Shown here: positions 1-64,000 of the stretch, in pieces | Layout: each line of letters opens with the position of its first letter | Position numbering within the stretch: the stretch's first letter is position 1 | From: an uncultured Bacteroidales bacterium | GTDB lineage: Bacteria > Bacteroidota > Bacteroidia > Bacteroidales > Muribaculaceae | NCBI GenBank assembly: GCA_902776435.1 | Contig: CACYQB010000003.1 | Location: 1-64,000, forward strand | Reading direction: 5' to 3' | DNA length: 64,000 nucleotides | Made by a program: the position numbers and the translations under genes | The notes under the pieces: model-generated | What the model was told of the DNA's origin: nothing | The model's database searches: none | Seen by the model: the letters and a program-made list of their open reading frames with translations, nothing else

Positions 1-63
1 CCCCCAACAGACTTTAGCACCAACAATGACGGCTCAGCATTACCCGTCTTGATAGGAAAATAA
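1..63 (+). CDS. Possible C-terminal tail of a plus-strand protein (partial)
   Basis: Frame 1 is open from the first base to a TAA at 61-63 and would give about 20 residues ending in ALPVLIGK. The composition is ordinary protein-like and the position, convergent with the antiporter that follows, suits a gene end. Twenty codons cannot identify a family, and the open frame could be chance. I assign no function. Confidence 0.3.
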   Translation, partial: PPTDFSTNNDGSALPVLIGK

Positions 64-101
64 AGAACAATCTGTCAAAAAATTTTAGGACGAGTCAGCC
101 C

Positions 102-141
102 CCTAAAGCCTAAAACCTAAAACCTAAAACCTAAAGCCTAA
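102..141 (-). repeat. Post-stop heptamer array (TTAGGCT/TTAGGTT) after the antiporter gene
   Basis: Read on the minus strand, five tandem 7-base units start 4 bases after the antiporter stop codon: TTAGGCT, three TTAGGTT, TTAGGCT, then a partial TTAGG. The same repeat sits after the stops of clpC (3453-3485), the STN receptor (34839-34856), the tricorn-type protease (49228-49260) and rseP (58582-58616), always with TTAGG on the coding strand. Confidence 0.85.
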
Positions 142-145
142 CAAA

Positions 146-2386
146 TTACTTAAGGCGGGCAAGGCGTTTCGGGTCGCCGACGATCCACAGGATGTCGCCA
201 GTCTTGAAAGTCAGGTCGGGGGTGGGGGAGATGTAGTCGTCCTCGCCACGTTGTACAGCGACCAGCAGTGCGCCGTAATCCTCACGCAGGTGGCTGTCCT
301 CGAGTGAGACTCCCACGATGGGTGACTCCATGCCGATAGCAAAATGGATGAATCTTACGTCCTGGGCGGGAGCATCTGCATGTTCGGTCTGAGCTTCGAC
401 CAACGGCAACAGTTGTTGAATCTGCTCCTCGGTAGCGATGACACCCAGCACATCACCGGGGAAAATGCGCATGTCGCCCGACGGAACGGGATGCAGCTTG
501 CCTGCACGCTGAATGTTCACCAGGTTCACCCCATAACGTGAGCGCAGGTCCAGGTTGCGCAGCCGATCACCCACAAAGGGGCAGTCGTGTCCCACCTTCA
601 TGTAAGCCAGGTGCAGATCGCTCACGAGGTTGTTCTCGCGGCCCGTGCGGCGGTTCTCACGTTCGTTGATGTTGTTGATGAAGCGTTTCTCGATATGGGA
701 CAGACGGCTTCTGAAACGCGACGGGAAAGCTGCTACCGCCACCGCGAAAACCAGGGTAAGCAGCACCGCCGCGATGACGGCCACGGCACTGGGATAGATG
801 GCTTGCAGGATGACAGCCAGGAACAGGGATGAGAGGATAGCGCTGATTGTCAACATGACAACCATGGGAACATAAGAGACGTTACCAGATTTCTCAAGCA
901 ACTGAATCTGCTCCGAACGCTTGGCCGATGGCATGATGATGGACACAATGAACGGTCCCACAATAATCATGGTCGATGCGGCACACGCCAAACGTCCCCA
1001 CATGTTATTGCCAATGTACTTGAACAACAAGGGCATCAGGTAACTGCGGCAGACGACAATCAAGGCGATGATGACGACCGAATAGATGACAAGGCGTACC
1101 AGATAACGCGAAATAATGGATTTCCACAGCTTGTGGGTTTCGCTGCCCTCGGTCTCGTTAGCATTCTCGCTATAGCCGTTGAGCAGGCGCGTCCAGCTCT
1201 TGGGCAAGACCTTGTAGAGCGCGTTATAGCAGGGTACAGCCTGCTTGATAAAAAACGGCGTTGTGAAGGTCGTGATGACCGATACGGCAACGATGATGGG
1301 ATAGATACTCTTGTCGAGCACGCCCAGACTGGTGCCTAAGGTGGCGATGATAAACGAGAACTCGCCGATCTGCGTCAACGAGAAGCCAGACTCCATCGCC
1401 AGCTTAAGCGGCTGCCCCGTCGCCAGCATGCCGAAGGTGCCAAACACAATCATGCCCACAACCACCACGACGGCGAGCAGGGCAATGACGCTCCAGTGTT
1501 TGGTCATCACCTCGGGATTGACCATCATACCCACCGAGATGAAGAACACGGCGCCGAACAGGTCCTTGACGGGCGAGATGAGGCGCTCGATGCGCTCGGC
1601 CTCGATGGTGCCGGCCAGGATGGAACCCATGACAAAGGCACCCAGAGCGGCCGAGAAACCTGAATTCATCGAGAACAACACCATGGCGAAGCACAGGCCC
1701 ATGGCGATGATAAGCATCTGCTCGTCACTGATGTAACGCTTGAAGCGCTTAAACAGCGTGGGAATCATGAAAATGCCCACCGTAAACCACATGATAAGGA
1801 AGAACGACAACTTGAGGATACTGCCCAGCATATCCTGGCCCTTGACACTGTTATTCAGGGCAATAGAGGACAGAATCACCATCATGACGACGGCAAACAG
1901 GTCCTCGACAATGAGCACAGCAAAGGTCATAGGGACAAACCGCCGTTGACGCATGTTCAAGTCGGTCAGCGCCTTGAGGATGATGGTGGTCGAGGACATG
2001 GAAATCATGCCACCCAGGAACAGGCTGTTCACCAAGCCATAACCCAAGAACTTCCCGACGACAAAGCCCAGGCTCATCATGCCCAGGACGATAATCAATG
2101 CCGTGAGTATGGCCGAGCCTCCCACATCAATGAGCTTCTTGAAACTGAACTCCAGTCCCAGCGAGAACAGGAGAACGATGATACCGATCTGGGCCCAGAA
2201 CTCAGTATTAGCCTCGACAGCCACCGACGGCAGCAGCGTGAAGTGGGGACTGGCCAGGAAGCCGGCCACGATGTAGCCCAGCACGACGGGCTGCTTGAGC
2301 ATCTTGAAGACGACGGTTGCCACTGCACCCAGCATGAGGATGAGCGCCAAGTCACTGATAAGGCTGTTAATATCGAGTGATTCCAT
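146..2386 (-). CDS. CPA2-family cation:proton antiporter with two C-terminal RCK_C-type domains
   Basis: This 746-residue inner-membrane protein should exchange K+ or Na+ for H+ (KefB/GerN-like CPA2 family). Residues 1-390 form a many-spanning Na+/H+ exchanger domain, with typical segments such as VVLGYIVAGF near the N-terminus and a GEFSFIIA stretch. A second hydrophobic block follows at about 430-560. The last 150 residues hold two TrkA-C/RCK_C-like modules, recognised by the repeated pattern of a GV or GA strand, a VQR/IQR turn and a final GD(V/I)L strand. No NAD-binding TrkA-N domain lies between, so ligand control would be through RCK_C alone. ATG start (MESLDI). It lies 73 bp downstream of the MgtC-like gene on the same strand and is probably co-transcribed. 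Ion specificity cannot be read from the sequence. Confidence 0.9.
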   Translation of the reverse strand: MESLDINSLISDLALILMLGAVATVVFKMLKQPVVLGYIVAGFLASPHFTLLPSVAVEANTEFWAQIGIIVLLFSLGLEFSFKKLIDVGGSAILTALIIVLGMMSLGFVVGKFLGYGLVNSLFLGGMISMSSTTIILKALTDLNMRQRRFVPMTFAVLIVEDLFAVVMMVILSSIALNNSVKGQDMLGSILKLSFFLIMWFTVGIFMIPTLFKRFKRYISDEQMLIIAMGLCFAMVLFSMNSGFSAALGAFVMGSILAGTIEAERIERLISPVKDLFGAVFFISVGMMVNPEVMTKHWSVIALLAVVVVVGMIVFGTFGMLATGQPLKLAMESGFSLTQIGEFSFIIATLGTSLGVLDKSIYPIIVAVSVITTFTTPFFIKQAVPCYNALYKVLPKSWTRLLNGYSENANETEGSETHKLWKSIISRYLVRLVIYSVVIIALIVVCRSYLMPLLFKYIGNNMWGRLACAASTMIIVGPFIVSIIMPSAKRSEQIQLLEKSGNVSYVPMVVMLTISAILSSLFLAVILQAIYPSAVAVIAAVLLTLVFAVAVAAFPSRFRSRLSHIEKRFINNINERENRRTGRENNLVSDLHLAYMKVGHDCPFVGDRLRNLDLRSRYGVNLVNIQRAGKLHPVPSGDMRIFPGDVLGVIATEEQIQQLLPLVEAQTEHADAPAQDVRFIHFAIGMESPIVGVSLEDSHLREDYGALLVAVQRGEDDYISPTPDLTFKTGDILWIVGDPKRLARLK

Positions 2387-2430
2387 AAGTTGGTCTTGAG
2401 TTTTTGGATTGATGTGGTAAGGTTAGTGTG

Positions 2431-2451
2431 TGCCGTGGCTCTGTCACGGCA
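2431..2451 (-). terminator. Intergenic hairpin between the MgtC-like and antiporter genes
   Basis: A perfect 7-bp inverted repeat (TGCCGTG / CACGGCA) with a 7-base loop lies just after the MgtC-like stop codon. There is no U-run on the minus strand, so it is more likely an mRNA processing or partial attenuation structure than a strong intrinsic terminator. Confidence 0.4.
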
Positions 2452-2459
2452 ATGCCGAG

Positions 2460-3176
2460 CTACATGTTCATCTCGTTGGTGATGGTGATGGACATGGGGT
2501 CGCCCTGTTGTTTGATCTTCTGGAACAATTCAGGGACATTGACTTGGCTCGTGCTACGCACCATGAAGTTAACAATAGTAAAACCCTCCTCGTAGTCAAA
2601 CTTCATGAACTCGTCACTGATGTGGACATTGTTGCTGGTGATCGTGTCGCGCAGAGGTTGGATATCGGCAAGGATGCCATGCATCTTGACACGTATTATC
2701 TTGGTCTCCCACAGGAAGTTGTGACGCACCTCGATGCGCTCAATATTGACAAGGATGAAGATGATGAGCAGGGTAGTGATGATGCTGATCAGGTACATAC
2801 CCGCACCCACGGCCAGTCCGATACAGGCGGTCATCCAGATACCAGCCGCCGTAGTAAGACCGCGCACCGAGCCCTTCATCTGGATAATGGCACCAGCGCC
2901 CAAGAAGCCGACGCCACTCACCACCTGAGCCGCGATGCGTCCCGGGTCACCATTCTTGAGGCCCAAATACACCTGAGGGATGTAAATCGAGATGAGCATG
3001 GCCAGAGTGGCGCCCATCGAGATGAGGGCGAACGTACGCAGACCGGCAATCTGCCCCTTGCGGCGTCGTTCAAAGCCGATGGTGGCGCCTAACACAAGGC
3101 TGAGCAGCAATTTAACCACCGCGCCAGTGAGGGTGACATCAGGATTGATAATGTCGTTGTAAATATTCTGTAACAT
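2460..3176 (-). CDS. MgtC/SapB family membrane protein
   Basis: This 238-residue protein has about five hydrophobic segments in its first 150 residues and a soluble ACT-like C-terminal part (155-238). The family signature GFERRRKG is at 34-41, followed by AGLRTFAL, as in MgtC/SapB proteins. The family is known for membrane proteins linked to Mg2+ limitation and to modulation of ATP synthase or K+ balance rather than direct Mg2+ transport. The gene is first in a likely two-gene operon with the CPA2 antiporter, which suggests a joint role in ion or pH homeostasis (inference). A good promoter precedes it at 3203-3232. Confidence 0.88.
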   Translation of the reverse strand: MLQNIYNDIINPDVTLTGAVVKLLLSLVLGATIGFERRRKGQIAGLRTFALISMGATLAMLISIYIPQVYLGLKNGDPGRIAAQVVSGVGFLGAGAIIQMKGSVRGLTTAAGIWMTACIGLAVGAGMYLISIITTLLIIFILVNIERIEVRHNFLWETKIIRVKMHGILADIQPLRDTITSNNVHISDEFMKFDYEEGFTIVNFMVRSTSQVNVPELFQKIKQQGDPMSITITNEMNM

Positions 3177-3202
3177 AGCGAATCACATGTTATTGCAATT
3201 CG

Positions 3203-3232
3203 CAAAATTAACAAAAAACCTACACACCCACA
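3203..3232 (-). promoter_or_regulatory. Bacteroidetes-type promoter of the MgtC-like gene
   Basis: On the minus strand, TTG (plus 3230-3232) is followed after 19 bases by TAATTTTG (plus 3203-3210), matching the sigma-ABfr consensus TTTG-N19-21-TAnnTTTG. The start codon lies about 27 bases downstream of the -7 box. Confidence 0.65.
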
Positions 3233-3331
3233 ACACCACACCCCACAATCTCACACAAACCCGCTAAGTTTTGTCAAACAACAATCACAACTTAGTTTCA
3301 CAACGTGAACAACCATTCTTCATAATAAAAA

Positions 3332-3383
3332 CAAGAAATACAAGAAACACAATCTGTTGACAATCAACTTCTTGTATTTCTTG
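3332..3383. repeat. 15-bp perfect inverted repeat built from 9-base direct repeats
   Basis: CAAGAAATACAAGAA (3332-3346) and its exact reverse complement (3369-3383) flank a 22-base loop. Each arm is made of tandem 9-mers (CAAGAAATA CAAGAAACA on the left; TTCTTGTAT TTCTTGCAC TTCTTGTCT on the right, running past the stem). It may be a strong mRNA hairpin downstream of clpC. Confidence 0.75.
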
Positions 3384-3452
3384 CACTTCTTGTCTTCATT
3401 TTATGGAACGCGGATGCATCTGTTGTGTTGTGGCGTTACACCAATGGCCCCA

Positions 3453-3485
3453 CCTAAAGCCTAACACCTAACACCTAAAGCCTAA
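3453..3485 (-). repeat. Post-stop heptamer array overlapping the clpC stop codon
   Basis: On the minus strand the units are TTAGGCT, TTAGGTG, TTAGGTG, TTAGGCT, TTAGG. The clpC stop codon TAG (plus 3482-3484) is bases 2-4 of the first unit, so the array begins inside the stop. Confidence 0.85.
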
Positions 3486-5638
3486 TTATGACTGATGCTG
3501 GTGGTGATTTTGCCGTCCTGGACATCGATGACTATGGTGTCGCCGGCAGCGGCCTCCTCGCGCAGGAGCATCTCGCTCAACGGATCCTCGATCTCGCTCT
3601 GGATGGCGCGCTTCAATGGGCGGGCACCATACTGGATGTCAAAGCCATGGTCCGCTACCAGGTTCTTGGCTGCATCGGTTATTTCCAGCTTCAAGCCATT
3701 CTCTTCCACACGTTTGTAGAAGGTAGCCAGTTCGATATCGACAATCTTGAGGATGCAGTCGTGGTTGAGTGAGCCGAAGGTCACAATGTCGTCAACGCGG
3801 TTCAGGAACTCGGGGGAGAACTTGCGGTTCAAGGCCTTGCGGATGACAGAGTCGCTGCGCTCTTTGGTCAATTCGTTCGTGTTGAAGCCCACACCAGCGC
3901 CAAAGTCCTTCAGTTCTCTGGTACCGATGTTGCTGGTCATGATGATGATGGTATTCTTGAAATCGACCTTACGGCCCAAACCATCGGTCAGGCTGCCCTC
4001 ATCAAGCACCTGCAACATCATGTTGAACACGTCGGGATGGGCTTTCTCGATCTCGTCGAGCAGCACCACGCTATAGGGGTGACGGCGCACCTTCTCCGTC
4101 AACTGGCCGCCCTCCTCGTAGCCCACATAGCCCGGAGGCGCACCCACGAGCCTGGAGACGTTGAATTTCTCCATATACTCGCTCATATCGACACGGATGA
4201 GCGCGTCGGACGAGTTAAAGAGGAATTCAGCCAATTTCTTAGCCAGCAACGTTTTGCCGACACCTGTCGGACCGAGGAACATAAATGAGCCGATGGGACG
4301 CTTGGGATCACGCAGGCCCGCCCGGTTGCGGCGGATGCTGCGTGCAATCTTGTCAATGGCTTCGTCCTGTCCGATGACCTGCTTCTTGAGTTCGTCGGTC
4401 ATGCCCAGTAGGCGGATGCCCTCACTCTGGGCGATGCGTTGGGCAGGCACACCGGTCATCATGGCGACGACCTCGGCAATGTGCTGCTCATTCACAGTCA
4501 CACGGCGACTGTCAAGTTCCTGCTCCCAGCGCTCTTTGGCCTCGGCCAACTGTTCCTTGAGTTTCTCCTGCTGGTCACGGTAATTGGCTGCACTCTCAAA
4601 GTTCTGGGCCTGAACGGCCTTGAATTTGTTATCTTGGGCCTCAGCGATGCGGGCCTCCAGGTCTTCGATTTCCTTGGGGGTATCAACCTTAGTGATATGT
4701 ACACGCGAGCCTGCTTCGTCCATGGCATCGATGGCTTTGTCGGGGAAAAAACGGTCGCTGATGTAACGGTCGGTCAGCATGACGCAGGCACGCAGGGCCT
4801 CGTCGGTATAATTCACGCCGTGGTGCTTCTCGTACATCTCCTTGATGTTGTGCAGGATTTCAAGAGTCTGCTCGGGAGTCGTGGGCTCAACTAGAACCTT
4901 CTGGAAACGGCGCTCCAGAGCCCCGTCTTTCTCAATGCTCTTGCGGTATTCATCGAGAGTGGTGGCACCGATGCACTGGAACTCACCGCGTGCCAGCGCC
5001 GGCTTGAGCAGGTTGGCGGCATCCATCGAACCGCTGGCATTGCCCGCGCCCACGATGTTGTGGATCTCGTCGATGAACATGATAACGTTCTTGTTGGCAC
5101 TCACTTCGTCGATGACGGCTTTGAGACGCTCCTCAAATTGGCCACGATACTTGGTGCCGGCCACGATAGCAGCCATATCGAGCGAGATGATACGTTTGTC
5201 GAGTAGGGTGCGTGCCACCTTGCGCTCCACAATGCGCTTGGCCAGTCCTTCAATGATGGCGCTCTTACCCACACCGGGCTCACCTATCATCACGGGGTTG
5301 TTCTTCTTGCGGCGGCTCAGGATCTGGGCCAGTCGCTCGATTTCCACCTCACGGCCCACAACAGGGTCAAGGCGACCTTCGGCGGCCTCACGGGTGATGT
5401 CCTTGCCATATTTATCGATAACGGGAGTGGCAGAATTGTCACCCCGACTGACATTTCGTCGCTGTCGTGTCTCACGGTAGGACGGATTGTCGCTGCCCGG
5501 GTCGCCAGAGTAGCCTCCGCCGCCAGGCAAATCGTTGTCCTCGTCGTCTTCCTCATCAGGAAAGTCCGCACCCGCACGGGGCACGGAAATGTCCTGTTTC
5601 CAGTACTTTTCTTGCATCTGGTGCTGGTTATGTATCAT
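3482..5638 (-). CDS. clpC: ClpC-type Hsp100 ATPase lacking the Clp_N domain
   Basis: This is an AAA+ unfoldase that feeds substrates to ClpP. With the ATG at 5638 it has 718 residues; this start is preceded by an AGGAAAA ribosome-binding stretch, whereas the frame upstream opens only with TTG. AAA1 has Walker [10 protein letters not shown] at 119-127 and the IDEIHN Walker B. A coiled-coil middle domain follows ([11 protein letters not shown]...), then AAA2 with GPTGVGKT and [10 protein letters not shown] ClpP-docking loop is present (GAGVGFN). Usual Bacteroidales ClpC is about 840 residues with a double Clp_N repeat at the front. Here that region is replaced by about 80 acidic, Gly-rich residues ([13 protein letters not shown]), and no Clp_N frame exists upstream. 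Substrate or adaptor recognition must therefore differ. Confidence 0.9.
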
Positions 5639-5722
5639 GCTTAATATTTTCCTTTCTTGTTGTTGTGTTAAAATCTCATTGCCTTTTAACAAGCAAACAC
5701 CGTGCCAGCGTATTAAAAAACC

Positions 5723-5779
5723 ACGAATTACGCAAATTCAACTAATTTTCAGACAATTAGTATAATCAGCGTAATTCGT
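5723..5779. repeat. 11-bp inverted repeat (ACGAATTACGC) with nested hairpin
   Basis: ACGAATTACGC (5723-5733) is exactly complementary to GCGTAATTCGT (5769-5779). Inside lies a second stem, CTAATT (5742-5747) with AATTAG (5755-5760). It separates the endonuclease stop codon from the clpC leader. It may end the upstream operon, although no clear U-run follows. A related sequence (GCGTAAATTCGTAATAATT) occurs at 49319-49337. Confidence 0.6.
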
Positions 5780-5795
5780 AGTTTAAAACCTATTA

Positions 5796-7616
5796 TCAGT
5801 TGCCACTGAGCAGCAGGTCGATGAGTGCTGTCACGTCAGCAATGGTGATTTCGCCGTCATGACTGACATCAGCAGTGTCCATATCAAGATCTTCAACCGT
5901 TGAAGTCAACAGGTAGTCAATGAGAGCCGTAACATCGTTGATGGAAACCTCACCATCACCATTCACGTCACCGACGAGAGGCTCGTCGCCACTGCCAGTT
6001 AACGTAACATACTCGATATTGGACCAGTCGCTCTGAGTGCCATCGGTATAGATGGCTTTGACATAGTACTCATAAATACCACCAGCTAAGGCTTTTACAG
6101 TATAATGATCGGCATCGATGCCGCTCACTACGCGCCAGGTGTTATCACCCTCCTCGACAACGGCACGGCGGGGAGGCACAGCCGTGAGGTCACCATTATA
6201 GATGCTCACATTATATATATAAAAGCGTTTCTTGGCGGCGGTCATGGACAGTCTGACGTTGCTGGCATTGCAACCAGTAAGCACAACTGTGTAATCAGTG
6301 GGCGTATCGCTGAGAGTAATAGTCTGGCTGACATCCCCACACGAAACAATGACTGAACTGCCATCGCTACTACCACTGGATGAAATCCAATTCTTGGCAT
6401 TGAAGACAACGGTCACAGTAGTGTCGAGTTCCAAGTTGGGTGTTACCAAATAGCCTGCAACATTCTCTGTGCCAATTTTGAGACTCTGGTTGGCAGCAGG
6501 AAAGACCTTAAAGCCTGTCCATCCGGGATTGTCAGTATATTCATCAAGACTTGAGGAAATGTCTTTATTTCCATCGGATGTAGCCTTTACATTCGAGAAA
6601 TTATCTGTCATCAGCAGGGTGGCGATTTCTTCGCCAGGAGCAGCAATGCGGTTCACCTTGAGGGTGTAGCTCGACACGTTATCCACTGCGGTCCAGTCGG
6701 CGCGGAAGGCGGTAGCCTCGACGGCTGTCGTGTCAACAGGTTGCATGACAGGCACATCCTTATCGAATGGATCATCAGGAATCTCCTGACCTGTCCATGC
6801 CGTGTGTTGCTTAGTGCCCCAGATGTACTCGGCGAGTTCGGGGTGATCAACAAAGGGGTTGCGGTTGCCTTGCTCGACATATACGCCCTCGTTACGGTTC
6901 AACTCTTTCTGGCTCACGGGGTCAGCACGGTGCCACTCCATGAGTAATTGTAACGACCAATCCGAGAACGCTTTGTAACCGTTCTTCCCATAGTCCAACT
7001 GGCCACAACCTGGCCACGTTCCTACCACGCTCTTGTAGCAGGTTACCATATAGAAGTAGATACGTGCAAAATCGCCCTTGTACTCGTCGTCAGGCTCAAA
7101 CACGGTCTCAGTGCAACCATTGTAGGTGCTGGTACCCAATTTGCCCAGCATCGTCACACCCAATTCATCGTTGGTATAGGTTTGGCCACCAGCGCACACG
7201 CCATACGGGTTATTACTGCGACGCTGGTTCACAAAGGCATCGGTAGGGATGAGCATCGTCAGGTCGGTGTACATGGGATCCACTTCTCCACCGAACCAAC
7301 TCTTGGGGAACGAGTGCTCTCGGTTAAGACCTTCTCCAACGTAAGACGCTCCAGCCACATGAGCTGAGGCGTTGTTGTACTTGCAGGTGGAGTACATGTC
7401 GATATAATAGCCGTCACTGCCCAAGTCGGTGACATCATAGGCTGTCCACATATAATTGTAAGACAACTTGGTGTGGGTGTAGATGATACCCTCAAGGGCC
7501 GTCATCAAGGCCTCGTCTTGCTTGCCGATGGCATTGGTGTAATATCCGCTTGGAATCTCAGCCCAAGCGGCCAAGCCCATAAACAAGGCGATGAGTGGAG
7601 TTAAAATCTTCTTCAT
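5796..7616 (-). CDS. Secreted endonuclease I family protein with C-terminal dockerin-like repeats
   Basis: This 606-residue protein begins with a signal peptide (about 1-19, ending AAWA). Residues 20-270 are an endonuclease I (EndA/NucM, PF04231) domain with the hallmark NREHSFPKSW at 98-107, which carries the catalytic His, and the downstream DLTMLIPTD and QRRSNNPYG segments. Residues 300-540 look like Ig/FN3-type beta modules. The end (545-606) has two dockerin type I-like units, DVNGDGEVSINDVTALIDYLL and a DVSHDGEITIADVTALIDLLL-type repeat, each with a Ca2+-loop pattern. Expected role: hydrolysis of extracellular DNA or RNA at the surface for nutrients. It is last in the lptF/G-ribBA-HD run (13 bp after the HD gene). 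The giant LRR protein at 49398-55259 has the same C-terminal module. Confidence 0.88.
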   Translation of the reverse strand: MKKILTPLIALFMGLAAWAEIPSGYYTNAIGKQDEALMTALEGIIYTHTKLSYNYMWTAYDVTDLGSDGYYIDMYSTCKYNNASAHVAGASYVGEGLNREHSFPKSWFGGEVDPMYTDLTMLIPTDAFVNQRRSNNPYGVCAGGQTYTNDELGVTMLGKLGTSTYNGCTETVFEPDDEYKGDFARIYFYMVTCYKSVVGTWPGCGQLDYGKNGYKAFSDWSLQLLMEWHRADPVSQKELNRNEGVYVEQGNRNPFVDHPELAEYIWGTKQHTAWTGQEIPDDPFDKDVPVMQPVDTTAVEATAFRADWTAVDNVSSYTLKVNRIAAPGEEIATLLMTDNFSNVKATSDGNKDISSSLDEYTDNPGWTGFKVFPAANQSLKIGTENVAGYLVTPNLELDTTVTVVFNAKNWISSSGSSDGSSVIVSCGDVSQTITLSDTPTDYTVVLTGCNASNVRLSMTAAKKRFYIYNVSIYNGDLTAVPPRRAVVEEGDNTWRVVSGIDADHYTVKALAGGIYEYYVKAIYTDGTQSDWSNIEYVTLTGSGDEPLVGDVNGDGEVSINDVTALIDYLLTSTVEDLDMDTADVSHDGEITIADVTALIDLLLSGN

Positions 7617-7629
7617 GTGTTATTCGTTT

Positions 7630-8262
7630 TTATTGGTTGTTCAGTGAATCGTATATGTGATTAAACAGTTGTCTGAATCGAGGTTCATCAGCAAGGAGTT
7701 GGCGAAACTCCTCGAGCCTGCGGGCATTTGCGCTTTGTGGAATCCATAGTTTGAGGTAACCTCCGTAGTCATATTTCTCTCGCATGTGCTCCATCAGACG
7801 GCGGTATTGGCCGTCACGGTCTAGTCCTGGCTCATGCTTCATGCCATATTGCAGGGCTCTGCGCACAATGGTTTCACCGTCGATGATACGGTCGGCCTCG
7901 GCGACAATGCGGCCATAGATGGTGCGGGGCTCATGGTCACTGGAGGCTCGATGGTCTTCGGCAGCATCTGCAATGAGGTTGATTTCATCATCGCTGAACC
8001 ACTGGAGTAGGCGCTTGTCTTCGCGAATGATGCGGGCACTGTCGGCGTGGTGATGCTCTCGGCCATTTATCAGGCCCAGGTCATGGTAAGCTGCCGCAAC
8101 GAGCAGAATGCAGCGGTCCACTTCAGGGTAGTATTCCGCCAGTTGCAAGGCTTGGTCAATCACTGTCAGGACATGATCCCTGCTGTGGCCAGCGTCAAAG
8201 TCATCATAGCGCGGAACAATTTCCCGCTCCACAAACTGCCGTATTTCAGTGAGATCTCTCAT
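7630..8262 (-). CDS. HD-domain metal-dependent phosphohydrolase
   Basis: This 210-residue cytoplasmic protein has the HD superfamily arrangement: H26/H30 (HSRDH), the HD pair at 60-61 (AAYHDLGL), HHH at 70-72 and an Asp in AEADRIID near 124. Such proteins hydrolyse phosphate esters of nucleotides or small metabolites with bound divalent metals. The substrate is not predictable. It starts 10 bp after ribBA and ends 13 bp before the endonuclease gene. A flavin-linked phosphatase is conceivable but is inference from position only. Confidence 0.82.
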   Translation of the reverse strand: MRDLTEIRQFVEREIVPRYDDFDAGHSRDHVLTVIDQALQLAEYYPEVDRCILLVAAAYHDLGLINGREHHHADSARIIREDKRLLQWFSDDEINLIADAAEDHRASSDHEPRTIYGRIVAEADRIIDGETIVRRALQYGMKHEPGLDRDGQYRRLMEHMREKYDYGGYLKLWIPQSANARRLEEFRQLLADEPRFRQLFNHIYDSLNNQ

Positions 8263-8272
8263 CGTTCGCGCT

Positions 8273-9487
8273 TCAGTCCACCTTGTGCAGGTCGTGGCCC
8301 ATACGGGTTTTCTTGGTGTGCATGTAGAACTCGTTATAGCGGTTAGGTTTTACCTCGAGAGGCACATTCTCGACCACTTCGAGCCCATAACTCTCAAGAC
8401 CCACACGCTTGACGGGGTTGTTGGTCATCAGGCGCATCTTGGTCACGCCTAAAATCCTAAGGATATTAGCGCCCACGCCATAATCACGCTCATCGGGTTT
8501 GAAACCCAAGTGCACGTTGGCATCGACGGTATCGTAACCGTTTTCTTGCAGTTTATAGGCCTTGATCTTGTTCATCAAGCCGATGCCGCGACCTTCCTGA
8601 TTCATATAGACGAGCACGCCTTTGCCTTCCTTCTCAATCATCTGCATCGCCATGTGCAACTGCTCGCCGCACTCACAGCGCATCGAGCCGAAGATGTCAC
8701 CCGTGGCGCATGAGGAATGAACACGGACCAGGATGGGTTCTCCCTGGGTCCATTCGCCCTTGATGAGAGCAATATGCTCACGGCCGTTGTTGATCTGACG
8801 GAACGGGATCAGCTTGAAGTGACCATACTGGGTGGGCAGGTCAACCTCGTCACCCACCTCGACCACTTTCTCGGTACGCAAGCGGTAGGCAATCAGGTCC
8901 TTGATAGTGATGATGGGCATATTGAATTTCTCTGCCACCTTCATCAATTGGGGCAGGCGGGCCATGGTGCCGTCAGGATTGATGATCTCGATGAGGGCAG
9001 CGGCAGGGTAGAGTCCTGCAATCCTCATCAGGTCAATGGAGGCCTCGGTGTGGCCGGCACGTTTCAGCACGCCCTTGTCAACGGCACGCAGCGGATTGAT
9101 GTGACCGGGACGGCCAAAGTCCTGTGGCTTGCTGTGGGGATTGGCCAGCGCGCGGATGGTCATGGCGCGGTCGTGCATCGACACGCCCGTTGTACAGCCG
9201 TCAAGCAGGTCAACAGTCACCGTAAACGGGGTGCCCAACATTGAGGTGTTGTCATCAACTTGCATATTGAGGTCCAGTTCATGACAGCGTTCGGCAGTGA
9301 TAGGTGCGCACAAGACACCTCGCCCTTCTCGCAGCATGAAATTTACCTTCTCCTCTGTAATCTTTTCGGCAGCGATAATAAAGTCGCCTTCGTTCTCTCG
9401 GTCCTCATCGTCAACAACGATAACAAATTCGCCTCGTTTCAGTTGCTCGATGGCTTCGTCGATGGTATTCAGTTTGATTTCTTCCAT
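8273..9487 (-). CDS. ribBA: Bifunctional 3,4-dihydroxy-2-butanone-4-phosphate synthase / GTP cyclohydrolase II
   Basis: This 404-residue enzyme carries out the two entry reactions of riboflavin synthesis. The N-terminal half (1-200) is RibB, with the acidic [10 protein letters not shown] loop at 26-35 and the HTEASIDL and DGTMARLP segments. The C-terminal half is RibA, with the zinc site [20 protein letters not shown] and the [16 protein letters not shown] substrate loop. Length and domain order are normal for the fused Bacteroidetes enzyme. It lies 12 bp after lptF/G and 10 bp before the HD gene, so there is no room for an FMN riboswitch and none is visible. Confidence 0.97.
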
Positions 9488-9499
9488 TATTTATGATGG

Positions 9500-11458
9500 T
9501 CAGTTCTCGTTCATCAACTTGTCGCTGTATTCCATTTCACGGCTATACTCGCCATTGAATATCGCTACAAGCTGTTCACATGTTTTTATCGTTAAGCGCA
9601 CGTCACGCTTCAAGTTCTTCTGATGTCTTAATCCCACGAGCCACACGGGCAAACCGATAGGGAACAAGGCGGCCAGCACCGTACCAAGGTTCTTATTGGT
9701 CACAGGCTGATAAGTGAGTAATTGTCTGATAACGGGATAGTCCATCGCCTTGTTCAAAATCATCTGGTCGCGGGAGTTAGACAAGTAATCCACTACGCGG
9801 TCCACCTCCTCGGCAAGGGCCTTAATCGCCTTCTTGTCATAGCCTTGCTGCCAGTAATCAATGTACCGCTGCCTGCCAGGATAACGGTCAATGAAGTGCT
9901 GGCAGGACTCCTTGAGTGTATTGATTTGGGACAAAGCCTCGTCCGTAACCACTTCATTGATGATGACTTCCTTGGCTGCCAGTTTACGGGTCTGGTGAAG
10001 ACCTGTGATACGGCGCAGGAAGTTGAGCCATGCATCGGGATTGAATACCGCCGAGTCATTGACGGCCTTCTTGGTCAAGAATATTCCCAAGGGCAGCAGC
10101 ACCGCTGAACTGAGCCAAATGCCCTGCCAAACAGGCCAGCGCCCGTCTCGTGCCAGTTTATATCCCGTATTGTCAATGATGTAATAGATGATGAACAGGA
10201 TAACCGAGATCACGATGGGCATGCCGAGGCCGCCCTTGCGGATAATGGCACCCAACGGGGCTCCGATGAAGAAGAAAATAAGGCATGCCAACGACAGGGT
10301 GAACTTCTTGATAAGCTCAATCTGGTGCCTGCGCATGATGTAGTTGTCATCATTGACCTGATAACCCTGGAACTGCATGTCCTGCATGTCGGCGGATGCA
10401 TTTGACAAGGCTTGGTTGACAATCTGTTGCTGCTCATGCTGTGGTAACGATTTGAGAATGTCATTGATATCAACCGCCTTATCAAGTTTTACTTGAGGTA
10501 TGGGTTCGAGCGTTGGATTGCCATCCTTAACTACCATACGACTCTGGGGAACACCACACAGGGGTTGCCTTCGCATCCTTTCAACAATCAGACTAGCCGC
10601 AGAATCCACCCTCAAGTTGATAGAGTCGATGGAATGTTGCAGTTCCTTGATGTCCTTGCCCACGTACTGGGACTTCATGGTTTCATCGTCCATGCGAGTG
10701 AAATTGGCATTGTAGGGGATCAAGATTTCCTTGTCATGAAACGATTCACGGCGGTACATGTCACCGCTCATGCCATTTATGCCACTTGCTACACTCATCT
10801 GCTCATACCATGCACCTTTATAGAGGGTAAGCACCAGATGGCGTTTGTCCTCGGTCATGCTAAGACGCCCTGAATCAGCAGCCACGATTCTGGGATACAT
10901 TGTGCTTGCCGACACATCGTAGATGAGCAGATTATAGAGCATGTCGCGCTCCTTGTCCTTACGCTTTACATAGATGTTATAACCGGGAATCTGGCTATAT
11001 ACCGCGCCTTCAGGGATATCCAGGGTAGGGGAGGTCTGGCGCATCGAGAACAACAGGGTCCACATTTTGACCTGGGACTTGGGTAATGCGTTATTCATGA
11101 AAAAGAATGCGCCGATAGCCACCACAACCATCAGCATAGCAATGGGTTTCATGATGGTTGTCAACGAGATCCCCGATGACTTGAGGGCGGTCAGTTCCAC
11201 GTGTTCACCCAGGTCGCCGAAGGTCATCAGCGCCGCCAACAAGATACTCAACGGCAAGGCTAGTGGCAACAGGCTCAATGCAGCGTGGAAAAAGAGTTCA
11301 GCAATCAAATCCATGCTCAGTCCCTTGCCCACCAGTTCATCGATATAACGCCACAGGAACTGCATCATAACGATAAAAAGGCAGATGCAGAAGGTCATCA
11401 GGAACCTCGGCAAGAACCTTGACAGCATGAAAGTATATAGTTTCTTGATCTTGAACAT
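9500..11458 (-). CDS. LptF/LptG (YjgP/YjgQ) family permease
   Basis: This 652-residue inner-membrane protein belongs to the LPS-export LptB2FG permease family. Residues 1-110 give three membrane spans around the LTALKSSGISL coupling region. A large periplasmic beta-rich part follows (about 120-300), then further spans (LACLIFFFIGAPLGAIIRKGG, VISVILFIIYYI, LSSAVLLPLGIFL). The FIGAPLGAIIRKGGLG motif is characteristic. A C-terminal cytoplasmic extension with an extra hydrophobic stretch (VLAALFPIGLPVWLVGL) makes it longer than the roughly 360-residue proteobacterial proteins but typical of the Bacteroidetes version. F and G cannot be told apart here. It is first in the four-gene minus-strand run ending with the endonuclease. 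Confidence 0.9.
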   Translation of the reverse strand: MFKIKKLYTFMLSRFLPRFLMTFCICLFIVMMQFLWRYIDELVGKGLSMDLIAELFFHAALSLLPLALPLSILLAALMTFGDLGEHVELTALKSSGISLTTIMKPIAMLMVVVAIGAFFFMNNALPKSQVKMWTLLFSMRQTSPTLDIPEGAVYSQIPGYNIYVKRKDKERDMLYNLLIYDVSASTMYPRIVAADSGRLSMTEDKRHLVLTLYKGAWYEQMSVASGINGMSGDMYRRESFHDKEILIPYNANFTRMDDETMKSQYVGKDIKELQHSIDSINLRVDSAASLIVERMRRQPLCGVPQSRMVVKDGNPTLEPIPQVKLDKAVDINDILKSLPQHEQQQIVNQALSNASADMQDMQFQGYQVNDDNYIMRRHQIELIKKFTLSLACLIFFFIGAPLGAIIRKGGLGMPIVISVILFIIYYIIDNTGYKLARDGRWPVWQGIWLSSAVLLPLGIFLTKKAVNDSAVFNPDAWLNFLRRITGLHQTRKLAAKEVIINEVVTDEALSQINTLKESCQHFIDRYPGRQRYIDYWQQGYDKKAIKALAEEVDRVVDYLSNSRDQMILNKAMDYPVIRQLLTYQPVTNKNLGTVLAALFPIGLPVWLVGLRHQKNLKRDVRLTIKTCEQLVAIFNGEYSREMEYSDKLMNEN

Positions 11459-11485
11459 CTAAATGTCAATCGCGTTTAACGGCTG

Positions 11486-11493
11486 CAAAAATA
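11486..11493 (-). promoter_or_regulatory. -7 box upstream of the lptF/G operon
   Basis: On the minus strand TATTTTTG matches TAnnTTTG, 27 bases before the start codon and directly downstream of the preceding gene's terminator. No clear TTTG lies at the expected distance, so the call rests on the -7 box and its position. Confidence 0.5.
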
Positions 11494-11495
11494 GT

Positions 11496-11521
11496 AAAAA
11501 AAAGCGCACCATCGTGCGCGT
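11496..11521 (-). terminator. Rho-independent terminator after the CYTH gene
   Basis: The stem GCGCAC / GTGCGC (11504-11519, 4-base loop) is followed on the minus strand by eight T residues (plus-strand A run 11496-11503). It separates the CYTH gene from the lptF/G promoter. Confidence 0.8.
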
Positions 11522-11557
11522 TTTGTATTTTTAATAATAATGTGTGTCCGTGTGCTC

Positions 11558-12010
11558 TTATTGACCTACTCCCAACTGTGAGTTATAATATCTGGAATCA
11601 CCGGTGACTTCAGTACCGACAAACGGGGGCAACGGGAAACTGTACTCCTCGCTGGGCACTTCCAATTCGGCAATGACAAGTCCTTGCAAGTCACCATGAA
11701 ACTCGTCAACTTCCCAGCGGTTTCCTTCATGCATGACGATATAGCGCTTCTTGGTGATGACGGGTGGTTCGCACAAGGAAAGCATCTCTTTGGCATCTTT
11801 AAGTGGAATGGAATACTCATACTCAGGGTGAGCCATGCCGTTTCCTTTGCCCTTGATTGTAATGAAGGCTTTATTATCTCTAATCCTGACACGTACGGTC
11901 CGCTCTGGGTTTCTGGAAAGAAAACCCTGAGTGATTTCACTCACGGCATAGTCCGCTGCCTTGTAAGAGTCGTTAATAACTAGGTATTTATGTTCTATTT
12001 CAGTAGCCAT
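11558..12010 (-). CDS. CYTH domain protein (triphosphate tunnel metalloenzyme)
   Basis: The family is identified by the N-terminal ExExK motif (EIEHK, residues 4-8 from the ATG at 12010) and alternating charged strands such as RTVRVRIRDNKAFITIKGKG, ending at 150 residues. An in-frame ATG nine codons upstream exists, but family alignment starts at MATEIEHKYLV. CYTH proteins fold as an eight-stranded tunnel and hydrolyse triphosphates (inorganic triphosphate, thiamine triphosphate) or make cAMP. For short bacterial members like this, triphosphatase activity is the usual finding. It is a single-gene unit, divergent from the DUF5686 gene, with its own terminator. Confidence 0.9.
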   Translation of the reverse strand: MATEIEHKYLVINDSYKAADYAVSEITQGFLSRNPERTVRVRIRDNKAFITIKGKGNGMAHPEYEYSIPLKDAKEMLSLCEPPVITKKRYIVMHEGNRWEVDEFHGDLQGLVIAELEVPSEEYSFPLPPFVGTEVTGDSRYYNSQLGVGQ

Positions 12011-12116
12011 ATTATAATAACGATGAATCGGATTCATTATTATTGATGACCTGTGTTCTTGTTCTCTTATTATGCTATTTTTTCAAGCAAATTTACCCTG
12101 TCAATCGAAAAATGCC

Positions 12117-12124
12117 TAATTTTG
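12117..12124 (+). promoter_or_regulatory. -7 box immediately before the DUF5686 gene
   Basis: TAATTTTG matches TAnnTTTG. The ATG at 12132 begins only 8 bases after the box, close to the usual transcription start distance, so the mRNA would be leaderless or nearly so. The upstream element (TTTA at 12092-12095, spacer 21) is degenerate. Confidence 0.55.
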
Positions 12125-12131
12125 TGGACTC

Positions 12132-14672
12132 ATGAAGATTTCGACGAGACATATCCTTGCCTTTTCACTGCTCATCATCTGGGCTTTGACCGCCATAGCC
12201 CAACAGCCTTCTGTGACTCAAATCACAGGCATGGTACGCGACTCGCTTTCGCGCGAGGGCATAGGTTATGCCTCCATTTCTCTGGTCGGCACCACCGAGG
12301 GCACCTTAGCCAATGCTCAAGGGGGATTCACCATCAATTCCCGTGCCCAGTTCACTAAGTTGCGCGTCTCGGCCATGGGCTACAGTACTAAGGAGGTGGC
12401 CATCAGGGCAGGGCAGGGCAACGTAGTGCTTATTGACCTCGTTGCCACTGGGGTGGAACTGGAGGAACTGGTTGTCCGCAAGGGGAAAGAGAAGTACAGC
12501 AAGAAGAATAATCCAGCGGTGGAAATGATAAAGCGCCTTCGTGCCCGTCGAGATGACAATGACCCTCGACGCCATCCGCACTATGGCTATACGCAATACG
12601 AGAAAATGTCGCTTGGCTTTGCCGACATCGGCGACCTCGAGGGCCAATCTGGTGACCAGAAATGGATTGAACAGTATGCCGACACCTCGATGCTCACTGG
12701 CAAGCGCATCCTTCCCATCTCTATCAAGGAGACGGTGGCCCGTGATTATTATAGCCTTGACCCGGACCAGCACAAACAGCTCATCCTCGGCACCAAGCAT
12801 GCGGGGCTGGATGAGCAATTGGACCAGAGCAGTGTCAAGCGGGTGCTCGACGACTTTATGGGCGAGGTGAACATTTTCCAGAATGACGTGGCATTGCTGA
12901 CTAACCGCTTTGTCAGCCCGCTGTCCCGCATCGCTGTTGATTTCTACAAATTCTACCTCAACGATACGGTGATGCTTGATGGCGAGCGCTGTGCCGTATT
13001 GAGTTTTGTACCCTTCACTCCGCAGACCTTCGGCTTCCTGGGGCGCTTATATGTCTCAATTGAAGATACCACCCTGTTCATCAAACGAGTCTCCATGGGT
13101 GTGCCTCATGACATCAACCTCAATTATGTGGAACAGATGAGCATCGAGCAGGATTTTGAAAGGGCGCCCGACGGCTCACGCCTCAAAGTGCGCGATGATG
13201 TGGAAATCTGCTTTAAACTCATTTCGGGCATTCCAAAAGCCTTTGCGCAACGTGAAACCTCTTACCGGGAACATAATTTTGAGCGTCCTGAGGCGGGCAT
13301 CTTCAATTTCAAGGCGGAACAATCCACTGGAAGTGGCGCTGCCCAGATGCCAGACGAGTTTTGGCAGGAATACCGCCCGGCAGATTCACGTGCGACAGCC
13401 ACTACAATGAAGGCCTTCATGCAACGGTTGCGCAAGTCACGCCTGTTTTACTGGGCCGAACGCGGATTGATGGCCATCGTTAACGGCTATATTCCCACAT
13501 CGAGGCTCAGTAAGTTTGACATTGGCCCAATCAATACACTCATCAGCGGCAACTCGCTGGAGGGCGTGAGATTTCGCCTGGGCGGAATGACCACAGTCAA
13601 CTTGAACCGCCATTGGTTTGCCCGAGGCTATCTTGCCTATGGCACGCGTGACAAGAAGTTCAAGTATATGGGCTCCCTGGAATATTCCTTTACCCCCAAG
13701 AAGGCTATGGACCAGGAATTTCCCATCCATAGCCTGCGCCTAATCCATCGCTATGATGTGGACAAACTGGCTCAGCACTATCTTTACACCAATCAAGACA
13801 ACGTCTTTTTAACCCTCAGGAGACACAAAGACGTGAGGATGCAGTATCTGCGAACAACCCGTTTGGATTACCGTCACGAGTGGTATAACCACTTCTCGAT
13901 AGCCCTTGGTATAGAGCACAATATCCATGAGGCAACACAATACGTACCCTTTATCTATGCCGACGGGCACTCCCGCAAGCGATACACCCAGGCTGGTTTC
14001 ACAGCCCAGTTGCGTTATGCTCCCGGCGAGACATTCTATCAGGCTCGTTCCTACCGTATTCCCATCAATATGGACGCGCCCATTATTACGCTGAATCAGA
14101 CCTATATGCCCAAGGGCTTTATGGGCAGTCTGCATGAAATCAACAAGACTGAATTGGGATTGCAGAAGCGCTTTTGGTTCTCGGCTTTCGGCTATGCCGA
14201 CGTCTTGATCAAGGGCGAAAAAATATGGAGCAAGGTCGCTTATCCTGACTTGCTGATGCCCAATGTCAACTTGTCTTATACCATCCAGCCAGAGAGTTAT
14301 ACCCTGATGAAGCCCATGGAGTTCATCAACGACCAGGCCCTCTCATGGGACCTCACCTATTGGGGCAATGGCATCCTGATGAACCGCTTGCCGCTTATCA
14401 AGCGTCTACGTCTGCGCGAGGTGATTACCTTCCGAGGACTGTGGGGTAGCCTCAGCGACAAGAACAATCCAGCCAAGAGTAATGACATCTTCCTGTTTCC
14501 TGACGACGTGCCCTGTCTGCCCATGGGCGACAAGCCTTATATGGAAGCAGGTGTCGGCCTGGACAACATCCTCACTATCTTGCGCGTGGACTACGTCTGG
14601 CGCCTGACTTACCGCGAGAATGCAGGCACCGACCGCCACGGCATCCGCATCCAACTCCACTTCAATTTCTAG
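12132..14672 (+). CDS. DUF5686 outer-membrane protein with carboxypeptidase-regulatory-like domain
   Basis: This 846-residue protein has a signal peptide (about 1-23), a CarboxypepD_reg-like beta domain (29-115, GMVRDSLSREGIGYASISLVG) and a long DUF5686 region (about 125-846) rich in amphipathic beta strands. It ends in a beta-barrel-like pattern with terminal aromatic residues (IQLHFNF), as in outer-membrane proteins. The family is widespread in Bacteroidetes and of unknown function, sometimes compared with TonB-dependent receptors but lacking a plug. It is monocistronic, divergent from the CYTH gene and 125 bp upstream of dnaE. Confidence 0.88.
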   Translation: MKISTRHILAFSLLIIWALTAIAQQPSVTQITGMVRDSLSREGIGYASISLVGTTEGTLANAQGGFTINSRAQFTKLRVSAMGYSTKEVAIRAGQGNVVLIDLVATGVELEELVVRKGKEKYSKKNNPAVEMIKRLRARRDDNDPRRHPHYGYTQYEKMSLGFADIGDLEGQSGDQKWIEQYADTSMLTGKRILPISIKETVARDYYSLDPDQHKQLILGTKHAGLDEQLDQSSVKRVLDDFMGEVNIFQNDVALLTNRFVSPLSRIAVDFYKFYLNDTVMLDGERCAVLSFVPFTPQTFGFLGRLYVSIEDTTLFIKRVSMGVPHDINLNYVEQMSIEQDFERAPDGSRLKVRDDVEICFKLISGIPKAFAQRETSYREHNFERPEAGIFNFKAEQSTGSGAAQMPDEFWQEYRPADSRATATTMKAFMQRLRKSRLFYWAERGLMAIVNGYIPTSRLSKFDIGPINTLISGNSLEGVRFRLGGMTTVNLNRHWFARGYLAYGTRDKKFKYMGSLEYSFTPKKAMDQEFPIHSLRLIHRYDVDKLAQHYLYTNQDNVFLTLRRHKDVRMQYLRTTRLDYRHEWYNHFSIALGIEHNIHEATQYVPFIYADGHSRKRYTQAGFTAQLRYAPGETFYQARSYRIPINMDAPIITLNQTYMPKGFMGSLHEINKTELGLQKRFWFSAFGYADVLIKGEKIWSKVAYPDLLMPNVNLSYTIQPESYTLMKPMEFINDQALSWDLTYWGNGILMNRLPLIKRLRLREVITFRGLWGSLSDKNNPAKSNDIFLFPDDVPCLPMGDKPYMEAGVGLDNILTILRVDYVWRLTYRENAGTDRHGIRIQLHFNF

Positions 14673-14730
14673 GATTCCCCTAAAATCTAATTTTCCAAGA
14701 CCAGATAGCCCATCTTGTTAATAACTTTAT

Positions 14731-14761
14731 TTTGGTGGATGGGATTTTTGGAGTAATTTTA
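14731..14761 (+). promoter_or_regulatory. Probable dnaE promoter
   Basis: TTTG (14731-14734), a 19-base spacer and TAATTTTA (14754-14761) match the Bacteroidetes promoter except for the last base of the -7 box. The ATG follows 36 bases downstream. Confidence 0.55.
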
Positions 14762-14797
14762 CACTCCCTATCTGACGATAAAATTGACTAAGAAAAT

Positions 14798-17700
14798 ATG
14801 ATACCATTTGTACATCTTCACGTACACTCCCAATACTCAATTCTTGATGGTCAGGCTCCCGTCAAGTCATTGGTTGATAAGGCTATAGCCAACGGAATGC
14901 GTGGCATGGCAATTACTGACCATGGCAATATGTTTGGCATCAAGGAGTTTCATGACTACGTGAACAAACTGAACGGTAAACGCGCCGAAGGTGAGAAGTT
15001 CATTCCCATCTTCGGTTGCGAGGTCTATGTGGCTAACCAGTCCCGCCATGACCGTTTCGACAAGCGTGATAACGGTAACCACCTGATTCTGCTTGCCAAG
15101 AATCTGCAAGGCTACAAGAACCTGATAAAAATCGTTTCCCACGCTTGGACCGAGGGCATGTATTACCATCCTCGCACCGACCATAGCGAAATAGAAAAAT
15201 ACCACGAGGGAATCATCTGCTGTTCGGCTTGTTTGGGTGGAGAAGTGCCACAACACATCATGAACGGCAGGATGAATGAAGCACGCCAAACGATTCTTTG
15301 GTACAAAGGCGTCTTCGGAGACGACTACTACTTGGAGTTGCAACGCCACAAAGCCACTGTGGCGCGCGCCAATCATGAGACTTATGAGAAACAATGTCTT
15401 GTTAACGATGCGCTGATTGAGTTTGCTCGCGAACTGGATATCAAACTCATCTGCACCAATGACTCCCACTTTGTCAATGAGGAGGATGCCGATGCCCACG
15501 AGCGCCTCATCTGCCTGTCAACGGGCAAGAAACTGACCGACGAGAACGTGATGCTCTACAGCAAGCAGGAGTGGTTCAAGACGCAAGAGGAAATGAACGA
15601 GGTGTTTGCCGACGTGCCCGAAGCATTGCAGAACACTAACGAGATTCTGGACAAGGTAGATATTTACAGCATTGACCATGCTCCCATCTTGCCCGATTTC
15701 CCCCTGCCTGACGGCTTTGACAACGAGGACGATTATCTTCGCTATCTGGTCTATGAAGGCGCTAAAGAACGCTGGCCGGAACTTGACGAGGAACACCGTG
15801 AACGCATCGACTTCGAGCTGGATACCATCAAGAACATGGGGTTCCCTGGCTACTTCCTTATTGTGCAGGATTACATCCGCATGGCGCCCAAGTTGGGTTG
15901 CACTGTTGGACCAGGCCGTGGTTCGGCAGCTGGTTCGGCAGTGGCCTATTGCCTGGGGATCACCAAGATTGACCCGATGAAATATGACCTGCTGTTTGAG
16001 CGTTTCTTGAACCCTGACCGTATTTCATTGCCTGATATCGACACGGACTTTGATGATGATGGCCGTGCCGCAGTGTTGAACTATGTGACTGAGAAATATG
16101 GTGCCGAAAAAGTGGCTCATATCGTCACCTACGGAACCATGGCTGCCAAAAGCGCCATCAAGGACGTTGCACGTGTAGAGGATTTGTCTGTTGCCGAGAG
16201 TAACCGTCTTGCCAAGTTCATTCCTTCCAGTCCCAACGAGATGCCGGAGGACAAGAACGGCAAAAAAATCAAAATCTCGGTCAAGAACTGCCTGGAGTGT
16301 TTTGATGATTTCCGTGCAGAACTCAATAATGATGATCCCAGGGTGGGTGAGACGATCCGCTTTGCTGAGAAACTGGAAGGCAGTGTCCGCAACACGGGCG
16401 TTCATGCCTGTGGCGTGATTATCGGTCGAGACGACATTACCGACTGGGTGCCTGTCAGCACTGCTACCGACAGTGACGGAGAGCGCATTATCGTTACCCA
16501 ATATGAGGGCGGTGTAATTGAGAGCACTGGTCTGATTAAAATGGACTTCTTAGGACTGAAGAATCTTTCCATCATCAAAGAGGCTCTGGCCAACATCAAA
16601 CTCAACCACGGCATTGACATCGACATCGAGAATATCCCGATTGACGATCCCAAGACCTACGAACTCTATTGTAAAGGTCAGACAACTGGCACGTTCCAAT
16701 TTGAGTCTGCCGGAATGCAGAAGTGCCTTATAGACCTGCATCCCACCTGCTTTGAGGACTTGATTGCGATGAATGCCCTGTATCGACCCGGGCCCATGGA
16801 CTATATCCCTTCATTCATTAACCGCAAGCATGGCAAGGAACCCATCGAGTATGATATCCCGTGCATGGAGAAATACCTGAAGGAGACCTACGGCATTACG
16901 GTCTATCAGGAGCAGGTCATGTTGCTGTCTCGACAACTGGCCAACTTTACTCGTGGCCAGAGCGACACCCTGCGCAAGGCGATGGGTAAGAAACAGATCG
17001 AGAAGATGAACGAACTTGAGGCCTTGTTCTATGAGGGCGGCGAGAAAAACGGCTATGACAAGAAAGTGCTCAACAAGATATGGGAAGACTGGAAAAAGTT
17101 TGCTTCCTATGCCTTCAACAAGTCCCATGCCACTTGCTACAGTTGGGTCGCTTACCAGACTGCTTACCTCAAGGCCAACTATACCAGCGAATACATGGCA
17201 GCCGTGCTGAGCAGCAATCTCAATGATGTGGACAAGCTCTCCAAATATATGGATGAGTGCCGCGCTATGGGCATCGAGGTCCTGGGACCCAATATCAATG
17301 AGTCTTACAAGAGTTTCAGCGCCACCAAGGACGGTCGCATCCGCTTCGGCCTTGCCGGCATCAAAGGTGTCGGCTCCAGTTGCGTGGATGCCATTGTCGA
17401 GGAACGTGACAAGAACGGTAATTTCAAGGACATCTTCGACTTTGTGCAACGCATCAACCAGGGCGCTTGCAACCGCAAGGCTTTGGAATCAATGGCTCTG
17501 GCAGGTGCGTTCGACGATTTCAAGGAAATAAAACGCGAAGACTTTTTTGAGGTCAATCCTCGCGGTGAAGCCTACAGTGAAATCTTGATGCGTTTTGGCC
17601 AAAAGTACCAAACCAGCCAACAAGAGATGCAGAATTCGCTCTTTGGCGCCTTTGGGGCCATAGAAGTGGCGACTCCACCGATTCCCAATGCTGAACCATG

Positions 17701-18343
17701 GTCACAACTCGAGCGCCTCAACCGCGAGCGCGAATTGGTGGGCATGTATCTGTCTGCTCACCCCCTTGATCCTTACTATATCGAGTTGAATTACGGTTGT
17801 GACACGCCTCTGGCCGAACTCAAGCCTCGACAGGATCAATTGGATAAAGAAATCACTGTTGGCGGCCTTGTCGTGGATTTCCAGATCCGTACAGGCAAGA
17901 AGGGCAACAAGTTCGGCATCATGAAGATCGAAGACTATAGCGGTTCATTTGAGTTCATGCTTTTCGGTAACAAGTTTGTGGATTACCAGAAGTTTGGCGA
18001 GCCTGGCTATGCTATAGTCGTGCGCGGAGCTTACGAGAAAGGCTATGGCGAAAACATCCGTTTCAATGTCAAAACAATAGACCTGCTCGAGAACCTCAAG
18101 GGAACAATGATGAAAAACATTGTCATCACAATGCGTGACGATGACTTGGGCAATGTCGATTTCTTGAAACAGTATCTGGGAGCACAGGGTGACAACCGCT
18201 GCGACCTGTATTTCCGCATGAAGGACCAGATAAGCGGTAATTATGTCATGCTGCGCTCTAAGAAACCTATTGCTGTGGACAAGCGCTTACTGGAATCCAT
18301 GCGTGAAGCCGGCATAAAGTTCAGGGTAAATGCAAGAATCTGA
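14798..18343 (+). CDS. dnaE: DNA polymerase III alpha subunit
   Basis: The main replicative polymerase, 1181 residues. An N-terminal PHP domain starts at once (HLHVHSQYSILDG, then AITDHGNMFG). The family C polymerase core follows, with the catalytic acidic stretch PDIDTDFDDDGR near residue 411, GPGRGSAAGS before it and TTGTFQFES and YRPGPMDYIP after it. Helix-hairpin-helix and OB-fold regions lie in the last third (KEITVGGLVVDFQIRTGKKG is the start of the OB fold). The length suits DnaE1 of Bacteroidetes. It is followed by trxA after 81 bp on the same strand. Confidence 0.97.
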   Translation: MIPFVHLHVHSQYSILDGQAPVKSLVDKAIANGMRGMAITDHGNMFGIKEFHDYVNKLNGKRAEGEKFIPIFGCEVYVANQSRHDRFDKRDNGNHLILLAKNLQGYKNLIKIVSHAWTEGMYYHPRTDHSEIEKYHEGIICCSACLGGEVPQHIMNGRMNEARQTILWYKGVFGDDYYLELQRHKATVARANHETYEKQCLVNDALIEFARELDIKLICTNDSHFVNEEDADAHERLICLSTGKKLTDENVMLYSKQEWFKTQEEMNEVFADVPEALQNTNEILDKVDIYSIDHAPILPDFPLPDGFDNEDDYLRYLVYEGAKERWPELDEEHRERIDFELDTIKNMGFPGYFLIVQDYIRMAPKLGCTVGPGRGSAAGSAVAYCLGITKIDPMKYDLLFERFLNPDRISLPDIDTDFDDDGRAAVLNYVTEKYGAEKVAHIVTYGTMAAKSAIKDVARVEDLSVAESNRLAKFIPSSPNEMPEDKNGKKIKISVKNCLECFDDFRAELNNDDPRVGETIRFAEKLEGSVRNTGVHACGVIIGRDDITDWVPVSTATDSDGERIIVTQYEGGVIESTGLIKMDFLGLKNLSIIKEALANIKLNHGIDIDIENIPIDDPKTYELYCKGQTTGTFQFESAGMQKCLIDLHPTCFEDLIAMNALYRPGPMDYIPSFINRKHGKEPIEYDIPCMEKYLKETYGITVYQEQVMLLSRQLANFTRGQSDTLRKAMGKKQIEKMNELEALFYEGGEKNGYDKKVLNKIWEDWKKFASYAFNKSHATCYSWVAYQTAYLKANYTSEYMAAVLSSNLNDVDKLSKYMDECRAMGIEVLGPNINESYKSFSATKDGRIRFGLAGIKGVGSSCVDAIVEERDKNGNFKDIFDFVQRINQGACNRKALESMALAGAFDDFKEIKREDFFEVNPRGEAYSEILMRFGQKYQTSQQEMQNSLFGAFGAIEVATPPIPNAEPWSQLERLNRERELVGMYLSAHPLDPYYIELNYGCDTPLAELKPRQDQLDKEITVGGLVVDFQIRTGKKGNKFGIMKIEDYSGSFEFMLFGNKFVDYQKFGEPGYAIVVRGAYEKGYGENIRFNVKTIDLLENLKGTMMKNIVITMRDDDLGNVDFLKQYLGAQGDNRCDLYFRMKDQISGNYVMLRSKKPIAVDKRLLESMREAGIKFRVNARI

Positions 18344-18361
18344 CAACATGTGTATTGGCAT

Positions 18362-18369
18362 TATTTTTG
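18362..18369 (+). promoter_or_regulatory. -7 box upstream of trxA
   Basis: TATTTTTG matches TAnnTTTG, 55 bases before the trxA start. trxA may therefore be transcribed separately from dnaE. The -33 element is not clear. Confidence 0.5.
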
Positions 18370-18384
18370 CTAGAGATAAACAAC

Positions 18385-18419
18385 AACTGACAATTTATAA
18401 CTAATAATTTTCAATTTAA
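18385..18419 (+). repeat. Pre-start heptamer array before trxA
   Basis: Five 7-base units in phase: AACTGAC, AATTTAT, AACTAAT, AATTTTC, AATTTAA, ending 5 bases before the trxA ATG. The same phase (AAYTNNN) is seen before the Nfn-like genes and rlmI. Confidence 0.6.
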
Positions 18420-18424
18420 GACCA

Positions 18425-18739
18425 ATGGCTAAAGAGATTAACGACGCTAATTACAAGGAATTACTGGAATCGGGCAAGCCCGTTGTAATTGATTTTTGGG
18501 CTCCCTGGTGCGGACCTTGCCGCAGTATCGCTCCCATCATCGAGGAGTTGGCTACTGCTTATGAGGACCGTGTCATCATCGGCAAGTACAATGTGGATGA
18601 CGACACCGATCTGGGTGTAGAATATGGTATCCGCAACATTCCCACCTTGCTGTTTTTCAAGGATGGCAAGATGGTAGAAAAGCATGTAGGCACCATCACC
18701 CGTGATGCCCTCACCGCCAAAGTTGAAGCTCTGCTGTAA
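18425..18739 (+). CDS. trxA: Thioredoxin
   Basis: This 104-residue cytoplasmic disulfide reductase has the active site WCGPC at 28-32 within VIDFWAPWCGPC, the cis-Pro segment IRNIPTLLFF and the C-terminal G-x-x-x-x-x-L pattern (VGTITRDAL). Length is normal and there is no signal peptide. It is co-directional with dnaE but probably has its own promoter. A convergent terminator follows. Confidence 0.97.
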   Translation: MAKEINDANYKELLESGKPVVIDFWAPWCGPCRSIAPIIEELATAYEDRVIIGKYNVDDDTDLGVEYGIRNIPTLLFFKDGKMVEKHVGTITRDALTAKVEALL

Positions 18740-18763
18740 CTAATTACCAGCAGAAGTGACTAA

Positions 18764-18804
18764 ACGGCTGAATTGTCAGGCAATCCTGATGATTCAGCTG
18801 TTTT
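18764..18804. terminator. Bidirectional terminator between trxA and hydE
   Basis: A 16-base arm (CGGCTGAATTGTCAGG, 18765-18780) pairs with 18785-18800 (CCTGATGATTCAGCTG) around a CAAT loop with few mismatches. TTTTCTAT follows on the plus strand and TTTAG follows on the minus strand. It serves the convergent trxA and hydE genes. Confidence 0.8.
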
Positions 18805-19845
18805 CTATATGGCGGGGGAATCTCCCCGTGACCAATTAATCTGGTAGCCGATGGTAGAGAGTTCATCGGCAAGACGGCTGATACCCTGGGCCGATTCCGC
18901 ACCCATTGCGGCTTTGTTGTCATAGAGCGAATATAGGCCACGTGTGTCCTTTGGTGACAAATTGGGCATCACCACATTAGCCCCGGCAAGAATGCCTCGT
19001 AATCGGCCGTCTGGCGCAACTGTAGCCAGGGCAGTTGTACTTGGTATAAGAGCCTGTGGCAACGCCAACCGCAGTATAGCGTACAATCGTGTCGTCATAT
19101 CCACCGAACCTGAAGGAAAACGTCTAAAAGGCGTATCATGTTGGGGTATAAACGGCCCAATGCCTATCATGTGTGGTTTAAACGACACCAGGTATTGAAT
19201 ATCCTCTACCATGTTATTAAGGCTCTGGAATGGAGCACCCACCATGATGCCTGCACCCACTTGATAACCTGATTCTTTCAACCACTCAAGGCATTGCAAG
19301 CGGTGAGTGACAGTCATTTGACGGGGATGCCAGAGGCTATAAAGTCGTTGATTGTGTGTTTCATGCCGCAGCAGGTAGCGATCGGCTCCAGCCTCATGCC
19401 AGAGCGCGTAGGTCTCTTTCGGGTGTTCTCCTAATGACAATGTAATAGCACAATCTGGCCATCCCTGCCGGATGTCACGGATAATGTCGGCGATCCATTG
19501 TGATCGTTCTTCACCCCATTCACCACCTTGAATCACAAAAGTCCGGAACCCAATTTTGTATCCTATTTTGCAGCACGATAATATCTGCTCCCTATTGAGG
19601 GTATAACGAGACACTTGGCTGTTGCTTCGACGTATGCCACAATACAAGCAGTCATTCCGACAAACGTTAGACAATTCAATGAGTCCACGCAGGTAAATGC
19701 CTGTACCGAAATGCTCTTGCGTCACCTCACGAGCCTGACCCATCAGATATTCGATATCATGCGGATCACGCATCGTGAGCAACGCCTTATATTGCCAAGG
19801 CAACAACTCATGACAATCTCTCAACCGATCAACTATCCCCCTCAT
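18805..19845 (-). CDS. hydE: [FeFe] hydrogenase maturase HydE (radical SAM)
   Basis: HydE takes part in building the dithiolate-bridged H-cluster of [FeFe] hydrogenase. The radical-SAM motif CxxxCxxC is in NVCRNDCLYCGIR (Cys 62, 66 and 69 from this start), preceded by GLIELSNVCRNDC as in HydE/BioB-like enzymes. Downstream motifs VIQGGEWG and LLRHETHNQ fit the HydE barrel. I chose the ATG at 19845 (346 residues). The alternative ATG ten codons upstream lies inside a GTGTATGG-type repeat array that follows the preceding stop codon and would add residues MYGCIKVYRC. No hydF, hydG or hydrogenase gene is in the window. Confidence 0.88.
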   Translation of the reverse strand: MRGIVDRLRDCHELLPWQYKALLTMRDPHDIEYLMGQAREVTQEHFGTGIYLRGLIELSNVCRNDCLYCGIRRSNSQVSRYTLNREQILSCCKIGYKIGFRTFVIQGGEWGEERSQWIADIIRDIRQGWPDCAITLSLGEHPKETYALWHEAGADRYLLRHETHNQRLYSLWHPRQMTVTHRLQCLEWLKESGYQVGAGIMVGAPFQSLNNMVEDIQYLVSFKPHMIGIGPFIPQHDTPFRRFPSGSVDMTTRLYAILRLALPQALIPSTTALATVAPDGRLRGILAGANVVMPNLSPKDTRGLYSLYDNKAAMGAESAQGISRLADELSTIGYQINWSRGDSPAI

Positions 19846-19889
19846 ACACCTATACACTTTTATACACCCATACACTTATACCCCCTTAC
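19846..19889 (-). repeat. Short tandem repeats after the transglutaminase-like gene
   Basis: Minus-strand copies of GTGTATGG, GTGTATAA, GTGTATAG and GTGTATGA with small spacers run from just after the preceding stop codon to the hydE start. This is another post-stop array, with a different unit and roughly 8-base period. Confidence 0.6.
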
Positions 19890-19892
19890 ACA

Positions 19893-22472
19893 CTACTTCT
19901 CCAAATTCCCAATTACCTTAGTAAACTGCTCACCAAGGCCGATGGTATATCCCTGAGAACAGAACATCACACGGTTAAACGTGTCGGCAAGAACAAAGAT
20001 GGGCAGCTGAGAATCGCTCTGTAATTTCATTTCATGAGCGATATGTTGCCTGATGCTGCCATCAGTATCAATGCCGTAAATGATGTTGCGGGGCAAAGTG
20101 CCGAAATTCTCCTGACGATACTTATGTGCCTCCTCTACGTTCTCAAACAGCAACACCATCGGTCGGCCCCATTTGTCAAGCGTTGCAGAAACCTTGGCGA
20201 TATCACGCATGGCATGGTTCGTTGGCTCTTGACCAACGCCCAATAGTCCAACAATGAAATATCCGCGACCAGTCTGAGACAAGATACTTACATCATCGCC
20301 ATTAACAGGCTCTAACTGGTTATCTAACAATCGGAACTTGGCCTCAGAATTGAAATTGCCGATAACAGCCACCATGTTGTCATCCTGTCGCATGGTCAGG
20401 TTGATAGTCGTGGTTTCATCAGGTTTAACACTGAAAATGCGGTTGGCTACAAGCACTTTGCCGCTGGCAGCACGGGTACCGCTAGTAAGCATATAAGTAC
20501 CCACATCAAGCGTAGTGCCGTTCTGGAAAGTATTACTCCATGATGAACCATCCTCCAATCCAGAGTCACCCTCGTCATAGCTCAGCAGTTGGGTTGTTCC
20601 GTCATCAAGGATACGTGAAATGGTGAAATGATGATAGTATTTCGGATCATCAAGCGTTGGGGTAGGGGTGTAGCGCAACTTGAGCGTTCCAGTCTTGGCA
20701 TTTGTTTGCTCAACGGTTTCAAAATTCACATCCTGCCAATCAGCTCCGCTGCGGTACTGCACCTTGCCAGTGACAGGGTCCATACGGGCCTCAATGTCGA
20801 GCGAACGAGCCAGGTCAACAAAGAAAATATCGCGCCCACGTGCGTCAGCAATGCGTGAACGCCACACACCCATCGGTGTTTGGGCAATGTGAAGGGCATT
20901 CTCCTCGGGATGTATACTGATGTTGTCACGCACCCATGTCACAAGTTGTGATGGGTCAGTCTTGAACTGTAACGCGGTAGTGACATCAAAGGCATCCTGT
21001 AACAAGACCTTGAAAGGCGAACTGATCATTTCATACTCTACACGTTGTGACAACTGGTTGCTGCGTGCATTGAAAGCATCTTCGAGGATAACCATTGGGA
21101 CGTCACGCATATCCTTCTCATTCAATCCTTTAAGGACACCCAGGGCTCGTTCCATATTATCACTGTGATTGTTCACGAACTCTAAAATAGTCCTCCAGTT
21201 GCCACGGGCTTTAACGATATAATCAGCGGCATCAGGGCAGAGTTGGCGTGCTTTCTCTTGATCTACAAAGGTAGCCTCGTAGGCCTTGCGGATGGAATCC
21301 TCATGAGCAAAACGCATCTTGTTGGCTGCTGCCATTTCAGGACTCACTTTAGGCATCACTGCTTTCTCGACAGGTGGCACGATATCGAAGGTCTCGTACG
21401 TTGGACCATTCTTCAAACTATTGCTTTTATTGAGGGTGATATCCACCTTCCCGTCCTTACCGAAGGTCACCTTACGGTAACCATACCAACCATCTTTACT
21501 GGCCCAGATGAGCATATCGCCTTTACCAGCAGTCAACGAGGTTTTGCCTTTGTTATCAGTGTATTTCGTAGCAGCCGGATAAAACTCGGCATAATTGTAA
21601 ATTCGGAATTCGACTCGTGCACCCTTAACGGGCAGACCAGACTTGTCAAGTACTTGAACTTGGGTAGATGCCGTAGCCGCATAGTTGCCAATAAGGTTGA
21701 TCTCGGTAAAATTGCGGGTTCGGCTCATGACTTCTTCGGGACCGTTGTAGTTACCGAAGGCACGGGTATGCATCAACAATGCCCTTGATGCGGGTGCATT
21801 AAACCAGCCAAGGTCCAGTACAGCCTCCGGTTCACAGGCACCCATGAAGTGCCACTTGCCTTCTGCCCAGGCTTCCACCCACGCATGGTTGTCGTCAGTG
21901 TGTGCCCAGCGGGGCGTATAGACCTGTCGGGCAGGGATACCGATGGAACGTAGAGCGGCAACGGTGAATGTTGATTCCTCACCGCAACGGCCGATAGCAG
22001 TGTTCATGCACGCCAGGGGCGACAAGGTACGTGCGTCACTAGGTTGGTATGTAACATGCTCGTGGCACCAGTGGTTGACTTCAAGAATAGCCTCCTCCAT
22101 GCTCATTCCTGCCACTCGTTCTTTCAACTCCTTGAAGAACACGGGGCGAGACATATCCAGCGCCTCGTTATTGACACGCAGCGGCAACACAAAGTGATTG
22201 AACAGCAGTTCGGGCACTTTCTTGCCCCAGGGCATTTGCTCCCGGGCCTCAAAAGTGGCGCGTATATTCTCCAAGTGGAATTGCACCGTGTAGTCGGTTA
22301 CATCGGCCAGCGGCATGTAGGCATACAAGAATTCCAATGCCTCCCGCTCTTGATCCGTTACATTCAGTCCGTTCAGGTCTGGCGTCCTCAATTCATTAAT
22401 AGTTACAGCCTCTGCAGTCCAGAAAGCCGACATAACAGCACAGGTGAATAATATCAATAATTTCTTCATCAT
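19893..22472 (-). CDS. Secreted transglutaminase-like (cysteine protease fold) protein
   Basis: This 859-residue exported protein has a signal peptide (1-22). A transglutaminase-core domain lies at about 130-230, with the catalytic Cys in AIGRCGEESTF (about 163), the His in DDNHAWVEAW (about 196) and an acidic residue in the following HFMGACEPEA strand. Next are a beta-sandwich (VLDKSGLPVKGARVEFRIYNYAEFYP, about 270-360), a helical linker and C-terminal beta domains. The family (transglutaminase-like superfamily, PF01841) includes peptidases and isopeptide-cleaving enzymes; the substrate is unknown. hydE follows on the same strand, separated only by a repeat array. It is divergent from lepA with its own -7 box. 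Confidence 0.85.
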   Translation of the reverse strand: MMKKLLILFTCAVMSAFWTAEAVTINELRTPDLNGLNVTDQEREALEFLYAYMPLADVTDYTVQFHLENIRATFEAREQMPWGKKVPELLFNHFVLPLRVNNEALDMSRPVFFKELKERVAGMSMEEAILEVNHWCHEHVTYQPSDARTLSPLACMNTAIGRCGEESTFTVAALRSIGIPARQVYTPRWAHTDDNHAWVEAWAEGKWHFMGACEPEAVLDLGWFNAPASRALLMHTRAFGNYNGPEEVMSRTRNFTEINLIGNYAATASTQVQVLDKSGLPVKGARVEFRIYNYAEFYPAATKYTDNKGKTSLTAGKGDMLIWASKDGWYGYRKVTFGKDGKVDITLNKSNSLKNGPTYETFDIVPPVEKAVMPKVSPEMAAANKMRFAHEDSIRKAYEATFVDQEKARQLCPDAADYIVKARGNWRTILEFVNNHSDNMERALGVLKGLNEKDMRDVPMVILEDAFNARSNQLSQRVEYEMISSPFKVLLQDAFDVTTALQFKTDPSQLVTWVRDNISIHPEENALHIAQTPMGVWRSRIADARGRDIFFVDLARSLDIEARMDPVTGKVQYRSGADWQDVNFETVEQTNAKTGTLKLRYTPTPTLDDPKYYHHFTISRILDDGTTQLLSYDEGDSGLEDGSSWSNTFQNGTTLDVGTYMLTSGTRAASGKVLVANRIFSVKPDETTTINLTMRQDDNMVAVIGNFNSEAKFRLLDNQLEPVNGDDVSILSQTGRGYFIVGLLGVGQEPTNHAMRDIAKVSATLDKWGRPMVLLFENVEEAHKYRQENFGTLPRNIIYGIDTDGSIRQHIAHEMKLQSDSQLPIFVLADTFNRVMFCSQGYTIGLGEQFTKVIGNLEK

Positions 22473-22495
22473 GATCTTGTCTTTATTTAATTTGA

Positions 22496-22503
22496 CAAAG
22501 TTA
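22496..22503 (-). promoter_or_regulatory. -7 box upstream of the transglutaminase-like gene
   Basis: Minus-strand TAACTTTG matches TAnnTTTG, 23 bases before the start codon. No clear -33 element is seen. Confidence 0.5.
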
Positions 22504-22571
22504 GTACAAAGTTTTCAGATGAAAGAACTTAAAACCAAAACTTAAAGCAATCAAGTGTGGAAAAAAATCAC

Positions 22572-22579
22572 TACCTTTG
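22572..22579 (+). promoter_or_regulatory. lepA -7 box
   Basis: TACCTTTG matches the Bacteroidetes -7 box and lies 33 bases before the ATG at 22613. It overlaps the in-frame ATG at 22577, which therefore cannot be the real start. Confidence 0.65.
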
Positions 22580-22612
22580 CACCCCAGAATAAAAAAGGAA
22601 CAAATAATCAGA

Positions 22613-24400
22613 ATGAAGACAATACGCAACTTCTGCATTGTGGCGCACATCGACCACGGCAAGAGTACGCTGGCCGATCGACTGCTTGAGTTTACCAACA
22701 CGGTGGCTGGCAAGGACATGCAGGCTCAGGTGCTCGACGACATGGACTTGGAGCGCGAACGCGGCATCACCATTAAGAGCCACGCCATCCAGATGGACTA
22801 TTTGAAAGATGGTGAGAAATATACCTTGAACCTGATTGACACCCCGGGACACGTGGACTTTTCCTACGAGGTCTCGCGCTCGATTGCGGCATGCGAGGGT
22901 GCGCTGCTTGTGGTGGACGCCACCCAGGGTGTTCAAGCCCAAACCATATCCAACCTGTACATGGCCATAGACAATGGACTGGAAATCATTCCTGTCATCA
23001 ACAAGATCGACATGGACAGCGCTCACCCCGATGAAGTAGAGGACGAGATTGTGGAATTGCTGGGCTGTGACCCGAGCGACATCATCCGCTGCAGTGCCCG
23101 TACGGGTGAGGGCGTTCCTGCTATTCTCGATGCTATCGTGGACCGCATTCCTGCTCCCGAGGGCGACCCCAAGGCTCCATTGCAGGCCTTGATTTTTGAC
23201 TCAGTATTCAACTCCTTCCGTGGCATTATCGTGTATTTCAAGATATTGAACGGCTCGATTGCCAAGGGCGATTTTGTAAAATTTGTCAATACCGAGAAAG
23301 AATATAATGTCGATGAGTTGGGCGTGCTGAAGCTGCGCCAACAACCTTGCGACCGCCTGTCGACAGGCAATGTGGGCTATATCATCTCGGGGATCAAGAA
23401 TTCGACCGAGGTGAGGGTGGGTGATACCATTACCCATGTCCAGAAACCCTGTGAAAAGGCTATTGAAGGCTTCCAGGAAGTGAAGCCGATGGTGTTTGCT
23501 GGTGTTTATCCCATCGATCCTGAGGACTTTGAGAATCTGCGTGCTTCGCTCGAGAAATTGCAACTCAATGATGCTGCCCTGACGTTCACTCCCGAGTCGT
23601 CGGTAGCACTGGGATTCGGTTTCCGCTGCGGCTTCCTTGGACTGCTGCACATGGAAATCGTACAGGAGCGACTGAGCCGCGAATTCAATATGGAAGTCAT
23701 CACGACGGTTCCTAACGTTTCTTATAAGGTATATGACAAGAAAGGTGGCATGACCGAGGTGCACAATCCCGCCGGATTGCCCGACATTGCCATTATCGAG
23801 AAGATTGAGGAGCCTTACATCCGTGCTTCTATTATCACCCAGAGCGAATTCATGGGCCCGATCATTACTTTGTGTCTGTCCAAACGAGGCGAACTCGCCA
23901 AGCAGGAATACATCTCAGGTAACCGACTGGAACTGACGTTTGACATTCCGCTGGGCGAAATCGTCATCGATTTCTATGACAAATTGAAGAGCATCAGCAA
24001 GGGCTATGCCTCGTTTGACTACTTCATCAATGGTTATCGGGAGTCCAAACTCATCAAACTTGACATCCTGCTTAACGGCCAGCCGGTGGATGCCTTGAGC
24101 ACTTTGACACATGTGGACAATGCCGTGACATTGGGGCGTCGCATGTGCGAAAAATTGAAGGAACTGATTCCTCGTCAGCAGTATGACATTGCCATTCAAG
24201 CGGCCATCGGTGCAAAGATTATCGCTCGTGAGACCGTGAAGCAGGTACGCAAAGACGTGACTGCCAAGTGCTACGGTGGTGACGTGAGCCGTAAGCGCAA
24301 ACTCCTTGAAAAGCAAAAGGCCGGAAAGAAGCGCATGAAGCAGATCGGTACCGTGCAGGTGCCCCAAAAGGCCTTCCTCGCTGTACTCAAACTTGACTAA
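22613..24400 (+). CDS. lepA: Elongation factor 4 (LepA), ribosome back-translocase GTPase
   Basis: This 595-residue translational GTPase binds stalled or mis-translocated ribosomes. The GTPase domain opens with [16 protein letters not shown] (G1 at 9-16), then [17 protein letters not shown] and [11 protein letters not shown]-like domains and the LepA-specific C-terminal domain follow ([22 protein letters not shown] near the end). The start is set at MKTIRNF because the family begins here, AAAAAGGAACAAA lies upstream, and an ATG 12 codons earlier falls within the promoter. The helicase gene starts 16 bp downstream, so the two are probably co-transcribed. Confidence 0.97.
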
Positions 24401-24416
24401 TTTTTAGGCTTGGGCG

Positions 24417-26504
24417 GTGGCCAACAGTGAATTGCTTAATATTGACCTCGACAATCCTGAATTCCAGGATGCTTGGGATGTTTTGCAACACACCCATCGT
24501 TCGATATTTCTCACGGGCAAGGCTGGTACCGGCAAGAGTACTTTCTTGAAATACATCCGTGATAATACCAAGAAGAAAACTGTGGTGCTGGCACCCACGG
24601 GCATTGCTGCCGTCAATGTGGGTGGGCAAACCATGCACTCGTTTTTCAAGATTCCGTTCAAGCCCATGGTTCCCGATGATCCTGACTACGCTAATCCAGC
24701 CAGGATGCGTAAGATGCTACGGTACACCAAGGAGAAGGTGAAGTTGATACGCGAGCTCGAACTCATCATTATCGATGAGATTTCTATGGTCAGGGCCGAC
24801 ATCATCGACTTTGTGGACAGGGTGTTGAGGGTTTATTCGGGAAATATGCGCGAGCCCTTTGGCGGTAAGCAGCTATTACTGGTAGGGGACATCTTCCAGC
24901 TTGAACCCGTGGTAACACATGACACGCGTGACATTCTGAGGCGCTATTACAAGAATTTCTTCTTTTTTAATGCGCTTGCTTTTGCACAAATCACTCTGGT
25001 TTCCATAGAGTTACGCAAGATTTACAGGCAAAGCGACTCCAACTTTATTGCACTGCTTGACCGTGTGCGCATTAACCGCGCTACACCTGCCGACATGGCG
25101 CGCCTTAACCAGCGATGCAATCCTGATTATCAGGAAGTTAATAATGAGTTTTCTATCACCCTCGCGACACGTCGAGACACGGTTGACTCGATTAATGATG
25201 AACACATGAAAGCGCTCAAGACGCCCGAATTTGTTTACGAGGGCGCCATTGAGGGTGATTTTCCGGACAACAGCTTGCCCACAGCATTGAATCTCGCATT
25301 AAAAGAAGGTGCCCAGGTCATTTTCATCCGTAACGATAAAAAAGGTCGATGGTGTAACGGCACCATCGGCAAAGTGACTAGACTAAGGGAGAATTCTGTC
25401 TATGTCGCGCTTGAAGATGGCAACGAGATGCTGGTTGAATGGGAAGTGTGGGAGAATATGCAGTACACCTATAATGAGAAGGAAAAGAAGGTGGAAGAAA
25501 AAGTCCTGGGATCGTTCTCTCAAATCCCCATTAAACCCGCATGGGCGCTGACTGTGCATAGAAGCCAGGGCCTCACATTCAACCGTGTTGTGATTGATTT
25601 TGCCGGTGGGGCATTTACTGGCGGGCAGACCTATGTGGCGCTGTCTCGTTGCACGTCGATTGAAGGCATCACTTTGCTGAAACCGCTGAATGAGAGAGAT
25701 ATTATCGTCAATCCGGCTGTAGTGGAATTCAGCCGCCAATTCAATAACAAACAGATGCTTACCGAGGCCATGGAGCAGGAACGGGCGAACAAACTATACC
25801 GCCGTGCCGTCCATGCCTTTGATCATCAAGAGTTTGAGACCTGTGTTGAGTGCTTTGCCGAGGCAATGAAGATTATGGATACACTTCAAAATCCAGCGGT
25901 TAAGCGCCTGATTGCCAAGAAATTGAATGTACTCAGAACGCAAGTTAAAACAATTGAGCGATTAAAACAAGTCATTGACAGCCAGAAAAAAACGCTTCAA
26001 GAGTTGGCTCTTGAGTACGCCTCGTTGGGTGACCAGGCCCTGACTATGGATGATAGTAGGGTAGTAGGAGAGGGTAGTGTGCCCTATGGCAGACGTCTCG
26101 ATGATATTGCAATACGTTCTGCTTTAGCCAATTACAATAAGGCATTAAGAATCATGCCCGAATGTGTTGAGGCCATGATTGGCAAATCACGTCTCCTGAT
26201 CACGTTAGATCAACTCGAGAGCGCCGAAGATGAACTGAACAAAGCGTTGGAATATGACAAGAACAATTATTCTGCGCACATGACCATTGCTGAATTGATG
26301 GAAGTGATGAAAGACATCCCCGAGGCCATAAAAGCATACAAGAAAGCAGCCAAAGCAGATAAGAAACGTCCAGAACCGCACGACCGATTGCAAACCATCT
26401 ACGAAAAGATCGGTTTTGATGATCTTGCTGATGAAGAACAAGAGATTGCTGACAAATTGCGTAAAGCACTCTACAAAGCCCAGTCTAAGAAAAAGAAGAA
26501 ATAA
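24417..26504 (+). CDS. PIF1/RecD-like AAA helicase with C-terminal TPR repeats
   Basis: This 695-residue superfamily 1B helicase has Walker A TGKAGTGKST at 33-42, Walker B LIIIDEISMV, motif III VGDIFQLEPV and a C-terminal UvrD_C_2-type segment (ALTVHRSQGLTF, then YVALSRC). Residues 450-695 are helical with TPR-like units (ANYNKALRIMPECVEAMIGKSRLL, ALEYDKNNYSAHMTIAELM, AYKKAAKADKKRPEPHDRLQ) and end in a Lys-rich tail. It probably unwinds DNA in repair or replication; the TPRs suggest protein partners. It starts with GTG at 24417, 16 bp after lepA. One TTTTTAGGCTT unit lies in the gap. Confidence 0.87.
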   Translation: MANSELLNIDLDNPEFQDAWDVLQHTHRSIFLTGKAGTGKSTFLKYIRDNTKKKTVVLAPTGIAAVNVGGQTMHSFFKIPFKPMVPDDPDYANPARMRKMLRYTKEKVKLIRELELIIIDEISMVRADIIDFVDRVLRVYSGNMREPFGGKQLLLVGDIFQLEPVVTHDTRDILRRYYKNFFFFNALAFAQITLVSIELRKIYRQSDSNFIALLDRVRINRATPADMARLNQRCNPDYQEVNNEFSITLATRRDTVDSINDEHMKALKTPEFVYEGAIEGDFPDNSLPTALNLALKEGAQVIFIRNDKKGRWCNGTIGKVTRLRENSVYVALEDGNEMLVEWEVWENMQYTYNEKEKKVEEKVLGSFSQIPIKPAWALTVHRSQGLTFNRVVIDFAGGAFTGGQTYVALSRCTSIEGITLLKPLNERDIIVNPAVVEFSRQFNNKQMLTEAMEQERANKLYRRAVHAFDHQEFETCVECFAEAMKIMDTLQNPAVKRLIAKKLNVLRTQVKTIERLKQVIDSQKKTLQELALEYASLGDQALTMDDSRVVGEGSVPYGRRLDDIAIRSALANYNKALRIMPECVEAMIGKSRLLITLDQLESAEDELNKALEYDKNNYSAHMTIAELMEVMKDIPEAIKAYKKAAKADKKRPEPHDRLQTIYEKIGFDDLADEEQEIADKLRKALYKAQSKKKKK

Positions 26505-26881
26505 GCCGTCCTCTGTCGATTATTCCAATAATGGGGGACTAAATAGAGATTTTGCAAGATATTATTTTACATAATATCAATTCTAATTTTATTATACGTA
26601 TATATATTAAATGGACACATCTAGACAACATGGAATGTTCAAAATGTGGTTCATTTTCCTTAATGTGATGCGAAATCGACCAGAATTTCTAAATCTCAGC
26701 GAGTTAAGTTTGCTAAAAATTCATCAGAATCCTTTACTCATAATGAATTACGACATTCAACATCATGCATTGAATTCATTAACTAAAAAATGAAAATGTA
26801 ATCTTTCTCTAATTTCACCAGTAATTGGTGATCTCAGTGGCCAATAAAGAGCGGCAAATCATATCAGCAGATCATTAGTTT

Positions 26882-26904
26882 TATATTTCAAAATTTGAAA
26901 TATA
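26882..26904. repeat. 23-base palindrome in the AT-rich gap
   Basis: TATATTTCAAA, one A, TTTGAAATATA: perfect 11-base arms. It could be a dimeric regulator operator or a hairpin. Confidence 0.6.
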
Positions 26905-27200
26905 GTCAACAACTTGATATTACATTGATTTATTAGATATATTTATAGTGATACTTTAATAAAAATTGAGTGCCGATTGGCAATTTGTAAGCCTACTTAC
27001 AGATAGCTCGTTTATTGACTATCGAAATTCATAAACAATTTAAATAATTTGTATTTATAAATTGTTAATATTAAATGATTTATATATAACTTATTGAATT
27101 AATAGTTTAGTATAGATTGTAGATTTCTTCATCATTATTGCCAGTCGTTTTTTTAGTCTTTTTTTTGCTCTATATTTTATATATAATGAGAAATGTTTCT

Positions 27201-27208
27201 TACCTTTG
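27201..27208 (+). promoter_or_regulatory. -7 box of the ABC exporter operon
   Basis: TACCTTTG matches TAnnTTTG, 28 bases before the chosen ATG at 27237. An in-frame ATG at 27186 lies upstream of it and is excluded as a start. Confidence 0.6.
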
Positions 27209-27236
27209 TCATTCAACTTCATCTCACAAAATCAAG

Positions 27237-29003
27237 ATGTTAAAGACCTTACTCAAACAAGTCAAGCAGTACAAGACGGCATCATTACTAACGCCGGTAT
27301 TTATCATGCTTGAAGTTGTGCTTGACGTGCTCATCCCCTTTGTGACCGCCAAGCTCATTGACAATGGCATCAGTGCCGGCCACATGCCCAGTGTCTATAA
27401 ATACGGATTGATAATGCTTATCATGGCATTCCTGAGCATGATGGCGGCTATTATGGCTGGCAAATATGCCTCCTACGCTTCATCTGGCTTTGCCTGTAAC
27501 CTGCGTGATGCGATGTACAAGAATATCCAGAAGTTCGCCTTCAGCGATATCGACAAGTACAGCACATCCGGCCTGGTGACTCGCATGACAACCGATGTTA
27601 CAAACCTGCAGAATGCCTATCAGCAGATTATCCGCACATCCGTCCGGGCGCCATTTAACTTGCTGTCCAGCATTGTGATGTGCTTTGTTATCAGTCCACA
27701 GTTGAGTCTCATTTTTATTGTGGCCAGTGTGGTGTTAGGCGTGATTTTGGCATTGATTATCAGCAAGGTATCCAAGATGTTCGCTCTGGTATTCAAGCAG
27801 TATGACGTTTTAAACGGTGTGGTTCAGGAAAACGTATCCGGCATCCGTGTAGTCAAGGCCTTCGTTCGTGAGGATCACGAGAACGCCAAGTTCTGGAGTG
27901 CTGCTAAGCGCCTATATGATCTCAATGTAAAGGCAGAGAGCCTGATGGCACTCAACCGCCCTTTGATGAACATGGTGGTCTATGGGTGTATCATCGCCAT
28001 TTCATGGTTTGGTGCACAATTCATTGTTGCCGGCAACCTCACTACAGGCCAGTTGACTTCCTTGTTCACATACGTAATGACGATCTTGATGTCCCTGATG
28101 ATGCTGAGCATGATTTTTGTAACCATTACTCAAAGTCTTGCAAGTGGACAGCGTGTAGCACAGGTAATTAATGAAATTCCTGATATCGTTAATCCAGAGG
28201 ATGCTTTGACCGAAATTCCCGACGGCTCTATCGATTTTAACCATGTGTTCTTTGCTTATAAAGGTGGTAGCGGCGAATATGCCCTAAATGACATAGACTT
28301 GCACATCGCCAGTGGCGAATCTGTCGGTGTGATTGGTGGTACTGGTAGCGGCAAGTCATCGCTCATTAACCTGGTGAGCCGTCTGTATGATGCTTCTAAG
28401 GGCGAAGTACTTATCGGTGGCAACAATGTGAACACCTATGACCTTGAAGTCCTGCGCAATAACGTCTCTGTCGTTTTGCAAAAGAATGTGCTTTTCACAG
28501 GCACAATTCTTGATAACCTGCGCTGGGGCGACGAAAACGCTACTCTAGAACAGTGTCAACAGGCTTGTCGTGTGGCATGTGCCGACGAATTCATTATGGA
28601 AATGCCTGATGGCTACGAGACTCGCATCGAACAAGGAGGTGCAAACGTGTCCGGTGGCCAGAAACAACGCCTATGCATTGCACGAGCTCTGTTGAAGAAA
28701 CCCAAAATCATGGTGCTGGACGACAGCACCAGCGCCTGTGACAACACGACCGATGCTAGAATCCGTGCCGCGTTGCGTGATAATCTGCCAGAGATGACCA
28801 AAATCATCATTGCCCAGCGCATTAGCAGTCTCAAGGATTGTGATCGCATCCTCGTGCTCGATAATGGTAAGATGGTAGGCTTTGACACCCATGACAACTT
28901 GCTGAAGTCATGCAAGATTTACCAGGAAATCTGTGCCATCCAGGAGGAAGCCGGTGGCGACTTTGACAAACCCCAAGATAACAGAAAGGAGGTGCAATCA
29001 TGA
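27237..29003 (+). CDS. ABC exporter half-transporter, degenerate-site subunit
   Basis: This 588-residue type IV exporter half has six membrane spans (about 15-310) and one nucleotide-binding domain. Walker A is GGTGSGKSS, the signature NVSGGQKQRL, and Walker B IMVLDDSTSACD. The residue after the Walker B Asp is Asp instead of the catalytic Glu, as in the non-hydrolysing half of heterodimers such as TM287. The start at MLKTLLKQVKQYK (27237) lies downstream of the promoter box. The stop overlaps the start of the second subunit (ATGA). The substrate is unknown; lipid or drug export are the usual roles. Confidence 0.92.
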   Translation: MLKTLLKQVKQYKTASLLTPVFIMLEVVLDVLIPFVTAKLIDNGISAGHMPSVYKYGLIMLIMAFLSMMAAIMAGKYASYASSGFACNLRDAMYKNIQKFAFSDIDKYSTSGLVTRMTTDVTNLQNAYQQIIRTSVRAPFNLLSSIVMCFVISPQLSLIFIVASVVLGVILALIISKVSKMFALVFKQYDVLNGVVQENVSGIRVVKAFVREDHENAKFWSAAKRLYDLNVKAESLMALNRPLMNMVVYGCIIAISWFGAQFIVAGNLTTGQLTSLFTYVMTILMSLMMLSMIFVTITQSLASGQRVAQVINEIPDIVNPEDALTEIPDGSIDFNHVFFAYKGGSGEYALNDIDLHIASGESVGVIGGTGSGKSSLINLVSRLYDASKGEVLIGGNNVNTYDLEVLRNNVSVVLQKNVLFTGTILDNLRWGDENATLEQCQQACRVACADEFIMEMPDGYETRIEQGGANVSGGQKQRLCIARALLKKPKIMVLDDSTSACDNTTDARIRAALRDNLPEMTKIIIAQRISSLKDCDRILVLDNGKMVGFDTHDNLLKSCKIYQEICAIQEEAGGDFDKPQDNRKEVQS

Positions 29004-30910
29004 GAATGCCAGGAGGACCCGGAAACAACCGACATGTCGTGGTGGACACGACGGGTGTGAACAAGCGTAGCACTTTGTGGCGTCTGTTCAAGATTGTGAT
29101 GAAACACTACAAATTCTCGTTCCTGGCTGTGGCCGTGTGCATAGTCGTGACAGCCTGCACTACCCTAGCCTCTACCCTATTCACCCGCACTCTCATCGAT
29201 GATTACATCACGCCGATGATAGGTCAGGCTCATCCTGATTACGGACCCTTGGCAGAGACGTTAGTCAAGCTGGGCATTGTGCTGGCCTTCGGTGCCTTGT
29301 GCTCCTATTTGCACAGCCGCTTGATGATCAATGTGACTCAAGGCACTATGCTCAAGTTGCGCAAGGGCATGTTTGAACACATGCAGTTGCTTCCCATCAA
29401 GTATTTCGACACCCATGCCCATGGCAATGTGATGTCTAACTACACAAACGATGTGGACACCCTGCGCCAGATGATTTCCAATAGCCTTCCTCAAGCATTC
29501 AATTCACTGATTACCTTAGGCATTACGTTTGCCAGCATGATCGTGATGAGTGTTCCGATGACCATCTTGTCGATTGTCATGGCGCTTATCATGGCGTGGT
29601 CAACGACTTATCTCGGCAAACGTTCGCGCAAGCACTTCCGCGTCCAGCAGCAGAAGTTAGCCGAGGTAAACGGCTTCATCGAGGAAATGATGACGGGTCA
29701 GAAGGTTGTCAAGGTCTTCTGCCACGAGGAAAAAGCCATCGAACAGTTCGAAGTTATCAACGAGGAACTGCGCAGCAACACCTATGATGCCAACCGAATC
29801 AGCAACATCGTCATGCCCGTCAACGGCAACCTGGGCCACTTGAGTTACGTACTCATGGGCGTGCTCGGCGCAGCCCTCATCATCAGCGGCCACAGTGGCA
29901 TGACATTGGGTACTCTGGTTGCCTTCTTGACGCTGAATAAGAGTTTTGCACGTCCCATTGCGAGCATCAGCCAGGAAATCAACAGTGTGCTGAATGCATC
30001 GGTCGGTGCTGACCGCATCTTTAAGTTAATGGACGAGGATGTCGAGCCTGACGCAGGCAAGGTCCGTCTGGTCAATGCCAAGCGTGGAGCCGACGGCTTC
30101 TTGCATCCTTGCAACCATCACACTGGCATCTGGGCCTGGAAAATCCCTCTCGACAATGGAAAATTGCGCTATGTCAAGGTTTCAGGAGGCGTCAAGTTCA
30201 ATGATGTGGATTTCGGTTATACCGATGATAAGCAAGTGCTATTCGACATCGACATCGATGCCATGCCTGACCAGAAGATTGCCTTTGTGGGCGGCACCGG
30301 AGCCGGCAAAACGACCATTACTAACCTTATCAACCGCTTCTATGACATCCAGGACGGCAAAATCCTGCTTGATGGTATCAACGTGAATGACATCAGTAAG
30401 CGCGACCTGAGGCATAGCTTAGGCATGGTATTGCAAGAAACCCGCCTGTTCACAGGTACCGTGCTCGACAACATCCGCTATGGCCGTCTCGAAGCCACAG
30501 ACCAGGAATGCATCGAAGCCGCCAAATTGGTTAATGCCGACAACTTTATCCGTCGTCTGAGTGACGGCTATCAGACCATCCTCAATGCCGATGGCGGTAA
30601 CCTCAGTCAAGGTGAACGCCAGTTGTTGGCCATCGCCCGTGCAGCGGTCGCCGACCCGCCCATGCTCATCCTCGACGAGGCAACCAGCAGTATCGACACC
30701 CGCACCGAGACGCTCGTGCAACGCGGTATGGACTCCTTGATGAAAGATCGCACGACCTTTGTCATCGCCCACCGCCTCTCGACTGTACGCAACAGCGACT
30801 GTATCATCGTGCTGGAACGGGGCCGCATCATCGAACGAGGCACCCATGACGAACTCCTCGCCCTCAAGGGCAAATATTATCAACTCTACACCGGCGGAGA
30901 AATCAACTAA
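29000..30910 (+). CDS. ABC exporter half-transporter, catalytic subunit
   Basis: This 636-residue partner has six spans (about 30-330) and an NBD with Walker A GGTGAGKTT, signature NLSQGERQLL and an intact Walker B with catalytic Glu (LILDEATSSID), followed by the H-loop IAHRLST. It should form a heterodimer with the upstream subunit, one consensus and one degenerate ATP site. An insertion of about 40 residues, containing HPCNHHTGIWAWKIP, precedes the NBD and is absent from the first subunit. The start overlaps the upstream stop by 4 bp. A terminator follows at 30935. Confidence 0.92.
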   Translation: MRMPGGPGNNRHVVVDTTGVNKRSTLWRLFKIVMKHYKFSFLAVAVCIVVTACTTLASTLFTRTLIDDYITPMIGQAHPDYGPLAETLVKLGIVLAFGALCSYLHSRLMINVTQGTMLKLRKGMFEHMQLLPIKYFDTHAHGNVMSNYTNDVDTLRQMISNSLPQAFNSLITLGITFASMIVMSVPMTILSIVMALIMAWSTTYLGKRSRKHFRVQQQKLAEVNGFIEEMMTGQKVVKVFCHEEKAIEQFEVINEELRSNTYDANRISNIVMPVNGNLGHLSYVLMGVLGAALIISGHSGMTLGTLVAFLTLNKSFARPIASISQEINSVLNASVGADRIFKLMDEDVEPDAGKVRLVNAKRGADGFLHPCNHHTGIWAWKIPLDNGKLRYVKVSGGVKFNDVDFGYTDDKQVLFDIDIDAMPDQKIAFVGGTGAGKTTITNLINRFYDIQDGKILLDGINVNDISKRDLRHSLGMVLQETRLFTGTVLDNIRYGRLEATDQECIEAAKLVNADNFIRRLSDGYQTILNADGGNLSQGERQLLAIARAAVADPPMLILDEATSSIDTRTETLVQRGMDSLMKDRTTFVIAHRLSTVRNSDCIIVLERGRIIERGTHDELLALKGKYYQLYTGGEIN

Positions 30911-30934
30911 ACCGCCCCATTTGGGAACACCTAT

Positions 30935-30970
30935 CGACCGCTCGCCTAGCGTGGGCGGTCGCTATTTTTA
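30935..30970 (+). terminator. Terminator of the ABC exporter operon
   Basis: The stem CGACCGC (30935-30941) pairs with GCGGTCG (30955-30961), extended by CGC/GCG around a CTA loop, then CTATTTTTAG. Confidence 0.75.
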
Positions 30971-31026
30971 GAGAAAAAATGCTGTTTGGGGTTTAGTAAA
31001 TCGGTTTTTGCGTTTCTATATAGTGA

Positions 31027-31521
31027 ATGGAGGACAAGACACGACATATCGAATCGTTGTTCAAGCAACATTACCAAGCGATGTATCGCCTGGCATTCAC
31101 GATGTTGCATGACAAGGAGGAGAGCAGGGATATCGTGCACGATGTCTTTGCCCGGTTGCTGGACGGCGACATCCGTTTCGACAGCGACAAGGCGCGAGCA
31201 TTCCTGTTATCATGCGTGCGCAACGGTTGCCTGAATGTCATGCGCTCTCAGGACTTCCGCGAGCGTGCCATGCGCGACTTTCCGATAACTGACGAGAACC
31301 CCAGTGACTGCGAAGCGTTTGAAAGCGAGATCAATGCGTTACAGAATGGCATAAGCCTTCTCGCTCCTCCCATTTGCCGTGAAATCATCACACTCCATTA
31401 CAGCGATGGATTGACGTTCAAGGAAATCGCCACACGGCTGCAAGTCAGCGAGACGACCATATATAAGCATTTGAGAAATGCGCTCAACCAATTACGTTTA
31501 ACAATTAAAGACATGGGATGA
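31027..31521 (+). CDS. ECF-type RNA polymerase sigma-70 factor
   Basis: This 164-residue sigma factor has region 2 at about 12-80 (LFKQHYQAMYRLAFTMLHDKEESRDIVHDVFARLL) and region 4 at about 108-160 (ICREIITLHYSDGLTFKEIATRLQVSETTIYKHLRNAL), the usual layout of Bacteroidetes FecI-like sigma factors. The linker lacks extra domains. The stop overlaps the anti-sigma start (ATGA), so translation is probably coupled. No convincing TAnnTTTG box precedes it. Its targets are likely this locus itself (inference). Confidence 0.93.
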   Translation: MEDKTRHIESLFKQHYQAMYRLAFTMLHDKEESRDIVHDVFARLLDGDIRFDSDKARAFLLSCVRNGCLNVMRSQDFRERAMRDFPITDENPSDCEAFESEINALQNGISLLAPPICREIITLHYSDGLTFKEIATRLQVSETTIYKHLRNALNQLRLTIKDMG

Positions 31522-32180
31522 TGGAAAAGACCGATTTACTGTTCCGCATGATGGACGATCCGGAACAATATACCGATGAACAATGGCGGGAAATCCTCGC
31601 CGACAGTGAATGTGCGTCGCTCTATGAGATGATGTGCAAGACGTGTAGTGCCCTTGATGCAGAGCAGGTCGATCAGGAATTCACGGCCGAAACGGTTGAG
31701 CGGGAATGGGAACGCTTTGCCGCTGCCCATCAGGTTCGCACCGTCAAGCCCTTTGATTGGAGAAAAATCACTGCCGCTATTGTCGTCCTGGCAGTCTTCG
31801 GCATCGCTGCCGCTGCCATTTATTCCCATTTCGCCCATACTCCCCAAACCGAAACCGTTGAAAACACCATTCCCAATGTAAATCCGCAAGTTGCCGACAG
31901 GACAGAGGGTGCCGTTGATGCAGAGGCGAACAAGCCTCAGGCGCACCTGTATGATGACGTGCCGCTGGAGCAGATCATCAATGACCTGGCAGCACACTAC
32001 GACGTCCAGCCTCAGTGGCATGGCGACGAGGTGCGCTCGCTGCGGTTATACTATAAGTGGGAACCCGATTTCACCCTCGACGAGATCGTTGAGATGCTCA
32101 ACAATTTCGAGGCATTCAGCGTCAAGCTCGATGGTGATCAACTGGTGATTACCGGGAACGACATGATGGCCAATCAATGA
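31518..32180 (+). CDS. Compact anti-sigma factor with C-terminal DUF4974 domain
   Basis: This 220-residue single-pass protein has a cytoplasmic helical part (1-80), one membrane span (about 84-102, ITAAIVVLAVFGIAAAAIYSHF) and a periplasmic part ending in a DUF4974-like module (about 143-215, VPLEQIINDLAAHYDVQPQW, then FTLDEIVEMLNNFEAFSVKL). The FecR domain normally found between span and DUF4974 is missing, making this shorter than the usual 300-400 residues. It should hold the adjacent sigma factor at the membrane. Both ends overlap neighbours by 4 bp, so sigma, anti-sigma and receptor are translationally linked. Confidence 0.85.
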   Translation: MMEKTDLLFRMMDDPEQYTDEQWREILADSECASLYEMMCKTCSALDAEQVDQEFTAETVEREWERFAAAHQVRTVKPFDWRKITAAIVVLAVFGIAAAAIYSHFAHTPQTETVENTIPNVNPQVADRTEGAVDAEANKPQAHLYDDVPLEQIINDLAAHYDVQPQWHGDEVRSLRLYYKWEPDFTLDEIVEMLNNFEAFSVKLDGDQLVITGNDMMANQ

Positions 32181-34837
32181 TGAAATTGCGGGTATTGATA
32201 TTATTCCTCATCGTTTGTGCAGTGGCGTTAGGCGTAGATGCACAACAGATCACGCATCGTTTCAATCGTGTATCGATGAGCGAGGCGCTGAAGTATCTGC
32301 AAGGCCAAACCGACCGTTACCGCATCGTGTTCATCTTCAACGAACTCGAGGACTTCAGCGTGACTGCCGACGTGAGAGGAAAAAGCGTCCCTGACGCCAT
32401 CCGTCAACTTATCGGCTTCTATCCCATCGCCATGACCGTCAACGACAAGCACGAGATCTATGTGGAATGTACCCACAAGACCGACCGCCGCTTGATCGGT
32501 CGCCTCATCGACGAGAAAGGAGGGCCGCTGGAGTATGCCAACATCATCGTGATGGATCCACGGGATTCCACCCTGCTCACCCACGGCGTGAGCAATGCCA
32601 GCGGCATCTTTGTCATTCCTGTTGAGCGTGAAAAGGTCATTGCGCGTGTCAGTCATGTGGGTTACAAGACAGTGTATAAGCCTTGTAAGACGATGAGAAT
32701 CGGTACCATCAAGATGGAACCCGAGATTATCAGGCTCCAGGAAACCTTTGTTACCGCCCCTAAAATGCAGGTAGCGCGCGACGGGACCAATTATACCATC
32801 TACAGCCTTGGCGGCACCATCATGGGCAATGCGGGTAATGCACTGGACCTGTTACGATGGGCGCCGGGTATCATGGTAGATGCTGGTGACGTTATCTCGG
32901 TCATTGGGCGCAGTTCAACCGAGATCTATGTCAACAACCGACGTATCACCAATAAATCAGAACTCAGGGCTTTGAGCTCCCATAACATCAAGCGCATTGA
33001 GGTCATCCGTGACCCTGATGCTCAATATGCCTCCACTGCCGATGCGGTCATCATGTTATACACGCACAATTCCATCAAGAACCACCTGGGCGCCAGCCTT
33101 ACCGACATCGTGGACTTCAAGCACAAGGTGCCCAACACCACGACCCTGACGGTTGACGGCAAGTATAACAAGCTGTCGGGTAACGTCTCGCTGGGTTACA
33201 GCCGCAACTATTCCCGCAGTCACAACACGCAATATACTCATGCCTACGGCAGTGGCATGAAAAACGACACCACGAGCTACGCGGGCAGCGGAGACAATTA
33301 TCTTGTGTTCGCCGGCATCAACTATGCCTTCACCCCCAAGAGCGTCGTGGGTATTCAATACAGTGGAGATTTCAGCAAGACGGGTATTGACCTGCAGACG
33401 TCACGTGAGTACAACCATGGTTTCGTCACAGACCAGACAGACAAAAAGTGCGACATGGCCTTGAGGCCGGACCGCCAGAGCATTTCGGCCAGTTACTCGT
33501 GGCAACGCACCGAGGACTCCCGACTGCTGCTCATCTATGATCGCACCTACTCCTGGCAGACCAATCGACAGGACATCCATAGCCCTGGCCAAGACACCCA
33601 AACAATAGACTACTTCAACGACTATGAGATCAGCACGGCCACGGCAAGATATGATTTTGTCACCCGTGGTTGGGAACACAAGTCGGGACTGGAATGGGGC
33701 CATGCCAATAATGCCAGCGAGGTAGAGAAAGCTGGCGATAGGCAGCGAAGCAACCGCAACAACTACTGGGCCTCGGCCTATTATGCGCTGAGCAAACAGT
33801 GGAATCGCTGGTGGTTGAACCTGGGATTGCGCTACGAGTTTGACTACACCAAAACGCTACAGGACGTCGTCATCCGTTATGAGAAAACCTATCATGACCT
33901 GTTGCCGAGCCTTAAGGTGGGCTATCGGGTGAACGACGACCTGGACCTCTCGGCCAGCTATCGCCGCACGCTTGTGCGCCCATCTTACAACCAGTTGCGC
34001 TCAACATTCTACTTTAACGTGTTGCCGTACAACAGCCTGGGTTATTCCTTCTTGTCAAACTCTGATTTCATGACAGGTCACTCATCGCAAGAGAATTTAC
34101 CGAGCAACAACCTGTCGCCCAATATCATCTACCTGGGCGCTGATGACATCGCTACGGGCAATCCCGAGTTGCGCCCCACGGCGACCGACCGCTTTGCCCT
34201 GACGGCCCAGTATCGGCACTTTGCGGCCCAACTGTCCTACAGCCGTGTGGACAATGCCATCCAGAACGTACATCAGTTGTTGAGTTCAGGAGCCTTGCTC
34301 CATAGCCCCATCAACATCGGCCGAATTCATGCCCTGAGCCTCGACCTGGATTATTCCTACAGTAACAGATATTTCAACGTCTTCTTGCTGGCATCGGGCA
34401 CTTGGCCCCGCATTCCCGTGCCCTCGTTGGGACGGGAAAAAATCGAGAGCAGGCCGTTTGCCTTGCTGCATGGCAACCTACAGTACAACATCTCGCAGCA
34501 TGTGATGCTGGGGTGCGACCTGCTGTATTCCACGCCCTGGACCTCGGGCTGCAGCACACGCTGCAATTCAAGGCTGGGGTTGAACCTGAGCGTGATGGCG
34601 CGCTTGCTCGGCAACAGGCTCACCCTGGGCGCCAACTTCAATGACGTATTCAACCGCAGCATGAGTACCCGCAACGAGACGCAATATGGCAACGTGTTCA
34701 ACCGCACCGACATCCACAACGACTCGCGCAGTGTCTCGCTCATGGTCAGGTGGACGTTCAACACCATCAACAACCCGTTCAAGCGCCGCAGCGGCAACGA
34801 TGCCACCCTGCAACGCACCCAAGAAACAGTCAACTAA
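32177..34837 (+). CDS. STN-domain outer-membrane receptor (TonB-dependent receptor-like)
   Basis: This 886-residue protein has a signal peptide (1-21), an STN (secretin/TonB short N-terminal) domain at 24-92 (FNRVSMSEALKYLQGQTDRYRIVF), a CarboxypepD_reg-like domain (about 96-175, GRLIDEKGGPLEYANIIV), a plug-like region (about 180-300, NALDLLRWAPGIMV, then IKRIEVIRDPDAQYAS) and a beta-barrel of the OMP_b-brl_3 type. The STN domain is the part that signals to anti-sigma factors in Fec-type systems. No SusD gene follows, unlike glycan utilisation loci. The ligand is unknown. A TTAGGCT array begins right after the stop. Confidence 0.88.
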   Translation: MMKLRVLILFLIVCAVALGVDAQQITHRFNRVSMSEALKYLQGQTDRYRIVFIFNELEDFSVTADVRGKSVPDAIRQLIGFYPIAMTVNDKHEIYVECTHKTDRRLIGRLIDEKGGPLEYANIIVMDPRDSTLLTHGVSNASGIFVIPVEREKVIARVSHVGYKTVYKPCKTMRIGTIKMEPEIIRLQETFVTAPKMQVARDGTNYTIYSLGGTIMGNAGNALDLLRWAPGIMVDAGDVISVIGRSSTEIYVNNRRITNKSELRALSSHNIKRIEVIRDPDAQYASTADAVIMLYTHNSIKNHLGASLTDIVDFKHKVPNTTTLTVDGKYNKLSGNVSLGYSRNYSRSHNTQYTHAYGSGMKNDTTSYAGSGDNYLVFAGINYAFTPKSVVGIQYSGDFSKTGIDLQTSREYNHGFVTDQTDKKCDMALRPDRQSISASYSWQRTEDSRLLLIYDRTYSWQTNRQDIHSPGQDTQTIDYFNDYEISTATARYDFVTRGWEHKSGLEWGHANNASEVEKAGDRQRSNRNNYWASAYYALSKQWNRWWLNLGLRYEFDYTKTLQDVVIRYEKTYHDLLPSLKVGYRVNDDLDLSASYRRTLVRPSYNQLRSTFYFNVLPYNSLGYSFLSNSDFMTGHSSQENLPSNNLSPNIIYLGADDIATGNPELRPTATDRFALTAQYRHFAAQLSYSRVDNAIQNVHQLLSSGALLHSPINIGRIHALSLDLDYSYSNRYFNVFLLASGTWPRIPVPSLGREKIESRPFALLHGNLQYNISQHVMLGCDLLYSTPWTSGCSTRCNSRLGLNLSVMARLLGNRLTLGANFNDVFNRSMSTRNETQYGNVFNRTDIHNDSRSVSLMVRWTFNTINNPFKRRSGNDATLQRTQETVN

Positions 34838-34838
34838 A

Positions 34839-34856
34839 TTAGGCTTTAGGCTTTAG
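34839..34856 (+). repeat. Post-stop heptamer array after the STN receptor gene
   Basis: TTAGGCT, TTAGGCT, TTAG, starting 1 base after the TAA stop. It is followed directly by AACTAAC and CAATTAA units (34859-34872) that resemble the pre-start arrays, 14 bases before the next ATG. Confidence 0.75.
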
Positions 34857-34886
34857 ACAACTAACCAATTAAACAACAATAGAAAT

Positions 34887-35717
34887 ATGAAAACGAAAAT
34901 GTTATTTTTGGCAATGATCGCCTTGATCGCCATGACCGCCTGCACGACCGATGAGCCAATCATGAATACTCACGTCAATCAAGAGGACCCTAATACACCT
35001 GTGCTGCCTGTGGGTGATTTCCAGATGTGGCCCACACCCTCGATTGACGACAGCAATCTGCAGGGCGAGGGTTACACATTTGACTATTGGAGAGAGCACA
35101 AAGACGAAGCACAAACGGGTGATGAACTCATGGCCATGTGCAACATCCCCAATGATTTGCTTAAAAACATGTCAACACCCAACCTTGCCTGGACCTGCTT
35201 CAATCACCCCTATAACACCGATTGGATAGCTTTTAACAATTACTATGAAGGCATTTTATCGGTGATGACGAGATTTAATGGCTATGGGGAACTCATGAAA
35301 CGAAAAAGCGGTGCTGAAGCCGTGATAGACCTCTTTGTTCAGTTGGGTTACAATGAAGAGGGTAAAATCAATGTGAACGAGCCATCAATGATTGCATGGA
35401 CCCTGGTGCTGTGCACAGCCAACGATTATCTGGCATTTAATCAGGAACAGGTGTCAAGACTTGCCAAAGAGGTGCTTTATAAAGAATTTATTGCTAATGT
35501 GACATCTTCCGCAAACCTCTATCTATCACACAAGTCTTATTGCCTGTTGGGCGCATTTATGGCCTATCATTATGATGAGGAACTGCCAGAAGAGCAACGT
35601 ATCCTGCTCGCCAGTTTCATTAGAAATCTGAGCATGACATACTATACCAGCGAGGTGGACTTAGTCCGTTCATACACCATCATCAAAGAAAGCCTGAACC
35701 GCCTCGCCGGGGAATAA
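34887..35717 (+). CDS. Lipoprotein of unknown function
   Basis: This 276-residue protein has a lipoprotein signal (lipobox AMTAC, Cys19) and a short Pro/Asp-rich linker, then a helical-looking soluble domain with several Trp residues (DYWREHKDEAQTGDELMAMC, LAWTCFNHPYNTDWIAFNNYYEG). I do not recognise a family. It follows the STN receptor by 49 bp and lies 21 bp before the SUMF1-like gene, so it is probably part of the sigma-factor locus and exposed on the outer membrane. Confidence 0.75.
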   Translation: MKTKMLFLAMIALIAMTACTTDEPIMNTHVNQEDPNTPVLPVGDFQMWPTPSIDDSNLQGEGYTFDYWREHKDEAQTGDELMAMCNIPNDLLKNMSTPNLAWTCFNHPYNTDWIAFNNYYEGILSVMTRFNGYGELMKRKSGAEAVIDLFVQLGYNEEGKINVNEPSMIAWTLVLCTANDYLAFNQEQVSRLAKEVLYKEFIANVTSSANLYLSHKSYCLLGAFMAYHYDEELPEEQRILLASFIRNLSMTYYTSEVDLVRSYTIIKESLNRLAGE

Positions 35718-35738
35718 CATTTTTAGATAGAAATCATT

Positions 35739-36524
35739 ATGAAAAAGATTCTTTATTTACTGCTTATTGGGCTGCTGTCACTGACAGCCTGCGATGAGAA
35801 GGACGAGCCGCAATCCGCCATCGAGACATTCACGGTCAACGGTGTGTCATTCAATATGGTAAAAGTCAAGGGCGGCAGCTTTACGATGAATATGGAATTG
35901 CCGCTTACACCAACGGGCGTACTTTTTCAGGATTCGACCCTTGATGTCACAGTTGCCGACTACAGTATCGGCCAGACCGAGGTCACACAAGCTTTGTGGC
36001 AAGCCGTAATGGGCAATAATCCCAGTTATTTCTCAAGCAACGAAATCTTTATGGTTGAGAAAGAGGGGGAGTTTGAGGATGACCTGAACCGACCTGTCGA
36101 ATGGGTATCGTGGGATGACTGTCAAGCGTTTATTGAAAAGCTGAACGAACTCACGGGGCGACACTTCAGGATTCCAACCGAAGCCGAGTGGGAGTTTGCA
36201 GCCCGTGGAGGAAACAAGACGCACGGCTACCCCTATGCGGGAAGTGATAACATTGATGATGTGGCTTGGTGTCTTGGAAACACCGACAACATGACGCATC
36301 CTGTCGGCCAGAAAAAGCCTAATGAATTGGGCCTCTATGACATGAGCGGCAACGTGCGTGAATGGTGCCTAAATTGTATCTCATTTAGAATGGCCGATGG
36401 GACAAGCTATGCATACCGCATAGTTCGCGGAGGTTCATATTGCCAGATGTGCTTCGTGTGGTATCGTGACCGTGCAACGCAAAATGTAAAAGGAAGCTCT
36501 CTCGGCTTGCGCCTCGCCATGTGA
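35739..36524 (+). CDS. SUMF1/FGE-sulfatase-domain lipoprotein
   Basis: This 261-residue protein has a lipobox (SLTAC, Cys18) and a formylglycine-generating-enzyme-like domain: MVKVKGGSFTM, TEVTQALWQAVMGNNPSYF, RPVEWVSWDDCQAFIEKLN, RIPTEAEWEFAARGG, LGLYDMSGNVREWC and RIVRGGSY. Near the C-terminus two cysteines occur as CQMC where human FGE has a Cys-x4-Cys pair, so formylglycine chemistry is doubtful. In Bacteroidales such secreted domains are often binding or structural modules. It is co-directional, in the serpin locus. Confidence 0.85.
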   Translation: MKKILYLLLIGLLSLTACDEKDEPQSAIETFTVNGVSFNMVKVKGGSFTMNMELPLTPTGVLFQDSTLDVTVADYSIGQTEVTQALWQAVMGNNPSYFSSNEIFMVEKEGEFEDDLNRPVEWVSWDDCQAFIEKLNELTGRHFRIPTEAEWEFAARGGNKTHGYPYAGSDNIDDVAWCLGNTDNMTHPVGQKKPNELGLYDMSGNVREWCLNCISFRMADGTSYAYRIVRGGSYCQMCFVWYRDRATQNVKGSSLGLRLAM

Positions 36525-36566
36525 TAACATTCATGAATTTAATATCGATAATAAAAACAATAAATC

Positions 36567-37370
36567 ATGAACACGATTAAGAAACTGATGGCCCTGCTGC
36601 TGGCGATGCTGGCGGTGTCTTTACTCACTGCTTGCAACAAGGATGATGAGTCTGATCACAAGCAGAAATTCACCACTGCCATCAATAACCGGGCATGCAG
36701 GAATGGCGTGGTCGTCTTCTCGCAAGGCACTGCTGAGGTCGAAATCTCCTTTAATGCTCGCACGGCGATGCGCACCATCAAAATCACAAGCACTTATAAG
36801 GATATTGATGGGCAATCACGCACGCTCACCACGCCCGAGATAGAAATGCCCTCACCGTATGGCTCTCCCATTAATTTCTATTCTTTCTCTACGACCGATA
36901 ACCTGGGGGACGGAGTTAAAAACTTGCACGGGAGCCTCGACATTCAAACCGGCATCATGCTATACACCTTCCAACAAGATGATTACACCATGGTCTGCAC
37001 AACCCACCTGCTGTTCAACAATGTCATTACAAGCATCATCGACCCGATGGGTGCATCCATTAATACCAACATGTCATCCTATCTTTTCATGCTGGACAGC
37101 AATGCCAAGACTTGTATCATGCAGATAAGCAATTTTGTTCAGGGCGTCAATGGTGCTGTGCAGGCTGCCGTTGTCGAATACAATGGCCTGAAAGTGACGA
37201 TTACCGATCAAGGCTACCTCATCAAGGCCGACGAAGCCAAGGCCACTCAAGGCACCCACTACGACCTTACCGACGTGGATGTGACAATCGATAGGAACTG
37301 CTCACATTTTTCCGGTTCATTTAACACCAAAGTGAGCCGTCACGAGTTCAGTGGCAACCTCTTTCAGTAA
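36567..37370 (+). CDS. Lipoprotein of unknown function (beta-rich)
   Basis: This 267-residue protein has a lipobox (LLTAC, Cys23) and is followed by acidic residues, a common surface-export pattern in Bacteroidetes. The body alternates hydrophobic and polar residues (ITSTYKDIDGQSRTLTTPE, ISNFVQGVNGAVQAAVVEYN), suggesting a beta-sandwich or lipocalin-like fold. No family is recognised. It is 42 bp after the SUMF1-like gene and 18 bp before the small barrel. Confidence 0.72.
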   Translation: MNTIKKLMALLLAMLAVSLLTACNKDDESDHKQKFTTAINNRACRNGVVVFSQGTAEVEISFNARTAMRTIKITSTYKDIDGQSRTLTTPEIEMPSPYGSPINFYSFSTTDNLGDGVKNLHGSLDIQTGIMLYTFQQDDYTMVCTTHLLFNNVITSIIDPMGASINTNMSSYLFMLDSNAKTCIMQISNFVQGVNGAVQAAVVEYNGLKVTITDQGYLIKADEAKATQGTHYDLTDVDVTIDRNCSHFSGSFNTKVSRHEFSGNLFQ

Positions 37371-37388
37371 AATCATATATTGAAAATC

Positions 37389-38003
37389 ATGAAGAAGACA
37401 ATGATTGCACTCGTGTGCATGCTGATGGCCGCTGGAACGGCCATGGCGCAGAAGACATTCACTTTTGGCCCCAAAGTCGGCGTGGACTATACCCACCGGT
37501 GGGGCAAGAACATCAACGACGAGAGCGCTTTGAACTTTCAAGCTGGTGTGTTCATGGAGTATCGCTTCAATAGTAAATTTGCTATCGCTCCCGAGGTGGT
37601 GTTCGCTACTCATGCCCGCCCCAAGCGTGAATGGAAAGATTGGTGGCTGAGCGAGGAACCGACACGTGATATAACCTCGACTTATCAGACCAATTACATC
37701 AACATTCCTGTCATGTTCAAATATTATGTGACCAAATCGTTGAGCATTGACCTGGGACCGCAACTGGGTTTAAAGGTCTATGATAAATGCACCGATAAGT
37801 GGGAAGATAGCAACGGCCATTGGGATGAAAAGTACAACATGAGCCACCGAAGCGTTGATTTCGGCCTCGGACTTGGTGCAACCTACAATTTCAGTGAAAA
37901 AGTCTTTGTACAACTCCGCTACACCCTAGGCTTATTGCCGCTATATGAAGACAGTAACGCCAGGAACGGCAACGCCCAACTCTCCATCGGTTACCGCTTC
38001 TAA
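37389..38003 (+). CDS. Small outer-membrane beta-barrel protein (PorT/OmpA-barrel type)
   Basis: This 204-residue protein has a cleavable signal peptide (ending AMAQ), then strands typical of an eight-stranded barrel (FGPKVGVDYTHRW, FQAGVFMEYRFNSKFAIAPEVVF, SLSIDLGPQLGLKVYD, VDFGLGLGATYNFSEKVFVQLRYTLGL), ending in YRF, the usual C-terminal aromatic signal. The ATG at 37389 is preferred over an in-frame TTG three codons earlier. It matches the outer-membrane beta-barrel domain family PF13568. Function is unknown; it lies between two lipoprotein genes. Confidence 0.85.
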   Translation: MKKTMIALVCMLMAAGTAMAQKTFTFGPKVGVDYTHRWGKNINDESALNFQAGVFMEYRFNSKFAIAPEVVFATHARPKREWKDWWLSEEPTRDITSTYQTNYINIPVMFKYYVTKSLSIDLGPQLGLKVYDKCTDKWEDSNGHWDEKYNMSHRSVDFGLGLGATYNFSEKVFVQLRYTLGLLPLYEDSNARNGNAQLSIGYRF

Positions 38004-38114
38004 TCATATCAGCCGGGTTTTGAGATGAGATAAACACCCTTTTGGGTATTGCTGTCAAGATGAAGAACCTGTATTTTGCAACGAATTAATCACATAAATA
38101 AAAGAGAAAGAATC

Positions 38115-39362
38115 ATGGAAATGACAAAGAAACTGATGACCCTGGTGCTGGTGATGCTGGCACTGACGGCCTGTAAAGATGACGGTGAGGTTGTTTATAT
38201 GCTCCCCGAGAAAAAGCCTATCCAGTTGAGCGCTGAACAAAAGCAAATGCGCGACAACAACAATGAGTTTGCCTGGCGGCTGTTCCAGACCATGCAGGAG
38301 CAGAAAGGCGACACCAGCACTGTGGTGTCACCCATCAGTGTGACCTATATGCTGGGGATGCTTAACGCCGGTGCAACAGGAACAACACGTGACGAAATCA
38401 CGGCAACGCTGGGATTCGGCTCAGACCCGACGGCGGTGAACGAATACTGCAAGAAAATGATCGAGGAGGCACCTAACGTCGATCCGGCCGCGACCGTGAA
38501 AATCGCCAACTGCATCAACGTCAATTCTGCTATGGGATTAAGTCTGCTCAAACAGTATGTCAACGACATGACGAACTATTATAGCGCTCAAGTCGAGGCT
38601 CTGGACTTCACCAAGAGCAGTACCTTGGAGAAAATCAATAAGTGGTGCTCAAAGAATACAGACGGGATGATTCCCAGTATCCTAGACGAGTTGAATCCCG
38701 ATGCTGCCATGTGTCTGTTGAACGCCATCTATTTCAATGCTGACTGGACCGAGAAATTTGACGTGAACGACACCCGTAACTCGAGTTTTACCTTGCCTGA
38801 CGGATCTATCGTGACGCGTGAACTCATGCATCGCAAGGCCATCGCACAAGGCTGCGAGAGCGAGTTGTGCTCCATGCTGCGCATACCCTTTGGCAGCGGC
38901 GGCTATAGCATGTATGTCATGCTGCCTGCCGAGGGGAAGACCACGGGCGACCTCATCCGCGAGATGAGCCAGCAGGAATTGACCGAACATCTGGACGCCA
39001 TCGACATGACACCCCAAGAGGTGGATATCCTCATGCCTCGATTTGAAATCATGAGCGACATCGACCTGATTGATGTCCTCAAGCCCATGGGCATCAAATC
39101 GGCGTTCACCACCAGCGCCAACTTCTCAAATATGTCTGACATGGGACTGTATGTATCAATGATGAAACAGAAGGCCAAGATCGAGGTCAACGAGGACGGA
39201 GCCAAAGCATCGGCAGTGACCGTTTCTGTAATAGGTCCTACATCCCCTGGACCACAGCACTATGAAAAAGCCGAGTTCCATGCCAACCGCCCCTTCCTGT
39301 ATTTCATACTCGAGGAGAGCACCCGCAGCATCTTCTTCATCGGCACCTTTTGTGGCAACTAA
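38115..39362 (+). CDS. Lipoprotein serpin (serine/cysteine protease inhibitor)
   Basis: This 415-residue serpin is anchored through a lipobox (LTAC) after a short signal. Core motifs are NNEFAWRLFQTM, SPISVTYMLGMLNAGATGTT, NCINVNSAMGL, LLNAIYFNADWTEKFD and, at the end, RPFLYFILEESTRSIFFIG. The hinge reads VNEDGAKASAVT, with small residues at P14, P12, P11 and P10, consistent with an inhibitory serpin. Counting 17 residues from the hinge Glu places P2-P1-P1' at Pro-Thr-Ser; a small P1 suggests elastase-like targets (inference). The ATG at 38115 (MEMTKKL) is chosen over an upstream TTG. It is the last gene of the locus, followed by a terminator. Confidence 0.92.
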   Translation: MEMTKKLMTLVLVMLALTACKDDGEVVYMLPEKKPIQLSAEQKQMRDNNNEFAWRLFQTMQEQKGDTSTVVSPISVTYMLGMLNAGATGTTRDEITATLGFGSDPTAVNEYCKKMIEEAPNVDPAATVKIANCINVNSAMGLSLLKQYVNDMTNYYSAQVEALDFTKSSTLEKINKWCSKNTDGMIPSILDELNPDAAMCLLNAIYFNADWTEKFDVNDTRNSSFTLPDGSIVTRELMHRKAIAQGCESELCSMLRIPFGSGGYSMYVMLPAEGKTTGDLIREMSQQELTEHLDAIDMTPQEVDILMPRFEIMSDIDLIDVLKPMGIKSAFTTSANFSNMSDMGLYVSMMKQKAKIEVNEDGAKASAVTVSVIGPTSPGPQHYEKAEFHANRPFLYFILEESTRSIFFIGTFCGN

Positions 39363-39500
39363 CTGAATACGCCTGCCTTCTCAAAATTGGCCAGCCAGGG
39401 GCAGGTGGGCAATGAGTTTCTGCATTTCAGCTTTCGGGAAACCTTGGCTACCGTAAAGCATCATTTTTATTGCACTTTTCTTGGCTCAACGCTAGCCTTA

Positions 39501-39533
39501 TTAGTGGGAGGATCATTCTTCCCACTAATTTTT
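39501..39533 (+). terminator. Terminator of the serpin locus
   Basis: TTAGTGGGA (39501-39509) pairs perfectly with TCCCACTAA (39520-39528), loop 10, followed by TTTTT. Confidence 0.85.
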
Positions 39534-39676
39534 GGATTGTCAAACGGGTTTGCTGAAAATCAACATATTAGAAAAACTCTCTTCAAAAACCATGATTTGC
39601 TTCCTTACAACAAGGCCATGAACACAATAAAAAAGAAAAATATTGGTTTTTTTAGGCCATTGTGAATAAAAAGCAG

Positions 39677-39684
39677 TACCTTTG
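39677..39684 (+). promoter_or_regulatory. -7 box of the flavodiiron gene
   Basis: TACCTTTG matches TAnnTTTG, 46 bases before the ATG. The -33 region (TTTAGG) is degenerate. Confidence 0.55.
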
Positions 39685-39730
39685 CGGGATATTTGGAAAT
39701 CAACTTATTAACTGACTATACTATAGACAA

Positions 39731-40918
39731 ATGGCAAAAAAACTGACCGAGAGAGTGACTTGGGTTGGAAAGGTGGACTGGGAACTGAAGACGTTCCATG
39801 GCGACGAACTGTCCACACATCGCGGCTCGAGTTATAACTCCTATTTGATTCGTGACAAGAAAAACGTATTGATTGACACATCGTGGCTGCCTTATAGCCG
39901 TGAGTTTGTAGCGAACCTCAAACGCGAGATTGACCTCGACAAGATTGACTATATCGTGATGTGTCACAACGAGATAGACCATAGCGGCGCTCTCGTTGAC
40001 TTGATGCGCGAAATCCCCAATACACCCATTTATTGTACTGCTAAGGGTGAGGCCATCATCCGTGGTCACTACCACCAGGATTGGAATTTTGTTAATGTCA
40101 AGACCGGTGACAAACTGGAATTGGGTGACATTACGCTGACTTTCATCGAAGCCACGATGCTCCACTGGCCCGACACGATGTTCTGCTACTTGAGCGGTGA
40201 GGAAATCCTGTTCAGCAACGACGGTTTCGGCCAGCATTATGCTACCGAGTCCCTCTATGACGATCAGGTATGTATGGCCGAGGTACTGCAAGAGGCCGAG
40301 AAATACTATGCCAACATCATCGCTCCCTTCAGCCCGCTTTGCAACCGCAAGGTGAAAGAGGTCGTTGGGATGAACCTGCCCCTGAAGATGATCTGCCCGA
40401 GCCACGGCATCATCTGGCGCAACAATCCCGGCTTAATTATCGAGAAATACCTCCAGTGGAGTGACGCCTACCAGGAGGACCAGGTCACCATCGTCTATGA
40501 CACGATGTGGCAGAGCACCCGCCTGATGGCACAAGCCATTGCTGACGGCATCCGTGAGCAGTCTCCCACAACGACCGTGAAGATTTACAATGCAGCCCAG
40601 AACGATAAGAACGACATCCTCACCGAGGTGTTCCACTCACGTGCTGTGCTCGTGGGATCTCCCACTATCAACAACGGCTACAGCTATGCCATTGCCGGTA
40701 TCCTCGAGATGCTCAAGGGCATGAAGTTGAAGAAGAAAAAAGGTGCCGCTTTCGGCAGCTTCGGCTGGAGCGGTGAGGCCGCCAAACTGATTACCGAGCA
40801 CCTGAAGGCCGCTGGCATCGAACCCGTGAACGACGGCATTCGCGCCCAGTGGGTACCCAATCAGGACGCCCTGGAGCAGAGCCGACAATTTGGCCGCGAC
40901 TTCGCCAAACAACTGTGA
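39731..40918 (+). CDS. fprA: A-type flavoprotein (flavodiiron protein)
   Basis: This 395-residue cytoplasmic enzyme reduces O2 to water or NO to N2O in anaerobes. The N-terminal metallo-beta-lactamase-like domain has the di-iron ligand motif HNEIDHSG (H79, E81, D83, H84). The C-terminal flavodoxin domain (about 255-395) begins TIVYDTMWQSTRLMAQAIADGI with the FMN loop. There is no rubredoxin or NADH-reductase extension, so it needs external electron donors. It lies 64 bp before the Nfn-like pair, a plausible link to reduced ferredoxin or pyridine nucleotide supply. Confidence 0.93.
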   Translation: MAKKLTERVTWVGKVDWELKTFHGDELSTHRGSSYNSYLIRDKKNVLIDTSWLPYSREFVANLKREIDLDKIDYIVMCHNEIDHSGALVDLMREIPNTPIYCTAKGEAIIRGHYHQDWNFVNVKTGDKLELGDITLTFIEATMLHWPDTMFCYLSGEEILFSNDGFGQHYATESLYDDQVCMAEVLQEAEKYYANIIAPFSPLCNRKVKEVVGMNLPLKMICPSHGIIWRNNPGLIIEKYLQWSDAYQEDQVTIVYDTMWQSTRLMAQAIADGIREQSPTTTVKIYNAAQNDKNDILTEVFHSRAVLVGSPTINNGYSYAIAGILEMLKGMKLKKKKGAAFGSFGWSGEAAKLITEHLKAAGIEPVNDGIRAQWVPNQDALEQSRQFGRDFAKQL

Positions 40919-40958
40919 TTTGGTCAAACAACTTGAACAACAATAAACAACATATACA

Positions 40959-40980
40959 ACTAATAACTAATAACTAAAGC
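40959..40980 (+). repeat. Pre-start heptamer array before the NfnA-like gene
   Basis: ACTAATA, ACTAATA, ACTAAAG and C, ending 2 bases before the ATG. Confidence 0.7.
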
Positions 40981-40982
40981 AA

Positions 40983-41765
40983 ATGAACAAAGTCGTTAGT
41001 AAAGAGCAGTTTTCTGCTAACGTGACGAAGCTTGTCGTTGAGGCTCCCCTCATCGCCAAGTCACGCCGTGCGGGCCACTTCGTGATTGTCCGCGCCGGCG
41101 AAAAAGGCGAACGCATTCCCCTGACGATCGCCGACAGTGACCCCAAGGCTGGTACCATTACACTGGTGATTCAAAGCGTGGGTGACAGTACCCGCAAGAT
41201 TTGTGCCCTGGAGCCGGGTGAGTTCCTTAATGACGTGGTTGGTCCCCTGGGACAGGCTACACACATCGAGAAATACGGCACCGTGCTTTGTGCCGGTGGT
41301 GGTGTGGGTACCGCTCCCCTACTCCCCATTATCCGCGCCATGAAAGAGGCCGGTAACCGCGTGATCAGCGTTCTGGCAGGTCGTACAAAGGACCTTATTA
41401 TCCTTGAGGACGAGGTGCGTGCTTCAAGCGACGAGGTTATCATTATGACCGATGACGGCAGCTATGGCAACAAGGGTGTTGTCACCGTAGGCATGGAAGA
41501 GGTGCTCAAGCGCGAGAAGGTGGACTATTGCGTGACCATCGGTCCCGCCATCATGATGAAATTCTGTGCCCTGTTGACCAAGAAGTATGAGGTGCCTACC
41601 GAGGCTTCGCTCAACGCTATCATGGTTGACGGTACTGGCATGTGCGGCGCTTGCCGCGTGACCGTGGGCGGCAAGACGCGCTTCGTGTGTGTCGAGGGTC
41701 CCGAGTTCAATGCTCATGAGATTGATTTTGACGAGTTGATGATGCGCCTCAAGGGAGCTCAGTAA
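40983..41765 (+). CDS. NfnA-like FAD/NAD-binding ferredoxin oxidoreductase subunit
   Basis: This 260-residue protein is of the ferredoxin-NADP reductase fold (sulfide/dihydroorotate dehydrogenase-like FAD/NAD-binding protein). The FAD domain holds the RAGEKGERIPLTIAD segment, the NAD domain begins CAGGGVGTAPLLPIIRAMKEAG, and the C-terminus has a [2Fe-2S] cysteine cluster (DGTGMCGACRV and a later FVCVEGPEF). With the next gene it matches the NfnAB (NADH-dependent reduced ferredoxin:NADP+ oxidoreductase) or SudAB pair. It is flanked by a pre-start heptamer array and a composite post-stop element. Confidence 0.88.
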   Translation: MNKVVSKEQFSANVTKLVVEAPLIAKSRRAGHFVIVRAGEKGERIPLTIADSDPKAGTITLVIQSVGDSTRKICALEPGEFLNDVVGPLGQATHIEKYGTVLCAGGGVGTAPLLPIIRAMKEAGNRVISVLAGRTKDLIILEDEVRASSDEVIIMTDDGSYGNKGVVTVGMEEVLKREKVDYCVTIGPAIMMKFCALLTKKYEVPTEASLNAIMVDGTGMCGACRVTVGGKTRFVCVEGPEFNAHEIDFDELMMRLKGAQ

Positions 41766-41820
41766 TGCTCGCTTTGCTCGCAGTATAGAGTTTAAAGTAT
41801 AGAGTTTAGAGAGGCTCCGC
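41766..41820 (+). repeat. Composite post-stop element after the NfnA-like gene
   Basis: It starts at the base after the TAA stop. The header T-GCTCGC-TTT-GCTCGC-AG (41766-41783) is followed by four heptamers, TATAGAG, TTTAAAG, TATAGAG and TTTAGAG (41784-41811), then the tail AGGCTCCGC. An element of identical length and layout follows the LRR gene (49342-49397, minus). Confidence 0.85.
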
Positions 41821-41855
41821 CTTGATGCTAGCTAGGTTTTAGACGATAGCAATCG

Positions 41856-41890
41856 TACTTAAAACTTACAACTTACAACTTACAACTTTA
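41856..41890 (+). repeat. Pre-start heptamer array before the NfnB/GltA-like gene
   Basis: TACTTAA, three identical AACTTAC units and AACTTTA, ending 16 bases before the ATG. The leading TACTTAA unit is shared with the array before rlmI. Confidence 0.85.
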
Positions 41891-41906
41891 AAAAGAAAAT
41901 ATAACA

Positions 41907-43367
41907 ATGGAACAGAATAATATCGATCCGCGTAATGAACAGTGGCGTGTAGATTTGCGCAACGCCAAGACTCCCAAGGAGCGTACCGCCATCCCCCGTG
42001 TGGAGATGCCACAACTCGACCCGAAATACCGTATCACCTGCAACGAGGAGGTGAACCAGGGCATCAGTGCTGAACAGGCTGTGGTTGAAGCCAGCCGTTG
42101 TCTGGACTGCGCCAACCCGCAGTGTGTAACCGGTTGCCCCGTAAACATCAATATCCCCAAGTTTATCAAGAACATCGAGCGTGGTGAGTTCGGTGAGGCT
42201 GCCGCAACCCTCAAGGAGACCAGCTCACTGCCCGCCGTGTGTGGCCGTGTTTGCCCTCAGGAGAAGCAGTGCGAGTCGCGTTGCATCCACACCAAGATGA
42301 AACACCCCGCAGTCGCTATCGGCTATCTGGAGCGCTTTGCCGCCGACTGGCAGCGTGACAATCTGCCTCAGGAGGTGCCCGCTATGGCTCCCGCCAACGG
42401 TATCAAGGTTGCCGTCATCGGCAGTGGTCCCTCGGGACTGTCGTTTGCCGGTGATATGGCCAAGAAGGGCTTCAGCGTAACTGTATTCGAGGCGCTGCAC
42501 GAGATCGGTGGTGTGTTGAAATATGGTATCCCCGAGTTCCGTCTGCCCAACCACATTGTGGACTATGAAATTGAAGGCCTCAGGAAGATGGGCGTTGAGT
42601 TCGTCAAGGACTGCCTCGTAGGCAAGACCATCAGCTATGAAGACCTGCACGAAATGGGTTTCAAGGGCGTGTTTGTCGGCTCCGGTGCCGGTTTCCCCCG
42701 CTTTATGAATATCCCCGGTGAGAACCTCAACGGTATCATGTCGAGCAACGAGTACCTGACCCGTATCAACCTGATGGAAGCAGGCCGTGGCGGCGACACC
42801 CCCGTGCTGCGTGGCAAGACCATCGCCGTCATCGGTGGCGGTAACACCGCAATGGACTCGACCCGTACCGCCTTGCGCATGGGCACCGAGCGCGTCATCC
42901 TTATCTATCGCCGCAGCGAGGAGGAGATGCCTGCCCGTCGTGAGGAAGTGGGCCATGCCAAGGAAGAGGGCGTTGAATTCAAGACCCTGCACAACCCCAT
43001 CGAGTACATCGGTGACGACAAGGGCCGCGTAGTGGCTATGCGCGTCCAGAAGATGGAACTGGGTGAGCCCGACGCTTCAGGTCGTCGCAGCCCCGTGCCC
43101 ATCGAGGGTGCTATCGAAGAAATCCCCGTTGACCTGGTTATCGTGGCAGTGGGTGTTTCACCCAACCAGCTCGTGCCCCGTTCAATTCCCGGTCTGGACA
43201 TCAGCAAGCGCAACACCATCGTGGTGAACGAGGAAACCATGCAGTCGTCGGTGGGCGACCTCTATGCCGGTGGTGACATCGTGCGTGGCGGTGCTACCGT
43301 GATCCTCGCCATGGGTGACGGCCGTCGTGCCGCCCTCAACATGGCCAAGGAACTCCTGGGAGAGTAA
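41907..43367 (+). CDS. gltA: NfnB-like / NADPH-dependent glutamate synthase small-subunit family oxidoreductase
   Basis: This 486-residue flavoprotein is of the GltD-like family. Iron-sulfur cysteines lie near the N-terminus (SRCLDCANPQCVTGCPV, then CGRVCPQEKQCESRC). The FAD-binding motif is VIGSGPSGLSFAGDM, the NAD(P)-binding motif VIGGGNTAMDSTRTA, and the C-terminal FAD motif GDLYAGGDIVRGGATVI. Next to an NfnA-like subunit, it most likely forms a bifurcating transhydrogenase that couples NADH and reduced ferredoxin to NADP+; glutamate synthase activity is the older annotation. The 141-bp gap to the previous gene is filled by the two repeat types described above. Confidence 0.9.
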   Translation: MEQNNIDPRNEQWRVDLRNAKTPKERTAIPRVEMPQLDPKYRITCNEEVNQGISAEQAVVEASRCLDCANPQCVTGCPVNINIPKFIKNIERGEFGEAAATLKETSSLPAVCGRVCPQEKQCESRCIHTKMKHPAVAIGYLERFAADWQRDNLPQEVPAMAPANGIKVAVIGSGPSGLSFAGDMAKKGFSVTVFEALHEIGGVLKYGIPEFRLPNHIVDYEIEGLRKMGVEFVKDCLVGKTISYEDLHEMGFKGVFVGSGAGFPRFMNIPGENLNGIMSSNEYLTRINLMEAGRGGDTPVLRGKTIAVIGGGNTAMDSTRTALRMGTERVILIYRRSEEEMPARREEVGHAKEEGVEFKTLHNPIEYIGDDKGRVVAMRVQKMELGEPDASGRRSPVPIEGAIEEIPVDLVIVAVGVSPNQLVPRSIPGLDISKRNTIVVNEETMQSSVGDLYAGGDIVRGGATVILAMGDGRRAALNMAKELLGE

Positions 43368-43395
43368 TCTCTTAGTTTTTATACTACAGCATCTA

Positions 43396-43431
43396 TGGGA
43401 ATCAGTCTGCAAGGGCTGTTTCCCATTTTTT
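43396..43431 (+). terminator. Terminator after the NfnB/GltA-like gene
   Basis: TGGGAA (43396-43401) pairs with TTCCCA (43420-43425), extended inside by CAG/CTG, and is followed by TTTTTTC. Confidence 0.75.
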
Positions 43432-43551
43432 CATTTCGGGATAAGCGATGTAAGCCCTACGATGAAAGTCGAGCGAAGGATTAGGATGATAGGCATGGGG
43501 TGGTAACTGACGAATTGTCATAGTTGGATTCTTAAGTACTGACTTTTCCAT
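43402..43551 (-). CDS. Putative small protein (49 residues), minus strand
   Basis: A minus-strand frame opens with ATG at 43551 and ends with TGA at 43402. It encodes 49 residues beginning MEKSVLKNPT, with a Pro/His/Tyr/Arg-rich middle (RQLPPHAYHPNP, FHRRAYIAYPEM) and ending KKWETALAD. The amphiphilic, aromatic-rich composition is unlike the noise translations elsewhere in AT-rich gaps. Its last codons overlap the plus-strand terminator of the Nfn-like operon. A second Met at residue 11 could be the start. No promoter box or family is recognised; it could be a real small protein or the remnant of a longer gene. Confidence 0.4.
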   Translation of the reverse strand: MEKSVLKNPTMTIRQLPPHAYHPNPSLDFHRRAYIAYPEMKKWETALAD

Positions 43552-43740
43552 AATAAAACTTGAATAATAAAACACTTATTTACTTAGTCATTTTCAAAGG
43601 GTTAGAATAAAACCACTACGGTTTTAGTCATCAACTTAATCATATCTGTCATTATAACTGGCAATACCTGTTCCAACCGATAAAGATTTGCGAAATTTTA
43701 TTAAAAAAGGTGGCCGAAAGCAATAATTTCAGTCAAGTTG

Positions 43741-43771
43741 TTTGTTCTACCCTTGAATTACACTATCTTTG
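43741..43771 (+). promoter_or_regulatory. Promoter of the glycosidase-like lipoprotein gene
   Basis: TTTG (43741-43744), a 19-base spacer and TATCTTTG (43764-43771) fit the Bacteroidetes consensus fully. The ATG follows 6 bases later (43778), so the transcript would be leaderless or nearly so. Confidence 0.75.
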
Positions 43772-43777
43772 CGGTGA

Positions 43778-45940
43778 ATGAAAAGAAATAGGACGCAGCG
43801 CATTGCTTGGATGCTTGCGGCAATTGCCGTGAGCGTTGGTTTGTTGTGTGGCTGTGGTGGCCGCAAGGAGATGAGCAACCGTGTCATAGTCCAGAATGAC
43901 GACTTCACCCTGACGGGCGACAGCATCATCGAGGATTCCATTTATGCCTGCGTTGTCTCAAATAACCGCATCGAGACAAACATCACGTTAGACCGCCTGG
44001 ACAGTCTGTACAGCCATGTGGACACGGCCCAGGTTCGCTTTGTCAAGGGCAAGACGTGGCGGATGCGTGACAAGCACCCCGTTATGATGCCGGAATACCG
44101 CAGCAATCAGCCGCTGGTCGACGTGCTATACAGAATGTCGGTAGAGCACATTTCCGATGCTGTTGACAAGACTGGTCGTTTTGCTCCCTCGCAGAACAAT
44201 TACAGCCGCCTGTACTGTTCCATCTTCCTGTCTCTAGCGGCGCTCAAGCCTCATCAGTCGATGGCTACCCTGCGGGCTATGGTAGACCGCGACAGCATCA
44301 TCATGCAACGCGAGGGCCAGTGGCCCGTGGTGAGCGACCACATCGGTTGGGCCACTGCCGCGTGGGAAGTCTATAAGACAACTGGTGACCGCAAGTGGCT
44401 CGCCTTCTGCCGTAGGGTTATTGAGAAGACCTTGAAAATCAATCGGGAAGTCTTGCTCGACCATGAGACTGGCCTGATTCACGGTGCGGGATACACCTCG
44501 TCACGGCCACTGGGTGTGCGCCGTATGACCTGGATGGGATATAATGACTTTTTTGCCTGCATGTCATTGGGTAACAACATCTTGACAGCCAACGCATATT
44601 CCATTTTGAGTAATATCTGCGACGAACTGGGTATCGAGAATGAATATGAAAAGGATGCCCAACGGCTCAAGGACGCCATTAACCAGCACTTGTGGAACGA
44701 AGATAAGGGCTTCTACTGCTCATTTCTATACGGCATGGCCTATCCCAAGCAATCCCCGCTCACCGACAATACCTCTCAAGCCATGTGCGTCTTGTGGGGC
44801 ATTGCCGATGACAACCGAGCCGAAAACCTCATAGCCTATACTCCTGTTTCCAACCAGGGCGTCAACGTTTCCTATCCCGCTGCCAATCAGATTGAACCTT
44901 ATTTTGCCAATGCCTCATGGGCAACCACTCAGGCGTTATGGAACCTTGCAGCGGCATGGGTAGGCAATGAGAATGCCTTGAGGCACGGCCTAGGCGCACT
45001 ATACCGTGCTCAAGCCCTGTACCAGTCGCGAGGCATCCACATGCAGAACGTGGGTATTGATGACTTGGGCACCAGCGCTTCAAACGCAGCGATGATTCTG
45101 CGAGTGTTTTTGGGCATGAATTTCACACCTGAAGGCATCGAATTCGCGCCCCTGGTACCAGCCTGCATGCCTGGCAAAAAGACCTTCAAAGGGCTGAATT
45201 ATCAACGTGCAGTCCTGAACATCACGGTCGAGGGAACAGGCAATAACATTGTGTCCATTACCGACAACGGCAATGTGCTGGAAAGCGCCTTCCTGCCGAA
45301 TGCAATTGAGGGGAATCACCATATTGTCATCACCCTTGAGAACGACAACAAATCCTCGCAACGTGTGACCGTTCACCACAACGAGTTTTTCCTGCCCCCT
45401 ACCCCTACGGTCACTTGGACTAGCGACACAGGCCGCATCGAGGGCTTTGTTCCAGGCACTCCTTACCGATTATCGGTTAATGGGCAGCTGAATGCGCTGA
45501 ATGATTCTGTGTTCGTTCTGCCTCATTCCGATGCATTTGCCGAGTACTCGGTCGAGATAGCAGGCAAGTACGGCAATGGCTTCATGTCAAAGCCCCTGCT
45601 CTACTTCGGCTTGACTCCTCAGGTCGCTTTCTTCCCAGAGTCGGAAGACGGCCACACGGCCGTCAAAATGCGTGTTGCCGAGGGCGGAGACTACCTGCTG
45701 GATATCGGTTACCATCCCACAGGAACACTCGATGTGCGCAAGGTGAGTGCCAATGGCCATTCCATGGGCACATTGGTGATGGCGCGCAGCAGGAATACTG
45801 ATGATGAAGAGCTGGCTTACAGCAACATGGTTCTCGTCAAGTTACTCAAGGGTGAAAACCGCATCGAGTTTGACCAGATACGTTTGCCCAAGGCGTTCAC
45901 CACGTGTGAGCCCGTGCATGTGAGGGTGATTAAGTTTTAG
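43778..45940 (+). CDS. Lipoprotein with six-hairpin (alpha/alpha)6 glycosidase-like domain
   Basis: This 720-residue exported protein has a basic N-terminus, a hydrophobic segment and a lipobox-like CGC (LLCGCGG). Residues 80-490 look like an (alpha/alpha)6 barrel glycosidase (GH63/GH15-like): GHIGWATAAWEVYKTTGDRKW-type helices, GLIHGAGYTSSRPLG, DNTSQAMCVLWGIAD, NASWATTQALWNLAAAWVG and GIDDLGTSASNAAMILRVFLGM. The last 230 residues are beta-sandwich. The substrate is unknown. It lies 53 bp upstream of the tricorn-type protease on the same strand and may be co-transcribed with it. Confidence 0.78.
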   Translation: MKRNRTQRIAWMLAAIAVSVGLLCGCGGRKEMSNRVIVQNDDFTLTGDSIIEDSIYACVVSNNRIETNITLDRLDSLYSHVDTAQVRFVKGKTWRMRDKHPVMMPEYRSNQPLVDVLYRMSVEHISDAVDKTGRFAPSQNNYSRLYCSIFLSLAALKPHQSMATLRAMVDRDSIIMQREGQWPVVSDHIGWATAAWEVYKTTGDRKWLAFCRRVIEKTLKINREVLLDHETGLIHGAGYTSSRPLGVRRMTWMGYNDFFACMSLGNNILTANAYSILSNICDELGIENEYEKDAQRLKDAINQHLWNEDKGFYCSFLYGMAYPKQSPLTDNTSQAMCVLWGIADDNRAENLIAYTPVSNQGVNVSYPAANQIEPYFANASWATTQALWNLAAAWVGNENALRHGLGALYRAQALYQSRGIHMQNVGIDDLGTSASNAAMILRVFLGMNFTPEGIEFAPLVPACMPGKKTFKGLNYQRAVLNITVEGTGNNIVSITDNGNVLESAFLPNAIEGNHHIVITLENDNKSSQRVTVHHNEFFLPPTPTVTWTSDTGRIEGFVPGTPYRLSVNGQLNALNDSVFVLPHSDAFAEYSVEIAGKYGNGFMSKPLLYFGLTPQVAFFPESEDGHTAVKMRVAEGGDYLLDIGYHPTGTLDVRKVSANGHSMGTLVMARSRNTDDEELAYSNMVLVKLLKGENRIEFDQIRLPKAFTTCEPVHVRVIKF

Positions 45941-45993
45941 GTCGAACTATCTCTGAAGACAATTCTTTTAACTACAAAAATATAAGTGACTTT

Positions 45994-48900
45994 ATGAAGA
46001 CAAAATTCATCTTGATCGCAGCCATGGCTGCTGCGGCATTGACCAGCCAGGCCGATGAAGGCCGCTTGTTGCGCTTCCCTGGCACCAATGGCCGCGAGGT
46101 GGCATTCAGCTATGCTGGTGACATCTACACCGTGCCCATCACCGGTGGCACAGCCCGCAAACTCACGTCCCACAAGGGTTATGAGGCCTTTGCACGCTTC
46201 TCGCCCGATGGGCAGACTATCGCGTTCACGGGCCAGTATGACGGCAATACCGAAGTCTACGTGATGCCTGCCGTGGGTGGCGAGCCCCGTCGCATCACCT
46301 TCACTGCCAGCAATCCCCGTGACGATTGGGGCGACCGCATGGGTCCCAACAACATCGTCATGACTTGGACCCCTGACGGCAAGGGCGTTATCTACCGCAA
46401 TCGCATTAGCGACAGCTTTGACGGCAAGTTGTGGTGCGCTCCCCTCGACGGGAGCATGTCCAAGCAGTTGCCATTGCCCGAGGGCGGTTTCTGCTCCTAT
46501 AATGCCGACGGTACCAAGATGGCCTATAACCGCGTTTTCCGCGAATTCCGCACGTGGAAATACTACAAGGGCGGTATGGCCGACGACATCTGGATCTATG
46601 ACACCCAGGCCAAGACGGTGACCAACATTACCGACAACATTGCCCAGGACATCGACCCGATGTGGATTGGCGACGAGATTTACTTTATGAGCGACCGCGA
46701 TAACCGCATGAACATCTTTGTCTATAACACCCGCACAGGCACCACCCAGAAAGTGACCGACTTTACCGAATATGACGTGAAGTTTGCCAACTGCGGTGGC
46801 GGCAAGATTGTGTTTGAAAACGGAGGTTATCTCTATGTGCTCGATCCCTCAACCAAGCGCAGCGAGAAAATCACGGTCTATCTCAACAGCGAGAACAACT
46901 TCGCCCGCGAAGAACAGCGCAAGGTGAAGGAGAACCTCACTGGAGGTAGCCTGGCGCCCGATGGCAGCCGCATCGTCATCAGCGCCCGCGGTGAGGTCTT
47001 TGACGTGCCTGCCAAGCATGGCGTGACGCGCAACATCACCCACACCCCCGGTGTACACGAGCGCAACGCCCAGTGGAGCCCCGACGGCAAGAACATCGCC
47101 TATATCAGCGACCAGACTGGTGAGACCGAGCTGTGGATGCGCCCCGTCGACAGCGATAAGGCCATCCAGCTGACCAAAGACAACGACACCTATATCCGCG
47201 ACTTTGAGTGGAGTCCCGACGGCAGCCAGATTGTTTATACTGACCGCAAGAACCGCATTGTGCTGCTGAACGTCAAAGCCATGACCAAACAGACTTTGCT
47301 GACCGACGAGATGGGCGAAATCCCCACTCCCTCCTTCTCGCCCGACGGCAAGTGGTTCACCTATTATCGTCAGGGAACTAACGAGTATGGCGTTGTTTAC
47401 CTCTATAACATTGCCGAGCGCAAGGAGTACCCGGTGACTGACCGCTGGTATGACAGCAACTCGCCTGTCTTCAGCAGTGACGGCAAATACCTGATTTTTG
47501 CTTCGGCACGTGATTTCAACCCCATCTACAGCAACATCGAGTGGAACTTCGCTTATCGTGACATGGAGGGCATCTACCTCGTCATGTTGGCCAAGGACAC
47601 GCCCTCGCCTTTCCTCCCCAAGGACGACCAGGTGAATGCCGGTGGTGACAAGTCCAAGGATGCTGCTAAAGACGCTCCCAAGGACAAGAAGGGCAAGGGA
47701 AAAACCGCTGTTGACACCAATGCCACACGCATCGACATCGACGGCATTGCCGACCGCATCGTCAAGATTCCTATTGGCACAGGCAGTTATGGCAATTTCG
47801 TCTGCAACGGCACTCACCTCTGGTATAGCGGACGCGGTAGCGTTCACGTCTATGACTTTGCCGAGCAGAAGGACGAAGTGATTGCCGACCGTGCTTTCAT
47901 GGTTCCCTCGGCCGATATGAAGACCGCTGCTTTCCTGAAAGGGGAAGACCTGTATATCGCTCCGTTGACACCTCGCAAGGCCGACTTGAGCGAGGCCGTA
48001 AACCTCGATGACATGATTGCCACAGTCAACTATGACCAGGAGTGGAACCAGATCTTCAATGAGGCCTGGCGTGCCTATCGTGACGGCTTCTATCTCGAGA
48101 ATATGCACGGTGTGGATTGGCAGGCCATGCACGACAAGTATGCCGCCCTGCTGCCCTACGTCAAGAACCGTCTGGATTTGACCTACGTCATCGGTGGCAT
48201 GATCAGCGAGTTGGCTGTGGGCCACGCCTACGTTGACGGTGGCGACCACATCAAGGCTGACCAGCACAACATCGGTATGCTTGGTGCCGAATTGGAGCAG
48301 GCAGCTAACGGTTACAAAATCACCAAGATCCTGCGTGGTGCTCCTGACCGTGAGGAACTGCGCTCGCCGCTGCTGGAGCCTGGCATGAACGTCAAGGAGG
48401 GCGACATTATCACCGCTGTGGACGGCGTGAGTGCCGCTGGTGTGGCCAATATCTACACCCTGCTTCGCGACAAGGCCGGTGTGATGACCGAGCTGACCTT
48501 GAACGGTAACCGCAAGGTGGTTGTCAAGCCCATTCAGGACGAGTATCCCCTGTATCACCACGAATGGGTACAGCACAATATCGACTACGTGAGCGAGAAG
48601 ACTGGCGGCCGTGTGGGCTACATCTACATCCCCGACATGGGTCCCGAAGGTCTGCGTGAGTTCTCGCGCTACTTCTTTGCCCAGACCGACAAGGAAGCCC
48701 TCATCGTGGACGATCGCGGCAATGGCGGTGGTAACATCTCGCCGATGGTCATCGAGCGCTTGCTGCGCAAACCTTACCGCATGACCATGTACCGTGGCAG
48801 CAACTACAACGGCACAACGCCCGAGCGCACGGTCGTTGGTCCCAAGGTGCTACTGGTGAACAAGTACAGCGCCAGCGACGGCGACCTCTTCCCCTGGAGT

Positions 48901-49224
48901 TTCAAGGAGAACAAGATCGGTCCCGTGATCGGTACCCGCTCGTGGGGTGGCATCGTGGGCATCAGCGGTTCACTTCCTTATATGGACGGAACTGATATCC
49001 GTGTGCCCTTCTTCACCAACTATGACACCCGCGGCAATTGGATTGTGGAGAACCATGGTGTTGACCCTGACATCCTTATCGACAACGACCCCGTGAAGGA
49101 GTTCAACGGCATTGACCAGCAGCTCGACAAGGCCATCGAGGTTATCCTCGACCTGCTCAAGGACCGCAAGCCCATGCCCAAGACCCCCGCACCGCGCACC
49201 CTCCACGACCTGGGCGTCGATTAG
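45994..49224 (+). CDS. Secreted tricorn-type S41 peptidase
   Basis: This 1076-residue exported protease has a signal peptide (about 1-20). Two beta-propeller regions follow (about 25-650), with repeated SPDG/SPDGK blades of the WD40-like PD40 type. Between the propellers is a Lys/Asp-rich linker (KDAAKDAPKDKKGKGK). Then come a tricorn C1-type helical domain (NQIFNEAWRAYRDGFYLENMHGVDW, with the catalytic His region), a PDZ domain (LLEPGMNVKEGDIITAVDGVSAAGV) and the S41 catalytic domain, with the nucleophile Ser in NKYSASDGDLFPW and a later Glu-containing strand. It should cut peptides in the periplasm. A five-unit TTAGG array starts 3 bases after the stop. Confidence 0.92.
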   Translation: MKTKFILIAAMAAAALTSQADEGRLLRFPGTNGREVAFSYAGDIYTVPITGGTARKLTSHKGYEAFARFSPDGQTIAFTGQYDGNTEVYVMPAVGGEPRRITFTASNPRDDWGDRMGPNNIVMTWTPDGKGVIYRNRISDSFDGKLWCAPLDGSMSKQLPLPEGGFCSYNADGTKMAYNRVFREFRTWKYYKGGMADDIWIYDTQAKTVTNITDNIAQDIDPMWIGDEIYFMSDRDNRMNIFVYNTRTGTTQKVTDFTEYDVKFANCGGGKIVFENGGYLYVLDPSTKRSEKITVYLNSENNFAREEQRKVKENLTGGSLAPDGSRIVISARGEVFDVPAKHGVTRNITHTPGVHERNAQWSPDGKNIAYISDQTGETELWMRPVDSDKAIQLTKDNDTYIRDFEWSPDGSQIVYTDRKNRIVLLNVKAMTKQTLLTDEMGEIPTPSFSPDGKWFTYYRQGTNEYGVVYLYNIAERKEYPVTDRWYDSNSPVFSSDGKYLIFASARDFNPIYSNIEWNFAYRDMEGIYLVMLAKDTPSPFLPKDDQVNAGGDKSKDAAKDAPKDKKGKGKTAVDTNATRIDIDGIADRIVKIPIGTGSYGNFVCNGTHLWYSGRGSVHVYDFAEQKDEVIADRAFMVPSADMKTAAFLKGEDLYIAPLTPRKADLSEAVNLDDMIATVNYDQEWNQIFNEAWRAYRDGFYLENMHGVDWQAMHDKYAALLPYVKNRLDLTYVIGGMISELAVGHAYVDGGDHIKADQHNIGMLGAELEQAANGYKITKILRGAPDREELRSPLLEPGMNVKEGDIITAVDGVSAAGVANIYTLLRDKAGVMTELTLNGNRKVVVKPIQDEYPLYHHEWVQHNIDYVSEKTGGRVGYIYIPDMGPEGLREFSRYFFAQTDKEALIVDDRGNGGGNISPMVIERLLRKPYRMTMYRGSNYNGTTPERTVVGPKVLLVNKYSASDGDLFPWSFKENKIGPVIGTRSWGGIVGISGSLPYMDGTDIRVPFFTNYDTRGNWIVENHGVDPDILIDNDPVKEFNGIDQQLDKAIEVILDLLKDRKPMPKTPAPRTLHDLGVD

Positions 49225-49227
49225 AAT

Positions 49228-49260
49228 TTAGGCTTTAGGTATTAGGCTTTAGGTATTAGG
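49228..49260 (+). repeat. Post-stop heptamer array after the tricorn-type protease gene
   Basis: TTAGGCT, TTAGGTA, TTAGGCT, TTAGGTA, TTAGG: regular 7-base period starting 3 bases after the TAG stop, immediately followed by the hairpin at 49263. Confidence 0.9.
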
Positions 49261-49262
49261 TA

Positions 49263-49300
49263 GCATCCGCACTCCAAATGAATGGAATGCGGATGCTTAT
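49263..49300. terminator. Hairpin terminator between convergent protease and LRR genes
   Basis: GCATCCGCACTCCA (49263-49276) pairs with TGGAATGCGGATGC (49283-49296) with one mismatch and a 6-base loop, followed by TTATT. A third copy of GCGGATGC occurs at 49342-49349, and an 8-bp inverted repeat AATTATTA/TAATAATT lies at 49311-49337. Confidence 0.7.
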
Positions 49301-49341
49301 TAAACTGTGTAATTATTAGCGTAAATTCGTAATAATTGAAT

Positions 49342-49397
49342 GCGGATGCCTCACTAATCTCTAATCACTAATCTCTCATCTGCGAGCAACGCGAGCT
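49342..49397 (-). repeat. Composite post-stop element after the LRR gene
   Basis: On the minus strand, straight after the TAA stop: A-GCTCGC-GTT-GCTCGC-AG (49380-49397), four heptamers ATGAGAG, ATTAGTG, ATTAGAG and ATTAGTG (49352-49379), then AGGCATCCGC. It has the same length and layout as 41766-41820. Confidence 0.85.
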
Positions 49398-52300
49398 TTA
49401 CCAGCTGCCGCTGAGGAGGTAGTCGATCAGGGCGGTTACGTCGTTGATTCTTACATCGTTGTCATGGTTACAGTCGGCAGCATCGACATTGATGCCCGAG
49501 CCGTCGCCACTCAGCAGGTAGTCGATCAAGGCTGTCACGTCGTTGATTCTCACATATCCGTCACCGTTCACGTCGCCAAGCAGGAAGGCCTGCTTCTCAG
49601 TGAAGTAGCCGGGATTGCTGGGACCGCCGTCGATGTGGGCATAGTCTTTGCCGGTGTGGTTTGCATCGTAGGCTGTGCCTTGGCCGCCCACCAGGCTGAT
49701 GCAATTCTGGAACATGTTGTCTGAACTGTTGACAGTCGTCGTGCTCCACGCGTCGCCTACATAGATGGTGCTGAGCATTGTGCAGTTCTGGAACATGTAC
49801 TGCATGCTTCTCACCTTGCCGGTATTGAAGTTGCTCAAGTCGAGGCTTGACAACTGATTGCAGCCAGTAAACATATAGCTCATGTTTGTCACATTGGCCG
49901 TGTTGAGGCTGCTCACGTCAAGGCTGGTCAGAGCCCTGCATCCGGTGAACATGGCATACATGCTTGTCACGTTGTCGGTGTTGAAACCGCTCACGTCGAT
50001 GCTGGTTAACCTGTTACATGAATAGAACATGGCGCCCATGTTGGTCACGTTCTCGGTATCGAAACCGCTCAAATCAATATTACTCAAGCGACTGCAGCCC
50101 TCAAACATGGAAAGCATGCTTGTCACGCTTGAAGTATTGAGGTTTTCTATCCCTGTAAAAGTCGTGAGCTGGTTCATGTAGTAGAACATGTAATTGGTTG
50201 TCGTGAGACGGGCGTCAGCAAACGAGTCATCAAACACCACTTGGGTGACAGCGGTATTGGTCACGTCATCGTACCATCCGGGATGGCTGTTTTCGGCTGG
50301 CATGTCGAAGGTCGTGCCCTCGCGGATGCTGCGCTCGGTGTCGTAGTAGAACGTCAGCGTCGTGTTGTCAGCAGTATATACGGCATAAGCCTCGGGCTCG
50401 GTGGACGCATTGATATCGGTGAAGTAGCCCGGGTTGCTGGGGCCGCCGTCAATGTGAGCATAGGTGGCATCTATGTGGTCGGCATCGAAGGTCGTGCCCA
50501 TGCCACCGACCAGGCTGGTACACTCTCCGAACATATTTCCAGAGTCCATAATAGCCGCAGTGCTCCAATCACTGCTCACAGTGATAGTCCGCAGACTGTT
50601 ACTATAATGGAACATATCAAACATGATGGTCACCTTAGACGTGTTGAAACTGCTCAAGTCAAGGCTTTTCAAGCCTTTGCAACCGAAGAACATCATGCCC
50701 ATATTGGTCACCTGGGACGTGTTAAAACTGCTCACGTCAAGGTTTGTTAGGCTAGTGCAGAAAGCGAACATGCCGGCCATATTGGTCACCTTAGACGTGT
50801 TGAAGTGGCTCAAATCAATGTTTGTCAACTTTGTACAGGCTTCGAACATCCAACGCATGGTGGTCACCGCGCTGGTGTTCAGGTAGCTGATGCCCGTGAT
50901 GGATTCAAGTTTCTCCATTTTATAAAACCAATCGCAGGTGGTTGTCGGGCGTGCATCAGCGAACGAGGGGTCAAAGACCACCTTGGTCACCAAGGCATTG
51001 GTGCCGTCGGTGTCCCAACCGGTATCGTTTTCGTCCTCGTTTAGGTCGTAGGTCGTGCCCTCGCGGGAGCTGCGCTGGTCGTCATAGTAGAACGTCAGCG
51101 TCGTATTTGACGGCGTATAGCAAGCATAGGCCTCGTTACCGACGGAGAAGTAGCCCGGGTTGCTGGGGCCGCCGTCGATGTGAGCGTAGGTGGCATCTAT
51201 GTGGTCGGCATCGAAGGTCGTGCCCATGCCACCGACCAGGCTGGAGCAGCCCCAGAACATATCCGCTGATACTATCAAAGCATCCATGTTCCAGTTGTCG
51301 ACGACATAGATGGTTTCCAGCTGAGAGCAAGAGCTGAACATAGTTATCATGTATTCCACGCTGGCAGTGTTGAAACTGCTCAGGTCAAGGCTAGTCAAGC
51401 TCGAGCAACCTTCGAACATACCACTCATGTTTGTTGCGCTGGCTGTGTTGAAACTGCTCAGGTCAAGGCTCGTTAAGCCGGAGCAACCAGCGAACATAAA
51501 GCTCATGCCTGTTACATTGGCCGTATTGAAACTGCTCACGTCAAGGCTGGTCAAGCCCGAACAGCCATCGAACATATAATCCATTTCTGTTACGTTGGCC
51601 GTGTTGAAACCGCTCACATCAAGGCTGGTTAAGCTCGAGCAGCCATAGAACATCGAGAACATAGTTGTCACCTTCTCAGTGTTAAAGTGACTCATGTCAA
51701 GACTCGTTAAGCCCGAGCACTCATTGAACATATAGCTCATGTTTGTTAAGTTGGCCGCATTGAAACTGCTCAGGTCTATACTCTCTAGTGAGTAGCAATA
51801 AGAGAACATATTACCCATATTTGTCACATTGGCCGTGTTGAAACTGCTCAGGTCTAAGCTATCTATAGACCAGCATGAAGTGAACATATTACCCATGTCG
51901 GTCACTGCAGCCGTGTTGAAATGACTCAAGTCAAGGCTAGTCAAGCTGCTGCAGGACCAGAACATATTGTTCATGTTAGTCACCTCGCTGGTGTTGAGGT
52001 ATTCCATACCAGTGATAGAGATAAGATTCTGCATATCATAGAACCAGGAATAGGTCGTTGTCGGGCGGACAGCAGCGAACGACGGGTCAAACACCACACG
52101 AGTTACTGACGATTCGATCAGCCAATCAGGGTTGTTATTACCCGTGTTCAGGTCGTAGCTCCTCCCCCCGTGGTTGTAGCGCTCGGTATCGTAGTAGAAC
52201 GTCAGTGTCGTGTTAGACGGCGTATAGCAGGCATAGGCCATGAGCTCGGTGGAAGCATTAGCATCGGTAAAGTAACCAGGATTGCTGAGGCCTCCGTCGA

Positions 52301-55259
52301 TGTGGGCATAGTCTTTGCCGGTGTGGTTTGCATCGTAGGCCGTACCCTGGCCACCTACCAGGCTAGTGCAATTCTGGAACATATAATTAGCATAAGAGGA
52401 AATTGAGATACCAGCAGTACTCCACTGGTCACCCACATAGATGGTGGCAAGATGGCTGCATCCATAAAACATTCTCAACATGATACTCACATTGGCGGTG
52501 TTGAGGCTGCTCAAGTCTAGGCGGGTTAAACCGGTACATCCTTCAAACATCGAAGCTGTGGTAGTGGCTTGGGATGCGTCGAAATTGCTCAGATCAAGAC
52601 TCGTTAAACCACTGCAGCTCTGGAATATACTGCCAAAATTTTGCACCTTGGAGGTGTTGAAACCACTCACGTCGATGCTCGCTAGGCTGCTGCAGTCCTG
52701 GAACATGCTACACATATTGGTCACTTCGGACGTGTTGAGGTACTGCGTCATGCCTGTAATTGACTGAAGATTTCCCATACCATTAAACCAATAAAAGGTA
52801 GTAGTGGGAAGGGCATCGGCAAATGACGGGTCAAACACCACCTGGGTGACAGATGAATTAATGCCGTCAGAGTACCAACCAGGCTGGGATGTTCCCACAT
52901 TCAGGTCATAGGTCGTGCCCTCGCGCGTGCTGCGCTGGTTATCGTAGTAGAACGTGAGCGATGTGTTGTCTGAAGTATATACGGCATAGGCCTTGGGCGC
53001 ATTGATATCGGTGAGGTAGCCAGGGTTGCTGGGGCCGCCGTCAACGTGGGCGTAGTCAGCGTTTACATGGTTAGCATCATAGGTCGTTCCAGCGCCTCCC
53101 ACCAGGCTGGTGCAGCCTACAAACATATTTGTTGATTCTGTCAATGCATTCATGTCCCATCCTTCTCCCACATAGATGGTCGCCAAGTTGTCACAATTCT
53201 GGAACATGCTAGTTGTTATTGTCACCTTATTGGTATTGAAACCGCTCAGGTCAAGACTCGTCAGCCCAGAGCAGCCACTGAACATGCCCATCATATTTGT
53301 TGTCTTATCCGTGTTGAAACCGCTCAAGTCAAGATTTGTCAATTTGTTGCAGTTCAAGAATATATAGGTCATGTTAATTACCTGGGATGTGTTGAGATAC
53401 TGCGCCAAGCCTGTAATTGACTGGAGGTTTTCCATTTCGGCGAACCACCCGAAGGTCGAAACGGGACGGGCATCGGCAAATGACGGGTCAAAAACAACGT
53501 ATTTGACATATTCTTCAATGCTGCTTGTCCCTATAACCCAAGAGGGAAAAATGGGTTCATCCACGTCTAAGTTGATACCATAGGTCGTGCCCGTGCGGAT
53601 GCTGCGTTCCATGTCGTAGTAGAACGTCAGCGTCGTGTTGTCTGCAGTATATACCGCATAGGCCTCGGGCTCGGCGGGCGCATTGATATCGGTGAAGTAA
53701 CCGGGGTCGCTGGGACCGCCATCGATGTGGGCATAGGCGGCATCCACATGGTTGGCGTCGTAGGTCGTGCCCTTACCGCCCACCAGGCTGGTACAGCCAT
53801 CAAACATGTTAAGGGAATTGGTGACACTTGCTGTACTCCATCCTTCTCCCACATAGATGGTCGCCAAGTTGTCGCAATTCTGGAACATGCTATTTGTTAT
53901 TGTTACCCTAGCAGTATTGAAATTGCTCAAGTCAAGTTCAGTCAAGCCTATACCACTGAACATACCCATCATATATTTTGCCTTTTCGGTGTTGAAACCG
54001 CTCAGGTCAAGATTTGTCAATTTTTTGCAGTCCAAGAACATATAGGTCATGTCAGTTACCCGTGAAGTGTTAAGATACTGCGTCATGCCTGTAATTGACT
54101 CGAGGTTTTCCATCCTGCCGAACCAACCGCAAATCGAGGTGGGATTGGCATTAGCAAATGACGGGTCAAAAACAACGTATTTGACATACTCTTCAATGCT
54201 GGATGTTCCCAAAACCCAGGAGGGTAACATCCCCATACCATTACCGCTTAAGTTGATATCAAAAATTGTGCCCTCGCGGATGCTGCGCAGTTTATCGTAG
54301 TAGAACGTCAGCGTAGTGTTCGACGGCGTGTAGCAGGCATAGGCCTCAGGCCCTGTGGGCGCATTGATATCGGTGAAGTAGCCCGGGTTGCTGGGGCCTC
54401 CGTCGATGTGGGCATAGGTGGCATTCGTGTACATACTACTGTAGGTTGTGCCATGGCCGCCCACCAGTTTATCACATCGGTTGAACATTTGTCCGGAGTT
54501 GGTAACGGCATCCGTGCTCCACTCGTCACCGACATAGATGGTGGTTAAATTGCTGCAGCCATCGAACATGCAATACATGTTAGTCACCTGAGCTGTGTAG
54601 AAGCTGCTCAAGTCAAGACTCGTCAGACCCGAACAGCCGTTGAACATAAAGGCCATGTTTGTCACCTGAGCGGTGTTGAAGCCGCTCACGTCAAGGCTAG
54701 TCAGACCCGAACAGCCTTTGAACATGCTGTTCATCTCGGTCACGTTGGCTGTGTTAAAACTGCTCACGTCAAGGCTTGTCAAACCCGAGCATATATTGAA
54801 CATATTGCTCATATTTGTAACGTTGCGGGTGTCGAAGTGGCTCAAGTCGAGACTCGCCAAGGCGCTGCAATTGTAGAACATGTTCGACATACTTAATACC
54901 TCCGATGTGTTCAGGTATTCAATTCCAATAATGGATGCCAGCTGTGACATGCCATTAAACCAGTAGTTTGTCCCTACAGGACGGGCGTCGGCAAAAGAGG
55001 GGTCAAACACCACCTGGGTGACAAACTGGTGTATATTGTCAGAATACCATCCTGGGACACCACTTGAAGAGTTCAGGTTGTAGGTCGTGCCCGGGCGGGA
55101 ACTGCGCTGGTTGTCGTAGTAGAACGTCAGCTTGGTGTTCGAGGGCGTGTAGCAGGCATAGGCCTCGGCTGCCTTTGCAGCCACCGATGTGAGCATCAGC
55201 AGCAGCAACATCATGAGCCAGCGGCCCATGGACTGTTTGAAAAGTCTAAATAGTGCCAT
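49398..55259 (-). CDS. Giant BspA-like (DUF285) leucine-rich-repeat surface protein with dockerin-like C-terminus
   Basis: This 1953-residue exported protein (ATG at 55259; the upstream in-frame codon is TTG) has a signal peptide (about 1-31, MMLLLLMLTSVAAKA). Seven large modules follow. Each opens with EAYACYTPSNTTLTFYYD or a variant, then VVFDPSFADARP, SITGMxYLNTSEVTNM and a variable number of 22-residue DUF285 LRRs (consensus FNTxxVTNMxxMFxxCSxLTSLDLS), and closes with TIYVGDxWST, SLVGGxGTTYDANH and YAHIDGGPSNPGYFTDIN. The last 60 residues hold two dockerin-like repeats (DVNGDGYVRINDVTALIDYLL and a second copy). Such proteins act in adhesion to host or bacterial surfaces. The gene is monocistronic with a consensus promoter. 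Confidence 0.93.
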   Translation of the reverse strand: MALFRLFKQSMGRWLMMLLLLMLTSVAAKAAEAYACYTPSNTKLTFYYDNQRSSRPGTTYNLNSSSGVPGWYSDNIHQFVTQVVFDPSFADARPVGTNYWFNGMSQLASIIGIEYLNTSEVLSMSNMFYNCSALASLDLSHFDTRNVTNMSNMFNICSGLTSLDVSSFNTANVTEMNSMFKGCSGLTSLDVSGFNTAQVTNMAFMFNGCSGLTSLDLSSFYTAQVTNMYCMFDGCSNLTTIYVGDEWSTDAVTNSGQMFNRCDKLVGGHGTTYSSMYTNATYAHIDGGPSNPGYFTDINAPTGPEAYACYTPSNTTLTFYYDKLRSIREGTIFDINLSGNGMGMLPSWVLGTSSIEEYVKYVVFDPSFANANPTSICGWFGRMENLESITGMTQYLNTSRVTDMTYMFLDCKKLTNLDLSGFNTEKAKYMMGMFSGIGLTELDLSNFNTARVTITNSMFQNCDNLATIYVGEGWSTASVTNSLNMFDGCTSLVGGKGTTYDANHVDAAYAHIDGGPSDPGYFTDINAPAEPEAYAVYTADNTTLTFYYDMERSIRTGTTYGINLDVDEPIFPSWVIGTSSIEEYVKYVVFDPSFADARPVSTFGWFAEMENLQSITGLAQYLNTSQVINMTYIFLNCNKLTNLDLSGFNTDKTTNMMGMFSGCSGLTSLDLSGFNTNKVTITTSMFQNCDNLATIYVGEGWDMNALTESTNMFVGCTSLVGGAGTTYDANHVNADYAHVDGGPSNPGYLTDINAPKAYAVYTSDNTSLTFYYDNQRSTREGTTYDLNVGTSQPGWYSDGINSSVTQVVFDPSFADALPTTTFYWFNGMGNLQSITGMTQYLNTSEVTNMCSMFQDCSSLASIDVSGFNTSKVQNFGSIFQSCSGLTSLDLSNFDASQATTTASMFEGCTGLTRLDLSSLNTANVSIMLRMFYGCSHLATIYVGDQWSTAGISISSYANYMFQNCTSLVGGQGTAYDANHTGKDYAHIDGGLSNPGYFTDANASTELMAYACYTPSNTTLTFYYDTERYNHGGRSYDLNTGNNNPDWLIESSVTRVVFDPSFAAVRPTTTYSWFYDMQNLISITGMEYLNTSEVTNMNNMFWSCSSLTSLDLSHFNTAAVTDMGNMFTSCWSIDSLDLSSFNTANVTNMGNMFSYCYSLESIDLSSFNAANLTNMSYMFNECSGLTSLDMSHFNTEKVTTMFSMFYGCSSLTSLDVSGFNTANVTEMDYMFDGCSGLTSLDVSSFNTANVTGMSFMFAGCSGLTSLDLSSFNTASATNMSGMFEGCSSLTSLDLSSFNTASVEYMITMFSSCSQLETIYVVDNWNMDALIVSADMFWGCSSLVGGMGTTFDADHIDATYAHIDGGPSNPGYFSVGNEAYACYTPSNTTLTFYYDDQRSSREGTTYDLNEDENDTGWDTDGTNALVTKVVFDPSFADARPTTTCDWFYKMEKLESITGISYLNTSAVTTMRWMFEACTKLTNIDLSHFNTSKVTNMAGMFAFCTSLTNLDVSSFNTSQVTNMGMMFFGCKGLKSLDLSSFNTSKVTIMFDMFHYSNSLRTITVSSDWSTAAIMDSGNMFGECTSLVGGMGTTFDADHIDATYAHIDGGPSNPGYFTDINASTEPEAYAVYTADNTTLTFYYDTERSIREGTTFDMPAENSHPGWYDDVTNTAVTQVVFDDSFADARLTTTNYMFYYMNQLTTFTGIENLNTSSVTSMLSMFEGCSRLSNIDLSGFDTENVTNMGAMFYSCNRLTSIDVSGFNTDNVTSMYAMFTGCRALTSLDVSSLNTANVTNMSYMFTGCNQLSSLDLSNFNTGKVRSMQYMFQNCTMLSTIYVGDAWSTTTVNSSDNMFQNCISLVGGQGTAYDANHTGKDYAHIDGGPSNPGYFTEKQAFLLGDVNGDGYVRINDVTALIDYLLSGDGSGINVDAADCNHDNDVRINDVTALIDYLLSGSW
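50421..50518 (-). repeat. Near-identical 98-base segment shared by two LRR modules
   Basis: 50421-50518 and 51147-51244 differ at only about two positions over 98 bases, within the closing part of modules 6 and 5. Such stretches are substrates for recombination that could add or remove whole modules. Confidence 0.75.
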
Positions 55260-55308
55260 AATGATCAAGATTTATTTAGGTTAATAATATTTGGATGTTA
55301 TTTGACCC

Positions 55309-55339
55309 CAAATATAACAAAATATTCACAATAAACAAA
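55309..55339 (-). promoter_or_regulatory. Consensus promoter of the LRR protein gene
   Basis: Minus-strand TTTG (plus 55336-55339), 19 bases, TATATTTG (plus 55309-55316): a full match to the Bacteroidetes promoter. The leader is about 45 bases. Confidence 0.8.
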
Positions 55340-55425
55340 AAAATCAAACAGTTTTTTAGCTTTTAGACGCTAGAATTTCGGTATCGGGTACATCCGCGCG
55401 ATGAAAATAAACTACTGATACTCAG

Positions 55426-55587
55426 CTCCCCCTCTTGGATAAGAGGGGGCCGGGGGGCGTCGATACCACCGATAGCAGACACTGACATAGTATCATCAAT
55501 AGCAGACACTGTCATAGTATCATCAAAAGCAGACATTGACATAGTATCATCAACGCCCCCTTGCCCCCTCTAATCTTAGAGGGTGAG
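55426..55587. mobile_element. MITE-like element: 35-bp inverted repeats around three 27-bp tandem repeats
   Basis: The left arm 55426-55460 and right arm 55553-55587 are imperfect inverted repeats over 35 bases (about 27 matches). Each arm is also an internal hairpin (CCCTCT...AGAGGG). Between and slightly into the right arm are three 27-bp direct repeats (55474-55500, 55501-55527, 55528-55554) built around CATAGTATCATCAA. There is no coding capacity. No clear target-site duplication was seen, so mobility is inferred from form only. Confidence 0.65.
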
Positions 55588-55785
55588 AGGCTAACGCAAT
55601 GATTCACAGAAAACAATTTTGCCGAACTCACTTTACTTATTATTTTGTTTGCTTTCTCGGCCACCAGTCCGCTTAAAACCAGAGTCAACTTTTTCCAGGC
55701 AAAGACGCATATATAGTGGAAAGGGTGGAAAGAGTGAAAAAACGAAAACAAAGGCCGTGAACTCTAAAAATATGTTTTCCGTTGC

Positions 55786-55815
55786 TTGTCATGTAGGAAA
55801 AATGCAGTATCTTCG
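55786..55815 (+). promoter_or_regulatory. Probable dxr promoter
   Basis: TTG (55786-55788), 19 bases, TATCTTCG (55808-55815), close to TAnnTTTG. The ATG is 22 bases downstream. Confidence 0.55.
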
Positions 55816-55836
55816 CAGTTTGTAACAAAATAATGT

Positions 55837-57018
55837 ATGGGAGAAACCAAACGAAATATCGCGGTGCTGGGCAGCACGGGTTCCATCGGGCGGCAGACGC
55901 TCGACATCATTGCTGAGTATCCCGACCTGTTCAACGCCTGGTTGCTGGTGGCACGCAGCAGTGCCGACCTGCTCATTCAGCAGGCGCGCCAGATGCGCCC
56001 CCACATGGTGATTATTGCCGATGAGCAGTACTACGAGTACGTGCGGGATGCGCTGGAGGACACCGACATCGAGGTGGCAACAGGCAGCGCTGCCATCGCC
56101 CAGGCTGTCACCGCCCCCGAGATAGACACGGTGGTCACCGCCATGGTGGGATATAGCGGGCTGGATTCGACGATAGCCGCCATCGGAGCGGGCAAGCGCA
56201 TCGCCCTGGCCAACAAGGAAACGCTGGTAGTCGCCGGCGAACTGATCGACCGCCTGTTGAAAGACTCCACGAGTGTGCTCTACCCTGTTGACAGCGAGCA
56301 CGGCGCCTTCTACCAGTGCCTGGTGGGCGAACGCATGCAGGATGTCGATAAATTGTGGCTCACGGCCTCGGGTGGTCCCTTCCGTACCGTGCCCCGTGAG
56401 CGGCTGGAGACCGTTACTGCTGCCGATGCACTGAAGCATCCCAACTGGTCGATGGGAGCCAAAATCACCATCGACTCGGCAACGATGATGAACAAGGGCT
56501 TTGAGATGATCGAGGCGCGTTGGCTCTTCGGCATCATGCCCGATAACATCGAAATCGTGGTACACCCGCAGTCTATTATCCACTCGATGGTGGCCTTCAA
56601 GGATGGTTCTGTCAAGGCTCAGTTAGGCCTGCCCGACATGCATCTGCCCATCCGTTACGCCCTGGGCCTGCCTGACCGCCGACTGGCCAGTGACTGCCGC
56701 AAGATGACCATCGAGGACATGGCATCGCTGACGCTGGAACGCCCGGACTTTGACAAGTTCCCACTGCTGGGTACGGCCTATGCCGCCGCCCGCAAGGGAG
56801 GCACCGCCCCCTGTGTGATGAATGCCGCCAATGAGATTGCCGTAGCCGCCTTCCTGCAAGACAAAATCAAGTTTACTGATATTTATAAAATCATTGAACA
56901 GACGATGGAGCAGGCACCTCACATGGCCCATCCCACCCATGAGGACTATGTGGCCAGCAATGCCGATGCCCGCACCCGCGCCTCACGCCTCGTCGAGAAG
57001 CTGCAATTCAACAACTAA
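55837..57018 (+). CDS. dxr: 1-deoxy-D-xylulose-5-phosphate reductoisomerase
   Basis: This is the second enzyme of the non-mevalonate isoprenoid pathway (DXP to MEP with NADPH), 393 residues, cytoplasmic. The NADPH loop is VLGSTGSIGRQTLDI near residue 10-22. ALANKETLVVAG and the metal- and substrate-binding VDSEHGAFYQCL follow, then LTASGGPFR, HPNWSMGAKITIDSATMMNKGFEMIEA and VHPQSIIHSMV. Length and motifs are complete. rseP follows after 42 bp, the usual dxr-rseP order in Bacteroidetes. Confidence 0.97.
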   Translation: MGETKRNIAVLGSTGSIGRQTLDIIAEYPDLFNAWLLVARSSADLLIQQARQMRPHMVIIADEQYYEYVRDALEDTDIEVATGSAAIAQAVTAPEIDTVVTAMVGYSGLDSTIAAIGAGKRIALANKETLVVAGELIDRLLKDSTSVLYPVDSEHGAFYQCLVGERMQDVDKLWLTASGGPFRTVPRERLETVTAADALKHPNWSMGAKITIDSATMMNKGFEMIEARWLFGIMPDNIEIVVHPQSIIHSMVAFKDGSVKAQLGLPDMHLPIRYALGLPDRRLASDCRKMTIEDMASLTLERPDFDKFPLLGTAYAAARKGGTAPCVMNAANEIAVAAFLQDKIKFTDIYKIIEQTMEQAPHMAHPTHEDYVASNADARTRASRLVEKLQFNN

Positions 57019-57060
57019 CATCAACAGATTAAAAAACAAAGATTACATACAAAAAATTAA

Positions 57061-58578
57061 ATGGACTTATCATTCTTTACGACCGCATCATTCTGGATCA
57101 AAACGCTTGAACTGATATTAGCACTCAGTATCCTTGTTCTGTTTCATGAATTAGGTCATTATTCGTTCGCACGACTCTTTGGCGTGTGGGTAGAAAAATT
57201 CTATTTATTCTTTAACTACAAGTTCAGCCTGGCCAAATGGAAACCAGGCAAGTACCTCAAGTGGTTCTCTACAGGCCGTGAGATGGGAGCCATGGAAACA
57301 CCCGTCGAGAGTCAAATCGAAGCACGGGAAGTGAAAAAAATTGAATCCACTGAAGCAAAGAAATCAAAACAAACAGTAGCGGATGCTGCTGATGAAAACA
57401 AGAACTCATGGCGTGCCACCGAGTATGGCATCGGCTGGATTCCCCTGGGTGGTTACTGTGCCATCGCGGGTATGATTGACGAGTCGATGAATACCGAGGC
57501 CATGAAGCAGCCCGCCAAGCCGTGGGAGTTCCGTAGCAAACCCGCCTGGCAGCGCCTGCTGATCATGCTGGGTGGTGTGCTGTTCAATTTCCTGCTAGCC
57601 ATCATCATCTATTCAGGCATCGTCTATAGCCAGGGTGAGCAGTTCATTAAGTTTGCAGATGCCACCGAGGGCATGAACTACTGCGAGACAGCCCATAAGG
57701 TGGGCTTCGTGGATGGTGACATCCCCCTGGCAGCCGACGGCCACGAATTGGTGACCATGAACCCCGAGGATCTGCAGGCCATGTTAACGGCCAAGCAGGT
57801 TACCGTGCTGCGCAACCACAAGGACACTGTCACGCTCAATCTGCCCAAGGATTTCATCTTCCAGGTCGATGAGGAGGCGCGAGAGGGCGGTGCATTCATG
57901 GAGTACCGCTGGCCCGTGGTGGTTTCCCAGACGCTGCTCAACCAGGGCGGCGAGAAAGCAGGCCTAAAGGACGGTGACCGCATGGTGGCCGTAAATGGCG
58001 TGCCCACCCCCGACTACTTCACCTTTACCGCCGAGTTGAGCAAGAACCAGGGAAAGAACGTCAGCCTTGACTACATGCGAGACGGCCAGGTAATGAACGC
58101 CGCCAGCGTGCCTGTCGATGGCGAAGGCCACATCGGTATCCTGCTCACTGAGCCCATCAAGATATTCAAACCCACCATCATCCACTATAACCTGTTACAG
58201 TCCATTCCCCGTGGCATCCAGATGGGTTGGGACAAGATGGTGAACTATGTGAAGCAGCTCAAACTCATCTTCACCCCGCAAGGAGCAAAGAGTGTGGGTA
58301 GCTTCGGCGCTATCGGCAGCATTTTCCCGCCCACATGGGACTGGGTTAACTTCTGGAACGTTACAGCGTTTATCTCCATCATCCTGGCGGTAATGAACGT
58401 GCTTCCTATCCCCATCCTGGATGGTGGCCACGTGCTGTTCCTGCTCTATGAGATGATTACAAGGCGTCAGCCGAGCGAGAAATTCCAGGAGATATCGATG
58501 AAAATCGGTATGGCTTTCATCATTGCCCTGATGGCACTGGCCATCGGTAACGACATCTTCAGGTTCGTAATCAAGTGA
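57061..58578 (+). CDS. rseP: RseP-type site-2 intramembrane metalloprotease with an unusual insertion
   Basis: This 505-residue inner-membrane protease has zinc motif HELGH at 29-33 (LVLFHELGHYSFARLFG) and the second zinc ligand in PIPILDGGHVLF (about 450), with a PDZ region between (LLNQGGEKAGLKDGDRMVAVNGVPTPDY). It releases membrane-bound regulators after a first cut. Bacteroidetes orthologues are usually about 440-460 residues. Here about 50 charged residues (about 70-118, with EAREVKKIESTEAKKSKQ) are inserted before TEYGIGWIPLGGYC. It is 42 bp after dxr. A five-unit TTAGG array starts 3 bases after the stop. Confidence 0.93.
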   Translation: MDLSFFTTASFWIKTLELILALSILVLFHELGHYSFARLFGVWVEKFYLFFNYKFSLAKWKPGKYLKWFSTGREMGAMETPVESQIEAREVKKIESTEAKKSKQTVADAADENKNSWRATEYGIGWIPLGGYCAIAGMIDESMNTEAMKQPAKPWEFRSKPAWQRLLIMLGGVLFNFLLAIIIYSGIVYSQGEQFIKFADATEGMNYCETAHKVGFVDGDIPLAADGHELVTMNPEDLQAMLTAKQVTVLRNHKDTVTLNLPKDFIFQVDEEAREGGAFMEYRWPVVVSQTLLNQGGEKAGLKDGDRMVAVNGVPTPDYFTFTAELSKNQGKNVSLDYMRDGQVMNAASVPVDGEGHIGILLTEPIKIFKPTIIHYNLLQSIPRGIQMGWDKMVNYVKQLKLIFTPQGAKSVGSFGAIGSIFPPTWDWVNFWNVTAFISIILAVMNVLPIPILDGGHVLFLLYEMITRRQPSEKFQEISMKIGMAFIIALMALAIGNDIFRFVIK

Positions 58579-58581
58579 TTA

Positions 58582-58616
58582 TTAGGCTTTAGGTATTAGG
58601 TTTTAGGCTTTAGGTG
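58582..58616 (+). repeat. Post-stop heptamer array after rseP
   Basis: TTAGGCT, TTAGGTA, TTAGGTT, TTAGGCT, TTAGGTG: five exact 7-base steps beginning 3 bases after TGA. Two degenerate units (TTAGGCA, TTAG) follow at 58624-58634. Confidence 0.9.
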
Positions 58617-58640
58617 TCATACGTTAGGCATTAGTAACTA

Positions 58641-58689
58641 TACTTAAAACTAAAAACTAAGGACTAAGGACTTAAAACTAACAACTCAA
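58641..58689 (+). repeat. Pre-start heptamer array before rlmI
   Basis: TACTTAA, AACTAAA, AACTAAG, GACTAAG, GACTTAA, AACTAAC, AACTCAA: seven 7-base units ending 7 bases before the ATG. Its reverse complement reads as TTAGTTT/TTAGTCC units, so it is inverted relative to the array after rseP and could pair with it (TTAGGTTTTAG against CTAAAAACTAA has one mismatch in 11). Confidence 0.85.
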
Positions 58690-58696
58690 AACAAAA

Positions 58697-59878
58697 ATGA
58701 CATACAAGGCAGTAACATTGAAGCGCGGCAAGGAGGAGTCCCTCCAGCGATTCCACCCCTGGGTGTTCTCGGGAGCCATCGCCGCTGCCGACGACACCAT
58801 TGAGGAGGGTGACCTGGTGACCGTGTATGCCCACGACGGCACACTCATCGGTAACGGCCACAGCCAAATCGGGAGTATCGCCGTGAGGATGCTCACCTTT
58901 GACGACACCGCCATCGACGAGGCCTTCTTCGAGCAACGCCTCAACGACGCTTACCGGATGCGTCAGGCACTGGGGCTGCAACGCGAGGACAATAACGCCT
59001 TCCGCCTGGTACATGGCGAGGGAGATTTCCTGCCAGGTCTTGTGGTGGACATTTATGGTCCCACCGCTGTTATGCAGGCCCATTCGCCAGGCATGCACTT
59101 CGCCCGCAACATCATTGCCAAGGCATTGACCCAGTTGCCTGGAGTGAACAACGTGTATTATAAGAGTGAGACTACCCTGCCCTACAAGGCCCACCTTGAC
59201 CCGATGAACGATTACATCATCGGCGGCATGGAGACCGACGAGGCACTGGAAAACGGCCTGCGCTTCCACGTGGACTGGCTCAAGGGCCAGAAGACGGGAT
59301 TCTTCGTCGACCAGCGCGAGAACCGCAGCCTGCTCGAGCATTACAGCAAGGGAAGACGGGTGCTCAACATGTTCTGCTACACGGGCGGATTCTCGGTCTA
59401 TGCCCTGCGTGGTGGTGCCACACTGGTTCACTCGGTAGACAGTTCGGCCAAGGCTGTACGACTCACCGACGACAATGTGGCGCTGAATTTCGCCCCCGAT
59501 GACGGCCGCCACAAGTCTTTTGCTGAGGATGCCTTCAAGTTCCTGGATAACATGGAGAAGGAGGCCTATGACCTCGTTATCCTGGATCCCCCGGCCTTTG
59601 CCAAACACAAGAGCGCCCTGCGCAACGCACTGGTGGGTTACCGCCGCCTGAATGCCAAGGCGCTGGAGAAGATGCCTCACGGCAGCATCCTGTTCACGTT
59701 CTCCTGCTCTCAGGCAGTGAACAAGGAGCAATTCCGACTGGCCGTTTTCAGTGCTGCCGCACAGACGCGCCGCAAGGTACGCATCCTGCACCAGCTCACC
59801 CAGCCCGCCGACCATCCCATCAACATCTACCACCCCGAGGGCGAATACCTCAAGGGCTTGGTCCTGTATGTGGAATGA
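58697..59878 (+). CDS. rlmI: RlmI-type class I SAM-dependent 23S rRNA (cytosine-5) methyltransferase
   Basis: This 393-residue methyltransferase has an N-terminal PUA domain (1-75, VTLKRGKEESLQRFHPWVFSGAI), an EEHD-like middle domain (FRLVHGEGDFLPGLVVDIYG) and a Rossmann catalytic domain: GFFVDQRENRSLL, VLNMFCYTGGFSVYALRGGA (SAM loop), VDSSAKAV, then LVILDPPAFAKHK and FTFSCSQAVN with the catalytic cysteine region. It methylates 23S rRNA, or a closely related position, in the cytoplasm. It stands alone between arrays and a lipoprotein gene. Confidence 0.92.
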   Translation: MTYKAVTLKRGKEESLQRFHPWVFSGAIAAADDTIEEGDLVTVYAHDGTLIGNGHSQIGSIAVRMLTFDDTAIDEAFFEQRLNDAYRMRQALGLQREDNNAFRLVHGEGDFLPGLVVDIYGPTAVMQAHSPGMHFARNIIAKALTQLPGVNNVYYKSETTLPYKAHLDPMNDYIIGGMETDEALENGLRFHVDWLKGQKTGFFVDQRENRSLLEHYSKGRRVLNMFCYTGGFSVYALRGGATLVHSVDSSAKAVRLTDDNVALNFAPDDGRHKSFAEDAFKFLDNMEKEAYDLVILDPPAFAKHKSALRNALVGYRRLNAKALEKMPHGSILFTFSCSQAVNKEQFRLAVFSAAAQTRRKVRILHQLTQPADHPINIYHPEGEYLKGLVLYVE

Positions 59879-59947
59879 TGTACACGCGTGGAAAAAATGG
59901 GAAAAAAAGAAAAAACGAATTAATCATAAATAATAGTTATCAAGACA

Positions 59948-60412
59948 ATGAAAAAGTATTTTATTCTTCTGGCTGCCGTGGCACTGATGGCCATGACCGC
60001 TTGCAACGAAAAGCCCGCCAAGAGTGATGATGCCAAGGCTCCTGCCACTGAACAGGTGGACAAACAAGCCAATCCTGGCACTGCCGAGCCCAGGGTTAAC
60101 GTTGAGAAAGCCGCTCCCACCGAGGACGGCAAGGACCACACCGTCGCTGAGTTCAACACTAAGGAGTACCAGGTGAAACTTGAAAATCTCGCCGATGGCA
60201 CCTATCGTCTGAGCATGTGGAAAGCCGATCAGGACAAGAGCGGCAAGCCCGAACGTCTGGTGGAGACCAAGAAATGTGTCCTCAGTGGCAAGAATTACCT
60301 GATGAAAGATGATGAGGGCAATAACTACATCATCAGCAACGGCGCTAAAAAGCAGGAAGTCACCATCATGAATGCTAACAGCATCATTTATCATGGTGAA
60401 AATGCCAAATAA
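59948..60412 (+). CDS. Small lipoprotein of unknown function
   Basis: This 154-residue protein has a lipobox (MAMTAC, Cys19), followed by a Lys/Ala/Glu/Pro-rich linker (to about residue 60) and a small beta-rich domain (AEFNTKEYQVKLENLADGTYRLSMWKADQD). No family is recognised. The next lipoprotein gene starts 7 bp later, so the two are probably co-expressed. Confidence 0.8.
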   Translation: MKKYFILLAAVALMAMTACNEKPAKSDDAKAPATEQVDKQANPGTAEPRVNVEKAAPTEDGKDHTVAEFNTKEYQVKLENLADGTYRLSMWKADQDKSGKPERLVETKKCVLSGKNYLMKDDEGNNYIISNGAKKQEVTIMNANSIIYHGENAK

Positions 60413-60419
60413 AAAAAAG

Positions 60420-61202
60420 ATGAAAAAGACAGTATTACTGCTGGCCATGCTGGTCATGGTGATTGCTTCGTGTTCCAAACTCGAGCGCAACGAGAAGAAG
60501 TATCTCGAAGGCATCCTCAGCGAGGACTACAATACTTCGGCTCAAGCCATGAACGACTTTATCCAATGGATAAAGAATGAGAAGGCGACCATGAACTACG
60601 ACTTCCCCCTCATGTGCGAGAAATTGGGTATGAAGGTTGTCGAAAGCCCCGACGGCAAAGTGCGTTGCCTCAGTTGGATCACCAGCAAGAATGACTCCAT
60701 CACCAATTATGCCAACGTTACGCAATGGCTCCTGGGCGAGGACTATATCGTGTACGACGGCCCCATTGACGCCATGCTCACGGGTCGCAAGCCTGATGTG
60801 AGATTCCAGTGGTCACAGCCTCACCGCATCGACACCATCTATCAAATCGAGGGTGCCAATGTGCCTATTTACTTGATTGAAGAATCCTATGTCAACGAGG
60901 TGGGAATGAGCTTCTCATACATTTCGGCTGCCGTTAACAGCCGCTTGACATTGAAGATTCTGCCTTTCTTCTTTAATGGCATCGAGACCGCCGGCAACCG
61001 GCAATATATCGACGATGGCAAGGTCAACAAGAAAGACCTTATCAAGTGGGACGCCAAGGCCAAGAAAATCTATTCTTACATGACCGACGAAAACGACCAC
61101 GTGATACCTGGTAAATATGAAACCTTTGTGCTGGGTGAACACCAGTTTACCAAGGTTGAAGAAGACAATAACAACAATACCGAAGAAAATAAAAACAATT
61201 AA
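60420..61202 (+). CDS. Lipoprotein of unknown function
   Basis: This 260-residue protein starts at MKKTVLLLAMLVMVIASCS with a lipobox (IASC). A longer in-frame start 16 codons upstream would overlap the previous gene and break the signal peptide. The body has a helical N-terminal part (ILSEDYNTSAQAMNDFIQWIKNEK) and later beta segments (VRCLSWITSKNDSITNYANVTQWLL), and ends with an Asn/Glu-rich tail (EEDNNNNTEENKNN). No family is recognised. It lies 9 bp before the dipeptidyl peptidase gene. Confidence 0.78.
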   Translation: MKKTVLLLAMLVMVIASCSKLERNEKKYLEGILSEDYNTSAQAMNDFIQWIKNEKATMNYDFPLMCEKLGMKVVESPDGKVRCLSWITSKNDSITNYANVTQWLLGEDYIVYDGPIDAMLTGRKPDVRFQWSQPHRIDTIYQIEGANVPIYLIEESYVNEVGMSFSYISAAVNSRLTLKILPFFFNGIETAGNRQYIDDGKVNKKDLIKWDAKAKKIYSYMTDENDHVIPGKYETFVLGEHQFTKVEEDNNNNTEENKNN

Positions 61203-61211
61203 AACATCTTT

Positions 61212-63212
61212 ATGAAGAAAATCATTTTTGCCGTCATTGCTACGACGGCGTTTGCTTCTACTGCTATGGCACAGAACAACGATTTTAACTACTCGGTGGA
61301 CCGTTTTGCCGACATCGAGGTGCTTCGCTACCAGGTGCCTGGTTTTGAGGACCTGTCACTGCAACAGAAGGAGTTGGTTTACTACCTCACCGAGGCTGCC
61401 CTCAATGGCCGCGACATCCTCTTTGACCAGAACTGCAAGTACAACCTGATGGTGCGTGAGACACTTGAGGACATCTACCGCAACTACAAGGGCGACAAGA
61501 CCGACAAGAACTACATCGCCTTTGAGAAATACCTGAAGCAGGTATGGTTTGGCAATGGTATCCATCACCACTACTCGATGGACAAGTTTGTTCCCGAGTT
61601 CAGCAAGGATTTCTTTGACAAGCAGTTTGCCGCTCTGCCTGGTGCCAAGGAGCGTGCCGATGAGAAAAAAGTCCTGGATCGGGTTATCTTTGACCCCGAT
61701 TTTATGGCCAAGCGCGTTAACCAGGCTGATGGCCAGGACCTGATTCTCACTTCGGCCTGCAACATGTATGAGGGTGTAACCCAGCAGGAAGTCGAGGACT
61801 ACTACAACAATCTGAAGGACACTACCGACCTTACCCCGATTTCATGGGGCTTGAACTGCAAGGTGGTGAAGCGCAACGGCAAGGTTGTCGAGGAGCCTTA
61901 TAAGGTGGGTGGCCTCTACAGCAAGGCCATCGAGAAGATTGTCTATTGGCTCCAGAAGGCAGCCAAGGTGGCCGAGAACGAGGGCCAGCGCGCCTATATT
62001 AACGAACTCATCAAGTTCTACCAGACAGGCTCCCTCAAGACCTTTGACGACTACAGCATCATGTGGGCCCAGGAAACGGCCAGCGACGTGGACTTCATCA
62101 ACGGCTTCATCGAGAGCTATGGTGACCCCCTGGGCATGACTGGCTCATGGGAAGGCATGGTCAATTTCAAGGACAAGGCCGCATCACGCCGTTCCAAACT
62201 CATCAGCGACAACGCTCAATACTTCGAGAGCAACTCGCCCGTTGACAACCGCTTCAAGAAGAAAAACGTGAAGGGTGTGAGCGCCAAGGTGATCACAGCT
62301 GCCATCCTGGCTGGTGACAGCTACCCCTCGACTCCCATCGGCATTAACCTGCCTAACAGCAACTGGATCCGTGCCGCCCATGGTTCCAAGTCGGTTTCTA
62401 TCGACAATATCACCGACGCTTACAACAAGGTAGCTGCCGGCACCGGTTTCAACGAGGAGTTTGCCTACAGCAACGTCGAGGTGGAACTGATGAAGAAATA
62501 TCTCGACATCGCCGATGCCCTGCACACCGACCTTCACGAGTGCCTCGGACACGCTTCGGGCCAACTGCTGCCCGGTGTTGACCAGGATGCTCTCAAGGCC
62601 TATGGTTCCTCGCTCGAGGAAGGCCGTGCCGACCTGTTCGCCCTGTATTACCTTGCCGATCCCAAGCTCGTGGAACTGGGCATCTTCCCCAACATGGATA
62701 CCTACAAGGCTGAGTACTACAAGTACATCATGAACGGTCTGATGACTCAGCTCACCCGCATCGAGCCGGGCAAGGACATCGAGGAGGCTCACATGCGCAA
62801 CCGCAAGTTCATCAGTGAGTGGTGCTACCAGCATGGCAAGAAGGACAACGTTATCGAGTATGTGAAGCGCGATGGTAAGACCTATATCCGCGTTAACGAC
62901 TATGAGAAACTGCGTGGCTTGTTTGCCCAGCTTCTTGCCGAGGTACAGCGCATCAAGAGCGAAGGTGACTACGAAGCTGGTCGTCAGCTCGTCGAGACCT
63001 ATGGTGTGAAGGTTGATCCCGCTATCCACAAGGAAGTGCTCAAGCGTTATGAGGGACTGAATATTGCCCCGTATAAGGGCTTTGTCAACCCCATCTACAC
63101 CCCTGTCTATGACAAGTACGGCAAGCTCACCGACATCAAGGTGACTTACACTGAGGGTTACATTGACCAGATGCTCCGCTACGGCCAGGACTACTCTCCC
63201 CTCACCCACTAA
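61212..63212 (+). CDS. Dipeptidyl peptidase III (M49 zinc peptidase), exported
   Basis: This 666-residue peptidase releases N-terminal dipeptides. A signal peptide (1-20, ending STAMAQ) places it outside the cytoplasm. The M49 zinc motif HECLGH is at 442-447, the same variant reported for the Bacteroides enzyme, with the second motif EEGRAD about 25 residues later. Other typical segments are GLYSKAIEKIVYWLQKA and LPNSNWIR. It follows two lipoprotein genes within 9 bp, forming a likely three-gene unit ended by a strong hairpin. Confidence 0.95.
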   Translation: MKKIIFAVIATTAFASTAMAQNNDFNYSVDRFADIEVLRYQVPGFEDLSLQQKELVYYLTEAALNGRDILFDQNCKYNLMVRETLEDIYRNYKGDKTDKNYIAFEKYLKQVWFGNGIHHHYSMDKFVPEFSKDFFDKQFAALPGAKERADEKKVLDRVIFDPDFMAKRVNQADGQDLILTSACNMYEGVTQQEVEDYYNNLKDTTDLTPISWGLNCKVVKRNGKVVEEPYKVGGLYSKAIEKIVYWLQKAAKVAENEGQRAYINELIKFYQTGSLKTFDDYSIMWAQETASDVDFINGFIESYGDPLGMTGSWEGMVNFKDKAASRRSKLISDNAQYFESNSPVDNRFKKKNVKGVSAKVITAAILAGDSYPSTPIGINLPNSNWIRAAHGSKSVSIDNITDAYNKVAAGTGFNEEFAYSNVEVELMKKYLDIADALHTDLHECLGHASGQLLPGVDQDALKAYGSSLEEGRADLFALYYLADPKLVELGIFPNMDTYKAEYYKYIMNGLMTQLTRIEPGKDIEEAHMRNRKFISEWCYQHGKKDNVIEYVKRDGKTYIRVNDYEKLRGLFAQLLAEVQRIKSEGDYEAGRQLVETYGVKVDPAIHKEVLKRYEGLNIAPYKGFVNPIYTPVYDKYGKLTDIKVTYTEGYIDQMLRYGQDYSPLTH

Positions 63213-63241
63213 TCAGAGTTAAGGGAGACTCCTAATAACAG

Positions 63242-63279
63242 CGAGGAGGCAGCCACCACAACGGCTAGCCTCCTCGTTT
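63242..63279 (+). terminator. Terminator after dipeptidyl peptidase III
   Basis: CGAGGAGGC (63242-63250) pairs perfectly with GCCTCCTCG (63268-63276), with a further AGCC/GGCT inside, followed by TTTC. Confidence 0.8.
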
Positions 63280-63304
63280 CATTCACAGATAGATGGGTCA
63301 AAAA

Positions 63305-63335
63305 TTGCAAGTGTGTCATTTTTACATTATTTTTG
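63305..63335 (+). promoter_or_regulatory. Promoter of the hexosaminidase gene
   Basis: TTG (63305-63307), 20 bases, TATTTTTG (63328-63335). Two heptamer-like units, CACTAAT and AACTAAC (63346-63359), lie between it and the ATG. Confidence 0.7.
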
Positions 63336-63364
63336 CAACAAGAATCACTAATAACTAACGTGAA

Positions 63365-64000
63365 ATGAAACATCTGATAATGACTTGCCTGATGGCTGCA
63401 ACCCTTGTGGTCACGGCAATGGCGCAAGTGCCAAGGGCCGATTACAGGGTTGTGCCCTTGCCCGACGTGATAAACGGCATCAAGAGCGCTGACTTCAAAC
63501 TGACGGACCAGTGTTTAATCAATTATCCCACAGGAAACCGCGACATGGAGCGAAATGCCTCCATGCTGAGCGGGTATATCGAGGACCTGACAGGGATACA
63601 TCTGAGCACACGCCCCACCCTCGCCAGTAAGGACCGCACGGGTAACATCTCGTTGTTCCTTGATCCCAAAATCGGCAACGGTGAGGCTTATAACATCGTG
63701 GTTACTCCCCGAGGAGTCGAAATCAGTGCCAGTACCCCTGCAGGCATCTTCTATGGCATTCAGGTGCTGCGCAAGTCCTTGCCTGTTGGAGCCTTTCCTG
63801 TGGTAATTCTGCCAGCGGCCCAGGTGGCAGGAAGTCCGCGATTTGGCTATCGTGGCATGCACCTGGACTGTGTGCGCCATTTCTTCGGCGTAGAGACGGT
63901 GAAACGTTATCTCGATATTATGGCCTTGCACGGCATGAACCGACTTCACTGGCACTTGACTGATGACCAAGGCTGGCGTGTCGAAATCAAGAAGTACCCC
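63365..64000 (+). CDS. Beta-N-acetylhexosaminidase, GH20 (partial, runs off the window)
   Basis: The first 212 residues are visible. A signal peptide (1-21, VVTAMAQ) is followed by a GH20b N-terminal domain (about 25-155, YNIVVTPRGVEISASTPAGIFYGIQVLRKSL) and the start of the catalytic TIM barrel (SPRFGYRGMHLDCVRHFFGVETVKRYLDIMALHGMNRLHWHLTDDQGWRVEIKKYP). These are classical GH20 motifs. It would release terminal N-acetylglucosamine or N-acetylgalactosamine from host or dietary glycans. The catalytic Asp-Glu pair lies beyond the window end. Confidence 0.95.
   Translation, partial: MKHLIMTCLMAATLVVTAMAQVPRADYRVVPLPDVINGIKSADFKLTDQCLINYPTGNRDMERNASMLSGYIEDLTGIHLSTRPTLASKDRTGNISLFLDPKIGNGEAYNIVVTPRGVEISASTPAGIFYGIQVLRKSLPVGAFPVVILPAAQVAGSPRFGYRGMHLDCVRHFFGVETVKRYLDIMALHGMNRLHWHLTDDQGWRVEIKKYP

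Follow-up and report, generated by a model that had tools for sequence, protein, structure and literature searches.

We show that many of the TTAGGNN arrays in this genome form the left arm of intergenic inverted repeats in which both arms are built of heptamer arrays. This arm starts at the stop codon of the upstream gene, often supplying its TAG; where the genes lie in tandem, a complementary-sense right arm (CTAANNN, CTTANNN or CTGANNN) often ends near the next start codon. TTAGG is one among several heptamer families of the genus, and the presence of the elements varies between related species.

The first-pass annotation of the window, the whole 64,000-nt stretch of DNA analysed, had drawn attention to five arrays at 102-141, 3453-3485, 34839-34856, 49228-49260 and 58582-58616. 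All five have the exact 7-base period reported for them, and in all five TTAGG lies on the coding strand of the upstream gene. The spacing between stop codon and first TTAGG is 4, inside the first unit, 1, 3 and 3 bases, in agreement with the 0-4 bases (once inside the stop) originally given. The upstream genes had been described as unrelated, which Pfam bore out: they encode a Na+/H+ exchanger with a TrkA_C domain, a ClpC-type AAA ATPase, a TonB receptor-type barrel, a tricorn-like S41 protease and an M50 protease. The arrays of the window and the features adjoining them are as follows.

102..141, minus strand: left-arm (L-arm) post-stop array of 6 TTAGGNN units, 4 bases past the TAA of the Na+/H+ antiporter gene (CDS 146-2386, minus)
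3453..3485, minus strand: left-arm post-stop array of 5 units, in which the TAG of the first unit is the TAG stop of clpC (CDS 3482-5692, minus)
34839..34856, plus strand: short left-arm array, TTAGGCT x2.6, 1 base past the TAA of the TonB receptor-type gene (CDS 32177-34837)
40958..40977, plus strand: right-arm array, AACTAAT x2.9, just 5' of the start codon at 40983
41782..41808, plus strand: left-type array, AGTATAGAGTTTAA x1.9, after the previous stop, sharing its junction with the array at 41857..41892
41857..41892, plus strand: right-arm array of the ACTTACA type, 5' of the start codon at 41907
49228..49262, plus strand: left-arm post-stop array of 5 units, 3 bases past the TAG of the tricorn-like protease gene (CDS 45994-49224)
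49263..49296, no strand assigned: inner hairpin GCATCCGCACTCC...GGAATGCGGATGC, adjoining the protease array, a motif seen again in the loops of other elements
49351..49381, no strand assigned: right-arm array CTAATCT/CTAATCA, facing the stop of the convergent gene (TRF)
58582..58616, plus strand: left-arm array TTAGGCT TTAGGTA TTAGGTT TTAGGCT TTAGGTG, 3 bases past the TGA of rseP (CDS 57061-58578)
58617..58641, plus strand: loop with two decayed units, TTAGGCA and TTAGTAA, at the rseP-methyltransferase junction
58642..58696, plus strand: right-arm array with units ACTTAAA, ACTAAAA and ACTAAGG, ending at the ATG of the methyltransferase gene (58697)

The predicted RNA fold of the rseP junction (z of -3.4) joins the right arm (58642..58696) to the left. 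A search of the window against Rfam at the gathering score returned 0 matches. Coding-strand orientation stands as an observation, but a mirror-type array often precedes the next start; with left and right arms belonging to one inverted-repeat element, the orientation largely follows.

We asked how far this placement extends by taking a 25% sample of the 3.45-Mb own genome (43 contigs), 864 kb made up of contiguous tiles and the window. Genes were longest-first ORFs of at least 80 aa, called with no trained caller, a procedure by which, for example, a spurious ORF displaced the L018 methyltransferase. The pattern TTAGGNNTTAGGNNTTAGG (three TTAGGNN units) has 82+88 overlapping exact matches in the whole own genome, and the same pattern read backwards has 0. 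The sample holds 26 arrays of at least three TTAGGNN units, 0 of them inside ORFs. Measuring distance as array start minus stop end, 19 of the 26 lie at -3 to +23 nt of a same-strand stop, 5 at 154-293 nt, and 2 have none within 400 nt. The genome G035 (400 kb) gave a similar tabulation: 31 TTAGG arrays, 0 inside ORFs. Relative to the same-strand stop, 17 of these are placed at -17 to +31 nt and 7 at 60-340 nt; the other 7 have no such stop within 400 nt. Stop anchoring and orientation, which the annotation had proposed to check by tabulating distance and strand, therefore hold in the own sample and recur in G035 and in 45 rseP loci. Its suggestion that TTAGGCT is the first unit was sustained in the window (5/5 arrays) but not in the sample, where 15/26 arrays begin with it, for comparison with a CT share of 33/80 among all internal units.

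Anchoring to the stop persists in long intergenic gaps. With the three sets pooled, gaps of at least 150 nt hold 43 left arrays, and 22 of them are no further than 20 nt from the stop (4.3 expected); for gaps of at least 60 nt the figure is 61 of 87 (18.0 expected). Random placement with respect to stops had been named as one outcome that would overturn the idea, and these counts, as far as the test could be run, speak against it; the other, an assembly artefact, is likewise opposed, within the same reach, by arrays in many MAGs and at orthologous gene ends. Right arrays near the start number 8/46 in gaps of at least 150 nt against 3.9 expected, so that clear anchoring in long gaps is confined to the stop side. 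When the arrays in gaps of at least 60 nt are divided by family, anchored ones amount to 38/55 for TTAGG (12.0 expected), 18/27 for families without GG (5.0 expected) and 5/8 for others (1.8 expected). A stop signal specific to TTAGG is therefore not what we see, as other heptamer families act alike. By gap type, the own genome holds 80 arrays in 56.5 kb of tandem, 10 in 11.4 kb of convergent and 6 in 18.6 kb of divergent gaps; the corresponding figures are 46 in 22.1 kb, 15 in 5.8 kb and 13 in 9.8 kb for G035, and 44 in 31.9 kb, 14 in 9.3 kb and 7 in 10.4 kb for the 45 loci. As raw counts per kb, arrays are sparser in divergent gaps in all three sets.

The seven-base period is a property of the intergenic DNA on both sides of the junction. 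Self-similarity peaks at lags of 7, 14 and 21 in post-stop and pre-start DNA alike, while coding DNA shows a 3-base rhythm only. When a 4-base core has to recur three times, period 7 yields 112 noncoding arrays, and periods 5, 6, 8, 9, 10 and 11 yield 2, 7, 21, 56, 9 and 5; the excess at periods 9 and 8 comes from other palindromic repeats, in which stop anchoring was not evident by eye. Among the junctions read, the post-stop families are TTAGGNN, TTAGTGA, AGTTTAG, AGTTAGG and TAAGTTT, and the pre-start families ACTAAAA, ACTAAGG, ACTTAAA, ACTTACA, ACTGAAA and CCTAAAA; the main units here are ACTAANN, ACTTANN and others, and ACTGA-core arrays are present in an 858-kb pool. Arrays were assigned by an in-phase test (AGK for left, MCT for right) whose definition was set after junctions had been seen. 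This test yields 37 left and 45 right arrays in own-genome tandem gaps, where five other periods average 0.8 and 1.0, and the 37 becomes 35 under a stricter test that removes two ACTAAGG right arms, with the same conclusions. The laxer left-arm test, which also caught some ACTAAGG right arms, underlies the counts given below for pairing next to the start, sense versus antisense, convergent and per-set terminators, and arm matching.

Within TTAGGNN units of the own genome the first N is only C or T and the second mostly T, A or G. Adjacent units carry identical NN in 12/54 cases (shuffled mean 14.2), so neighbouring units are no more alike than shuffled ones, and G035 shows a mild excess (48/112 against 37.4). 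Simple slippage was rejected on this ground as the sole source of the arrays. In 60 kb of G041 there was no array by the AGK/MCT test, despite a high whole-genome ACTAA count. TTAGG arrays were likewise absent from 100 kb of G009, a genome with 282 matches in all.

Several other repeats share this intergenic DNA. Period-9 inverted-arm repeats (ACAAGAAAT, TCAGATNAT, ACGAATTAC) crowd it at window positions 3327-3397 and in the C1, C2 and C4 tiles (L046-L080). Intergenic period-8 inverted-arm repeats (CGCTAAGC/CTTAGCGG), like those of period 9, are sometimes nested in or beside heptamer arms. A recurrent linker or inner hairpin, GCATCCGCA...TGCGGATGC, is found at 49263-49296 of the window and in many loops; GCATCCGC occurs 44 times, on both strands, in the noncoding DNA of the 864 kb, and TGCTCGC..GCGAGCA modules adjoin stops. 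Three further observations concern coding regions of the window. The M50 protease (rseP, 57061-58575) contains about 25-30 unmatched residues (about 81-109) and aligns in two pieces to many relatives; a 1956-aa ORF on the minus strand (49398-55268) carries 78-bp (26-residue) tandem repeats; and at 55472-55553 a 27-bp unit, repeated three times with 92% matching, overlaps one end of a short ORF.

Left and right arms tend to occur together. Among tandem junctions with gaps of 45-250 nt, both arms are present in 27, the left alone in 23, the right alone in 34 and neither in 359 (OR 12.4, p=2e-13). The predicted RNA folds of 19 two-arm junctions have a median z of -3.4, with 14/19 below -2, against a median of -1.0, with 35/95 below -2, for 95 own-genome junctions without arms (Mann-Whitney p=0.0014). 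A single arm brings no gain in folding over array-free junctions, the median z being -0.7 for 21 left-only and -1.2 for 27 right-only junctions compared with -1.0. In 20 two-arm junctions, 26% of the last 20 nt 5' of the start are paired (laxer test). The sense fold is no more stable than the antisense one (it is the lower in 12/20, p=0.33, laxer test), and hence there is no sign of selection on RNA as against DNA.

Complementarity was also assessed by counting reverse-complement 6-mers common to the two halves of a junction. Tandem junctions reached the observed sharing in 0 of 2000 permutations in all three sets, and convergent junctions in 0, 2 and 0 of 2000, as against 408 (own genome), 1676 (G035) and 38 (45 loci) of 2000 for divergent junctions; G005, a genome with no TTAGG match, gave 794 of 2000 for tandem junctions. 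Matching of arm families within two-arm junctions is weak, only slightly above permuted (224/5000, laxer test), so the strong 6-mer sharing is not readable as family matching, and the 6-mer count also takes in other palindromes. The arms are complementary mainly because matching units are used throughout a genome. By eye, the arms of L015 and L018 show substitutions without compensation.

Stop codons at array-bearing ends differ from those elsewhere. TAG is the stop at 13/37 array ends and 75/581 other ends in the own genome, at 15/28 and 40/253 in G035, and at 10/25 and 97/524 in the 45 loci; at non-array ends it is the least used stop in all three samples. At the rseP end, the TAG stop of L004, L015 and L018 falls by eye in the YAG register of CAG-type arrays, those of L015 and L018 probably representing one event.

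Canonical terminators are found at 3/47 array-bearing tandem ends and 87/366 others (p=0.005), a deficit carried by the own genome (0/23 vs 50/181; G035 p=1, relatives p=0.69; laxer test). Convergent ends show no difference, with terminators at 2/21 ends with an array (laxer test) and 40/211 without. Promoter-like TAnnTTTG sites occur in 14/84 tandem junctions with an array and 124/359 without (p=0.0015). With few terminators and few promoter-like sites, many array junctions look operon-internal, and a role in transcription termination, one of those suggested in the annotation, is disfavoured at tandem junctions.

The wider distribution was surveyed in 101 genomes (the own genome, 60 of the genus and one each from 40 other families), one per species and all incomplete MAGs. 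TTAGG arrays are present in 40/101 and ACTAA arrays in 54/101; within the genus the figures are 35/61 and 46/61, with at least 10 TTAGG matches in 22 genomes. TTAGG and ACTAA counts correlate across genomes (Spearman 0.50). Among the matches listed, the main NN sets are genome-specific, mainly TG/TT in G096 and CA/CC/TA in G069. In two other families (G098, G070), 6 of 8 fetched TTAGG arrays lie within 27 nt of a same-strand stop. The ACTAA arrays in 140 kb of G096, a member of another family, are of opposite polarity by nearest gene edge in 4/4 cases, two of them directly after stops, and one ACTAA array of G088 is also opposite; three of three in G009 have the expected pre-start sense, and three in G069 lie at least 67 nt from any gene edge. 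Other G096 arrays (GGACAGT type and others) are of mixed polarity. Given the reversals in G096 and G088, the polarity rule belongs, within the genomes tested, to this genus and is not universal. Stop-adjacent heptamers as such extend beyond the genus, as L042, a MAG labelled Prevotella, has an ATTAAAC-type run directly 3' of an rseP-like stop.

Comparison of orthologous gene ends with and without arrays, as the annotation had advised, showed that relatives have another family, a terminator-like hairpin or an ATGA overlap in the same place. By-eye labels for the rseP end of 45 relatives gave an ATGA overlap with the next gene in 10, a spacer that is short or of another kind in 15, and heptamer or related arrays, drawn from several families, in 20; in two distant rows, L042 and L043, the methyltransferase start is not visible. 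On the rseP tree these by-eye states need at least 12 changes over 46 rows, and at least 10 among 32 ingroup rows, counts in which gain is not separable from loss and to which recombination at the junction may have contributed. For the protease gene, the 30 loci compared (own included) have near identical C-termini, and a period-7 array is present in 6/30 by the in-phase test, with about 4 more by eye; those of the window, G006 and G035 are TTAGG arrays, the remaining ones consist of other heptamers, and ends without an array have mostly a hairpin-plus-T or unrelated sequence (by eye). By the same in-phase test the clpC end has an array in 1/30 loci, the own one, and the antiporter end in 3/30, own included. 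G006 has a 5-unit array at the same place as the protease array of the window; between the two, 0/25 core and 6/10 NN positions differ at a fourfold-site identity of 64%, a comparison of one gene end in which a unit shift could account for part of the NN difference. In G025 and G122, an approximately 92% identical pair, array lengths differ by 14 and 7 bp (by eye); at one convergent junction, a canonical terminator of one species corresponds to a period-9 palindrome of its partner.

We tentatively propose that the heptamer elements are transcribed intercistronic hairpin spacers in operons that separate the translation, and perhaps the mRNA decay, of neighbouring genes, a plausible reading that we advance with some reserve from comparative sequence data. 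The elements would be transcribed as stem-loops between cistrons and would occupy places where relatives have ATGA-type overlaps or other spacers. Translation would end cleanly at the array: seven being 1 mod 3, three TTAGGNN units give stops in all three frames. The run 5' of the next start, left mostly unpaired in the predicted folds, would keep the start region open, and the neighbouring genes would be uncoupled in translation, perhaps also in mRNA decay. Translational coupling is reported to need overlaps or very short distances (PMC10666635), and Bacteroidetes are described as lacking Shine-Dalgarno sequences, with initiation tuned by mRNA structure and by upstream bases such as adenine at -3 (PMC6847099). 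Against the spacer reading, some arrays sit between convergent and some between divergent genes. For the way in which units are written and kept alike across a genome, local slippage alone is a poor fit. A bolder form, in which each species of the genus has its own small heptamer vocabulary, written and renewed as paired arms at stop-start junctions by a dedicated trans-acting process, so that a genome-wide layer of intercistronic hairpins sets the coupling of operon neighbours, strikes us as improbable.

Other readings account for parts of these data. The arrays may be neutral or selfish repeats, arising by slippage, fold-back synthesis and copying and surviving where harmless, with stop anchoring a residue of purifying selection; the patchy distribution (a TTAGG match in 35/61 genomes of the genus, at least 10 in 22), the unrelated genes and the period 8 and 9 palindromes that fill the same intergenic DNA, by eye without evident stop anchoring, all fit, as do the unit-multiple differences of 7 and 14 bp (by eye) in the approximately 92% identical pair, through which slippage contributes without explaining mixed units with a fixed core. 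We consider this possible though unlikely, as anchoring persists in gaps of at least 150 nt (22/43 vs 4.3), the core is conserved at one gene end where NN and fourfold sites are not, and the order of own-genome units is not run-like, the mild excess of G035 notwithstanding. Doubtful, too, is the view that the elements are 3'-end hairpins, REP-like mRNA stabilisers or weak, possibly bidirectional, terminators that replace canonical ones. It draws on the protease, clpC and antiporter ends, where by eye many relatives have hairpin-plus-T and others arrays or period-9 palindromes, on convergent junctions with long inverted arms, and on the preference of the own genome for tandem and convergent over divergent gaps, which REPs are reported to share. 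It is opposed by the scarcity of promoter-like sites (14/84) and hairpin-plus-T terminators (3/47) at array-bearing tandem junctions, and by the rseP-methyltransferase pair, which is compact in most array-less relatives, so that a strong terminator there would silence the second gene.

That a putative protein recognises phased YAG in RNA, or the heptamer in DNA, with the core as contact and NN as spacer, seems to us quite improbable: the conserved core, the restricted NN and main unit sets that differ among genomes (among the matches listed) suit it, but each genome has several families, and complementary arms would hide single-stranded sites. A backup stop, with TAG in every frame past the stop guarding against readthrough and frameshift, would exploit the seven-base period, which yields stops in three frames, and the TAG that arrays supply at many ends. 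It is nonetheless very improbable, given that CAG-type TTGTCAG arrays, whose main units have no stop codon, hold the same place (L004, L015, L018), that in each of the three samples array-free ends use TAG less than either of the other stops, and that right arms are left unexplained; for eubacteria, the account in PMC6764699 reports no evidence for selected fail-safe 3' stops. Mobile elements, moved by RAYT (a Y1 tyrosine transposase) or written by a reverse transcriptase, would explain why unit types are common genome-wide and why empty sites are precise, yet we give this scarcely any credence. The Y1_Tnp count is unrelated to the array count (Spearman 0.10, p=0.45), with none found in array-rich G058 and matches present in TTAGG-free G005 and G042; RVT_1, matched in 22/61 genomes, had no match in array-rich G000, G009 and G033. 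These absences are soft, the MAGs being incomplete, and we rejected both enzymes as drivers because their content does not track array number. Integron attC sites, whose core is TTRRRY and to which TTAGGC conforms, were also set aside, because the orientation is opposite, the units are tandem and the other families do not fit.

Intergenic heptamer tandem repeats are familiar from the heptanucleotide STRR of cyanobacteria, and the present arrays resemble these in being intergenic, tandem and heptameric. The first-pass annotation knew of no description of a stop-anchored family, but the kind had already been reported: heptamers of Xanthomonas (GGGANTN) and Nostoc (GGGGA(C/T)T) lie on the coding strand within 50 bp after stops, sometimes overlapping the stop (Rehm et al. 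2015, PMC4692102). According to the same report, those before starts are on the non-coding strand, they are under-represented between divergent ORFs and occur at unrelated genes, convergent inverted pairs number 70 and 75 in two Xanthomonas genomes, and the GGG tracts are proposed to form G-quadruplexes. Our arrays share with the features reported there the intergenic seven-base tandem units with fixed and free positions, coding-strand placement after stops, stop overlap and inverted pairs (OR 12.4); the complementary sense before starts is likewise shared, and reversed for the ACTAA arrays of G096 and G088. They differ in their G tracts: TTAGG has GG only, and 27 left arrays are without any GG. 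These GG-less arrays (AGTTTAG, TAGTTTT/TAAGTTT, AGTGATT) obey the same placement rule, and a G-quadruplex therefore cannot be its general or shared reason. Further differences from what that report describes are the several families per genome, the genome-specific unit sets, the empty sites and the ATGA-overlap alleles.

TAACTGA direct repeats are reported from Beggiatoaceae, Cyanobacteria and five Bacteroidetes, mostly forward and just before starts, with one set of seven in F. litoralis in reverse orientation directly after a stop (MacGregor 2015, PMC4679880). Related units of this genus show the same polarity, forward before starts and reverse after stops, and both occur in Bacteroidetes. 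In what that paper reports, however, TAACTGA is mostly start-side and a single sequence, with one inverted repeat in the main genome, and its account as used here describes no paired arms. REPs are palindromic, lie mostly within 20 bp of gene 3' ends, favour tandem and convergent over divergent gaps, and often supply a TAG stop from their termini; they are 20-40 bp hairpins with a GTAG or CGTC tag, the GTAG type being tied to RAYT (Di Nocera et al. 2013, PMC3733652). The heptamer arrays have the 3'-end position and the TAG supply in common with REPs as so described. By eye, the tagged 20-40 bp hairpin was not found among the arrays, RAYT association was not seen, and the account of REPs drawn on here mentions no heptamer periodicity. 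Intrinsic terminators are set apart by their hairpin-plus-T, which we found at 3/47 tandem left-array ends and, by the laxer test, at 2/21 convergent array ends (40/211 without an array).

Earlier reports of heptamer arrays beside genes treat Xanthomonas, Nostoc and Beggiatoaceae one at a time and explain them separately (G-quadruplex, translational operator). The genus described here brings many families together under one placement rule, with array-lacking species at the same junction as natural controls, and function is directly testable in orthologous operons in which a given gene pair overlaps in some species and is parted by a terminator or a heptamer hairpin in others. Relative to the known systems, what is new is that families without GG follow the rule, that empty sites accompany occupied ones, and that one array has kept its TTAGG cores while its NN positions diverged.
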